Positions 1-64,000 of a stretch of DNA of 64,000 nucleotides are shown one piece after another. A program made the position numbers and the translations under genes. A model generated the notes under the pieces. The model had not been told where the DNA came from. It worked only from the letters and a program-made list of their open reading frames with translations, and made no database searches. The stretch comes from Rutstroemia sp. NJR-2017a BVV2 (Eukaryota > Ascomycota > Leotiomycetes > Helotiales > Rutstroemiaceae), in assembly GCA_002946415.1 (NCBI GenBank), contig NJPS01000054.1, positions 806,001-870,000 on the forward strand. Reading direction: 5' to 3'. Position 1 is the stretch's first letter. Each line of letters opens with the position of its first letter.

Positions 1-241
1 GAGTGAAGCTTCGAGATGCATGCTCTCGACCAGGCACGGAAAAATAATTTGGCTTAGTCAGCAGCCTTGTGGAGTTTGGTAGCTTTTGAACTTTTGAACT
101 TTTTTTGGCCTGCATTGATGATGTGAGAGAAGACAAGCTCGATTTATCATAACACAACAGATCGTAAGTTTCTTATTTCGGGGAATTGCAGTCGCCGGTT
201 ACTGATTTGGAGATAGCTTCGTGTGACAAGTTTTATTCAAT

Positions 242-618
242 ATGCAACTCTCAGAAGAGTCCAAGGTTTGTTACTCTGGTGTGGCCCGGGAGGGTTGGAA
301 AGAGGGCTTGGTTGACGAAGTTGCAGGAGCGCATTGGGAAGATCATTGATTATTCTCGTGTGGCTATTCATTAGTGAGTGCTTTTTGGGAGTTTGCAAGA
401 GTGAACATATACTGATCTTCTGCAGTGGTTATCTTCCATTGATCCTCTACCTTGGTATGGTCGCCGGCTTGCATGTAGGGCACAAAGAGATGCTAATAAT
501 TGCAGGATACACCCGCAGCGAACCTCGTCCTTCAGTCATCAGGTTAGTTATTGCACAGTTCACCCCCTTTAATATAATTCTAATCCACCTCTCTAGACTC
601 TTCTCGCCTCTCGGATAA
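242..618 (+). CDS. TOM7: Tom7, small subunit of the mitochondrial outer-membrane TOM translocase
   Basis: This gene is missed by simple ORF calling because it is split into five exons: 242-265, 327-373, 426-454, 506-542 and 597-618. All junctions are GT-AG and in phase, and a TGCTAATAA branch site precedes the third acceptor. The joined product is 52 residues. It starts MQLSEESKERIGKIIDYSR, continues with a hydrophobic stretch containing [20 protein letters not shown], and ends LFSPLG. This is the Tom7 pattern: a short cytosolic N-terminus, one membrane helix, and the conserved Gly/Pro-rich segment after it. Tom7 is known to modulate assembly and stability of the TOM complex in the mitochondrial outer membrane. 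The full length equals the family norm, so the gene looks intact. The product is identified from recognised family sequence; expression is inferred. Confidence 0.93.
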
Positions 619-1060
619 GCTCCATTCTACGAACGATGTACGACATGTTTTCTAGGGAAGATGCAGGATGCATCTGGGACGGATTAGAACGATGGATTTA
701 AGAGACAGACAGACATCTACGACGGCTGTGGCATACGAGGCGTTAATAAAATGGAATGACGGACTCTTGAAGTGTCTGGCGGGGTGTAGGAGGGGATTCA
801 GCCAGAGCCAAATAACTGTACAATAGCGCAATGAGCGCAATCACCACTTGCGAAACGTTTAACTCACAAACCTCTCTATGAATGCTGCAGCAAATGCATA
901 TTTAATTTCTTTATTATCCATCTCAAGTTCTTTGGAAATTGTCGCCGCAGTTCAATAATGCTAGCTTTGCCAAGCCCCATAAATTTGTTCAAAGCTCCAA
1001 CTTCGTCATCGACATGAACCACCACCCATTTTCCTCGCAACGTCAATTCCTTCAGCCACC
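619..1060. other. Intergenic, TOM7 3' side and carrier-gene 5' leader
   Basis: No supported gene. The open frames on the minus strand here have no recognisable protein character. The right end is the 5' leader of the mitochondrial carrier gene, including the short upstream ORF listed separately. Confidence 0.6.
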
Positions 1061-1087
1061 ATGAAAACCAAACTTTCTCACATATGA
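1061..1087 (+). promoter_or_regulatory. Upstream ORF overlapping the carrier start codon
   Basis: An 8-codon uORF begins ATGAAAACC at 1061 and stops at TGA 1085-1087. The stop overlaps the main ATG (1084-1086) as ATGA. The uORF start has A at -3 (CCACCATG), whereas the main start has C at -3. This arrangement could limit initiation at the main start through leaky scanning or termination-reinitiation. The alternative is that transcription starts downstream of 1061. Confidence 0.45.
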
Positions 1088-2114
1088 CCGACAACCATGC
1101 GCGCATCTCCTCCGCGCTGGTCGAGACAATTGCTGGCCTCTCGGCTGGCACAATTTCTACTTTAGTTGTGCACCCTCTTGATGTGATTAAGACGCGTTTA
1201 CAAAGTAAACTTCCACCCCTCCACCCCTCCCTTTACCTCCACAGCTAATACAATCACCAGTCGAGCGAAGCACATCTCATGCTCCAACAACCGCTTTTTC
1301 AATCCTGCGTAACTTAACCAGTAATCCCCAGCCAGTCCGAAGTCTTTACCGCGGCATTACTCCCAATCTCCTCGGCAATGCCTCCAGCTGGGCGCTCTTC
1401 TTCTATTTCAAATCCTTCTTCGAGTCCTCCCTGATTTCTTTGCGCAATCGCTCTTTCTACGATACCAATCAGCGCCATGCTCTCACCCCACTAGACTACT
1501 TCGTCACATCCGGCAGCGCCGGCATCATGATTACTATCACTACAAACCCCATCTGGGTTCTGAAAACGCGAATGCTGAGCTCAGACCATGGCGCCCAGGG
1601 CGCGTATCCGAGTATGTGGCATGGAGTCAGGGATATCTGGACGCATGAAGGCACGCGGGGCTTTTATAGAGGCGTGGGCATCAGCTTGTTAGGGAATAGT
1701 CATGGAGCGGTGCAGTTTGCTGTATATGAGCCTTTGAAGAATATTTGGCGGAAGTATTTAGCTGGAGGTCGCGGGGATACTGGTGATGGAAAGGATGTAA
1801 AGATGGGAAATGCGGCGACGCTGCTGATTAGTGGGTCGGCGAAGGTGATTGCGGGCACGGCGACGTATCCATATCAGGTGGTGAGAAGTAGAGTGCAGAC
1901 GTATGATGCGGAGAGGAGATTTGGGAAGGGGATTAGGGGAGTCGTTGGGAAGCTGTGGAGAGAGGAGGGTTGGAAGGGGTTTTATAGAGGCTTGGGCGCA
2001 AATGTGGTGAGAGTACTGCCCGCTACTTGGGTTACGTTCTTGGTTTACGAGAATGTGAGGTTTTACCTGCCCGAATGGTGGAGTGGTGGCAATGGGCTGG
2101 AAAGGCGTGTTTAA
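1084..2114 (+). CDS. FLX1: Mitochondrial carrier protein, FLX1/folate-FAD type
   Basis: Two exons, 1084-1204 and 1261-2114, are joined across a 56-nt intron with a GCTAATAC branch site. The product is 324 residues, normal for the SLC25 family. Three tandem carrier modules are visible, each with the signature after its first helix: HPLDVIKTRLQ near residue 30, NPIWVLKTRM near residue 150, and YPYQVVRSRVQ near residue 255. Each has a paired YRG segment further on (LYRGITPN, FYRGVGIS, FYRGLGAN). The tryptophan in PIWVLKTR and the GNASSW segment fit the FAD/folate/NAD branch. The yeast relative Flx1 moves FAD across the inner mitochondrial membrane. The substrate is inferred; the carrier fold is clear. 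A uORF overlaps the start codon. Confidence 0.85.
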
Positions 2115-2635
2115 TGCTCAGGGTGCTTACTATATGGTCGAGAGTATCAAAGACCCGTCTTGCTCTGGATGCTGTTACCTCTCAGGCAAGAAAGCTCAAA
2201 AATACTAGTGTATTCTTCGTCTTTGGCTGCCAAGTTTCTTTGGATCCTTGCGACACATTAAGGAAATTTAGGTATTAGGGAAACCAAAGTCCTTAGTAAT
2301 GAGACATCGATCTGTTCTATTTTCTCCAGGTTTTCTGCATCAATTCATTGATCGTGCATTTGGACTGCACGTCTCTGCTAGAGTTATTTCTGAGGCTCCA
2401 ACTCCATCTCAACGACTCAGTGATATCCTGATACGTTTTTCTATTTCTTCCATACAAGTTGTCGGCGCGGTCTAGATATATCTTTATACGGGGAGGGAGA
2501 TGCTATGACGTAAGTAAATACCCACTAATACATTCCCCCGCATATATTATGTGTCTGCCTGATCAAAGTCTTCACCTAATCCTTATTCTACACAAAAAAA
2601 GCACAAAATCAATATCAACTGCAAAAGTTTTCCAA
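2115..2635. other. Intergenic, methyltransferase promoter
   Basis: Carrier 3' flank followed by the promoter and leader of the SAM methyltransferase. The reading frame is open upstream of 2636 but has no protein-like composition. An AT-rich TATATCTTTATA element lies near 2476. No further gene is seen. Confidence 0.5.
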
Positions 2636-3415
2636 ATGGCATCAACATACACCGGCGGTCACGGCCCTGGTGCCGTGGGAAGACACTCCATCCGTCGCGC
2701 CTCAACCTGCTGTGCATACTTCCTTCCTCACCTCAAACCCAACCACCGCGTCCTCGATCTCGGCTGCGGTCCGGGCTCCATTACAGCAGACATCGCAGCC
2801 CTCGTCCCGGAGGGATCCGTCATCGGTCTCGATTACGGACAGTCCGTGATCGAAATCGCGAATGCCAAAGCTAAGGAACTTAGCTTAAGTAACTGCTCTT
2901 TCCAAGTCGGTGATGTGATGAGTCTCCCCTTCGAAGATGATAGCTTTGATGTAGTGCATACACATCAAGTTCTCATTCACCTACCCGATCCGGTAAGTGC
3001 GCTAAAGGAGATACGAAGAGTGTGTAAGAAGGGCGGGTTTGTGGCGTGCAGGGAGGCGGATATGGATGATTATGTTTTGTCACCGGATTCAGATGTATTG
3101 AAGATCCCGATAGAAGTGAAGAAGAGTATGATTCGGGAGAAAGGATCGGAAGCGGCTGCGGGGAAGTTTTTGGGGAAGTGGGCGAGAGAAGCTGGGTTTG
3201 AGGATGAGAAGGTTAAGGAGAGTCACAGCTATTTAATGCAGCCGAGTTTTAAGGACGAGGCTATGCAGCAACGTGTTGCTGACTATGCGTTAAGAATGGG
3301 GATTGCAAAGAGCAGGGAGGAGGTGGATAAGTCAATTAAGGGGTGGGAGGAATGGGAGAAGACGGAGGGGTCGTGGTGGAAAACGGGGTGTGGGGAGGTG
3401 GTGTGTTGGAAGTAG
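2636..3415 (+). CDS. Class I SAM-dependent methyltransferase (UbiE/Methyltransf_11-like)
   Basis: A single exon encodes 259 residues. The ATG at 2636 is preferred over in-frame upstream codons because the product then starts with the usual MASTYTGGHGPGAVGRHS region. Motif I of the SAM fold is VLDLGCGPGSI near residue 38. An acidic ribose-binding residue sits in GLDYG, motif II is in GDVMSLPFEDDSFD, and the post-II strand carries VLIHLPDP. The fold is cytosolic with no membrane segment. The substrate cannot be told; such enzymes methylate small molecules including sterols, quinones and secondary metabolites. It stands less than 200 bp upstream of an O-methyltransferase on the same strand and about 7 kb from two UstYa-type genes, so a role in specialised metabolism is possible but unproven. 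Confidence 0.85.
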   Translation: MASTYTGGHGPGAVGRHSIRRASTCCAYFLPHLKPNHRVLDLGCGPGSITADIAALVPEGSVIGLDYGQSVIEIANAKAKELSLSNCSFQVGDVMSLPFEDDSFDVVHTHQVLIHLPDPVSALKEIRRVCKKGGFVACREADMDDYVLSPDSDVLKIPIEVKKSMIREKGSEAAAGKFLGKWAREAGFEDEKVKESHSYLMQPSFKDEAMQQRVADYALRMGIAKSREEVDKSIKGWEEWEKTEGSWWKTGCGEVVCWK

Positions 3416-3607
3416 ATAGCGTATGAAGCTTTTATGCTTTCCAACAGCTGGTATCCAATAAAAGACGGAATAGTCTCCACATTGGTCTCTAATGTTGGTC
3501 GGTTGTTGGGAAATTCCAGGTGACATCAACATAATCCAGCGTCCGTGAATTGTCTCCCATTTCTTCTCAGTTTTCTTTCAGAATAATTACTACAAAACTC
3601 TCTGATC

Positions 3608-5103
3608 ATGAGCAATTATTCAAGGTTGTCGGACCTAGCGGCCAATATCCAAAGGTCCACTGCTATAATCGACGCATACCTCAAAGAGCACAATCTACCA
3701 GAACCTTCTTTTCATGAAGATGGGCCTGTCGAATTTGGATTGAAATCTGAAGAAGCTCAAAAAGCTTTAGAAACAGCCAAGGCCTCGAGTCTTGAGCTTT
3801 TTGATCTTCTCCAAGGCCCTGCTGTCGCTCTTCGACCAGTTGTAAGCCTGTCTTTGCTCCCGTCCCACAACCTCTAGTTCGACTCATAACAGTAACTCGC
3901 AGTACGACGGTGTAAGTCTCCAAGCCATATATCGGTATGACATCGCTTCCAAAGTGCCCATCCATGGCGATATCTCGTACGAGGAGCTCTCCGCAAAGTG
4001 CGGTCTCGGTGTTGTCAACCTGAGAAGGATTCTACGTTTCGCTATGGCGTGGAATAGATGTTTTACAGAGCCCAGAAAAGGCTTTGTAGCACACTCAGCA
4101 GCCTCTAGAGTTTTAGTTGATAATCCGACGGCTCAATCTGGGCTTGGGTTCATGTTTGAAGAGTGCTGGCAGGCTTTTGCTCATGTAAGTTGGTGTAAGA
4201 CTAAGAGGTTGATAGTCTCTAATTGATAATGATTAGACTCTTGACGCTATCAAGCAACACGGAGAAACAGAAGATGTAACGAAGACTGTGAGTTGCATTG
4301 GTTCTATTCGTATCAATTAAACTGACCCGCTCAGGGCTGGAGCCATTATCACAAAACTGAGAAGAGTTTATGCGAATACTATGCCGATCATCCCGAAATG
4401 GGCCGTCGTATGGCAGAAGCCATGATATGCTTCAGTAGCGCTGTCTCTGAATCATCTCAAGCATCCCACCTAGTCAAAAACTACCCCTGGAACAGTATCT
4501 CCAACGGTAGTGGCGTAATCGTCGACGTCGGCGGAGCACAAGGTCATATCTCCGTCGAACTAGCCCAGACTTATCCAAATCTCAAGATCATTCTCCAAGA
4601 CTTACCCAAAATCCTTGAAGGAGTCAAAGAAAAGCTACCCAGTAATGTGAATGATAGAATCGAAATCATGCCACATGACTTCTTCACCGAACAGCCAATC
4701 CAAGCCGACGCCTATCTCTTCAGTCAAATCTTCCATGATTGGCCCGAGGCGGAATGTGTTAAGATCCTGCGAGCACTAATCCCAAAATTGAGACCAGGTG
4801 CGAAGGTAGTTTGTTATGATCATTTGCTTCCGGAGCCCGGAACGGCGCCAATTCTCAGGGAGAGGGCTGCAAGGTATGCTTCTTTGTTCGTGAGATGTTG
4901 ATAGAAATGCTGATGTTTAGAGTAGGGATATGGATATGATCATGTTCTCACTGTTCAATTCTCGAGAACGGGATGCTGACGACTGGGACCATCTGTTCCG
5001 AAGTGCCGATGCTAGGTTTGGGCAAGTGAAGGCTTGGGTTCCGGAGGGTAGTAGATTGGGGATTATTGAAGCTGTCTGGGAAGGAGACGTCGGAAGAGCG
5101 TGA
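3608..5103 (+). CDS. Winged-helix O-methyltransferase (sterigmatocystin/plant OMT type)
   Basis: Five exons (3608-3841, 3903-4184, 4237-4287, 4335-4873, 4923-5103) give 428 residues, the usual size for this class. All introns are GT-AG and phase-consistent. Residues about 1-180 form the dimerisation/winged-helix part, with YDGVSLQAIYRYDIASKVP. The C-terminal SAM domain has VDVGGAQGHISVELA, an acidic residue in LQDLP, and HDFF. It also has the catalytic-base segment FHDWPEAECVKIL, where His is the expected base, and a C-terminus with LFRSADARFG and GIIEAVWEGD. The last exon uses the acceptor ending at 4922, because the one two bases earlier brings an immediate stop. Fungal relatives methylate phenolic hydroxyls of polyketides and similar metabolites; the acceptor here is unknown. 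Confidence 0.88.
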
Positions 5104-5612
5104 GAGGACTCATCAGCCAGAAGTTGATCCAAAGCAGTGTCTAGAAACTTTATCTAGAATGAAGTGGATCTTTGCTTTTCCAACTCAACTAGCTGACGGG
5201 CAAATCAGATTCGAGTTCTGCGGAGAAGGAACTAGGCCTAATCACGAGGACCATTGAAACTGATAGAAATTGCCAAGCATAGGAAATATTATTTCTAACG
5301 CTCATTTAAACCTATGGTCTTGCGCTGGTATTTGTGCGATTTCATGTAGATGAAAGAGACAGTGTGTATATCGTATATATTTCAAAATCCCACAGAGTGT
5401 CACTGTATAAGTATCGTTAGATAGTATCCAAGACATATTTATGGTAGGACCAAATGTAAGTAATGCTCACGTAATTGTTAAAAAAGCAGCATTCTCTAGC
5501 TACAAAGGAATGACCTCCTCCTGCTGAATTCGCCGTGAAATACTCCTGACCTAACGTTAGTAAAATCTTGCAGCTCTAGGTGTGGGTCTTCCTACCTCGA
5601 CTTCATGCTCTC
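5104..5612. other. Intergenic between convergent genes
   Basis: Shared 3' flank of the O-methyltransferase and the minus-strand gene to the right. AT-rich, with no RNA gene or supported coding segment seen. Confidence 0.5.
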
Positions 5613-7118
5613 CTAAGTTGTCGACCTTCCACCTATGTCTTCAGTATTTGTCCTCAGTCTTCGTCTCCTCTGCAAATCCAAACGTCCATTTTCTCCTTCT
5701 TCTTTTAAAACTCGATCGGTAACCGGTAGCTGAGATTGAACTTTGAGAGCTTTTGGTATCCGCTGAAGCCAGTCGATAAATTGTAAGATCATAAGAATGC
5801 TCCAGCACAATGTCGGTACAGATTTTGACAACCTGGACAGGAGTTCTTGCAAGTCGTCTTCCTGCACCTTCACATCCCCGGTATCCTCGATTGAAGTGTC
5901 ATTCTTGCTCGTGGTAGACGGAGGACCTGAGCATGCAGTTGATATCGATTGAGTTGAGTAGATTGACGAATTTGATGTACCCTCCACGTTGTGCGTCGTG
6001 GAGAGACCTGCTTCACTTCCATTTCTAGACGATTCGATGCTTTGCACAGTCTGAGAGTTGTAGAAATTTGGGTTTCGTGAGTTCAAATAACTCGCACTAA
6101 GGTCATTTAGGGGCTGAGATGCCGGCAGTGAGCTCAGAAGCTGTTCAGCAGTACGGATCGGTCTTCCTGATAACTGTTCCGTACCACCAGAGGCCAAACC
6201 GTTCAATGGTAGGTAGCTAGGTTTCTTTAGAATTGAAGTATGGACTGGCTCCGTGAAAGACACTGGTAAAGCTTCCGGCATTTGCATGGGTATGTCCTGG
6301 AGATTTTCCATCTCCATAGCCTTGGACAAGCCATCTGCTAATGCATCTAGACTGCGATTTGATTTTCCCGGAACGCCTGGATCTATCAGGGTCCATGACA
6401 CACCGTCTTTCTTCTGGCTATTCGGCGGAAATTTTAGCCGATTCATGATTCGATCTTTTGTTCTCCTCAGTTTCCCCTCGATTTCAATCTTGAGGTAGAA
6501 TGGCTGCCGTTCGTGCTCAATCGTGAATCCAGCGTGGAACAGATTACTGTGTAACACTCGACTCTCCAGTTTGTTCTCCGTCAATTCCCACTTTAGCCTC
6601 CTGTACACTTTCTCGCGAGTAGCATCATCTTTATCCTCTGCAAAAAGCAGCTGCCCAGTAAATGACCATCGGCTGCTCAGGACCTTCCGTTTCGATGTAT
6701 CTATCCCAATACCGCCTGCACCAGCGCCAAGGACATCCACATGGGGAGTAAAGCGGTAATTCTTTGTTACTGGTACTTCGTAGAGCTCTCCCGTCAGCCT
6801 TTTAGGACCAAACTGATCTGTGGCAAACAACGAGTTTTCTTCAAAAACCCGATGTTCTTCTAGAGTAACGGACACACTCGCGCTCGATAATTTACAATCC
6901 GCTGGCTGGTCGAAGTTAAGATCCAAATAAATGATACCTCCAGGGTTCTCGTTTTTCCCGATCACGCCCCACTTAGACTTCGAAAGACGGAGTCGACAGT
7001 CAACGTCGACCTTGCCTATTTCTTTGTGACTCAAAAATGTCATTGGTGTCGGCGCACAGCTCAGCAAAGATCTTCCATATCGTCGCGAAATCAATGGTTG
7101 TGGAGCCATAGACGCCAT
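5613..7118 (-). CDS. Conserved fungal protein of unknown function
   Basis: An uninterrupted frame of 501 residues that I do not recognise. The N-terminal half (about 25-250) alternates hydrophobic and polar residues in a pattern typical of a beta-rich domain, e.g. GGIIYLDLNFDQPADCKL and SVSVTLEEHRVF. From about residue 290 it becomes Ser/Thr/Asn-rich and probably disordered. Near the end, CWSILMILQFIDWL is hydrophobic and could be a membrane-associated helix, followed by a basic Arg-rich tail. The last part may contain an unrecognised intron, since its composition changes abruptly. It is transcribed divergently from the gene at 7464 and shares a promoter of about 345 bp with it. Confidence 0.65.
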   Translation of the reverse strand: MASMAPQPLISRRYGRSLLSCAPTPMTFLSHKEIGKVDVDCRLRLSKSKWGVIGKNENPGGIIYLDLNFDQPADCKLSSASVSVTLEEHRVFEENSLFATDQFGPKRLTGELYEVPVTKNYRFTPHVDVLGAGAGGIGIDTSKRKVLSSRWSFTGQLLFAEDKDDATREKVYRRLKWELTENKLESRVLHSNLFHAGFTIEHERQPFYLKIEIEGKLRRTKDRIMNRLKFPPNSQKKDGVSWTLIDPGVPGKSNRSLDALADGLSKAMEMENLQDIPMQMPEALPVSFTEPVHTSILKKPSYLPLNGLASGGTEQLSGRPIRTAEQLLSSLPASQPLNDLSASYLNSRNPNFYNSQTVQSIESSRNGSEAGLSTTHNVEGTSNSSIYSTQSISTACSGPPSTTSKNDTSIEDTGDVKVQEDDLQELLSRLSKSVPTLCWSILMILQFIDWLQRIPKALKVQSQLPVTDRVLKEEGENGRLDLQRRRRLRTNTEDIGGRSTT

Positions 7119-7463
7119 ATCGCTGGAGAATTTATCGATGATGAATCATGAATCTGATATAAGTCGAAAATCTGCAAAATATCGAGGGGAAAACATGCTT
7201 ACAGCCTTAGGATACGCCTCATGGGCGCAGCGCCTCAGCCTCCTTATCGTCGATATATCAGGCAGGCAGTATTGCCAATTGCATTAGCGCCAATTGATTT
7301 ATGCAGATGTATGCACAGAGCTACGGCAAAACTTCCCCATCGAGTTGTGCTTGCAGCATTGTAACTAGAGCTGAAAACAGAATTGGCAGCCTCACTCAAA
7401 ATTTCTCGTTACAAGATTTTCTACTGGGTTTAATTCTGTTGCAAATTCGAAAAATATTGAGCT

Positions 7464-9585
7464 ATGGATGGTAGAGATAATAGGTCAGGGAATAGTGGAT
7501 ATGCTAAGTCAACGGGCGCTGATAGTGGATATGGGTCGACTGCTGGGCCAAGGGCTTCCAAAACTTCCGCCTCACATGAGATTAAGCAACATAAATCGTC
7601 TGAAGAAGTGCCCAAACCATCAAAAAGCGTCTATTTTCAAGATGAAGTTAATGAGGCGGGAAAGAGTCTTCCGGAAGGACGGGACTCGAGATTGGAGTCG
7701 GAGTCGGACTCGGACTTGTACTCGGACGCAAGTGATACAGAGAGCAAAAAAGAGGATAGGACGCCGCAGCAACAAACTTGGAACTCGAGAAAACCCACTG
7801 CTCGAATGCGCGAGAATATGGAATCTCCGCGCACATGCACATTGCGGCGTCATGAAACTGTCTCCCAAGATACAACTATTCATTTTGAGCTAGGCCTTGA
7901 GCTTGACATTGATAGTGATCTTGAGGAGTTTGCCCGCCTCAGGCGTTTTGGTCTTTTCAAAAGAGCGGAGGAGCACTTTCAAAATACTCTGATTGATCAT
8001 ATCAAAGACCCAAGAATCGCGGTAGAATATGTCGACATGCTACTGGAGCAAGGGGCTATACATCGTGTTATAAAGTTTGCGGAAGATCAAGACTTCATCA
8101 AATCATCCCAGGCCGGATCGAGCGATAATGATGAAATCATCGAGCTTTACCGGAGGAATTTTCGATTGATCGTGAGTTGCGCAAGCATTGCCCACCGTGG
8201 TGATTTGATGGATTCCCTGAGGGTTATCGAAGAAAACCCAGTATCCGACAAAACCTCGCCCTCGCACTTCAGTGCTGAGTCCAAATCTGGAGATGCATAT
8301 ATAGAAGTATGACTTTATAGCATGAACGAAGAGAATTTCACTAACAGTCTACGCATGACAGTTACAAATCTACAAGAATCATTTCTGTATTCGGTCCAAG
8401 CTCAGACATTCATCAAACCTGAGCGTCGACTTTGGGATCGAGAACAGCACCCCTCTCTGCTTAGCTGTGTATCATCAGCTTGTGCATGAGGGACGGATAT
8501 GGGAGTTCAAAGATATTTTCTGCGCAGGTCTGAGTTTCTTTGGATCAGAAGCTATATGGTTATTATTTTTCGAAAAATCATGCCGACAGCCCGATTGCTT
8601 GGATCAACTCATTGGGGATTGGAGTCTTGCTGAATGTGATGAGTCATCGCACATGGCTATACTCGAAATTCTGAATACCCTGGTGGAAAGCTGCGTAGAG
8701 CCCCTAGTTGAATACTATCCCAAGGTGGATTGGTGTTTGAAACACGCCGCGAAGGTGGCGGGAGACATGAAAACGCTCAATTCTGAAGCATTAAACTCGA
8801 GACCATACCAAAGATGGGTGTACAACGTGGAACAGCGTAGGAGAAAAGCGACTTCGGATATTCCCTCGAAGAGTAAACTTCTAAAACACATCGACTTCAG
8901 ATACCTCCAAGATTTTGCTGGTATCTCCATACCCACAGAAACGATCCCTATTTACATCCCAGCAGGAACAGAAAACCCAGGCTGGGTGTCTATCAAGCGA
9001 GCGGACGATGACGACGAACCCATAAACATCGCCATGAATGTCTCTCGGGAAAATGGCGATTATAACATGCAAGCTACATGCTTAGCTGAACTGATTTGTC
9101 GCTCCAAAGTACCTAATGATCTAATTCATGAGCTAACAGACGTTTTGGAAGTTGTAATGGGAGATAACATTTCAACTCTTGAAGTCATACTGACTAAATA
9201 TCTCCTTGCTACGGACGAAAAAGCAGAAGCAGATTTATACAACGATCTTTCAAGCCGAAGCTACATTTCTTATCGAGCTTATCCAGTGCTCGGATGGTGT
9301 CGAGCTATATTAGAGGACAGACTTGCTCATGCAGTCGGCCGACCACCCACGCGTATACTCGAGACCAAATTTACGTATGAAGAACTCCCCTCATATTTTG
9401 CCGCTAGAGTGGCTCAGTCAAGGCTTGCAAGCTACCTTCCGCACGGTCAGAAAAATGTAGTTATCGAGGCGAATGCTACTAGTAGCGCGAAACCGGTTCA
9501 CCTGAATATTAAAGAACTGATGGAACACATGAGAAGCCGCTTCGAAATTGTTGATAGGAAAACTGATGACAACCTGTTTGCATAA
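7464..9585 (+). CDS. Conserved fungal protein of unknown function (688 aa)
   Basis: Two exons, 7464-8306 and 8362-9585, are joined in phase 0 over a 55-nt GT-AG intron. The N-terminal 140 residues are Ser-, Lys- and acid-rich and probably disordered, including a SGYGSTAGP segment. From about residue 145 the sequence is helical and contains LDIDSDLEEFARLRRFGLF and repeated Leu/acidic helices. This resembles an alpha-solenoid, but no named repeat can be assigned. There is no signal peptide or membrane segment. The second exon continues the same helical style through STPLCLAVYHQLVHEGRIW, supporting the join. No function can be given. Confidence 0.7.
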
Positions 9586-10040
9586 CTGGATTTAAAAACC
9601 TTACAGTACGCTTGAATTGGATGAAGCGGCGAAGCCTAAAGAAAATGATGATAGACAACCCTCTTGATCAGGTCTACTCGCCTGATGGCTCAAAGCTCGA
9701 GCAGATGCAAGCCTGCTCATGCTGAATATACATCTTCGACTAGAGACAAAATCTTCGCACAAAGCTCATGGTAATTAAAGAAGAAACATAGCACGGATGC
9801 AACATTAACCGATCGGAGTGGGAGACCAGTTTTCTTCAATGGGACCACAAGTACCCATGTTATATGTTCTGCCATTCCAGACTAGATGAATTTGATAAAA
9901 CCTACACGTAGTAGTAGTGGCACGCAAGCGATTGACAAGTTCTGCATCTCAGTCTTTGATGGGCGAGACACAGTCACACAGCATAGCCCGAATACTCAAA
10001 GAATCAGTCTTTGCTTAGATTCATTACATTTCTACCAGAT
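9586..10040. other. Intergenic, no gene seen
   Basis: Convergent 3' flanks. No coding or RNA gene can be supported. Confidence 0.5.
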
Positions 10041-11075
10041 TTAAGGTCCAACAATACTCTGGATATCATCAACCCTCCTCCCTTCAATCCACTCAATTGC
10101 CTCCTGCCTATTCCTACAAACATGTGCCTGCCCCTCACCAGTCGCATCTAGCACGCTTTCACTTCCTTCTAAAGTCATATCTGCCATACATAATATCTGG
10201 TTGCGCAAATACTCAAAGCAATGCGAGGCATGCATATCATTCCGCTCGCCGTCGAAACCAAATGTGGTGCCGTTCGAGATCACCAGTTGGTGGTAGGTAT
10301 CGACTGTGTAGTACAGCTGAGAATATGGTCAGCGGGGCGAACTGGAGCGAGGAAATAATCCAGGGACGTAAGAAAAAAACTTACACAGTGCAGTGCATGA
10401 GTCCACGATGCTTCAAAAATTGGACCAGACCGAATGGGATCATCCACGATGGGCTTCCCCAACATTGGATGCTGCTCGTAGTCCGGGATCTTCACGGTAC
10501 CACTTCCCACTACAAATCATCAGCATTTATCCTCGCCCATAACATTCCAAGAATAATTACTTACATGGCATCAACATGTCCCAATTATGTCTAATATCCA
10601 TCCGATCATCATTACTCGTCATATTCGGCACGAATATGGATTCTTCTGGCTTGAGGAGCGTCCATTTATGTGATTCTAAAATGGAAAAATCAGCATATAT
10701 TCCTTCCCATCAATCAAGGAAGAATGGTCAAGACTCACGAGGAACATAAAGCCCATTAATGTCACCGCCCGTTTCTGTATCCGCCAGACCCCAGCTTTCA
10801 TCGCCATCACGCACTTCCTTTTTCTTCTCTTTCAGCAAGAAAAATAATATCAGACTTTGCAGAGTAATTACAGATCCCCAGCGTACCCAGACGAGAAGAC
10901 ATTCTATTCTTGCGGTTCTTGGTGATGTATGTTGGGAGCGCCGTCTAGATGTGGGTTTGGGAGATGTAGAAGGAAATCGATTGGAGCCCAGAGTCGTGTC
11001 GGAGTCGTTCTCAAGGTCGACATCTTCTATATCGGAGAGGGGCGTGTAGGTTGAGGATTCTTTCTTGGGAGACAT
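10041..11075 (-). CDS. UstYa-family (DUF3328) protein, first copy
   Basis: Four exons on the minus strand (11075-10739, 10675-10565, 10509-10385, 10316-10041) give 282 residues. A Ser/Thr-rich cytosolic N-terminus is followed by one membrane helix near residues 65-85 (WVRWGSVITLQSLILFFLL). The C-terminal part holds both family motifs: HALHC, completed exactly at an exon boundary, and HASHC within MHASHCFEYLRNQILC. The order and spacing (first motif, DTYHQL, second motif, then CMADMTLE) match UstYa-like proteins. In ustiloxin, asperipin and victorin pathways these oxidise and cyclise ribosomal peptides; others act on non-ribosomal products. The neighbouring second copy has the same four-exon plan, suggesting duplication. 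Confidence 0.88.
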
Positions 11076-11824
11076 GATGGCGGTTGTGAGACTGGAGATG
11101 TGAACGAGTAACAGCCGCAACAGTCTTTAGAAAAAAATAATAATAATTGTATACACTGAATTTTAAAAAAGAAGGTGACCCGGCACACGTACTAACGAGA
11201 ACCTGTCTCCGCTGTGTAGAAAAGAATGAATAGAGAACAAATCAATTGCTCGCGAGGATATCGAACAGTATACAAAAATGCCACAGCAGTAGAAAAAGGT
11301 ACGAAACAGAGCACACACCACTCAGGCTACCCCATCGCCGCCACACCCGTCCTTGGTATCCTTAATCTTGACAGTTTCACGCATCCCAGCTATCCCATCC
11401 CATCTTGCCAATATACCATCACGATGGGCAATGCGATCATCATCTTCCGAAACCAAGCGTCTAGCTTGAGACATCAGATATCGGCACGACTTTCTGCATG
11501 CCGGGAGCGCAAGATGCTGCCGGTTGAATTGATCTGGTTACAGCACGTTGCATTTCGCACAGAGTTTATCTGATGTAAAACAGCTGGGGGTTGGGTAAGG
11601 TTGGTTAGCGGCTCGTCTTCTCAAACGCGATGCGGGTGATGTGATTCGTTGGGGAAGTGGGGCTAAGCGGGAAAGGGGTAGGGGTTGGGGGGGGGTGATT
11701 TTGATGCACGCGTGGGATTACTAACATTGATGAAGTAGAATTGATGGGAGTTTTGCGAGGAGTGTTCGAATAATGGAAGGTGGGTTCCTATGTAGATTCT
11801 ATTTATGTACAAAATCATGATGCG
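11076..11824. other. Intergenic between the two UstYa-like genes
   Basis: Promoter of the first UstYa-like gene and 3' flank of the second. It includes a G-run near 11681-11697. A plus-strand open frame at 11226-11573 has no protein-like features. Confidence 0.5.
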
Positions 11825-12814
11825 CTATCGACTAATGGTATTATTTTCATGCTTCTCCATAATTCCAATCGAATTCTCCATCGCCCAGTCTAGGACTGCG
11901 TCGAAATTCCTGCACACGTGCCATGAGTTCAACTCAGGCCATGGAGCTGGATCTCCTTCCAGCATATATAATGTGAAGACCCCTACGTCGGCGTTGCATT
12001 GAACATTCATACGTAAAATCTCTAGACAGTGATCTGTAAATTGGTTTGTCAGTAATTTGATTACCATGGTGAGGAAACGGGGACAATACCTGTATGCATC
12101 CGTAGACCTTCCGCGCCTTCCTTGAACTCCCCACTGATATCCTCATACCAATCTCTATATGTGACTTGGCGGAGGAGATTGATGCAGTGAAGTTGGTGGA
12201 ATACTTCTAACCCAACTCGGTAGCCTTCAACGCCAGTTTTTGGGTCCTTGACTTTGAGATGCGTGTCGGGCATGCCAATTACGTCCAGTTTATCTGGTGT
12301 GATCATTTGATCGCCGACTGTTTAAGAGTTAGAATGCACTGCAGTGGAGACTATCAGATGAAAGAAATTACCATCGTAAGAAATGGCTCTCCATGCTCGG
12401 TCCACTTCCGGGCCATATCCAACATATGGTGATCCAGTTCCCATCGTATTATTGAACTTCACTCTTTCATATTCTACTGCTTTTGCAGCCGGTGCTATCG
12501 AAATGGTTAGTTTTTCCGTTTTCCATAGACAGTGAAGATGACTTACACCACGCTGAGAACTCCTGTACATGTCTCAGTGTCGATACCCTCGTGAAATATG
12601 CCGATGTAAACAGGCCAAATGAGAATGATAACAGCACCGCATGTACCAACCACATCCACCTGTTATCGTACTGTCGCCTCGTTGTTGATGATACTTCGGC
12701 CGCTCCTTCTTCATACTCTAATAATGTCGAATCTGTGCTCTCTGCAGATGTTCGGCCGGGTGACACGTCGATGAACTTTTCGTCACCGATAACTCTCTTA
12801 TACTTTGCTGGCAT
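11825..12814 (-). CDS. UstYa-family (DUF3328) protein, second copy
   Basis: Four exons (12814-12547, 12494-12372, 12317-12090, 12033-11825) give 275 residues. After a polar N-terminus there is one membrane helix around residues 53-73 (WMWLVHAVLLSFSFGLFTSAY). The body has the typical SPYVGYGPEVDRAWRAI segment, the first motif in EVFHQLHCINLLRQ, and the second in HTDHCLEILRMNVQC, assembled across the last intron. It ends with WHVCRNFDAVLDWA. This is a textbook UstYa/DUF3328 layout, closer to the family consensus than its neighbour. Members are membrane-anchored and modify secreted peptides or related metabolites. It lies about 1.1 kb from the repeat precursor gene, divergently oriented, so co-regulation from the intervening region is possible. 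Confidence 0.9.
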
Positions 12815-13899
12815 TGCTGCGGTCTTTCCAAAGCTCTACTATTCGGATTGGGATAATGATTAAAGAGGGTATCTAATATGCAAAAGTGGCTTGACCAGCA
12901 GCGTGAACGAAATGAAGGTAGAATAGGAAACAACACGACCAGCGATGAAGGAACGAAGAGAAGGTTCAACAAAACACAGCTACTCGCGATGATAACAAGC
13001 AAGTCCAGATGGAAAGAGTAATTAAATCAATACTAAGTCTCTTTCAAGAAGGTCCGGTCGGCGACGACTGTCCGCGCATAGAGAAACTCGTATCGTCCGA
13101 ACATTGTGATGTTTGAGGATCAAACGCAGGAAAAGGGAACAGGGTCGGTTAAAATAAGCATGGTAGGTACAGCCTATAATTTCCCCACAAGCCTATTTTC
13201 AGTGGCGCTATCGGTAGTTGCTTGGAGTCCATAACACACGCTAGGTTTTGGGTTGCACATGACACATCTTGGCGGGATCATTTGGATGGAGTATGGGGAA
13301 CCTGGGAGGGAAATGGAAACGGGAGAGAAATACGAGCGAATTGAAAGTCAATCTGCATACAGACCCATCAAGGCTATTCTTTCCATCTCATCGGGTCAGC
13401 CTCGCGATGATTAATGCCTCGACGCTCAACCTCCTCCGTCTGATCTTGCGGATTTCCTCTGGGAGCTACCGACGTTTGATACTTGACAGGTACCCTTGAT
13501 ATGGCCATTCTCCCACCACCGAGACCATGCGCATTCTATGATAATGGAATCAGGATGCATCTATCCGCAACCATCACACGCGAGTATCATTCACAGCTCG
13601 TCTCACATCCCTGAAAGAAGTATCACAACATGTCCGGTCGACGAGACAGCGACCCCAATATACCGATGTCATCAGGAAAAGTGGTACATTTTGTCTACCT
13701 AGGGGCTTGGTATGTATAAAGTCCCTCTAACATTCTCATACTTTCTCCATTTTATTTCATTCATCATCACACCATTTCTCACACGAGCTTTCCTTCCATT
13801 CCTTACTTTCCATTCGTTACTGCCGGCCAGTTTTCCCTCTTTTGAACTTTACATTTGATATTTTTCGTCCAATCATTCTCTACCACCCTAACCTTCATC
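12815..13899. other. Intergenic between UstYa-like gene and repeat precursor
   Basis: A candidate bidirectional control region of about 1.1 kb between divergent genes. It holds the TATA element and pyrimidine-rich leader of the precursor gene on the right. No other gene is seen. Confidence 0.55.
13715..13720 (+). promoter_or_regulatory. TATA box of the repeat precursor gene
   Basis: TATAAA lies 185 bp upstream of the start codon and is followed by a long CT-rich tract. That layout is common in strongly expressed fungal genes. The transcription start itself is inferred. Confidence 0.55.
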
Positions 13900-15070
13900 A
13901 TGTACACTCCATCCCTTAAGAGTATGGTCACTTTGGGCCTACTTTTCTTCGGTCCCTTGGCCACCGCTCTTGCTCTCCCCGCTGAGTTTGGCGCTGCATC
14001 TCTCGAAAAGAAATCAATTGTATGTTTACATTCCGGACACATTTCCCAGGTACGGAACTAACATATAATAGCCTTCCAACATCGCCGCAAAATTGGCTCG
14101 TGATATCCCAGCTCTTATCACGCGTCATCACACTGAGGCCCAGATCGCCGCTAAGAAAGCAAAGGCAGCAAAGGGTCAACGTGATGTTGAAGAGAGGGAA
14201 CCTCATCATACCGAAGCTCAAATCGCTGCTAAGAAGGCAAAGGCCGCCAAAGGTCAGCGTGATGTAGAGGAGAGAGAACCTCACCACACCGAAGCCCAGA
14301 TCGCCGCCAAGAAGGCCAAGGCAGCCAAAGGTCAGCGTGATGTTGAAGAGAGGGAACCTCATCACACCGAAGCTCAGATTGCTGCAAAGAAAGCCAAGGC
14401 GGCAAAGGGTCAACGCGATGTTGAGGAACGTGAGCCTCACCATACCGAAGCTCAAATTGCCGCCAAGAAAGCGAAAGCTGCCAAGGGTCAACGCGACGTT
14501 GAGGAGCGCGAGCCTCACCACACTGAGGCTCAAATCGCTGCCAAGAAAGCTAAAGCAGCAAAGGGCCAGCGTGACGTAGAGGAGAGAGAGCCACACCACA
14601 CTGAAGCTCAAATCGCCGCCAAGAAAGCTAAGGCAGCTAAGGGTCAACGTGATATCGAGCTTGAAGAGCGTGAGCCGCATCACACTGAGGCTCAAATCGC
14701 TGCCAAGAAAGCTAAGGCTGCTAAGGGCCAACGCGACGTCGAGATTGAAGAACGTGAGCCTCACCACACCGAAGCTCAGATCGCTGCCAAGAAAGCAAAG
14801 GCTGCTAAAGGTCAACGCGATGTCGAAATTGAAGAACGTGAACCCCACCACACCGAAGCTCAAATCGCCGCAAAGAAAGCAAAGGCAGCCAAGGGTCAAC
14901 GTGACGTCGAAATCGAGGAGCGCGAACCCCATCACACCGAAGCCCAGATCGCTGCTAAGAAGGCCAAGGCTGCTAAGGGGCAGCGTGATGTAGTTGTTGA
15001 GGAACGTGAACCGCATCACACCGAGGCCCAGATTGCTGCTAAGAAAGCTAAGGCTGCGAAGGGACAATAG
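13900..15070 (+). CDS. Secreted tandem-repeat precursor protein (KEP/RiPP-precursor-like)
   Basis: Two exons, 13900-14019 and 14072-15070, span a 52-nt intron with an AACTAACA branch site and give 372 residues. Residues 1-24 form a signal peptide (MVTLGLLFFGPLATALA, cleavage expected after ALA). A propeptide with a dibasic LEKK follows. From residue 59 there are 12 copies of HHTEAQIAAKKAKAAKGQ, separated by acidic linkers: RDVEEREP after copies 1-6 and two-residue-longer forms (RDIEL, RDVEI or RDVVV plus EEREP) after copies 7-11. The last copy ends the protein. The basic units are identical at protein level although their codons differ. Secreted repeat precursors cleaved by Kex2-like proteases include Ustilago Rep1 and dikaritin precursors. 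The repeats here have KK and single Arg rather than KR, and no Tyr, Phe or Trp, so the processing and product are uncertain. Confidence 0.85.
14126..15067 (+). repeat. Twelve tandem 54-nt units with 24- or 30-nt linkers
   Basis: In-frame array within the precursor gene, with period 78 nt (units 1-6) then 84 nt (units 7-11) and a final linkerless unit. DNA copies differ mainly at third codon positions, while the 18-residue unit they encode does not change. Confidence 0.95.
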
Positions 15071-15694
15071 AGAATCTGGGCGACATGATGAATGGATATG
15101 AAGGTGACTGAGTGGTGGAGTTTGGAAGGATTGAATGGATTGTATTTTAGTTTATAATATGTAGAAAATGGGACCAATGGGATGAATCGTGGACCATGAT
15201 ATATTGACATTAATAAGGATAGCTTGTGCATTGAGAAGGGTACCAGACAACCGCTGAGATGAAAAAAAACCATAAATAACATTCATACCGTCAACTTTAC
15301 CCACGAGTAGCCAAAAGTTGGCTCGATCATCTCGCAAAACTTTACACTAGATCACTTCTTACTGTACCCTGCTCTGCTGCTCCGTCTGCCATTAAGTATT
15401 TCGAGCTTCTAGTATCACGAACTGATATAAGATAGGTTAAGAAGAAGCTTCTGTTACATCACCCCTTTAGCCCTCACAAACAATCTACTTCTTTCACATG
15501 ATTAACTACCATTAAAATTCATTTTTAGTTATCAAAAATATGTGCCATGTATCAGATAACCCAAGGATGGGAACTTACAGCCCAGATTAGAAAATTTCAT
15601 ACAATATCACCATTAGAAATAGGTCATCAGCGAGCCCTGCAACCATCGCCCCCCTGAATCACAGCAGCAATCCACTACAACAGTCATTCTAGGA
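15071..15694. other. Intergenic between convergent genes
   Basis: 3' flanks of the repeat precursor and the GH32 gene. AT-rich, with no gene seen. Confidence 0.55.
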
Positions 15695-21851
<6,157 letters not shown>

Positions 21852-24800
21852 TCACTTATTCTTCTTCCCCTCCAGCGTCTCCCCAGCCCTCAATCCCAAT
21901 CCCACCGCATCCCACTCACCCACTGGCTCCACATACCTATACTCCCTGCCCCTAACCACCCTATCGACCCTCTCCCTAACCTCGGGATACACATCCTTGT
22001 AGGCCTCCCTACCCATCCAACAATCCAGATGTCCATACCCTCTAATCTCCATGCGTTCATACAAGCTATTTTCCCCGCCCAATTCATCTCTCAGCATCTC
22101 CAGTGTTCTGGTCGTGCTTTCAGGGGTCAGGACTTTGTTATCGGAGCCGGAGAATAGGAAGAATGGGATGTTCTTTAATCGGCGGATGTTCTTGGAGGAG
22201 GTGAGCGGATGGAACAAGGGCGCGTTGCCAGTTACGTGGCCTTTAACACCCATGCGCATGAGGAGGTGCAGACATGTCATGTTGACGCCGGAGAAGAAAC
22301 GGTTGGTTTGTCGGTGGGTGGCTTCGTTGAGGTTATTGTGATTCCAAAGACTGTAAACCAAATATATTAGTACTAATTCAGGCAAGCAACAATCAAAGCA
22401 GAAAAGAAAGAGATTAGAAAGAGGGGCTGAATGAGGGGAGGAACATACCGGCCGAAAATCAACGAACAGCGATGACAAGAGACATTATTACAAATCTCAC
22501 ATCTCTGGTCTGGATAAAACCTCAACAACTGATTGACCAATTGCTGGAAATAGGAATCCTCTTTCGTCGACGAACACGAGAACCAATTCCCTCCAAAAAG
22601 CTTGTACAGCTTATCAAACGGAATCGGACCCGCCATCGCCTTCGCCAGATTCAACGTCGCCCAAATGGGATTCATGAAAACCTGCGAACACGTCACGCCC
22701 AGAATCCAACTCGCTGGAATCGTACCATCGAGCAGACCCGACGCGAACGCCACCGAACCCATACAATGCGCAATAGTATAGATAGGATCATGGCCATGCT
22801 GTTTGCGGATCCATTGCAAGCAGGCTTTGATATCGAGACGGGAATCGAAAGTCGTCCAGTTGTCCTCTGCGACCATGAGCTGGCAGATACGATGCACAGT
22901 GACGAAGCAGCGGTAGCCGGCGTGGGTGAAGTAATTGATGGCGTTGACTTCGATGGTTGGAAGGGCGAAGATTTGGTGGTCGACTGAGGCGCCAGGGATG
23001 AGGAAGAGATTCTTGGTTTCAATGGTGGGGTTCTGGGGTTCCCACATGTGAAGGAGGGTCTGAACGCCGTCGCTGGCGACGATTTGGATGGTTTGGTCGG
23101 GAGGGGTATCGTTGATGTAGCCACTGTAGGTGACAGATGGGTATTGGAGGTAGGTGAAGGGGGCGAAGAAAAGGTTGGCGGATTGTTTGGCGAAAAAGGT
23201 CATGAAGCTTGTGGTAGACTGGAGACGGGACCAGAAATTGGTACCAACTGCTTTGAGTGTAAAGAGCTGGGAGAGGAATGCTTTTGGCTCGATGTGCATC
23301 ATGCCACGTCCGAGAATAGCTTTGCTGTTACCTTTCTCGGAGATAGTAACATAGAGAGTTGATGCAGCGCTCCAGAACTTCCATGGTCCCAGCGCTACCG
23401 ACGAGTCGACGATCTTGTATCCATGGAAGTGCAATTGCTTGCCCTCCGTAGAAGTCATATCGAAGTCATATGTCAAGTTACGTGTACCCGGAGCTTGGTG
23501 ATCAACACTGAAGAGATGGAAATCGCCTCGCTGTACCATGAATGGACTTCCGGGTAATGACGCACAAACGAATGTGCCAGTCAACATCGCAGAATGATCT
23601 GCTCGATGGACAACTAAAGACCAATGTTAGCGAATTGAAAATACTCGAAGAAACAAAACTTACTTCTGTGAGTATCAAAAGCCTTAACACTCAAGAAAAA
23701 CCTCGAAGCCTCACAAAGCCCCCTCGCAGTCTTCGCAGCAATCTCATAATCCTCTCTATGATCACCCTTCAAATTCGGCCCTACATGAATGAAGCCCTCC
23801 ATAACCTCAGTAAACCCGAATCCACTTGTTTTCGAATCTGAAGTCTCATCGACCATCGCTGTCGCTCTCACAACTTCATCAGTTTGGACACTGTTAAGTT
23901 GCGGGTGAGGTGGAAGGAACTTCGGCTTGCCGAATAAATCTAGCAGACCGTTCTCCGTCTTGTAATCGATGTTAAGACCAATATTCTTTGCAGCATGCTC
24001 AACTGATCGTTCGGCTAATGCTGTGATTGTTGCGAATGGATTGACGCCAAGAGCGGTGGGGATCACTGAAGCATCTGAGACGATGAGGCCAGGATAAGTC
24101 TCGCTGCCATGTCCGGTAAGAAGCTCACCAAAGTGATTCGTGACACCGTATTGCGCGGTGTTGTCTGAACTCATGCAAGCACCGCCAATGGGATGAACGG
24201 TAATTTCTTGTTGCCCAAGTGCAGCATAGAATGGATTGTTGACGAATGTTCCACCAACAGCCTCTGTCGCCTCCTTGAGAACATTGTTGATCTTCTTAAC
24301 ATGATCGCTTCGACCAACACCAAGGAACTCAAGAAGAGGTTTATCGTCTTTAAGTGTAAGGATTGCTTGATTGCTATCGTGGCTCATGACGAGATAAACC
24401 TGTGTTTTCTCAATGCTTCCCTTCTTGTAGTATGGACCAAGGAATCTGCTTCCTGCAGATGCAAGTGTGTGTTTGAGCTTCTCTAGTTGACTGAGATCTT
24501 CCGGCGGTTCACTTCCTGGGAGCTTTTCAAGCATGAATTGAAATAGAGGAGCAAGCGCTTTCGGTATCGCTCCTTCTTCAATCACATATCCGTCCAGATG
24601 ATTTTCATGACCCGCTCGATTGTCAATGATACCGGTAATAGTAGGACCAATCGGGTTATCAGCTGCAGGCGAAGCTCTACCAATGGCATTGACATCGTCG
24701 TTGGTATTGTAACCGAAAGCGAGCATGTCACCGTTTCCGCTCATTCCCTTGCCGACGCGATCGCTCATGCTCATTCCCAAGCTCCTGCTGCGAAGAAGAA

Positions 24801-26049
24801 TCTCAGTAGTACCAATGGCACCAGCACCAAGGAATACACATTTCTTCGCATGGACCCACATGAGATCCTCGTAGATGTTTGTTTTGAAGCTACCCCTGTG
24901 ACTTCCGTGCCACGCGAAGTACACCAGGTAGCCTTCTTGCTCCGGATGTTTCTGGACGTATCTTACTTCGCATTCGCAGAACATTTCTGCTCCCCAGTTC
25001 CAGGCATCAGCCAGGTAATTGACCAAAGTACTACTCTTGCTCCCGTCGTTGACACCAGTACAATCCATACCAGTCAACGCCGACGGATACATCTCCACTC
25101 CCGTACTGTTTGGTCCACCCAAGAAGCGTGTCGTTTGCTTTGGACGATAAAATTTCTCTTGCATACCAAGGATTTTTGCTTGCTTTTCGAGTAAGGTCAA
25201 CTTTGGAAGCTTTGGCCAATCTTCGGGGTAACTGTGTGGTTCTAAGACGTCTGCTGCGCGCTTGTAGTACGGTTTTAATTCTTCCTCCCGCCTGAGTTCT
25301 TCCGGCCAGCAATCCATTGCTAGCGTTTGGTCGTCGGCTTCGAGGAATATATTCGCATTTAGAAGACTGGTTCCGCCCAATCCGTTTGCAACGAAAGCAT
25401 TTTGACCTCTACCACAAATGAGATGGTAAAGACCTGTCGGATCGCCTTCTTCTACCATCATGCCTGGCAAGAAGCCAGGTGCAAAATTTCCCGAGACATG
25501 AAGCTCACTGGCGGCATGAGCCAAACCAGCAGGATATTCTCCAGGCCACTTTTCTTTCCCTCTCTCTAGTAAGCAAACAGTTTGACCTGCCCTAGCCATC
25601 CGACTAGCTGCGACTGATCCACCGTATCCAGAACCGATCACAACTGTATCGTAAGAATTCCTCAGTAGCTCTACTGGTTTCGAGATACGTGGGAATTCTT
25701 TGCTGTCAAGATCATCGGTGTATGTTCTGATCTTAGCATGTGCTCTGCTTCGTGGTCCTCCCGGAGCTGTCGTCCTCACACCGAACGACTCAATGCGATG
25801 AGATTTTGAGAAACGAGGCGCGTCGTCGCTCAACGCTGGACTTGTGTGTGGAGAGCCATTGGCGCCATTTTGTGAAAGACTATCGATAGATCCACCCATT
25901 GTGCTATCTTTGTCGCTGAGATTGTCGCTGATCTCGGGCCTTAAGCTACTGTGACTATCGTTTGATTTGTCGCCATGTCGGCCTTCATGAGGTCGTTGAT
26001 GTTCCCCGTTCACTGTTACAGGCGAAGGAGTCGGCTCCGCGGAAGCCAT
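21852..26049 (-). CDS. GMC/cholesterol-oxidase-like flavoprotein fused to an alpha/beta hydrolase
   Basis: Three exons (26049-23664, 23613-22449, 22350-21852) give 1349 residues; both introns are GT-AG and in phase. Residues 1-115 are polar and disordered. The FAD-binding fold begins with VVIGSGYGGSVAASRMARAG (about 136-155). Further GMC features include GRGQNAFVANGLGGTSLLNA and, near the end, the C-terminal active-site and FAD part with HPIGGACMSSD and GLIVSDASVIPTALGVNP. The second half (from about 880) is an alpha/beta hydrolase. Its nucleophile elbow is AHCMGS (Cys1079), its acid is probably in SGSDNKVL, and its histidine is in YGHLDCW. Such oxidase-hydrolase fusions occur in fungi and bacteria and are thought to act on sterols or lipids. 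No signal peptide is seen. The ATG at 26049 is preferred over one 54 nt upstream. Confidence 0.85.
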
Positions 26050-29000
26050 GCTGAAAGGTGGTATCGAAACACACGTGGAGATTCGTGATACCCCACAAAC
26101 CAACTATCAGTTGATGCCGGTAGTACTGGAATCAGGTAATGAGTTCCGAGTCAGCAAAGTTGGCGCTAGGGATACTTGGTGAAAGGACAATCCCACAAGC
26201 AAAAGGTGTGTAATACAGTAAAGTTTTACGGAAGACGTTTTCACGTACGAAGATGTTGGAACTTATGCAAACAACCGATGGGCGTTTCATGGAATGCGAA
26301 GCATTTAAGAAAGAATGTAAGCACGGTGGAAAAAAAACGACGTCGTTGATGGTTAGGGGGGGACTCTGCTAGTCCTTAGGGCTGAGTAACTGTGAGCTGA
26401 ATGGAATGTGCCAAAGAAATTGATATTAGAAAGCCACAAGACCCACCAGGTTCAACATCACCCATTCTGGGCGAAGTCGGAGCAATCATGTTAAAGTGAT
26501 AGAGAATGAGACTCTGTGAACAAGACAAGCATTTTCGTAAATGTCTGCTGAAGAATACTCGTGAAATGACCAATGAGAAGAGAGACAGAGTCGACAGATC
26601 TTTCCCATCCCATCCCTGGCTAGGCACGGTAGGTACCAAAATCTATTTCGAACTCCACACTTGCAGCGGTCCGCATCGACCCCTTGATCGATTGGCTGAA
26701 TAGTGGGGGCAGTTCATAACAAAGAGCAGAAAAAACCCATTTTCGAAGAAAAAAGATTTCAGCCGCGCGACCGTAAGCAGTAAGGAGAAGAGAAAGTCTT
26801 AATGTAAGACGAATTCATAATCGAAATTGCTCGATATAGAAAGTAGTAAGAAATCTAAGCAATCAGACCATGAACATCCGGTCCCACAGTAGTTACGGGA
26901 TACTGCTTCGTTGTGTTCTTACTCTTTTCTCTCTCGGTGACTGCGTACTTCCACCTAATCCTCCACATGTGATAGATGACATGACATGACTGTAATTCGG
27001 GCAAAAAAGCGCATTGTATCGGCCAAGATATGTCACTACAGTGAGTGGCTTTCCCCATGTCCATGTTTCCCCATCAGGCACACTGGCGTCTTTTGATGTG
27101 CAGTTCGAGGGATGCTGGAACGCCCGGTCGCCATGCACGTCACTCACCAGCGGTACATTTTCATCTCAGGTATCTCCAATGCAACCCTTCAGAAACCGAA
27201 AACGATGAGAAAACGTTTCCGACCAGGGGGGTATGGGATGAATAGTTCGCTGCGAAACTGTGAACCAGAACGGAACTGGCTAAAATGGAATTCTCCTCAA
27301 ACCGAGGTTCTGGTTTGATACTGTCTCCATACAGGCCTCCCCTACGGTGCACTGCATCTGTGCTGAAGTGGGGTCACTACTGTACTGTAGTAGTTGTCAG
27401 CTTACTCCGAAGCTCTCGCTTTTCCCGACTCGGTCAGTGATGCCTTGCGGGTTCCAATTAGCAGTTCTCGTTCCCCCCACCGACTACTCGTGAAATGAAA
27501 TGAGTGTGGCTGTAAATCTTGGTAGCCTTACCCGTGCTGCAACTTCTCCATCTGATCTGTCGGTAGCACCGAGTCGAGTCGAATCGAGTCTCCTCGAGTC
27601 CTGTCAGGTCAGCACTTAACTGTGAGGAGCTGCGAGATGATAACAATGATTCGATTCGACTGATTTTTACGAGTGTTTCAAGCACTGTTCATCGTTGTCA
27701 CCAACCGTGTTGCTGCCAGTTATTCCAGGACATAAAATACTCTATTTTCGGCTTATCTTATATCATGTCACCTCAAACCTTTTCACGGCTGCCGTTCGGT
27801 TTTCCTGGCCGACTTCAGGTGTCTGTTTCAGGCAGGTATGTCCGTCGCTAGGCACGCTTGTATTCTTCCATCCTTCCTCCTTCCTGCCGCAACCGCGTAC
27901 TATCACTGCCCCTCCAACTATCAATAGTGTCTTTCATTGTTGATAGGTGGTATCAATACGCAGTGTGTGATTCAAAAAAGCCTCGAAAATTGCCCGGCCA
28001 CTGACTAGACAAGAACAGCCCCAGTTCCTTGTGCCGAAAAAGTTGTCCGGATCCTACGGAGAAAAATCCGTTTATTCTCACAGTATCTTTAACTCATCCC
28101 TTATTTCCATCCCTACCTTACCTTGGCCCCAAAGCTCTTCACCCACCGAGCAGAGCCAAATACGGATCCAAGCGAGCCCCAGACGACCACATCCCGTATT
28201 CGCAGATCACAGGATTAAATGAACGATTGCGCCGCCAATTAGCACACCATCTATCCGTGCCCTTTCACTAACCATCAGTATTTTCTGCAACACGACCACA
28301 CACGCGGCCAGTCTCTTCAAAAGCATCTAGCGAAACGTCGCGCTGCCCGCCCCCATTCTTCGCGGCTACGCACATCTCGGATTTCATTGGACATCGTCGT
28401 ACATTATATGACCTCATATTAGATTTCACGTCTTACATATTCTAATCCTCCGGAAAGAAAAGGCGAGAAATGGTGAGGCTCGACCACAGTCAGGAACGAA
28501 GGAAGGAAGCAAAGCCCTAGGGACAGGTACCGTGGTCCGTAGGGTGTCACAAAAGTACGAGCAAAGGGCACTAGCGACCCAGTAACTTAGTTCATTAGTT
28601 ACACCGTTTCTATCCTTAGCACACCACTACTCCACCCAGCAACTTCTGTACCGGTAAAACTCCAGCACCAAAAAAGCCTAAAAGCCACAAACCAGGAACG
28701 AACAAGGAAGATGGCAATGCCCCAAATCCGAGTCAGCGAGAAAACGTGGTGAGTGGATCCGCTTTACTGTACGAAGTAGTCGTTTAAATTTCTGGCTCCA
28801 CTCTGTTTCCTCGTTCACCGAGTGAGTGGATTTCCCATCTTTCTCTTGTCGATAAGGCAGATAGATTGGCATACCCACCTGCTCGTAAAGTACCGAGTTA
28901 GCATCCTCCATCGCGTGCACCACCATTGACCCCTTCCTTCTCCGGTGTCTTCATTCGTGCGACGGGAGTTAACCTCCGCAAATTACTGTGCTGCGCCGCG

Positions 29001-29482
29001 CTCTCCTACTTCGTACTGCATAACGTCAATTTTCACCATAGTCCTAGCCTCAGGCTTAGACTTCCTCGAAAGAGAAAGAGACATGATATGAATGATTCAA
29101 TACGAATACACACACTTACACAAACACTAAATAACTGCCTATTGTGAGTAATACATCGGCCAAGGCTACATAGTTGGTCTAGCTAATCTAACGTCATACG
29201 AATGCTCCTGTCCCCAATATCACCGAGCAAGACCGACTTGCCAACTGGATTGAAATATTTCATCGTTGAGTGAAGCAAAATATCTAAGTCTCCCCAGCCT
29301 CTTTGGGTCAGGAAAAACCTGCCTATTTGTGATATCGGGCTATATCACCCAAAATCACCATTTTATTCACAACACGCAAAACAATTGAGGAGAAAGGAGA
29401 CTAAGAAAAAGTTGAATATCATACCAATCTCGGATTATTAGATGATTTGGTTGTAGCAAAGCTTTAGGGCAACTTATATGAA
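26050..29482. other. Gene-free stretch of about 3.4 kb
   Basis: No supported coding segment on either strand. Open frames are short, overlap each other and lack recognisable motifs. The left end is the promoter of the oxidase-hydrolase gene. No tRNA or rRNA was recognised by eye. The stretch could hold a non-coding transcript, but nothing in the sequence shows it. Confidence 0.5.
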
Positions 29483-32400
29483 CTAATCCTGCTCTCCGTT
29501 TGTCGAAGCCCTAGCTTCAAGAAGAAGTTCAATGATGGCATCGCCCTCATCGCTCTTTTCGTTCTTTTCGTTCTCTTCAGTTTCCGGACTACTAGTAGCA
29601 GCAAATCGTGCCCACAAGAGCGCCGACCTCCCCGCAATATCCTTCACATCTGCTCTCGCCCCCGCTTGAAGTAGTATTTTCACGATACCCACATGACGTT
29701 TATTAACAGCATCCAGCAGCGGCGTAAAACCAAGATTCGTCTTCCGCTCGACATCCGCACCCCTCTCCAGCAGGAGTTTGACAAAGTGCTCATTTCCGCA
29801 CTTCGCGGCAATATGGAGCGCGGTCTGGCTGCCGAGGAAATCCCTTCCGGCATTCTTGTTGACGTCGGCGCCGTTTGCGAGAAGAAGCTCTACGCCGCGG
29901 ACGAAAATAGTCCCCACAGCGAGAAATAATGGCGTTATGCCGTTTACGTCTTGTGTGTTTACGTCCGCGCCATTGGAGATGAGATAAGACATCATTGGGA
30001 GCTGTTTTGCTACCGTCGCGAAATGCAGAGGCGTTCTTCCGCTCTTGTTTGCGGGATCCACGCCGGGGTAGATCTCGAGATAGAGTGAGGCTAGCGCTGG
30101 AGCCCCTAAGGTGGCGAGGACATGTAAGCCAGTGAGCTCAGAGTCGGGTGTGAGATAATAATGAAGCCCCAAGTGATGGTGCGCAATAGAATATGCTATC
30201 ATCATGCGCCGAGACTTGAACAAGAGGGTGAAGAGCTTCGCCAGACTTGGCCGAAGGGACGATTTTGGAGCGTGGGAGAGATAGAAGCAGGCTGCGTAGT
30301 TAAAGAGGGGCAAACGCCCTTCAAGATCCAATATACTCTCTTTCTTGCGTGTTCGGTGAGGCATTCGAGCACGTTCAGTAATGTCTTGGGCCAAGAGATA
30401 TCTATAGGTTTTGTATCCCTCTTTGCAACCGCGATCGAAAGAATCTTCCAATTGTTTACTAACATCATCAAAGCTCAGATATAGAAGACAAGTCTTAAAT
30501 ATCTCGTGGTGAGCATCTGGGAGCACCAATGAATTTCTGCTAAAGAACTCCTGGACTGTGAAGTGTACAAGTCGGACTTCTTGGCTGGAGGGCTCAATAA
30601 TAACAAGCCCGCCACAAACATCTACAATACTGTCGGGATCTGGTTCATTTTCCGGATCAATAGAATGCGGTAGCTCTTCATCATCGCTCCACTCGATGGA
30701 TAATGCTAAAGAGAGTTCTTTGACACCCAGGGGTCGCTGAGACGTTGAGACCCATTGAAGGATTCGTATGCCATATTCATTATCAGGTTCGGCCTGTTTC
30801 CTGATTCGTTCAAGTGTGTCTTGATAGTTCGCTTCTAGTTTTGACGGGAGTGTTTGAAGCGCTTTACGAATCTTGGCTGGTGTACGTTCAGTCAAGATTC
30901 GTTCAATCTGGAGAACCGCCATAAGGTACCTAAATGATTGAATCGTCAGAATGATGAGACCATGCCGAGCACAGCATATTCAAGGTCAAATAGCCAGTAA
31001 TACGTACATCCCACAAGCTCGATTCGTAATTTCATCGATGATTTGTTCTTCCAAATCATCCTTAGCTATTCGCTTCAAAAACGCAGGATTTCCTCTGATC
31101 CTGTGCCTCAAATATGATTTAATATCGACATCTCGTGCAATAATCTCGATCTGAGGATCTGCTACTAGTGCTGAGTTGATATCCTCAAAATTCGGTCGGC
31201 TTGTGATCAAGGTTCTGACAGACAGCTGTGGTATCCTTTTTAGCGTATCAAGGACGAGTGTCCTTTCTTCAGTAAGAGGACACTCATCAAGTGCATCAAC
31301 AAGAATGTAGACTTGATCATATGCTCCACAGAGAGCTACTAAAATAGTCCGAAGCTCTTCGAATAACAACTTACTGCTGCCGTTGTTATGCTCCTTGTAG
31401 AGCTTAGGGAGTATTCCGAGACCTTGCCCCTTTTCAGCTAGTTGTCTAGCTATACTGGACAGTATGTTGAAGGCAGTCGGGCTCTGTTTGTAATCGCAAT
31501 AGAAGAATGCCACCCCGACATTGTGGCTCTGGAAGTTCGTTTGGATATGATTGACCACCATGGAGCTAACAAGCATCAGCTAAGAATCCGAGGCGGTAAA
31601 GGAGTGGACTACTCGTTTACCGCCGTACTAGTACGGTACTACTCCGAGTAGTACGGCGAGCACATACCTCATGACAGTCTTACCAGCGCCGGCTGTCTAA
31701 TATCAGTATCTGCCAGCTATCCGGTCAATATGACTGTATGAGTGACTTACGATGCCCTGGACACCAGAGTATTGCACTCGAGCTCTGGTTTTCTAGCCAC
31801 CTGACGAATTCCGGCGTCTCCAAGAGCCAACCTCCTGTCTCCTCTTGGTGTCGAGAGAAGGTATCCTGCTGCTTATCGTACATCCTCAGTGGTGAGACCC
31901 AATCAAGAATTTCCCCCACTTTATTCTCTTCTAAGTCGAACCGCATTCCTTGAACGTCCAGACGAGTTTCTTCGAGCTTTTGAGTAACGACCCCGAGACT
32001 TTTATCGGCTCGAGCAGTTGCAGCACATGTGCCTCGTCTAGATATGTAGAGTAAGCAGCCTGCAATCCAAGAATAGTCTTTGACTCGTTGACATACAATA
32101 TTTCGGTTGAAAGCCTCATATTCAAGTAGTTCGTGTGAGAATTCAGGCGAGTTCTCAGTGCATCCACATCTTCCTTCATCATGATTTGCCATTTGATCTT
32201 CTTGCCAGACACTGCAACTAGTATCAAGGGCGGGATATCAGTATTCATTCTTCGCACGTTTCTCATACATTGAAAATTTGATGTAGCTCTACAAGTCCCG
32301 AGAACCCCTATGCCCCATAGTGCTACAATGAATATTCCTAACTTGGAGACCTAGAGATCAAGGAAATAAGCAAGAATTCTTCGTCACACTGCCACTCACC

Positions 32401-32706
32401 TAAAGAACTGCTCTTCTGACCCAACTTCAAACTCTCATAAGATCTAAGCTTTTTTAGAGCCTCCTCCAACACATATCGACAGCCAAGCGCCGTGACCTTC
32501 AAATTATTGATATTTTCTGCTTGTGGTGTGCCTGCATCAACGCGAAGATTTTCAATGCTGTCTAGCGCCCGCTGAAGTCCATGGAGCTCCACGATTAGCT
32601 GCTGGTAATCCGCCGCGGCGCCGCCTGCATCTTTGAGACTGACTATAACCTCATTTATTAGTGACGCTACTGCAAGAAAGTCGCCTACTGAGAAGCCGAA
32701 GGACAT
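29483..32706 (-). CDS. NACHT-ankyrin NLR-like protein (STAND NTPase)
   Basis: Six exons (32706-32400, about 32217-32097, 32037-31751, 31692-31668, 31565-31018 re-read as 31565-31008, 30929-29483) give 914 residues. The N-terminal 110 residues, MSFGFSVGDFLAVASLINEV onward, match the helical fungal STAND N-terminal domain. The NACHT NTPase has Walker A PGAGKTVM, encoded on a 25-nt exon, Walker B VYILVDALDEC, and LITSRPN. A winged-helix part contains QEVRLVHFTVQEFFSR. About five ankyrin repeats close the protein (GRTPLHFATVAKQLP, GITPLFLAV, QTALHIAAKCGN, GFTPLLDAVNKRH, GRSALLWA). Fungal NLRs of this build are implicated in allorecognition and programmed cell death. The second acceptor is ambiguous by 6 nt without changing the frame. 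No inactivating change is visible. Confidence 0.85.
31621..31658. repeat. Inverted repeat in an NLR intron
   Basis: Arms CGCCGTACTA (31621-31630) and TAGTACGGCG (31649-31658) are perfect 10-bp inverted repeats. An inner GTACTACT/AGTAGTAC pair could form an alternative hairpin. The element lies in the intron just downstream of the Walker A exon. Confidence 0.75.
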
Positions 32707-34706
32707 TGCTCGTGCAGAGGTAGGCTGTCTAGGGCAGAAGAAAAAGCCCGGTTTGGGACAATATACTATGGCTGGTTGTTATTATCAAATGAAGATCCGA
32801 AAGGCTCTGAGAGATTGTAATATTTTCGTTGTCTGAATGTCTTTTGAGTATTTTTATCGGCCTGTTATTTCTGTACCGAAGAGGTGTCGTTGGGTAGAAG
32901 TTGGGTGCGGGGTGTACGACGGGGTCACGTGGGATATGTAGGGTTGCTTCCATAAACGGAAGCCTTCCATTTCAGTTCTCTCCAGATTTAACGCCATCTT
33001 CCGGTAACTCAGATAATGAAGACAAATAGTTATCCTGCGCTGGATGTCACGTCGATACCGGTCAGTCCAATCTGGGTGCCTGCTTGGCCAATACTGTATC
33101 TGCAAACCCCGCTTTGCCCCCCTCCCCGCTGTCTCGACAAAATCGTGCATGTCCCAACTTAACAAGCATTCCTTTTCCACCACCATCTCCCAACCTCAAA
33201 TATATCTCGAACCAGAAAAGTAAAACGAAGAAAGAGTATCCCGAATTTAATCTGATCGGATCCCATGTCCCGTTGCGCAAAAATACAGACGGAGTTAGAG
33301 TTCACACGCTAAAGAGCGTCAATCAACCTTATCCGAACGCCCATCTCATCTATCCATCACAACCCCCACCGACCAACCAACACCACATCAAACATAAAGA
33401 AAGCTTTCTACCCCAAATATCCCACTAGTCGTGGAATAAGAAGAGATAGCCCAAACCCCAGATGCCCCGGAGATCTTTGCCCTCCAGTTGAGTTGACTTT
33501 TGCCGGACGAACGGACGCGACGCGTAGCCCGTTAGTGCGCTGAACAGCGAGGACTTGGTTCCCAACGGCGAGTGCGTATTGAATCTACGAAGTATAGGCG
33601 TTCTCCAGGGCTGTTATTTTCCTTCTCTGAACAATCCTTCCTCATTCATATACTTCCATCCCTCATCCTCCCCTCTCCCTCCCTTCCTACGTACCTACCT
33701 ACCATCTCGCTTCAAAGCAGCCTCACTCCGATCATCTATACCCACCGCACCCACCGCACCCACCGCACTTACTGAACCCTACGGACCAAAGCAATAGCTC
33801 ATCCAATTCTTCTCAACTGATATCGAACGCAAGTACTTTACTTTCTTTATCCCCTTATCCAAACCACAATTATACCCACCGCGCCTTCTCCCCTTCCACC
33901 TCTCCCACCCCTCGCCCTCGCCCCCCCATTCGCCTCTCCTTCGGCGAGCAAATACACCTCAAAATACTCTACCCCAAAGAAAAGCACCACGCACGATACC
34001 GAAGTCAACTTTTACCAGCAGCCAGGCCGAGCACTTCAGGACAGTTCCATCAAGACTCGCGACTGCTTCCGAGAAGAAAAACGACCCATTCAATTAAATT
34101 CAGTTCAATTTTGCTTAACATATCATTCTCTGCTTCTCTCATAAACATTCTTTCATTCTTTCCCTCTATCATTCTTCCTTTCTCAAAAACAATATTTCTT
34201 TCATTCTACCATTCTTCCTTCCTCTCAAAACTACCCATCCATCTCAACCAAAATAAAACCAAATAATAGAGCCCCCCTTATGCCCCCAGAAATATATATA
34301 TAACACCAACTCCAACCCCCGCACGCACACACGCACGCTATGCCGAACTCCAATCTCGAAGAAGCTTGAATCGATATTTATATATCCGCAAAGGCAAAAG
34401 ATTCAGCACAACTCTCGGTAAGAGAAAGGTCAGACTGGACTGACTACAGCCGGTACAGTAGTTACAGATTGACTAACTATGCAACGCAAGAATCGAATCG
34501 AAGCGAAGAGTATAAAGAATAAAGCAGAAGAGGTATTTAGGAATGCTCGATCAAACATAAAGTACTGAACTGAAGTAAACGCACAGCGTTATGCAGTTGA
34601 GATGGCTATAAGATAGAACGCGAACATCAAGTGATGTACTTTTGGTGATCAATACTTCGATCTACTTCCGAGTATTTATTAATCATCACTTTTCCCCCAC
34701 CCATCC
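32707..34706. other. Non-coding, pyrimidine-rich 2-kb stretch
   Basis: The left part is the NLR promoter. From about 33600 to 34260 the plus strand is dominated by C/T runs with short repeats such as CCCACCGCA three times near 33745. This looks like promoter or long-leader DNA. No gene is supported. Confidence 0.5.
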
Positions 34707-35426
34707 CTACCCAAAATACCCATCCCTCTGCCTCCCCCCTCTCTCCCCATACCCATACCCCTCCTGCACCGCATATCCATACCCCTCCTGCACCGCATAC
34801 CCATTCTCCCTCGCCTCGGCCTCATAATCAGCCTCGACCCTCCTGGGAAGAATACTCTCCGGGATCGACTCGTCCTCCTCCCCCTCCCCCCCATCATCCC
34901 GCAACCTCTCCGCACTTTTCCTCTCCCTCTCCCTCTCCACTTTCCTCTCCCCCCCTCTCCCCTCCTCCACACCCAATCTCCTCCCCCCCCTCCTCCCCCC
35001 CCTCTCCCTCCTCTCCCTCCTCTCCTCCCCACTCAACGGCCACCTCCTCCAACACCGATTAAACGTCTGCACCACCTGTCTCGCCGTCAACACCACTCCA
35101 TACTCCTTCTCCACATCAATACTAATAAACATAATCTCATGCGGGACAGGCAATTTCCGCAGCGTCGTTCTTGTGGGGAGCCGCATTTGCGCAGCGCGGA
35201 AATCGCGCACTACGCGTTCTTCCCATTCGGGGCGGGTCTCGCGGTCGGGGGTGACGAATCTGCGGTCCGGGCGTTGTTGCTGTTGTTGTTGGTGGTGGTG
35301 AGGTTCGAATTGTCGGATTTTGGGCTCGGGTTGGCATTCTTCTTCGGAGGAGCTGGATACCCGAGAGCGTTTTCGGGATTCTCGTTCTGCTCGGACGGAG
35401 CGAGCTGAGGAGGGTGGTGTGAACAT
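34707..35426 (-). CDS. Hypothetical low-complexity protein
   Basis: 239 residues from the ATG at 35426; the in-frame extension upstream is encoded by a purine-rich minisatellite and was left out. The middle (about 40-125) looks like a folded unit: RFVTPDRETRPEWEERVV, then PHEIMFISIDVEKEYGVVL and VVQTFNRCWRRWP. It is flanked by a polyglutamine run (six Gln after HHH) and a long Arg/Glu/Gly-rich segment. Near the C-terminus GYAVQEGYGYAVQEGYGY is a short internal repeat. The central hydrophobic/aromatic unit could be a small DNA-binding or protein-binding fold, but I do not recognise it. The gene sits alone in gene-poor DNA. Confidence 0.5.
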   Translation of the reverse strand: MFTPPSSARSVRAERESRKRSRVSSSSEEECQPEPKIRQFEPHHHQQQQQQRPDRRFVTPDRETRPEWEERVVRDFRAAQMRLPTRTTLRKLPVPHEIMFISIDVEKEYGVVLTARQVVQTFNRCWRRWPLSGEERRERRERGGRRGGRRLGVEEGRGGERKVERERERKSAERLRDDGGEGEEDESIPESILPRRVEADYEAEARENGYAVQEGYGYAVQEGYGYGERGGRQRDGYFG

Positions 35427-35442
35427 GGTTTTTGTTTGAGGT

Positions 35443-35550
35443 CTGTATCTCTGCTTCCTTCTGTATCTCTTCTTCCTTCTGTTTCTTTTCTTCCTTCTTT
35501 TTCTTTTCGTCCTTCTATTTCTCTTCGTCCTTCTGTACCTCTTCTTCCTT
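35443..35550 (-). repeat. Purine-rich 18-bp minisatellite
   Basis: About six copies of an 18-nt unit, reading GAAGGAAGAAGAGATACA on the minus strand, with substitutions. The array lies directly upstream of the ATG at 35426 and therefore probably in its leader. Confidence 0.7.
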
Positions 35551-38500
35551 TCCTTCCTGGCGACAGATAGATGAACAGATCCACAAACAGTCAACTATAA
35601 TCTCCAACTCTTATACTTTCCTTCCTTCAAGAAAGTTCCCTAATCCCTCGTCGATTATTTTTCTCCTTCTCTTCTTCCTATCCTTTCCTTCTCAGATATT
35701 CAGGTAAACAGAAAGACAAAATATCCAGACCGATATCCAAACAACCAAACCCAACCCTATCCTTATACCAAGTCCCTCTCCCTGGCAAGTAATTCCCTGA
35801 AATCCAGATCCAGAATCAATAAAAGCCAAAGCGGGTCGCAGCAATGCAAGATTTTCGATCAGATTAGCGAGGCCGAGATTTAAGATCTCGGTCGTGGGGG
35901 TGGCGACACGGACAAAAAACACAACGCACCCCTCCACTCGCAAGCAGAATCGATGACGCTCACCAGTGGATTACTGGACGCAGCTGATTCTGACTCCGAG
36001 AAGGAAAATCGTACGAGAAAAAACAGCGGTGAAAACGTGAGTTGAGCTGAGGTGAGATGAGATGAGATGTATTTATTCGCTGTTCACACAGTCTTCATAT
36101 TGCTCCAATATTCGATGGGTTATTGTGAGCAGCGGACTGGACGATACCGAACCGTTTTTGGGACTTTTTTTCGCCGCTCAGCAAAATTGTATGAACAAGA
36201 CAAAACAAAAACGTTCAACAAACCAAAAATCGCGATAATGATTTCTTATCTCTTATTTCCTTTTTTCTTTTCTTCCCTCTCAATCTCCGTACAGTAACTA
36301 TGCTGGGTAAGCCTAGATGGCTAAAATATTTGATGTAATATTCCGTCTTCCATCTGATCCTGACAGCCTGCCTCCCACCCACTCACACGCCGTTCCACTC
36401 GTACTAAAATTAAAGTTCAAGATTAGGTTCGATCAACAGATAGGGGATCAAGATCGAGCGCACAAAGAAAAGCGGGGCACAGGCCAATCAGGGGCGACAT
36501 GTCGGACGCCGTTCCGATGGGGGTGAGAGGAAAAACCCTAGATGCAGTTGGGGTGGGAGTCTGGGCTCCGGAAGGATTGCTTACTCGTACGATGGGCGGC
36601 TGACGAAGGCCTTATAAAGCCGACGAGGGTGCAAGGAGGGGGATACGTGGGGAGTTGTGATTTGGTTTGGTGTGAATATTCCTCTTTTTTTGCGCGGGAG
36701 GGGCGATGTGCGTGTGGAATCAAGGCAAGTGAGGGTGGGATATTGATTGATTTTCAGGGTCTGGGTCGAGGACTGGGTGAGGTAGGGATAGGGGTAGGGG
36801 TAGGGTACTGCCTTCTCGATTTGGTACGATTTGGTACGATTAGTGCGGTGGATGTATCTGGTGATCGTCGCCCAACTGTTTGCTTTGCTGCATTCAATGG
36901 TTTGTTGGCTTGTTGTTGCTGCCGTAGTTTCCACGACGACTCGGAGTCGGAGATGGGGAATTATTTGGAGCCCGGCCCCAACACGTCCGGTAAGATTAAG
37001 ATCACCAGGTCCATTTACCGCATCTGTGGGAAATGGCCATGTGGAGTGCTGGGATAGGCACGGCGGGATAGACGACCAGATACGATTTGGGGAAGACTTG
37101 ATTCCATAGTGGCCAGAAACGGCTGAGTGGGTTGGTGGGTTGGTAGGCGAGTGGGTAGCTAGTTTCTTGTTGAATCGTGGGAATAAAGTGGAGAAGGAGA
37201 ACGAGCTACTGTGCTGCAGAAGGAACGTACGTATGTATATCAGATGGCGCGGTATGCGATCAAGATATGCAACAAAAGACATGTTGGTGTTGGGCCAGAT
37301 GGTTGGTTGGTTCCGAAGGATGCAGGTTTCTCGATGGTGAACACAGCTGGCATAAATTATTTTGAAAAACGAGAAATAAATATGCAAGCGGAGGCTGAGA
37401 TATGCAGCAATTGAATGTATAGGGGTTAGATTACATTGAAAGTAATGAAAGGTGCAGTGAGCTGTGCATCAAACGGATGTTGGTACCACAGTACTTTGAA
37501 AAACAGGAAATTCAATGTGAAAGCTGACATCAAGACATGCAAGTTGCATGCACAGAGCTTATTGGATGCGTAGAGTATATTGAAACTACGTGAAATGTGA
37601 AATAAGATGTGCAACAAACTTGGAAAAGAGAGGGTAGTATCCATTGATTGGGTGTACGAAGGAATAAGGAAAGCTGAAAGAAGGAAATATACGTCAAGGA
37701 GTAATTGCCGTTGCGTCGAATATCCAAAAATGTATCGCCCGCAGTAATCAGTTTTCAGGAAGAGGTATGTGTTGAGGACCCTGGCACCAGATGGATTGGA
37801 ATATTGAAAAGAGCAAAACGATGCAAAATTACGAATATATAGAAATCTAGAGAGGCATATCATAAATGAGACGACATCGGAGTTGGATGTCGGGGAAATG
37901 CGATATGTAGAAATTTCCACTCCAGGTAGACTCGACTTGTGGCTAGGAGAATCTTGGGTGGAAGGATAACGTGATGACCAAGGGGAGGGAAGGAAGCAGG
38001 TGGATTGGAAGAAAGATGATGCGTTAGGTATGGCCTCGTTGTCTCCCATACGTACCCTGCGGCAGCTCTCATTCTTATCTTTCCTGAACTGCAATACTCA
38101 TGCCGTAAAGGAATTCCCAGCGCATCATACTGTTTCCAACCTTTCACCTCCATCTCACTATACATCCACAGCTTCTATCTACTGACCTGCCCAAGGAAAA
38201 TAGAGAAGAAGAGGAAACGAAAGTCGAAGGAAGCACATCCCATCCCATCCCGCTCCATTGCATCCCACGCCATCCCACCCGAATACAACCAAGTCTAACC
38301 CCCAACACCCAAACACCTCCGCCGCAGCCAACACCAATCCCAACCCCGACCAGCCGCAGCGAGTACCAGTCCCAACTCCAGCCTACCAAACCCTCCAAAT
38401 CACCCACCACAATTCCCATTCCCATTCCCGTTCCCTGCCTTGACCCTCCTGATGACGACTCTATATCTCTGAAGCCCTATTCTCGAAACTCGTAGAGGAA

Positions 38501-39427
38501 CCGTCTCCACCATTATTCATCTCCTCTCCCACTCCCACCATATTCTTTCTTTTTGCCGTCTGTACATCAAACAAGGACTACTCGACCGAAACTCCATACT
38601 TTCTCTCCCGACCCCCTAACCCGTACCGCAGAACCGAGTAGAAAAGCACTACACCCATCTCCCCCCTCTCCCCCCTCTCCCCCTTCTTTCTCCTCCTTCC
38701 CACCCACTATATCTCATTCCCACAACCTCAGACCTAACCAGACCAGATCTCACCGCATCATATCCCATCTCACCTCATCACATCCCATCTTCCTCCACCA
38801 GAAAACACTCTCAACGACCACCGGCAGAAGAATCACGAGAGAGTTCTTACTTCTTACTTCTTCCATCCCCGCTTTCCATTTGTAGCGCAATGCAGCTAGG
38901 TGGTTACGTATTTTAAAACACATATGTGATAAAACTGTAAGTTGACGGCTCCGTCAATATTCTGTAAAACTCCTGAACATGACGATACACCTTGAATGAG
39001 ACCCCTCATATTCTACAATTCGAGGAAACCATTGCTCACTTGATTATGATCCAACAACGGCATGGTCAGGAGAGTAGAGACACTGCGAGACTCGACTCAA
39101 TCGAGTACCATAGAGAAATCGACACATGAAAGCCACAACCCAAATACAGTAATCCGCCCATGAGGGGGAAATGTTTGTACAATCCAATAATTGAATATTT
39201 TCATCAGTACTATGTCCTGACCATGTGAGATCGATGATCATCCACTTTTGATGTATTATACAAATGCCCCCATCGCATCCCTCCTTCTCCATCACCAGCC
39301 CAAACCCCTCTTTTCATCCCATCATATCATATCCCATGCATCCATTTCATCCCAGCCCAGCCAAGATCCGTAAAACCAGACCCTATTCCTACATCCCATC
39401 TCCATGCATCAACCCAATAGAATCCAT
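35551..39427. other. Gene-poor stretch of about 3.9 kb
   Basis: No supported gene. It contains a short telomere-like G-rich run near 36780-36807, weakly conserved tandem copies at 37361-37619, and CT-rich plus-strand DNA at 38230-38830 with repeated CATCCCATCCC-like motifs. The long minus-strand frames at 36581-37387 and 37426-38094 lack protein character. Confidence 0.5.
37361..37619. repeat. Diverged tandem repeat of about 125 bp
   Basis: Two units (about 37361-37474 and 37495-37619) both begin TTTGAAAAAC, share ATTGAAA near the middle and end in TGTGCA(T/A)CAAAC. A partial earlier unit seems to end near 37277 (ATGCAACAAAAGACATGTTGGT). Confidence 0.4.
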
Positions 39428-40502
39428 TTACTCACCAACGACCTTAGTCTTAACCTTCGAGCTACCACTCTTAACCCTCTTCGCGGCTGGTCGGTTGATG
39501 TGGTGCTCCGGGATCCAGCTCTCGTCATAAGCCTTCTGAGCCAACGCACCGGTAGTGACAGCTGGGCCATCAGCGCCAATAACAGAGACTTGATCCTTGA
39601 CATCGACAGCTGGTTTCGATCCACCAGATGAACGCTTAGCGCGCTCTCCACCTTTGCCTCCACGACGGGTTTGCGGGAACAGCGTCTCGATCCACGTTTT
39701 GTACACGAAGTAGAGAGTACCGGCGAAGGCAGCGAGGAGGAAGAGGTAGAGGAAGATGCTGTGAGGATGCTCGTTAGTCATGTAAACGGGGAAAGGGGGA
39801 TTTGGATTGATAGATTGAACATACATCTGAGGATCAAAAATGCTCGTCGCCGCCTCCACAACCGAAACCGTCTCATTATAAGCCTGAATCTGGTAAACCG
39901 CACCTCTCTGACTAGCGACCACAGCAATCAAGTTGAGTCTCAGATCCTGAGGGTGCAAATCGGTGGTGAAAGTATACGGCAAGGCCTGAGTCTCGCCGGC
40001 GGGGATCTCAACATCGTAACGAGTGCTGGTCAAGTTGCGGACAATGGCAGCACTTGGATGAGTGCCTTCGGCGAGTGGTTGCAGGTTGGAGAGCGCACCG
40101 CCAATCACGGCTACTTGTACAGCTTCGGCTTCGTCATTCTTGAAGGAGAGAAGTGCTTGTGTGGCGTGGCCGTTGACGAGCTTGACACCGAAGATTTCCG
40201 ATTGTGGGAACGAGGCAGAGACGGAGACAGCGAGGTTGGGGGCTGGGGTGTCGAGATCAGGCTCTTCGGTCTATTTCAATTGAACTTGTTAATTAAGGTA
40301 TTCAATAAGGGTAGATGTTTGAAATGGTACAAGAATTGGTGTCCCAAAATATAGCTATAGCTTCAGACGTCATATGCAACAGCTGTCCACAACGAGAACA
40401 CGAATCTCCAAAAGAAAGACAACTTACGGTTTCCGCTGCAGCGAAAACGCCAACAGCACGAAGAGCAAGAAGAGCAAGGGCGGATAACTTGTACGATACC
40501 AT
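39428..40502 (-). CDS. IRC22: Irc22 / translocon-associated protein alpha-subunit homologue
   Basis: Three exons (40502-40428, 40270-39825, 39758-39428) give 283 residues. A cleavable signal peptide (MVSYKLSALALLALRAVGVF, cut near AAA) is on its own exon. A lumenal beta-sandwich follows, with an acidic stretch TEEPDLDTP, then FGVKLVNGHATQALLSFKN and TRYDVEIPAGETQALPYTF. A single membrane helix at about 173-193 (IIFLYLFLLAAFAGTLYFVY) precedes a basic cytosolic tail with GGKGGERAKRSSGG. This is the TRAP-alpha/SSR1 arrangement that yeast calls Irc22, an ER membrane protein near the Sec61 channel. The 66-nt second intron is a multiple of three and stop-free, so an open frame runs through it. The splice restores the membrane helix start, which supports its removal. 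Confidence 0.9.
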
Positions 40503-41549
40503 TGTGACGGATCAATTGGTGGTGGAAGGAATATGGAAGGAATTGGCAGGTTACAGAACAGAGGTAAATTTATATGACAGCTCTGCTGCTGCAATGTGTT
40601 CTCGGCAACTAGCGCGCGTGTGGTGCAAGGATAAGGTGTCGCCACTATTGCGTTCTGTTGGTAAGGGTTCCAGAACCCAGCAAAGTGAGATAATATGGAG
40701 GGAAATCTTGGAAATTGATGTGTAAAATCAAAGTTGATAGCTGTCGCATGTCATTGAGACAGTTTTGATTTGCAATTGATGCTTCGTGTACAGTACACGG
40801 CGTCAAGTTTGAGGCAAGCCAAAGCAATCATGACGTGGGGCTGCAGACCTCTACATCGGAGGAGAACCGGCCGATTCGGAGGTCATGATAGCTAATGTCA
40901 ATTGTCCTAATGATACGAGAGCATGTACCGCGAAGTCCTCCTCCAACGGACTCTGGGTAATACTTTCATAGGTTGTTCATCAGGACTGATACAGCATTCA
41001 ACTTGGCATCTTGTCTACGCAAGGCCCCTCCCTACTTGCCATCACGGAGAACAAATCGCAGGCAAGGGCTTGAAGCATAGCTTTTCATTTATTCTTTTTT
41101 ATTATACTGCTTGCTTGGGTCCGTAAATACATACGTGATGCCCTTTGTAACTATTCCATGCATGCTGCGCCAGTTCTCCTGCTGGTCGTCCATAATCCAA
41201 AGTATCCATCCGTCATAATATGCAATCTCCCAGAGAGGGCCGACGCTGTTCTCTTATCATACACAGATCGAAGGATCATGGCTCAATCCGTGCGCCATAT
41301 TTTTAAATATCAACATCGTTCCTTTATCGTGATGGCCATTCTCAAAAGTAGAGTGAATATGACCAGGTCTTTTGTTTTGCAGCTCATTGCCCGCCGCAAG
41401 GAATGATCTGCAACGTGAAATAGGGTATACCAACGTGTAAAATCCATATCTGCAATAATGTCTCAATGCAGCAGAGCAAGTAAAACACGCAAAAGTCTGC
41501 TTGGATGGCCAAGAGACAGGTGCCGGAAAAAGTCTCCTTGTCGTCGAGT
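40503..41549. other. Intergenic, IRC22 promoter and MED19 3' flank
   Basis: No supported gene. Both neighbours are on the minus strand. Confidence 0.5.
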
Positions 41550-42759
41550 TCAAGCACCAACCATTCCAGGTCCGTAACTTTGACGCATAGGTCCTTGAAA
41601 GCCGTGGGTTGGAGTCTTCTGCTTGTTAGCCCAGATATCTAACAGGTATAGCAAGCTACCAACCTTCTTAGGTCGTTTCCGACCACCGGCTCTGTCGTCA
41701 CCATCACCCGTTGAATACCCAGCATCATCATCAATGTAACCCTCACCATAACCCTCATAGCTCGCATCGCCATAAGTACGCTTCTTTACGCTGCGCTTCG
41801 GTCGTGCGATATCTGCTGCTCCTGCCGCTGCCGCAGGCTTGTTCGCCTTCGGTATGCTTGTGGCACCTTGCATTATTGGGGCTTTTGCCTTCGCAGCGGC
41901 CTGCTTCGATGGATCGGCATTCGCAGCTCCAAGCTCTCCAAGAACGGAAGAATTCCAGCGCTCTTTCGGGATAGGCCCCCTAGCCATAGTCATCGCTCTA
42001 CCCAAACTGCTTCGAACCGTATCTGATAAGCCCTTATCGATCTCTTGACCACGGACATTGTTTGCTTCCCAGATCTCCTTCGTAGGATTAGGCCCATTCG
42101 GATTGACCAGCGAGAACAAAGATCCATCCTCTTCCCATTCCTGTCTTACAGCATCAAATTGCCCGCTGATGCCGAGAGATTTGATATAACCCTTATATGT
42201 CTTTCGAATGACGTTTTTCTTACCATCGGGAAGAAGTCGAGCGACAGAAGCTGCAATATCGTTCAGAGCAAATCTGTCGAAAAGATCCTGTGATACGCTC
42301 GTGTTTAAAGGTGGATGCTCTATGGGTCATTTCATGTTAACCAAACAATTCTATAAACGAGGTGCGCTGAGCACAATATGTATATTTTATTTGATGAAGC
42401 ATATATGAAAACATTAGATCAGCTAGAAAGAAGGGGTTCTTACGAGTTCTGCAGAGGAGGTATTTCTGACCAACTTCCTGATGAAGGTCATTAATACTGA
42501 GTCTGCTGTCCTCGACATGAACTTTCTTCTGGTCTCGATCGCCATGGTCCTCAACGTCTCTCTTTCGCTTGTTCGAAAGATCATCTGGTTGCGACGCCTC
42601 AACCGCCGAGTTGAGAGAGGACATGCTGCCGTTTATGCTGTGTGCAGGAGTGGGAAGGGAGGTATTTATTCGTGGAGAAACTGTAGCTTTCGAAGATGAA
42701 TCCGTGGCACTTGGGGTATAGGAAGGACTCTGTGGGGTCTGTGGTAAATCAAAAGGCAT
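41550..42759 (-). CDS. MED19: Mediator complex subunit 19 (Rox3)
   Basis: Exons 42759-42444 and 42319-41550 give 361 residues. The Ser/Thr/Pro-rich start contains KRKRDVEDHGDRDQKK. The conserved Med19 core begins at KYLLCRT, which is completed by exon 2 with QHPPLNTSVSQDLFDRF, LNDIAASVARLLPDGKK, VIRKTYKGYIKSLGISG and FSLVNPNGPNPTKEIWEANN. It ends with RSSLGRAMTMARGPIP. The Ala/Lys-rich C-terminus with PKRSVKKRTYGDASYEGYGE is typical of fungal forms. A 45-nt in-frame segment near 41600-41660 (GTTGGT to GCTAACAAGCAG) may be a second intron; retaining or removing it keeps the frame. Med19 belongs to the Mediator head/middle region and links activators to RNA polymerase II. Confidence 0.9.
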
Positions 42760-43756
42760 TTCGAGAATTAATTAATGGTGAAGCTGATAAGCAGTGTAAA
42801 AGACGTTGGATTTGTAGCGTTGATGAAGAGATTGTTGCGACCTCGGCTCTCTCCCCGAAGTTAAATGGATCGATTGCGCCTGACAGTAACTTCGACGGTC
42901 CGAAGAGTTGGGGGTATCGTAGAAAATCCTAAAGTTATAATTCGAAGATGAAAAGGTGATGTTATCGATCGTATTTTGGAGGGATGAAAGAGACGATTCG
43001 AGAAGGGAGGGCTAGGTGGACCGAGAGCAATTGTCGCAAATTCGCACCCACACCGCCGACGGCAGGGTTGAATCGACCCTTGCTATTAATTCATGTAGGT
43101 CGTTGAACTCGTGCGGTCGAAGCGATATGGTATTTCGTGAATTCGATGGGTACCTCGTTATGTCGTTGGTGTTGTTTGGGTTCTGCTGAGACGTGCAGTT
43201 GTTGCTGAAGTCGATAGATCGAAACGGAGGCGCCGCTTTGCTTTGATGAGTAAAATGAGCCGAAACTCGCCTTGAGGATTTAGCGCAACAAGCAGAGTCA
43301 CGTGGTCGTCTTACGGCTCAGATTTTTCCGCCACCTGAAAAGGACCGTTTAGGAGGCCGAATTCACTCTCCTTTGATAATGTTATGTATTGAATTCGTAT
43401 TCCGTAGTTGTATTGTAGTTACAGGTATGATGTGATTGTAATAATTTTAGAAAATGTGGGCTAAGGGTTTGCAATGACATAACATTGCCGGACGATTCAC
43501 TGGTGATTCAGAAATTCGACACTTCAAGCCTTGCAGCCTCATTATTCAGCCAGCATAGACTAACTTCTACCAGGAGTTCCAGTTCGGAACCCCCCAATTT
43601 TAGCTCCAGCTGCGCAGCCTGCAGAAAAATGCTAGTCCAGACACGGCTTAGCTGCCACGGCGTTTACCGACCCCGTCTCTGATAGCAAATAATTTTTTGA
43701 TATGGAATTTTGTATTCGAGTTCTAGCAAACAGAAAATATTCACCAAGCCAACAAG
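42760..43756. other. Divergent promoter between MED19 and NOP4
   Basis: About 1 kb between divergent housekeeping genes. It presumably holds both promoters. No gene is supported. Confidence 0.55.
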
Positions 43757-46174
43757 ATGAACGACATAGCGGATGGAAAAAAGCGCCGTCTCTCTACGGA
43801 AGACGCTACACTTGATACAGTTTTAGACGATCATACATCGAAAAAAGCCAGAAAAGAAACCAATGCCTCTGCCCGTCGTTCACTGTTCGTTCGTTCCCTG
43901 CCCGCTACAGCAACCACTTCTGCCTTGACCGAATTGTTCTCCGATAGCTACCCGTTGAAGCATGCGACTGTTGTACTCGATCCTGTCACCAAACAATCGA
44001 AGGGTTATGGGTTTGTTACATTCGCAGATGCCGAAGATGCGCAGAGAGCTCTGGATGAGTTCAATGGCCACACCTTTCAAGGTCGCAAAATGAAAATTGA
44101 GATTGCTCAACCTCGTTCCAGAGATGCAGGTGGAAAGGATGAGTTGAAGGTCAAAAAGAAGAGTGCGATTGCCACCGAAGCTGCAGAAGTCAAGAAGGCT
44201 CGTCAGGAAAAGTTAGCGGAACAAAAAGCACCACCCAAGCTCATTATTCGAAACCTGCCATGGAGTGTCAAGACCCCTGATCAATTAGCGAAGCTGTTCA
44301 TGGGATTCGGAAAAGTGAAGCATGCGACGCTACCGAAAGTCAAGGGCAAAGAAGCTGGTTTTGGCTTCATAGTTATGCGGGGTAGAAAGAATGCGGAGAA
44401 GGCATTGGCTGCGGTCAACGGTCGCGAAGTCGATGGAAGGCCACTGGCTGTAGATTGGGCAGTTGAAAAGGATGTCTGGGAGAAAAAGAAAACGGAAGAT
44501 GTTGATGAAGATATGGGCGGAACGGATGCCGAACAAACAACCCCAGAACCGAACGACAAGGAAGACGAGGACAACGTGGAGGATGATGTTGCAAACTTCA
44601 TGAAGAATTTTGGAGAGCAATTGGAATCAGAAGATGAAAGTGACGCCGAAGAAGACAAGGATGATGATGAGGATGATGATGAAGATATGGACGAGGACAA
44701 CGACGACTTCGAGGATATTGACGAGGAAGAAGAAAAGCCAAAGAAGAACCTAATCACTGACAACTCTTCAACCTTGTTCGTCCGCAATCTACCATTCACC
44801 ACTCTTGATGCTAGTCTCAAAGCGCATTTCGAACAATTCGGACCTGTGAGGTATGCCCGAGTAGTAATGGACAAGGCTACTGATCGCCCTAAGGGTACTG
44901 GTTTCGTATGCTTCTACAACGTGGAAGATGCCGAGTCTTGCTTCCGGAATGCCCCTGCATATCAACCCACAGGCGCAAACGCGACCAAGAAGGGAGACAG
45001 TGCTACACCTCAGCTGAAACATTCTCTTCTCGAGCCCGAAAATGCAGATTCTTCTGGTAAATACACAATCGATGGTCGTCTCCTACAAATCTCCAAGGCT
45101 GTTGAAAAAGACCAAGCCACGAAACTTGCAGAGGAGGGTACACATTTCCGCGATAATCGCGACAAAGACAAACGAAAGCTCTATCTTCTTTCTGAAGGCA
45201 CAGTGGCCAAGAACACACCGTTATACGACAGCTTATCCCCTGCTGAGGTTAAGATGCGCGAGGATAGTGCGATGCAACGAAAGAAACTGATCCAGGGGAA
45301 TCCCACTCTCCATCTTAGTCTTACTCGCCTGGCAATTCGTAATCTACCACGAAGCGTTGACTCCAAAGCGCTTAAAGCTTTAGCCCGTGAGGGTGTTGTA
45401 GGTTTCGCTAAAGATGTCAAGTCCGGACTGCGTCAGCCACTTTCTAAGGAAGAAGAAGCTCGCGGTGGTGAAGAAATGCGTGAGGCTGAGAAGGAGAGGA
45501 AGAAGAAGGGCAAAGGTATTGTCAAACAAGCAAAAGTTGTGTTCGAGGGCAGAGAGGGAAGTAAGATTGCAGAAGAAACAGGAGCAGGAAGGAGTAGAGG
45601 TTATGGATTTGTGGAATACAGTTCGCACAGATGGGCACTGATGGGTTTGCGATGGTTGAACGGTCACGCTCTGGAGAATACGGCTGGAAGGAAACAAAGG
45701 CTTATTGTTGAGTTTGCTATTGAAAACGCACAGGTTGTATCGAGGAGGAAAGAGAGAGAGGAGAAGGCCAGGACGCGTTCTAAGGAGGTCACTGAGAAGT
45801 TGGAGTCCGGAGAGATCGTCAAGCCTACTAAGAAAGTACTCGGTAGAGAACAGCAAATGAAGCAGATGAGGAAAGGTGGGAAAGGGATGAAGGGCGCCGG
45901 GAAGGGCGGTGCAAAGGAGAAGAGCTTTGAGAGAGTGGTCATCAAGTACGTTCATAATTCTTTCCCGCTCGCCTGAAGTCTCGTTACTAACCAAAATAAC
46001 AGAGGTAAACGCAAAGCCGAAGACGACGCCCCTGCGGATTCCCAGAGAAAGAAAGCAAAGAAGACGGATGACGAATCCGGTGAAGCAGATGAGGGCGGGA
46101 AGCAATCACAACGAGCAAGAATCATACAGAAGAAGAGGATGTTGAGGAGGAATAGGAAGAAGGGCGGTGCTTAA
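43757..46174 (+). CDS. NOP4: Nop4/RBM28-type nucleolar RNA-binding protein
   Basis: Exons 43757-45945 and 46003-46174, joined across a 57-nt intron with a TTACTAACC branch site, give 786 residues. Four RNA-recognition motifs are visible. RRM1 is at about 40-115 (SLFVRSLPATA, GYGFVTFADAE). RRM2 is at about 160-235 (LIIRNLPWSV, GFGFIVM). RRM3 is at about 335-460 (LFVRNLPFTT, GTGFVCFYN) and is interrupted by an insert. RRM4 is at about 515-660 (LAIRNLPRSV, GYGFVEYSSH). A long Asp/Glu-rich block separates RRM2 and RRM3. The second exon supplies a Lys/Arg-rich C-terminus suited to nucleolar targeting. Nop4 is required for large-ribosomal-subunit maturation. The domain number and order match the family. 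Confidence 0.93.
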
Positions 46175-46599
46175 AAGTAGAATACTATTGTTTTTTAATG
46201 TATGATACCTGCCCTCGTTGAAGAATGAATTTTACATTCTTAAGGCAACATAGGTTTTGATGTGTAAATCGTTGTGACCGATGGGTCTCTGTCTCCGGCC
46301 GGCAAGTGCTATACGGCCTATGCCCACATCAATAAGGGAGTCTCAGATTGTTCGGCACGAACTGCTAAGATATAATGAAACTTACGCTTTCAATCTACGA
46401 GCAAGGGCCTCTGACTGCATGTTTATGTCTAACATCTCGCTTCATTTTTTTTTCAATGTACACTTTCTGTTTCTAATCCATCGATACACCAAAAACCTGT
46501 TCTCCATTATGTCCATTTATGTCCCACTGTCACTTTCCACCAAAGCATACCTAAGAAGAACACATTGGTCCGTGTTCAGACCTGGCGGTCTTGTCCCGA
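46175..46599. other. Intergenic between convergent genes
   Basis: 3' flanks of NOP4 and the coiled-coil protein gene. Nothing else is seen. Confidence 0.5.
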
Positions 46600-48141
46600 C
46601 TATGCAGTCCGCTCCAATCTTACAACCCGCTTCGATAGCTTCTCAATGGCACGATTTTGGCGCTCACCATATTTCTCTCGATATTTGAGGTAATCCCTGA
46701 GCAGATCCAGCTTGTCGGATAATTCAGTTACTCGTTCACTCAACTCGTCTATACTCTCATCGGGAGAACCGATCTCAGACTCAGCCCTCGTATCTCCAAC
46801 AGGTGAAGCCCCCGCTTCACCTGCCTCAGACCCTGCCTTTAACTCTCTCTCACCACGCATGGCTCTCTCAAACCGATCAATCTCCTTTCCAAGGGCCGTC
46901 ATAACTTCCGTCACAGCGTCCGGTCGATCATCCATAAGGATCCGCCATCCACGTTTTAGTCGTGCGCAGTCAAATATGTGCTGTTTAAAAAAAGACCAGA
47001 GGTCTTTGCGTACGGCTCTGATCGCTTCTGTCATAAGCGCGTCGATTGACGGGTTTTGGTTTGCCAAGGAAGGGAGTATAGCTACGAGCTTAGAGGGGCG
47101 GGAGTTGATGTATTTTACAAAACTGGAGAGCTCGGCGGAAGGGGTGCGGTAGTAAGAGTTGGGCCATGGACGAAGACCTTCGATACGTGAGGCGAGCTGT
47201 GAGAGATGAGCTAGTATGGAGTCGATGAGAGAGATTGTTGTGTAACGAGAAGAATAAAGGTAAGAATCGGGGCGAGAAATGGTTACTTGATATAACATGG
47301 CGGAGAGATAGTGTTTCAGGATGTACAGATCGTAGAGAGTGATCTCGACTATCGCTGCACGAGCTGTTGGATAGGTAGGAGTAGATGGTATTGAATCTCG
47401 GAGATGAGGGGGAGTTATGGGTATATCAAGACCATGACAGTCAACTGAGGATGGGGGTTTCATTCCGGGGCTTAATGCTGGCGATGCCTTCCTGGAAATA
47501 TCTTTTGGACCTGGTGACAAGGATGGCTTTTTGTGACGTTGGGAAGAGAAGTACTTGGACACCTTTGAGAACGTCGGGCATGATGGGCGGTTGTTAGAGA
47601 TTGGGGAGGTTGGCTTGCTGAGTGATGGAATGTGTGCTACTTCCGGGCTTCTTGGCGGAAAGGTAAAGGGGAAAGATATTGGAGTGCCAGGAGGCGATAC
47701 CCGCGACTCCGCTTTTGGTGAGGCTGCTTTGTTACGTGAGGGATTATAATCTCGAAGTGGGAGATATTTAAAGGCGTCAGGGCTTCCGAATATAGTATGA
47801 GCCGCAACGAGAGATGACCTGGCAACCCCAGGATCCTGGGATCCTGGGAGCCCTAGTGGTGTGCTATATTGTTCCTTCAGGTCTGGAGTCGGCACGGAAT
47901 CAAGTGGGTCGACGAAAACCGGGGATTCGCTAGGGGATTTGCCTTTCTTGAGGGAAACTTGATCACGATCAGGGCTTGGAGTTCCGTCGAGATGAAAGAA
48001 CATCGTAGTTGACGTGGGCTGTTCATCTTCGAGGTTAGTCCGGGGATTAGATAGGTTACTGTCGCTCTTTCTCTTGGGCGGAGTTTGATAACCGAATGCG
48101 TAGGGTGGAATATCGATTCTAAGGCTTTTGGGGTTCGGCAT
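46600..48141 (-). CDS. Conserved fungal coiled-coil protein of unknown function
   Basis: A single exon of 513 residues. The first 270 residues are rich in Ser and Pro with many SP/TP pairs (PSPDRD, TPDLKEQ, SPGPKDISRKASP), a likely phosphorylated disordered region. Residues about 280-430 are helical (IVEITLYDLYILKHYLSAMLY, LIDSILAHLSQLASRIEGL). The C-terminus from about 455 is a heptad-type coiled coil (SIDELSERVTELSDKLDLLR, IEKLSKRVVRLE). There is no membrane segment or catalytic motif. The layout suggests a cytoskeletal or scaffold role regulated by proline-directed kinases; that is inference only. Confidence 0.75.
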   Translation of the reverse strand: MPNPKSLRIDIPPYAFGYQTPPKRKSDSNLSNPRTNLEDEQPTSTTMFFHLDGTPSPDRDQVSLKKGKSPSESPVFVDPLDSVPTPDLKEQYSTPLGLPGSQDPGVARSSLVAAHTIFGSPDAFKYLPLRDYNPSRNKAASPKAESRVSPPGTPISFPFTFPPRSPEVAHIPSLSKPTSPISNNRPSCPTFSKVSKYFSSQRHKKPSLSPGPKDISRKASPALSPGMKPPSSVDCHGLDIPITPPHLRDSIPSTPTYPTARAAIVEITLYDLYILKHYLSAMLYQVTISRPDSYLYSSRYTTISLIDSILAHLSQLASRIEGLRPWPNSYYRTPSAELSSFVKYINSRPSKLVAILPSLANQNPSIDALMTEAIRAVRKDLWSFFKQHIFDCARLKRGWRILMDDRPDAVTEVMTALGKEIDRFERAMRGERELKAGSEAGEAGASPVGDTRAESEIGSPDESIDELSERVTELSDKLDLLRDYLKYREKYGERQNRAIEKLSKRVVRLERTA

Positions 48142-49431
48142 TTTGCTGGATTTGGATAAGAGGGGGGACCTAAGGTTCTGATAGTGATATAGGTGTTTGG
48201 TAATGGAGATATATCGTGGTTGAAATACGTATTGGGAGGGTTATGGAAACGATGTTGCTCGGAGTAAGAATTAAGGCCAATGATGATCGATTATATACTT
48301 TCATCTCATGTAGTACTGCAAGGCTTTGTTATCGGTGATTCGGAGTCACTGAAATTATTCAGTGAGTCGTTATTTACATCCTCCATTCAAAGCATCTAGA
48401 AAAAAGAAGTCTGCTTTGTTTTGTCACATTCGGAGCGGATTACATGGGAGAATACCTGGGGGTGCTTGTGATTCCACAAATGCAGAATAGTCCCATCATC
48501 AGGCGGAACCCTTAAACACGACCCCCTTGATACTTGCCAGATCTCTCAGCTGTTTCCAACCTACAGGTCAGCGTAATCTCATCTAGTTGGAAACACTGCT
48601 AGATTAAAATTTTTCCGAACTTCTCTAGAACGAGAAAGAAGACAGTGCCTTCGTCCACTACGCTTACGTTAACACAGACAGAGCTGTCAATGTTCATAAA
48701 GAATGGTTATCCTAGGTATGACTTACTTGGAACTGATTTTGGTAGCTGCCCAGTCTTCGTGCTAAGGGAACCTTCCTGTGTAATTTCTGGTAGGCTAATA
48801 TGGCTAGTACTTCCTAGGACACCAAATTGCATTCGGATCATACTGCTTCTCCATGTGACCTTGAATGGCAAATTAGAAAGTCTGCAGTTATATTTAGAAG
48901 CCCAATTCTATGAGCTTATAGTATGGCTTCTTGTGAATGATGCTACCAGTGTATTCTCACGCCAGTATGTCTCATACAATTGCTGTAAAGTCTTCTTGAC
49001 CGAAGGAGACACTTTACAATTTCTTCCTAGGATTATTCAAGTATTCATTTGGACCTATTAGCCCCAGGTTACTACTTCTTAGTCTCCAAGTTAGCCCAGC
49101 CCTACACCAAACCTCACACGAGGTGTATTGAAGCGTCCGACTAGTTAGTTCGCTTGAACCCCACAACTAGCCAATTCGCAAGAAGTTACAGTGACCAGCA
49201 ATTCAGTACCAGCGGTATCGAATGAAAATGACGACAAAGAACAGTGTTAGACTTTGTCCTAGAAGACACGAGTATCTTAGACTGGCCTGGATTCTGCCTC
49301 GTTTGATCCATACAAAACCATCTCGCACCGCACAAATGTACTTCATTCTCTTCGCAAACCCGCCTGTCGAAAAATTCGAAAATCCAGATAAGCACCGAGA
49401 TTTTGGGAGCAATAGGAAACCCATCCCCATC
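48142..49431. other. Intergenic, about 1.3 kb
   Basis: The left part is the promoter of the coiled-coil gene. The frames at 48645-49061 and 49222-49431 have weak protein character, and the second one runs into the next gene in frame. No mobile element could be confirmed. Confidence 0.45.
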
Positions 49432-51410
49432 ATGCCTTTCTCAGTTTGGCCTTCGAAGACAAGCCCTGTTGCAAACGAGCCTGAAAATCCCTTCTCCGAC
49501 AGTCATGCGATAGGTAGCAGCAGTACCGCTATCCCGCTCCGAGAAATTCCTCGGTTGTCGACAAACACTGAACGCCTGAATGGGTATCGCAGGTCCGACG
49601 CACCAGATCTCTCTACTAGGATTCTCGAAGACATCAACAACGGAAAGTTAGTATATTCCCAAGTTCCCAACCCAAGTCCATAAGAAGAATTCAGTCTTCA
49701 TTGATGCTAATCGTACTTAAATATAGTCAGATATGTGCCGTATGTCATGATGCGGTCCTCCCAAGAAACCATATGTGGCACTGTAAAAGTTGCTATCATG
49801 TCTTTCATTTCCCCTGTGCCAATGACTGGGCACGCCAGATCGGTCGGTCGGGGTTCGCTCCCAGCGTTCTTCACTGGAAGTGCCCACATTGCACTTCAGA
49901 GGTGAATGAAATGCCGAAGATCACATGCTGGTGCGGAAAAAGGAACGCAAGTGAGCAACGCCTTACCACAGCTCCAAACTCCTGCAGCGGGTTCTGCAAC
50001 AGCAAGTCTACATGTCCCCACGGTAATCGAGTCTTCTGTGGAAAAGTTTGTCATCCTGGGCCTTGCGAACACAATTGTCCTTCCCTGTGTGAAAATACAG
50101 CAACTCTCGAACCGCCACGAACTCCCTGGGGCAGATTCAAAGAGAAACTGAGACCAGGACAGAGACAAGAGTTTAAGGCACTCTTATGGGCAACATTGTG
50201 CTTCATAGTATCATATGTGGTCATTGGCATATTGACTGTGATGCACATTGAATGGAACACGAAGCCATATCTTCATCCAGATTTTCTTGCACGTTTCGCA
50301 GGCATCGAAGTATGTCTCTCTGTAGCTTGTGGTGTCTTCTACGTGTTGTTCGCGGCCTCTCTTCTTGACAAATATCATTCATGTGTTAGTAAATTTTTTG
50401 CAGGAATTTTGGAGTCCAACAATGCACCGGTCAATACTGCTCGTCCTCGTCGTCGCTCCTGGAGGGATCTCATTCCTGGGTGCTTTTTTCTAGTGCTCCT
50501 AACAGTCTACGCTCTTCCAATCATTGGGTAAGAAGTCCAAGCTCATTTTTTCTTGCCTTCATAAATGTATACTAATTTCGTAACCAGAGTTGCGGGTGGT
50601 CCGAATATTGTTTGGTACAATCAAATGAAGAATTCCTGTCGTGGATACAATACTCGCGTCGAGATGTGGAAGAACTTGGGTTATGGTACAGAATCAGCCT
50701 ACAAATACAATTTTCACAGCATTGATTGGACGGTGGAAGATCACACCTACTATCTTGCACATACCTTCGAGCCAAAAGTCGATTCCGATGATGCTTACCA
50801 ATACTATTATCGATTCACCGGAAAGACTACCAATGGTGGATATCTAGCAGTTGATATTGACTATGATAATAGTGTATGGCGAATGTTGCAATTAACTGGC
50901 CAGGATGGAGCAGCGACTTGGGCGGCAGTCGGTCACTCCACTGAGTCTCTCATTGGGTCTATGCCCCGATTTCAACACGTTGATACCACGCCAATGCTCA
51001 ACGGTACTATATTATTTACCGACGATAAATCGCATCTCATCATTCCAGAAATGTCCTTCGGTGTAGCAAACTTGGGCGTTTCCTTCGATCATCGAGAAGT
51101 CGAGCCCTTCATTCGTGTTTTCAATATCGCCAACTGGTCAGAGGATGAAGCCATTGAGAGAATGTCTGAACCTTGGTCAAACAAATTTGACCGTGATATT
51201 GTTATGCGTACAGCAAGTTTCGGTCATGGAAGACAACGGATAGATATGTGCATCAGGGAGGGTCCTTTTCCCGGAGAATGGACACAGAATGTTGAGAGTG
51301 GAGTGAGCGACTATCTGATAGTACCATTTGCGGTCATAGCAGCCACAAGGGTAAGGCTTGCTGAAGCAGGTTCTTCGGATGCTAGCAGGTATTCTGGAGA
51401 ATATCGCTAA
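49432..51410 (+). CDS. NF-X1/RING-type zinc finger membrane protein
   Basis: Three exons (49432-49646, 49727-50527, 50588-51410) give 612 residues. The ATG at 49432 was chosen because the upstream in-frame extension is unlike the rest. After a polar N-terminus, a RING-like cluster starts at CAVCHDAV and runs through WHCKSCYHVFHFPC to WKCPHC. An NF-X1-type finger follows (CPHGNRVFCGKVCHPGPCEHNC). Three hydrophobic segments come next: ALLWATLCFIVSYVVIGIL, ECLSVACGVFYVLFAA-like (from IEVCLSV), and GCFFLVLLTVYALPII. The C-terminal 275 residues are soluble with aromatic-rich strands. RING plus NF-X1 suggests a membrane-bound E3 ubiquitin ligase; the C-terminal part is not recognised. Confidence 0.75.
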
Positions 51411-52510
51411 TTCCGGGGAAGAAGTATTGTGTATTAGGGAGACGTGAAGTAGTATTGTCGTTCGAGGGACGTGGAATAAGTGGTGTTTACCAGGAGATTA
51501 GAAAGGGTAAAGGGGCTCCGTTTCCAGACCTGAAATCACAACCGGTGTAGCTCGATCATGTAGAATTAAAGGTACAATTGCTTCTCATACAGGTGTGCTC
51601 AGAATCCCGTATCTAGTATTATCAGTCAGTGAGTCACTCATTGCTCAGATCTCTGAATACACTGACGTTGAATAACCCACCAAAGTGCCCAATATGGCAA
51701 TATCGTTACTTATATCTTCATCTAGGGACTACTAAACAACTAACTATTCATACACATCCATTGCGAAAATTCTCGGATTCAGCTATTTCACCATATAGGT
51801 CTCATTACTGCAACAACTCCTTGGAATCACGTCGATCAATATATTCGCCAGTGCCTTGATAGGATTCCACTTTATGAACAATTCTGCTCCTCATAACCGT
51901 CATTCACGAACTATCGCAATGATTTTTCTCCAAGCAGATTATAATTCACACGAGCTCACTGCCACAATACAGAAAATACTGCCTATAAATTGGACTCCAG
52001 GGTCCCTTCAACGGGAAGATCGAAACCTTAACTACACAAATTTCAACAACTCCGTTGAAAACCAAGAAGAAACACTTTAAAAACGTTATCACCATAAGAC
52101 TTACAGGACAACCGTGAGTCCGTGACATATATCTAATTTCACCTTACAATATCACGATTTATTTTTGCTTCCCTCGATTTCAAAATGCCACAACTGCAAA
52201 CGAGTCCAAGTACTTTCCCACGTCTTGGAAGACCAGAACGAAGTAGCAAATTACTTCTTCGTTACTGTTCAGTAGATTCAGATTTTAACAAAACTCTTCT
52301 AGTAAGTACAACACGGAACAGACTCCGAACAGACAATCTTTAAGGCAGATAACTAAGTATAAATATAGCGAAACATTACCATCTTCGAATTATTTCTCCA
52401 ACAAGTTACACGCTTCCAGTCGCGAGCCTCGGTTGATTTACTGTTTAAGAATTGATACTTTTGTCTCTTTATATTTATTCGAATTCGTTGCTACGCGATC
52501 TTCTAGTGCA
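51411..52510. other. Intergenic, AT-rich, about 1.1 kb
   Basis: No supported gene. The open frames near 51629-52080 are AT-rich and have no coding character. Confidence 0.45.
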
Positions 52511-53258
52511 ATGGTTTCTCGAGCTCACGATCCGGAAGTTGAAACTGATCTTATTCCATCTCCTGCTCCTCGCTTGACGAAAGTGAAGCCAAGTATGAAA
52601 CATGGAAATCGGGCGTATAGTCCGGATATACTATGGCAGCATCATATCAGAATTAACGCGGGTATGCGTGAACCCATCAAAGGAGTTGACTGCTTGAAAA
52701 TACTCATGATATGATATATTTGTGCCATTCAACGCAAGACACCTCGAAACATACTCGACCCCGCTTCAAAAGACTGGCTTTTCATTGAATATATTGCCGG
52801 CATCATGAACAGTGCTGAACGTCCGCACTACCAGGAGTATTAATGAAGCTTGTTCCGAGAAAGCTCAATACCCAAATTACAGTGCTCTTCGAGTTGAGGC
52901 TGTGTTGTATGGCCTTAATTCGACGACTAGTTTCAACGGTATAAAGATGAACCAGGCTGTCATCAAAGCAATTGAGTGGACTTGTTCTGTTGACCGAAAA
53001 GTAGTGGAAGATGTTCTTTGGCACCCAGTGAGAGCTGCTATCGGATATTATGTAAAGCATGCGGGTCTTACTGCAGCGGAGGAAGCTATTCGACAAATAG
53101 TTTTGTCTGATATCCTTGTTTCTGAAGCAGAAGCAGAGAAGGCTATGAATGTCATTGGCAGTGTACATAACCTTTCTTTCTTGTTTTGGTTCATCGAAAG
53201 CGAGCCTAGACCCCGTATGCTAGATAGTCAACCAAGTCGGCCGAAAAGTAAATTATAA
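52511..53258 (+). CDS. Hypothetical protein, orphan
   Basis: Proposed exons 52511-52661 and 52813-53258 join in phase over a 151-nt GT-AG intron, giving 198 residues. The first exon encodes a polar start (MVSRAHDPEVETDLIPSP). The second is mostly helical (NQAVIKAIEWTCSVDRKVVE, GLTAAEEAIRQIVLSDILVS). I do not recognise it and it does not share the motifs of the family to the right. The intron is longer than most here, so the join is less sure than the second exon itself. It could also be a decayed fragment. Confidence 0.45.
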
Positions 53259-53694
53259 TCAAAGGGACAGAGAACAATAGTGTTACTAGCAATGGTTGGT
53301 ATTTGTTGGGAAAGGGAAACCTAAGAAACAAAGGTAGCTTTTTCTCTTCTGGAATCTCAAATCTGTTTCAAGCATGATTTACCTCGTTACCTCGTAAAAT
53401 TCAAAATCTCTTCAAACAATAAATAACCTTCCAATTCCCAATGCCAGTGCAATAATGAAACAGAAATCCAATTTATATAAAGGCGTTAGATGTAAAACCA
53501 TAACAAAGTAATAAGTCTCAATTTATATTACACACTAGCACAATCTTTTGTGAAACGAAACACACACTATATACTCCGAAATCAATCGTATTGTTGGCTC
53601 CACTCTATGTGCTAACTGAGTCAGTATCTATATCGTCTCCGGCGAGCAGTTTCTCGAAGCAAAAATAGTCGATAGGGTATTCGGCCCATAATCT
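53259..53694. other. Intergenic, AT-rich
   Basis: 3' flank of the orphan gene up to the first LTR fragment. No gene is seen. Confidence 0.5.
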
Positions 53695-53953
53695 TGTACA
53701 GGCACGTACAGAGGCACAGCGGGTAAATAAGGGCTTAAAAGACTTAATGAGAAGGTGCTGAATACTTGACTTGATTGAACTAATGGGCTATCTACAGTAG
53801 AAAGGACTAGCTATAATTATAGGCATTTCGAGGCCTATTCCACAGGCTTCGTAAGCCTGAAACATAGGTTGTGTGAGCCTAATCGATCACTATGACGTCC
53901 AGTTTTAAGGTGGTGGGTATAGGCCCACCTACCCCACTAAAGTGGTTTCAACA
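53695..53953 (-). mobile_element. Degenerate LTR fragment (older copy)
   Basis: About 259 bp related to the solo LTR at 54282-54628 and in the same orientation. Shared parts are CTATCTACAGT, GGACTAGCTAT, AATCGATCACTA and AAGGTGGTGGG. The element-strand terminus is TGTTGAAACC. No matching target-site duplication is seen. It carries only two copies of the palindromic AGGCTT-type unit. Confidence 0.7.
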
Positions 53954-54281
53954 CATAGGCTGGGGAGGAAACCCATCGGGCCCGGAACTCGTGACAGAAC
54001 TTGTTGATAGAAACCAAGAGTAAAAGAAGGAGAGCTAATGAAAAGCCTCCATTGACTGGCTACTGTTTCATTGGTAGTGTGGTTTACAGTTTTCCTTACT
54101 AACAAGAAGGTTCTGAAGTGCACAGTGCGATACACTGAACAAGTGTGACACACTCTTGTTGAGGAATAAAGAGATATCTTATATCAAAGAAAAAGTTGGC
54201 GAGAGAACAACAGCATTATTCTAACTATTTCAATAGTTATTGTATCTCGAATAGTCAAAAGCATTCCATCGAAATACAAAC

Positions 54282-54628
54282 TGTTGGACAGGCTTATATT
54301 GCACAGCAGGTTGGTACGTAAAAGAGTGCCTGTAGGCTTAAAGGGATTTAAAAGTAGGGTATACTTGAGCTTGATTCAACTGTTCTAATAAGCTATCTAC
54401 AGTGGGAAGGACTAGCTGTATTTATAGGCCTTTCAGGCCTATTGCCTTAGGCTTCTCAAGCCTATTTGCCACAGGCGTCGTAAGCCTGAACCATAGGCTT
54501 CGTAAGCCTGAACCACAGGCTTCGTAAGCCTGAAGTCATAGGCTTTGTAAGCCTAATCGATCACTACGACGTTCAGTTTAAGGTGGTGGGCATCTGCCCC
54601 ACCTACCCCACTTTTAGTGGTTCCAACA
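54282..54628 (-). mobile_element. Solo LTR with target-site duplication
   Basis: A 347-bp element bounded by TGTTGGA and TCCAACA (perfect terminal inverted heptamers, TG...CA ends) and flanked on both sides by CAAAC (54277-54281 and 54629-54633), a 5-bp target-site duplication. On the minus strand a TATAAATA box is followed by a likely transcribed part, so the element reads leftward. The upstream part holds several AGGCTTNNNAAGCCT palindromes. No gag or pol remains, as expected after LTR-LTR recombination. It ends about 100 bp before the next start codon. Confidence 0.85.
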
Positions 54629-54730
54629 CAAACACTCATATTGCAGACCTGCTTCGAGAAGTAAATAATCGACCTTCAATCCAAAATACTTGTATTTCTT
54701 CTTTCGTTCGCTCAGAGACCACTGACCAGT

Positions 54731-55915
54731 ATGTCCAAATCGCTGCGAGATGATTACCCCAAAGAGTATATACCATCTGAAAGATACTGGCAACGAATGA
54801 AATCCAGGAATGAAAACATGGGAGTACCAGAAGACAGGAAGTATAACAACTATACACGAAATGTCAACGAAGACCAAAGATCATACCCCCAGTTTTGTCC
54901 AGCAGGACCATCCACGTCAGCGTCTTACACCACGACATACCCGCCAGTCATTCCTCTACCCGGCCGACCTATTAGCATGAGATCATCGACTAGTGGACAA
55001 CCTGTCATCGAGAAATATCAAGAAGTTATGGAGAGCTTGGTTACGGCCGACACCTTGGCATGTTTACAAAGCAAAGAGCCACCCTCGTTCTCTGACTCTG
55101 AGATTGAAGACGACAGTCCAAGCCCCTGGAAATCAGCTTCCCAGCCCGAGGACATTTGCCGGACTGATATAAAGGAAACCGACAAACTCAATCGAACAAT
55201 GCTAGCACAAATGCCACCAGGAACGAATTTGATTTCGGGTTATTGGGGCGTACTTACAGAAAGAGATGTGTATCCAGACGGAAAACCTTTTTATTCTATG
55301 TACGATCTGTTGAGAGGTAAAGACACTGTTTCGAAACTGTGGTGGGGAGTTTTTCGAGACTCAGCACACGCTTACACTGCAGCAAAAAAGGCTGTTGCGG
55401 CCGAGGCATGTGCCCGGTTTGACCATGTGGATCTTTACAGAATCATTTACATCACAACGGTTCTCAAAAATACGGTGTACAATGCTGATGAAGCTTTCCT
55501 GTCAAACCTAGCAACGATTTTGACGCTAGCTGGCCGACCGCATGGTTATGAGAGGATTCTACTCCACAGAAGAGCACCACCAGGAGCTTCGAAGCCTGTT
55601 TATACCACTGCTGAACTCAGAGCTTTATTCGATGTGCTTGGTAACAAGCTATGTATAGGTCGAGATAAAGCCTTCATGCGTGTTCTGAAATGGACAACTA
55701 AGAAGCCTAACTCGCCGGCGAGAGTGTTAGCAGGGTTGCCTGATGTTATCCTTGCGATGGGGGACGCTCTCAATGGCTACGAGCTACAGTGGGGATGCCG
55801 TCCATTCAGTTTCATGTATGAGAACGGTCCTCCCGTTATGGGAGGACCCATTGAATTGGGGTCCCCCTTAAAATCATGGTATCGAGAAGATCACTGGCAT
55901 CCTACTGCCATGTGA
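54731..55915 (+). CDS. Unrecognised four-member family, copy 1
   Basis: A single exon of 394 residues. The first 200 residues are polar and Pro/Ser/Tyr-rich, probably disordered. The conserved C-terminal domain (about 200-375) opens with SKLWWGVF and has ARFDHVDLYRIIYITTV at about 229-245. It continues with LAGRPHGYERIL, TTAELRALFDVL, GRDKAFMRVLKW, VLAGLPDVILAM and PFSFMYENG. The same blocks, in the same order, occur in the genes at 56342, 60832 and 62292. I do not know this family and assign no function. There is no signal peptide or membrane helix. A solo LTR lies about 100 bp upstream of the start, inside the expected promoter. Confidence 0.75.
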   Translation: MSKSLRDDYPKEYIPSERYWQRMKSRNENMGVPEDRKYNNYTRNVNEDQRSYPQFCPAGPSTSASYTTTYPPVIPLPGRPISMRSSTSGQPVIEKYQEVMESLVTADTLACLQSKEPPSFSDSEIEDDSPSPWKSASQPEDICRTDIKETDKLNRTMLAQMPPGTNLISGYWGVLTERDVYPDGKPFYSMYDLLRGKDTVSKLWWGVFRDSAHAYTAAKKAVAAEACARFDHVDLYRIIYITTVLKNTVYNADEAFLSNLATILTLAGRPHGYERILLHRRAPPGASKPVYTTAELRALFDVLGNKLCIGRDKAFMRVLKWTTKKPNSPARVLAGLPDVILAMGDALNGYELQWGCRPFSFMYENGPPVMGGPIELGSPLKSWYREDHWHPTAM

Positions 55916-56341
55916 CCTCTGGCTTCTCCCAGATCTCGGTCTTTAAGTTACCTCTAATAATAGACCGCCTAACTTAGCTTTATTATATCTCATCCAGCCA
56001 ATTAAAAGCTCGTCTGCCGAAGGTAATTCTCAGCTCCGGATGAATTCTGCGGCAGCATAATAGTCTCGTTATCAGTAGAATTTGACTCCTCTGCAGAACG
56101 AAACCTTCAATATGACAATATCCCACATATAAATATTTATTTGTCCAAAAAAGTAAATGATATTCTTAACCAACTGTTTATTAATTGCACTGTGAATGTT
56201 TTGAGTTGTTTATACAGTAAACAAGACATCTAAACTATTACAAAGAGCATAGCTGAACCATGAATCTAGTTACTGTCTATATGAATTTGACACTTTGAGC
56301 AGATTATTCCTAGATTGGTAAAGTATTGCTGAATCCTTAAC
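55916..56341. other. Intergenic between family copies 1 and 2
   Basis: AT-rich spacer; no gene seen. Confidence 0.5.
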
Positions 56342-57560
56342 ATGCCGGGCTATTACTATACTAATGATGAGGGGAAGGGGGAGAACAAACCGCTTTCATC
56401 GTACTCAGGTTACACTGCTACCAGAGAGTCTTATCTCCCACCCCAGCCTTCTCAGAGTCAACCTGTATCATCAGCAGGCTGAAGCTGGCTATTCAAACAG
56501 CTATGACATGTCCGGTGCAGGGGCTACCCCCCAAAACTACTCCGTTGCACCAGGGTCTTACCAATCCTACCGCCCTCTCGCAGGCCCCGCGCCTCAAGAA
56601 TCCCCATACTCTGACACCGGAACAGCTGGTTATGGCGGCAGATACCAGGCCCCAGATCAAAATACAACGCCGTCCTATGTTGTGGCAGCAGGCTCAATTG
56701 AAATCCGTCAACCGAGCGAGTCTTCCTACGCATCACCAACCATTCATTCTAACTCCGCATGGACTAGGGTATCTGAACTTGTAAGAGAGATAGACATGAT
56801 GCAGGAATATGTGGTTGATAATTTATCTCAGAGCGGTAATATTTACGGTGATGCCGCCCAACATGGAACAGGCGAAGTACTATTGTACGATCCATATGGA
56901 CCAAATGGTGATCGACAGCCTGTCATTGAGTTATGGAGGAACGTTTGTGATGAGCCAATATATCCTGGAGGCCAACCACTTGGAAGTCCTCTTGAGATAT
57001 GTCATAGGTATGATCATGTCGACTTTTACCGGTTGATTTGTCTTACGGTTGCGCTTCGTGGTACCGTGGAGACCACTGAGGAAAGCGGCCTCTACCACAT
57101 AGCCAAAATACTAAACTACCTTGGGCGTCCGAAAGGGTATATGAGGACACTTCCTATGAGACATCCAAGTGCCACAGGCAGGATTAATCACACCACAGCA
57201 GAAATTCGGGCCCTTTTTAAAGTCTTGTCGGACACAAGATGTAAGACTCGCGACAAGCCTTTTCAACGCGTTCTAGAATGGGCGCGGACATCGCCTAATC
57301 AACCTTATAAAGTGTTGCAAGGCATATACGAGGGTCTGCGATGGTATTCTCAGTATCTCGGGTCTGGAAAAGGGGTTGAGTGGCAACTTCGTTGGCAATG
57401 GTATCCCTATGCCTTTATGTACAGACAAGCGAAGGACGGCGACCCTGACGTCTGGTATCTGGACAATGGACAGGGCCGAGCACTCTTTCTTCGTTCAGGC
57501 CCGCTCCAAGCTACCCGGAGGCTCCATGATCCATCTCAACAACCAGCGAAACGCCATTGA
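56342..57560 (+). CDS. Unrecognised four-member family, copy 2 (N-terminus uncertain)
   Basis: The frame 56364-57560 encodes up to 398 residues and carries the family domain: IELWRNVC, HRYDHVDFYRLICLTV, YLGRPKGYMRTL, TTAEIRALFKVL, TRDKPFQRVLEW and YPYAFMYRQ. The first 40 residues of that frame are unlike the Tyr/Ser/Pro/Gly-rich stretch that follows. An overlapping frame from ATG 56342 (MPGYYYTNDEGKGENKP onward, 46 codons to a stop at 56480) has that composition instead. Either a frameshift separates them, or an intron at 56409-56520 joins them in phase, or translation starts at an internal Met. The conserved domain itself looks intact. Confidence 0.65.
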
Positions 57561-58077
57561 TTGATGAGTGATCGACATTCTGGATCAGGTTCGCATTCAG
57601 CAGACCGTAGAAGAAAGAAACACTAAGGAACCTGTGACTTTGAAGTTCCGTGACTTATACTTTGCTTAGAGCTATCAATGTACTTCTCTTGCCTTCTACT
57701 ACTTTGCGAGATTTTCCCCTACTGAATAATACATCAATTATAAACACAAACAACTAAGTCCTCATGGTTCACTACAAACTAGTCATATAAAAGTATTCAC
57801 GATATTACTGATAAGGAAGTTGAGGTTCAGAGAGTTAATCACCTGAGGGAAGCGGGGAAGCGGGAAAGCAGGGCAGCGGGGTAGTAGGGAAGCGGAGGCC
57901 AATCGGTCAAAAAAGTGAGTTAACATTTCCAAAGAAAGCAAAAGAAAGAAAATAATAATAATAACAATTAATTTATAGTCAATATTACTTTACTTTTAGA
58001 TCCTGACAATAACTTTATATCTTTATTCCAGTCTAATTTAATACTGTTCCATCACAATATATTCTCTAATCTCTGAA
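57561..58077. other. Intergenic with GA-rich repeat
   Basis: Spacer between family copy 2 and the HET gene. At 57848-57897 it has a purine-rich run with GGGAAGCGG-like repeats of about 8 nt, then AT-rich DNA. No gene is seen. Confidence 0.5.
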
Positions 58078-60308
58078 ATGGCCTCCATTTACGAGACTCT
58101 CCGTCTTTCCATCCCCCACAAATCCATTCGCGTCCTAGATATCCCCCAAGAATACGACGATTCAGACGACACGCCAGGCATTCTCCATGGTAACTTACGC
58201 GTCGTCAATCTCATCGATAAGCCAGCATTCACGGCGTTATCATATGTTTGGGGAACATATCGATCGCCCCCGCATACCATAAGCGTCAACAGCAGTTCCG
58301 TACCAATAACGCCCAATTGCTGGCTAGCCTTACGTCGCCTACGACGGAAATTTGCGCCCCTGACTATTTGGGTCGATTCTATATGTATCAATCAAGACGA
58401 TCAGCGGGAGAAGGAGACACAAATTCCTCTGATGGATGATATTTACTCATCAGCTACGTCGGTTTATATTTGGCTTGGGGATGGGAGTCCGGAAGTTGAA
58501 TCGGCGTTGCACTATATTTCTATCGCCGGTTTTCAGCAACATCTGACAAACAATAATGGCATGAAGTACGAAATTCCGCGTCACTGGTGGCCTTCGTGGA
58601 AAATCGGGTTCATATTAGCGACGAAGAATGCAAGAAATTTTGCAACTCGCACGTGGGAAGCTGGTAAGCCGTTCATTCGTTGGTTGTTGAGGTATTTCGG
58701 TTATGTCTAAAGAGGTTCGAGGGGTATGGTTTTCAGTTCATTCGTAAAAGGGCATTTCGAAGGGCAATTTTCTGATTTTCATTTACTCATGTACTAAGTC
58801 CCGGTCATGTAGGTCTGTTGGCAGGTATGACTGCATACTGGAGCGGCGGGAGGACGACTCCCGATTCCTGCATTCATTTTGACAGCTTAGAAGGCTTCTT
58901 TTCTACAAACTGGGCTCGTCGAGTGTGGACACTGCAGGAAATCATCCTCGCCAAGGACCCTATAATCTGCTACGGCAACAAAATAATACCATGGCTGTCT
59001 CTGGTCCATACCATCTCCTACCTGGAGTATGTTGTTGATCAATACAATCGCCTCAACTTTCCAGCATCAAGCTTTCTTGTATAGAAAAGCATGGTACTCT
59101 TGTGGCTACGTATGAATTCCGATCAAGAAACCGACAGGTGGAATCAAGACAGCAGCAGCATCGCTGTACGAAACTTCTTTCCTGAGCATCAAGTATTTTT
59201 TGATGCCTGTACTCAAAAGCATCGCATCATTGCAAACATAGCCCTTGGTGCCAATATTTTGTTTCCATTTTTTGTATTGCACGTACTTCACAAAACACTT
59301 CGGTTCTGGGTGTATGGAGTTGTCGGTCTTGTCTATACTATGTGGGCAATGGCCTTTGTAGTTATTCTATTGCTTGACCCTGTCTACGAGACTAATTACT
59401 ACAGGTCTCATTTTGACAGCCTCCTATCAAGCAGTATTCCCGAAGCTATAATCCACGAGATATGCGCTAGGCACGCCACCGATCCGAGAGACAAATCTTT
59501 CGGGATTCAAGCTATCTCTTCTCGTTTGGGAATTCGACTTTCCCCTGTAGACTATGGAATCACTCAAGAGGATGTTCACAGAGAACTCTTTGTCTCTCTT
59601 CTCACATGGACCAAGTCACTGGGTTTGTTACTCTGCTCTGCCGCCTCGGGTAGCAACTATGAATCCTCTTGGGTACCAGATTTCAGTGAAAATGTCACGG
59701 ATGGATGGTTCCACCCGGCCTATCTATTTCAAAGCGCAATCTATAATGCCACCCCGTCATCTCTACCAATATGGACTGTACGGGGAAAGTACTTAGTCCT
59801 CAAAGGAATATTCATCTCAAGCATACTGAAGCTCTCTCCCCTCTTCAAGGAGATAACCGAAGAGGACATAAGCTCGCGATTCGAAAATGCGCTATTGATG
59901 GAACAATTAGTTATTCTCCGAGAATATTGTCACCGCCATAATCCTTTCTTGACAAAGTTCACAGCCCAGAGCCTCGGTAATCCAAACCACCCACGGCACA
60001 ACCTCGATCTTGAATTGACAGTAATAAACGTGTTTCAGTGGCCGCCTCTGATGAATCCTTTGGCAAAGCATGGCCGGCTACTATTCAAAACATCCATTCC
60101 AGGTAGGATGAGTGCTGGCACTTGTCCAAAGGAAAGTCAGATAGGAGATTTGATTGCGCTAGTGTCAGGAATTTCATTGCCGCTTGTTCTTCGCAAGTGG
60201 GAAGATGGTTATCGGTTTATAGGACTTGCAGAGATTGATGGTATAATGAAGGGGGAACTTTGGAAGGATATAATAGAAGAAGATTTAAGTGAGGTAATAC
60301 TGAGGTAG
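58078..60308 (+). CDS. HET-domain (heterokaryon incompatibility) protein with membrane helices
   Basis: Three exons (58078-58699, 58813-59026, 59138-60308) give 668 residues. The first intron uses GTTATG and the second GTATGT; both fit phase. HET-domain blocks are clear: FTALSYVWGT (about 51-60), IWVDSICINQDD (about 96-107), LMDDIYSSATSVYIWLGDG and, on exon 2, WARRVWTLQEIILAK. Beyond it are two hydrophobic stretches at about 309-331 (IANIALGANILFPFFVLHVL) and 335-358. Then comes the usual C-terminal HET-protein part (DPRDKSFGIQAIS, VDYGITQEDVHRELF, SSWVPDFS). HET proteins can trigger cell death after fusion of unlike strains. Alternative ends for exon 2 exist, so the mid-region is less certain. 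Confidence 0.8.
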
Positions 60309-60831
60309 AAATATTATATACTCAAACTAAACGTGATTTACCAATAAATGACCAACAAGATAATGTCAAATTGTCAATATACCAAGAGGAGATGCCACTT
60401 CCGGCGAAGTGACTATTAGAGCATATGAAAAAATATCCAGAGAAACCCGAGAAGAAATCAAACCAAAAACCGGAACGATGCCACTGGGGTGAGGCCGGGT
60501 GACTGAGCTCCGCCATTCACGCAACATCTCGAAACCTATCCACGACGCCACTATTCAGAAATTCAAACAACCATAAAAAGTAAATGAACAACAACTCAAC
60601 TGTGCGACAATACCATCCACACTACAATACATCATGACGATTCATACCCTACTGAAGCATTGTTCACTTACACTCTTCTTCCAAACAACACAAACACAGC
60701 ATCTACAAGTGAAGACCCGCAACTCTTTCGAAATGAATAAAAAGAAACCCCCAAAAAGCATCCGCCCCCGCACACTCACCATCGTTTACTAACCCCAAAC
60801 CCCAACCCACAGTGCACTCAATCGCCCCAAA
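60309..60831. other. Intergenic between HET gene and family copy 3
   Basis: No supported gene. The right end is the CA-rich leader of family copy 3. Confidence 0.5.
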
Positions 60832-61716
60832 ATGCCTCACGCAGTAACACCTCCCCACTCCGTCTACATTCCCGGACTCTCCCTCGGCACCCAACAAGAC
60901 TTCGACCTCGAACACTCGCTCGAGCTCGAAGCACTCCCCCCACCCCCCACCAAAAAGTTCATCGACCGCGACATCACCCAAAACCTCAACCGACACATGA
61001 TCGTCCCGCTCCCTCCCATCGTGCACCCCGTCCCGCACGACCTCCTCTGGCTCGGGCAATACTGGCCTCCTCCGAGTTTTGAGCGCCCGACACGCTACTA
61101 CCCGCAGCAACTGGTCGACTACCGCAGCGTAGTCGAGGTGCTGTGGGAAGGGGTCTGCGACTACGAGGTGAACCACGAGATCTGGCTTGAAGACGGGCAA
61201 GTGATTCCCGGGAGGATGGTTGAGCGAAACAATGTGGATTTTGACCTCTGCTGTCGTTTCGACCATGTTGATTTCTTCCGCATCGTGTACATCACGATTG
61301 TGTGCGGGGAATCGATATTAAATTTCACAGACCGGGGTATTAACCGGATCACCGCAATCTTGAACACGATCGACCGTCCGGCTGGGTATGGGCCGACGCT
61401 GGATATCCGAGGGCCGACGCCTGGGAAGAAGTCGAATTTTACGGCCGAGGAAATCCGAAGACTGTTCGAGATACTCAATAATAAAAAGTATCATGAACGC
61501 GATGCAGCATTCCAGCGGGTTTTAGAGTGGGAGATAGACGGGATATTGGCGAACCTCATTCTATGGGGCTTGCCAGAAGCTATTTTAAGCTTGCAGGAGG
61601 AGTTTCCCTTCTTAGGACCACTGGTCTGGGAGGAGCTACCATTTGAGTTCATGTATCGGTGGGGCCCTGACGCGCAGGGTATCCCAAGTTGGTATCAAGA
61701 AAATGCCGTACAGTGA
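60832..61716 (+). CDS. Unrecognised four-member family, copy 3
   Basis: A single exon of 294 residues. Unlike copies 1 and 2 it has a short Pro-rich N-terminus (PHSVYIPGLSLG, LPPPPTKKF). The domain has VEVLWEGVC at about 101-109 and CRFDHVDFFRIVYITIV at about 141-157. It continues with IDRPAGYGPTL, TAEEIRRLFEIL, ERDAAFQRVLEW, LWGLPEAILSL and PFEFMYRWG. Its first third is notably more C-rich than the flanks. The family shares alternating charged helices but no catalytic signature that I can name. Function unknown. Confidence 0.78.
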   Translation: MPHAVTPPHSVYIPGLSLGTQQDFDLEHSLELEALPPPPTKKFIDRDITQNLNRHMIVPLPPIVHPVPHDLLWLGQYWPPPSFERPTRYYPQQLVDYRSVVEVLWEGVCDYEVNHEIWLEDGQVIPGRMVERNNVDFDLCCRFDHVDFFRIVYITIVCGESILNFTDRGINRITAILNTIDRPAGYGPTLDIRGPTPGKKSNFTAEEIRRLFEILNNKKYHERDAAFQRVLEWEIDGILANLILWGLPEAILSLQEEFPFLGPLVWEELPFEFMYRWGPDAQGIPSWYQENAVQ

Positions 61717-62291
61717 GTCCGTCCGCTTGATTCTCCCAACATCTCATATCATGTATGCATGAAATATCTCATATTATTTTTTTCCACACATCTAATTTCA
61801 TTTTCCCTCTATGCAAACATAGTGCCACTCAAATACCACACAAATTATAAACCCTCAACAAAAAACACTCGTCGAAAACGATTTGCACCAAAATAACTTC
61901 TTTAACACAACCATACAACCACGAATGAAGCCTCCAATGCTTGCCTACGAGACTTCTTTGAACAATTCTTTGCAACAAGAAGATATCAGCTTTTATATAG
62001 TTCGTAACTAACAAAGAATTACTCACATATCTTATGTATATGTCTTTATGAATCAAAACAAGGTTACTCAACCAAAAACAAATATCTGTAATGATACCAG
62101 CCAGACACTAGTCTCCGAACAACTTTTCCCAGCACGACAACAACACATCAATCGTATTATAACTCCACGAATAAATCCCCACTTCCTCGAGTATCTCCCT
62201 CTCCAACCCGGACCATTGAACACACTTCATCGTGATTTAAACTCGATCAACACTCTTGTTCAAGCAAGTAAAAGTACAAGCAAGTATAAGT
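61717..62291. other. Intergenic between family copies 3 and 4
   Basis: AT-rich spacer. A plus-strand frame at 62048-62353 overlaps copy 4 in another frame and is not supported. Confidence 0.5.
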
Positions 62292-63113
62292 ATGTCACAA
62301 AACAGCCCCAACTCCGGCCCCAGCGCCAGCAATGCCACAGGAGCATCCAATAGAGTTTCCGAACCTCTTTCGCCCGATGAGTTTTTTCCGCCCATACGCG
62401 ATTCTGATCCGAGATGGTGCGAGTTCGAAGGGAGCACTGGTGTCTTGCTGAATACACGTATACCGGCACGACTGCCTGCAGGTATCACTCCAGCCCCTGG
62501 AGAAGAGCTCGACACAACAGAAGAGGATCCCCTACCCGATCTCAGTTACGATCCCTACCAACGCAGCAGAATATACCGAGGCACATACATGCGAGACGTT
62601 GTATCCGACCTATGGGAAGGGGCACTTGAAGTAGATTCGTATCACAGGATTATGAATGGGAAGGTGTGTAGGAAGTTTGACCACATTGAGTTCTATCGCC
62701 TCGTGTACATTACTCTCGTACACCAAAGTTCTGTATTTGCCGAGGATCAAGGTCTATTTTCACGATTTGCTGAAATATTGACACAGGTAGGCCGACCGAC
62801 GGGATATATGCGAACGTTGCTCAGTAGATATTCAGATCGTATTGGCGAATGGAACTATGATGCTGAGGAAATCAGCGATCTCTTTAGAATTCTGAGAAAC
62901 AATAACTTTGTAAATCGTGATGAACCATTCAGACGCCTTATGTTCTGGGTACAAAGAAGGCCCAAGTTGTCTGCGAATGTGCTGAATGGATTACCAGAAG
63001 CCATCTTGGGTATTGAAAATAAGAGCCAGGAGAAGGGAAACGCCCCGTATGAACTAAAATGGGACTGCTATCCACGCAGTTTCATGTATAAGGACGTCAG
63101 TGGGTCGACGTAG
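62292..63113 (+). CDS. Unrecognised four-member family, copy 4
   Basis: The ATG at 62292 gives 273 residues; the frame is open further upstream but has no earlier ATG. The short N-terminus is Ser/Asn/Pro-rich (MSQNSPNSGPSASNATG). The shared domain shows VSDLWEGAL, RKFDHIEFYRLVYITLV at about 127-143, QVGRPTGYMRTLL, DAEEISDLFRIL, NRDEPFRRLMFW, VLNGLPEAILGI and YPRSFMYKD. With copy 3 it forms the compact subgroup (short N-terminus), against the longer copies 1 and 2. Function unknown. Confidence 0.77.
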   Translation: MSQNSPNSGPSASNATGASNRVSEPLSPDEFFPPIRDSDPRWCEFEGSTGVLLNTRIPARLPAGITPAPGEELDTTEEDPLPDLSYDPYQRSRIYRGTYMRDVVSDLWEGALEVDSYHRIMNGKVCRKFDHIEFYRLVYITLVHQSSVFAEDQGLFSRFAEILTQVGRPTGYMRTLLSRYSDRIGEWNYDAEEISDLFRILRNNNFVNRDEPFRRLMFWVQRRPKLSANVLNGLPEAILGIENKSQEKGNAPYELKWDCYPRSFMYKDVSGST

Positions 63114-64000
63114 GATAGACATAGATTACTCGAGATTTATCACCCTTTCATTTCATTCATTCCCCTTCCTGCACAACAGAGTGCCCCCAAAATGCACATG
63201 AAAATTTCGTTCATTCACTCAATTAACCGTCTTGCTCGCTGCTCTTTTTCACTTCATCAATTTCAAAGCCGGGGTGTGACTCTCTCCAAATTTGCATGTT
63301 ATTCTTCCTGGGTCAAACAACTTGCCAACATTAAGCAACCATAACACAACGCTTTCAGAAAACAACAAAAATAACAAAAGTCTCACTCGCAGAATATAAC
63401 TTAGCTAGCATAATAAATCATGGTTTTCAATGAAATTTGGATGATCGCAACGTGTGCTAAAAGCTAAGACTGCGTACATATAGAAGCTCAATCTAGGTGG
63501 ACGACCCGATGTTAAATTGGACTCCTCCGAGGTGATAGAAAGAAACGTAGGGTAGAAAGCGCAATTGACAAGTATACCCAGATAATTTATGCACGCCTCT
63601 ACAGTATTCGAACTGATACTTGAGAACCAAGTGGTTCAGTCAAGTCAAAAAACTTTCTCAACAAGAAGCTTCGAGCTGCACAATTGCAAAGATATAGGAA
63701 TTCGAATACTTTCGAACTTCACCCGCGGAGATCGAACAAGGACATCCCTCTCGTTGCATCTTCGAACTAATGAAACATCAACAACACAGCAGACTCCTGC
63801 CACTTGTGTTATCCATAACTCGTCTCCAAATCCATCACTCTCGCGGCGACCCGGTGTGTCTCACTTCCAGCACTAGCCAGACATTTCACATAGTCCGCAT
63901 GCTGACAGCAATTTGTCCTTCCCTCCTCGAGTGTTCTCCAATTTCTCATAATTCAATCGCTCGCTCTGTTCACCAGCGCTGTGTTATCTCTGCCAACACG
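63114..64000. other. Right-hand flank, no gene seen
   Basis: AT-rich DNA after copy 4. The frame at 63589-63876 has no recognisable features. The CT-rich end may be the promoter of a gene beyond the window. Confidence 0.45.

Follow-up and report, generated by a model that had tools for sequence, protein, structure and literature searches.

The closest described relatives of the gene reported here are the fungal KEPs, and in particular KEP type G-3 (#6 of Umemura 2020), which comprises 64 members from 20 genera and is marked by a di-histidine motif; DUF3328 genes lie near 57 of the 64, and the type carries no pheromone annotation (PMC7329392). Within KEPs accompanied by DUF3328, 65.6% of the repeats contain Tyr (PMC7329392), which leaves a third without it, so the absence of Tyr is not rare. 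The HH motif is found in 5.7% of KEPs with DUF3328 and in 3.9% of those without (PMC7329392); because these frequencies are similar, HH as such is no marker of UstYa substrates. KEPs annotated as pheromones are almost never accompanied by DUF3328, and Umemura argues that the yeast mating factors are linear (PMC7329392). A Ste13-type code, a fixed neighbour set or a product for G-3 is not discussed in the available part of that paper.

Two other systems invite comparison. In the dikaritins (ustiloxin, phomopsin and asperipin-2a), a signal peptide is followed by tandem cores, and a UstYa/DUF3328 gene lies beside the precursor gene; methyltransferases are also present in the ustiloxin and phomopsin clusters (PMC6941272). 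In alpha-factor precursors, a Kex2 cut is combined with trimming of dipeptides by Ste13 (PMC6339444, PMC7329392).

Here we describe a repeat-encoding gene in a 64,000-nucleotide stretch of the genome of Rutstroemia sp. NJR-2017a BVV2 (the window). Judging from its motif, its DUF3328 neighbours and the overlap of genera, the gene is very probably a member of KEP type G-3. As in that type, HH is present (in 12 of 12 units) and UstYa genes are near (two within 4 kb). The G-3 genus list includes Rutstroemia and six of the ten genera in which we found named homologues: Botryotinia, Talaromyces, Capronia, Fonsecaea, Trichoderma and Scytalidium (PMC7329392).

The gene shares with the dikaritins tandem cores and adjacent UstYa/DUF3328 genes, and its hydrophobic start, judged by eye, resembles their signal peptide. 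Unlike ustiloxin, phomopsin and asperipin, which have a Tyr core with an ether bridge, its core is Tyr-free, and its family has X-Ala/X-Pro dipeptides before the core and a 10-residue head that is near-invariant over four classes. With ascomycete alpha-factor-type precursors it shares Arg followed by Ste13-removable X-Ala/X-Pro dipeptides and several identical peptides per precursor; unlike them, its repeat exon has no Pfam match, its units have no Trp and UstYa genes are adjacent. We consider it likely that the gene is a Kex2/Ste13-type repeat precursor, of the KEP/dikaritin kind, for a secreted, UstYa-modified, Tyr-free small peptide.

The precursor gene and its repeat array

The gene encodes 372 amino acids and contains one intron (Table 1). 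Its start can be aligned with those of homologues, and the hydrophobic N-terminus, judged by eye against the signal-peptide criterion of KEPs, suggests that the encoded protein is probably secreted.

Table 1. Features of the precursor gene and its UstYa/DUF3328 neighbours (positions in the window)
Feature	Position	Strand	Details
UstYa/DUF3328 gene B	10041-11075	-	exons 11075-10739, 10675-10565, 10509-10385, 10316-10041; 282 aa
UstYa/DUF3328 gene A	11825-12814	-	exons 12814-12547, 12494-12372, 12317-12090, 12033-11825; 275 aa
Divergent intergenic region, precursor/gene A	12815-13899	.	from gene models; putative shared promoter region
Precursor gene	13900-15070	+	one intron (GT...AG)
Precursor exon 1	13900-14019	+	40 codons: MYTPSLKSMVTLGLLFFGPLATALAL (hydrophobic, signal-peptide-like) and the first part of the propeptide
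Precursor intron	14020-14071	+	GTATGT...TAG, branch-like CTAAC; by eye
Precursor exon 2	14072-15070	+	propeptide PSNIAAKLARDIPALITR, then repeat array, stop
Repeat array	14126-15067	+	12 identical 18-residue units HHTEAQIAAKKAKAAKGQ and 11 spacers (RDV..EEREP, 8-10 residues); unit starts 14126, 14204, 14282, 14360, 14438, 14516, 14594, 14678, 14762, 14846, 14930, 15014
Unit 1	14126-14179	+	after ...ITR, no dipeptide; head HHTEAQIAAK, tail KAKAAKGQ
Unit 12	15014-15067	+	ends GQ-stop; the other 11 units read GQ|R

Direct comparison confirms the statement of the initial annotation that the 18-residue unit is unchanged in all 12 copies. The spacers are not invariant: RDVEEREP occurs six times, RDVEIEEREP three times, and RDIELEEREP and RDVVVEEREP once each. 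Counted with its spacer, each of the 12 repeats is 26-28 amino acids long, against the KEP criterion of at least three tandem repeats of at least eight residues. Tyr, Phe and Trp are absent from all 12 units and all 11 spacers.

A second copy of the gene on another contig (C74) is probably not a paralogue. The contig looks redundant: two matches on contig C25 recur on C74 at the same coordinates, and where sampled its end is 100% identical to contig C50 (20 kb, plus two of five further 2-kb pairs, at 450 and 600 kb of C50). No match was seen for the pairs sampled at 950 kb and at 1170 kb, or for a pair lying outside the projected overlap. A paralogue as the source was rejected, as the second copy looks like assembly redundancy.

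Codon divergence and selection on the units

The initial annotation had counted differences at 14 of 26 codons between units 1 and 2, all synonymous, and our recount agrees. The unit-by-unit comparison that it proposed gives the same picture for the whole array: in all 66 pairs, the differences (at 4-13 of the 18 core codons, mean 8.86) are purely synonymous. The observed mean is about 96% of the 9.26 expected for independent draws from the array's own codon usage; the codon usage of six other coding stretches in the window gives 10.97, a rough figure, as some of these are raw ORFs. Shuffling codons within units gives a mean of 9.59 (P = 0.0008); shared ancestry of the units thus leaves a weak trace in the codons, and neighbouring units show no significant excess of similarity (P = 0.11). 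The near-saturation of codon choice between units supports an old array.

The identity of the units is not due to chance. Among the six reading frames, the coding frame alone has zero amino-acid difference between units; in the other five, mean differences are 0.17-0.49, with 11-12 distinct peptides. The array is also spanned by an antisense ORF of 379 codons (13928-15067, minus strand), the peptides of which vary between units. This ORF seems to be a side effect of the codon pattern; as a conserved entity, an antisense gene was rejected, the minus-strand frames giving 12, 11 and 12 distinct peptides among the 12 units.

The twelve units allow selection to be tested cleanly inside the array: synonymous sites approach saturation, and no residue has changed. 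We ran forward simulations matched to the codon divergence on a star tree and a coalescent tree, with 400 runs per tree, a kappa of 2 and silent sites unselected. At a dN/dS of 0.05, none of 400 runs gave identity of all 12 units; at 0.02 the two trees gave it in 0% and 0.25% of runs, and at 0.01 it was obtained in ~3%. When residues 11-18 are considered by themselves, the three frequencies become 0, ~6% and 21-22%. The simulation puts the dN/dS of the array near or below 0.01, which bears out the earlier claim of selection on the peptide and identifies it as purifying.

The initial annotation had also disputed a recent expansion. In this it is supported as regards the age of the array, and with codons near saturation a recent expansion is out as the sole account; there is also a combined account. 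A fairly recent expansion could have been followed by diversification of synonymous sites through selection against DNA repeats (recombination, repeat-induced mutation), in which case dN/dS overstates the constraint. Since all 23 related arrays described below have varied tails, the frozen tail of the window gene does suggest expansion from one unit after the lineage split. The codon divergence (8.86 of 18), however, is not above that of random choice, whether from the array's own usage (9.26) or by shuffling (9.59), so extra diversification is unneeded, and we regard this combination as unlikely. The codons of the array lean toward C- or T-ending forms (GCT or GCC for 55 of 72 Ala, ACC or ACT for 12 of 12 Thr), which may indicate high expression.

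Near-invariant head, variable tail and putative processing code

Homologues were sought among 5.8 billion proteins using shared 5-residue words (E <= 0.001), and the 7991 candidates with the most shared words were scored. At least 23 homologues were found, 13 of them with an organism name, from ten named genera. These fall in the Leotiomycetes, Eurotiomycetes, Sordariomycetes and Lecanoromycetes; the classes of Varicellaria, Xylogone, Capronia and Rutstroemia were looked up.

We counted 139 units in the 23 homologues, each within three substitutions of HHTEAQIAAK; a degenerate copy in one protein (P0006, LADIEAQLAALEAAAK) was excluded. Residues H1, H2, T3, E4, A9 and K10 are found in 139 of 139 units, A5, Q6 and I7 in 138 each and A8 in 133. 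A search by words favours conserved heads, but it did not pick the many units of a protein one by one. From residue 11 onward the units are variable, and every one of the 23 arrays has 3-7 distinct eight-residue tails. The tails are rich in Ala (31%) and Lys (30%) and net positive in 129 of 139 cases (93%). The conserved product would therefore be the head HHTEAQIAAK, not the whole 18-mer, and the frozen tail KAKAAKGQ seems peculiar to the window gene, an unusual state among the arrays of the family.

These comparisons divide two statements of the initial annotation. It had proposed the repeat unit as the functional product; a released peptide is likely, given the processing code described below, but the whole 18-mer is not what is conserved. 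It had also named free variation among orthologous arrays as evidence against its reading, and such variation is seen at residues 11-18, while residues 1-10 are near-invariant over 23 arrays and 139 units. The selection argument appears to hold for the head across the family, and for the tail only in the window gene. Neither the head-only conservation in homologues nor the two adjacent UstYa genes had been noticed.

Most homologues contain a second repeat. Between the HH units of 21 of the 23 (P0002 and P0004-P0023 in our numbering) lies DEFGPWD..DEFGSW or DDEFGSW, which contains Phe and Trp and may represent a second peptide product. It is absent from the window gene and from the precursors of Botryotinia narcissicola and Ciborinia camelliae; a search of the whole Rutstroemia genome for it gave 22 matches at E <= 1, all of them HH units and their copies on C74.

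The literature was searched for the same motifs. HHTEAQ, HHTEAQIAAK and EFGPWD are absent from the main texts of the openly licensed papers searched, and DEFGSW occurs there once, in a paper on HLA peptides. HHTEAQIAAK is not among the conserved motifs named in the available part of PMC6339444, and the 109-residue Trichoderma reesei precursor of PMC7099791 is different from the HH precursor. Among the openly licensed papers listed, we found no work on an HHTEAQ peptide or a G-3 product.

The positions of the units suggest how they would be released. Between the last Arg and His-1, 138 of the 139 family units have nothing but 0-5 X-Ala/X-Pro dipeptides (EP 47, none 28, EA 25, DP 12, others fewer), whereas shuffled upstream 16-mers fit this code in a mean of 14.8 and a maximum of 30 units over 2000 shuffles. 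The one unit that departs from the code, unit 1 of P0013, comes after the signal region. All 12 units of the window array fit Arg plus (X-Ala/Pro)n, 11 with EP and one with no dipeptide, and His-1 is fixed while the length of the preceding spacer varies. Such an alpha-factor-like code would set the released N-terminus at His-1; the GQ|R junctions inside the array and the GQ-stop at its end suggest a released C-terminus at GQ.

Processing would then probably proceed as follows. The precursor would enter the secretory pathway, where Kex2 or a Kex2-like protease would cut after the Arg before each unit and a Ste13-type dipeptidyl aminopeptidase would strip the X-Ala/X-Pro dipeptides (Glu-Pro in the window gene). 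A further cut, behind the Arg next to GQ, together with Kex1-type trimming would leave a free C-terminus. The released peptide would start with His-His and, for the window gene, would be HHTEAQIAAKKAKAAKGQ, twelve per precursor. Its calculated monoisotopic mass is 1887.044 Da ([M+3H]3+ 630.022), against 2113.139 with an EP extension and 2043.145 with an Arg extension. In the Rutstroemia genome we found one match to a proprotein-convertase P-domain (P_proprotein) and, besides its assembly duplicate, one DPPIV-type (DPPIV_N) locus.

The cut sites themselves are not uniform. At P2, the window array has Glu in 11 of 12 cases (ER|EP) and Thr (TR) in one; such sites are not the dibasic ones that Kex2 prefers, and this counts against the KEP reading. 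KEP repeats are defined as lying between KR, KK, RK or RR, and the only dibasic pair in the window units is a KK in the middle of the 18-mer. As a cut site this KK is disfavoured, given that His-1 follows Arg plus dipeptides in 138 of 139 units of the relatives and that the last unit ends GQ-stop. In relatives, the sites are KR in 78 of 138 units and RR in 7 (85 of 138 together).

The Glu at P2 would also suit an intact repeat protein, cationic and cell-surface or protective in role, that is not cut into peptides at all, as would the Ala/Lys-rich, mostly net positive tails. The presence of 0-5 dipeptides after Arg with His-1 fixed, however, is explained by processing and not by an intact protein, and the relatives use KR at more than half of their sites; we consider an intact product very improbable. 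Most likely, the gene serves to produce a small released peptide, which probably carries a chemical modification.

UstYa neighbours, proposed modification and the wider window

Genes A and B (Table 1) lie 1.1-3.9 kb from the precursor gene. Gene A matches PF11807 with 185.7 bits and contains HQLHC and HTDHC; gene B matches with 59.3 bits (cut-off 25 for both) and contains HALHC and HASHC. In having two HxxHC motifs and PF11807 they resemble CctR and other DUF3328 dicopper oxidases, and in CctR this motif forms a dicopper site (PMC12435403). CctR hydroxylates cyclochlorotine; the expected substrate of A and B, in contrast, is a ribosomal precursor or its peptides (PMC12435403 for CctR). Among the matches listed, both motifs are present in 82 of 120 homologues of A and 63 of 88 of B, the rest including many partial proteins. 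With A as the only query, no related solved structure was found by sequence at E <= 0.01. Each of the two proteins has counterparts in Rutstroemia sp. NJR-2017a (strains BBW and WRK4) with an identity of 96%. Merging of matches leaves ~48 UstYa loci in the genome, and regions no further than 5 kb from at least two of them, the A/B pair included, make up only 0.25% of its length.

The association recurs in relatives. For 9 of the 13 named relatives, a precursor shares a contig, identified by its recorded length, with a homologue of A or B: both in two, A alone in two and B alone in five. Both are found in Varicellaria (locus numbers 001557/001556/001555) and, by contig only, in Talaromyces stipitatus. 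A without B is seen in Ciborinia (010197/010198) and Fonsecaea multimorphosa (07039/07040). The relatives with B only are Capronia (10087/10089), Icmadophila (002123/002125), Trichoderma chlorosporum (310658/310655, where the numbering need not follow position) and, by contig, T. gracile and Xylogone. The other four (Botryotinia, Talaromyces amestolkiae, Fonsecaea erecta and Scytalidium) are unpaired on the contig among the best 120 of 201 homologues of A and the 88 listed homologues of B. These counts cover proteins clustered at 90% identity, a step that may hide members. For Xylogone and Scytalidium, the A homologue listed is on a different contig from the precursor. That four of 13 precursors are unpaired and that the full trio occurs in only two counts against a UstYa-modified KEP. 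Homologues of A and B with adjacent locus numbers, and no precursor among the listed matches, occur in Chlorociboria (g277/g276), Venustampulla (00091/00090) and Hymenoscyphus (10574/10573). Trichoderma reesei is also among the species with a listed homologue of B.

As for the substrate, homologues of both A and B are listed for Botrytis species and a homologue of A for Ciborinia, and the precursors seen from the Botryotinia and Ciborinia groups, like the window gene, are without the second repeat. This suggests the HH peptide rather than the Trp peptide as the common substrate of the enzymes, on the strength of three precursors.

The adjacent UstYa genes make a modified peptide likelier than a plain one. 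A secreted peptide that stays linear and unmodified, in the manner of a pheromone or hormone, while the UstYa pair has another substrate, would accord with the alpha-factor-like code, with the conserved head free of Tyr and Trp, with the linear form argued for yeast mating factors and with the roughly equal frequency of HH in KEPs without DUF3328 (PMC7329392). Yet UstYa genes are adjacent here, at least one homologue accompanies the precursor on its contig in 9 of the 13 named relatives, and pheromone-annotated KEPs are almost never found with DUF3328, which accompanies 57 of 64 G-3 members (PMC7329392). We therefore think a linear product unlikely. The initial observation is real and is probably explained in kind by a repeat precursor for a released peptide that UstYa enzymes modify.

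Under this explanation, the two enzymes, of a dicopper-site family, would oxidise the conserved head, whether by hydroxylation, by desaturation or by crosslinking of side chains. As Tyr, Trp and Phe are absent from the unit, the candidate residues are His, Lys, Ile or Thr. If the UstYa pair does act on the HH peptide, a Tyr ether bridge like those in ustiloxin, phomopsin and asperipin is impossible, and the known range of a recently recognised copper-enzyme family would be extended.

UstYa association and a cationic tail would also fit a toxin or antimicrobial RiPP of the ustiloxin or phomopsin kind, aimed at competitors or hosts. Two ORFs with methyltransferase domains, of which the second belongs to the O-methyltransferase family PF00891, lie on the plus strand at 2432-3412 and 4326-4898, at a distance of 5.1-7.6 kb past gene B, and such enzymes are present in the ustiloxin and phomopsin clusters (PMC6941272); they could belong to a wider cluster. 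The Tyr core is absent, however, and no tyrosinase or transporter of the ustiloxin kind was found in the 20 window frames scanned with Pfam, which cover part of the genes of the window. The head is moreover near-invariant over four distant classes, which fits a conserved target or chemistry (e.g. a self-signal) better than a diversifying toxin. We judge a toxin quite unlikely. The presence of such a head in a pheromone-like precursor suggests a peptide signal, or a product resembling a cofactor, that is shared among fungi; this idea can be tested in laboratory fungi.

A broader proposal can be made only tentatively, as a possibility that we do not favour: an ancient and widespread class of fungal RiPPs in which pheromone-type processing would be combined with two dicopper UstYa oxidases acting on a Tyr-free His-His-Thr-Glu head. 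The result would be a new modification of His or aliphatic residues, possibly in a copper-binding or hormone-like signal that has hardly changed between lichens and Trichoderma.

Further features were seen in the window. Between the methyltransferase ORFs and gene B, frames 5616-7145, 7461-8309 and 8359-9582 have no Pfam match, and a mitochondrial carrier is encoded at 1209-2111. On the other side of the precursor gene are GH32 genes of invertase/inulinase type, probably two (15695-19768, minus strand), a large GMC oxidoreductase-like ORF (23617-26103, minus strand) and, near the latter, an ORF without Pfam match (21855-22484). NACHT-type (NPHP3_N) and ankyrin-repeat pieces occur in successive frames at 29486-32237 (minus strand) and probably belong to a single NLR-like gene, interrupted by introns or by breaks in the frame. 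Finally, a 22-bp tandem repeat (consensus CCACAGGCTTCGTAAGCCTGAA, 3.9 copies) is located at 54469-54554 and contains an inner palindrome-like AGGCTT...AAGCCT.
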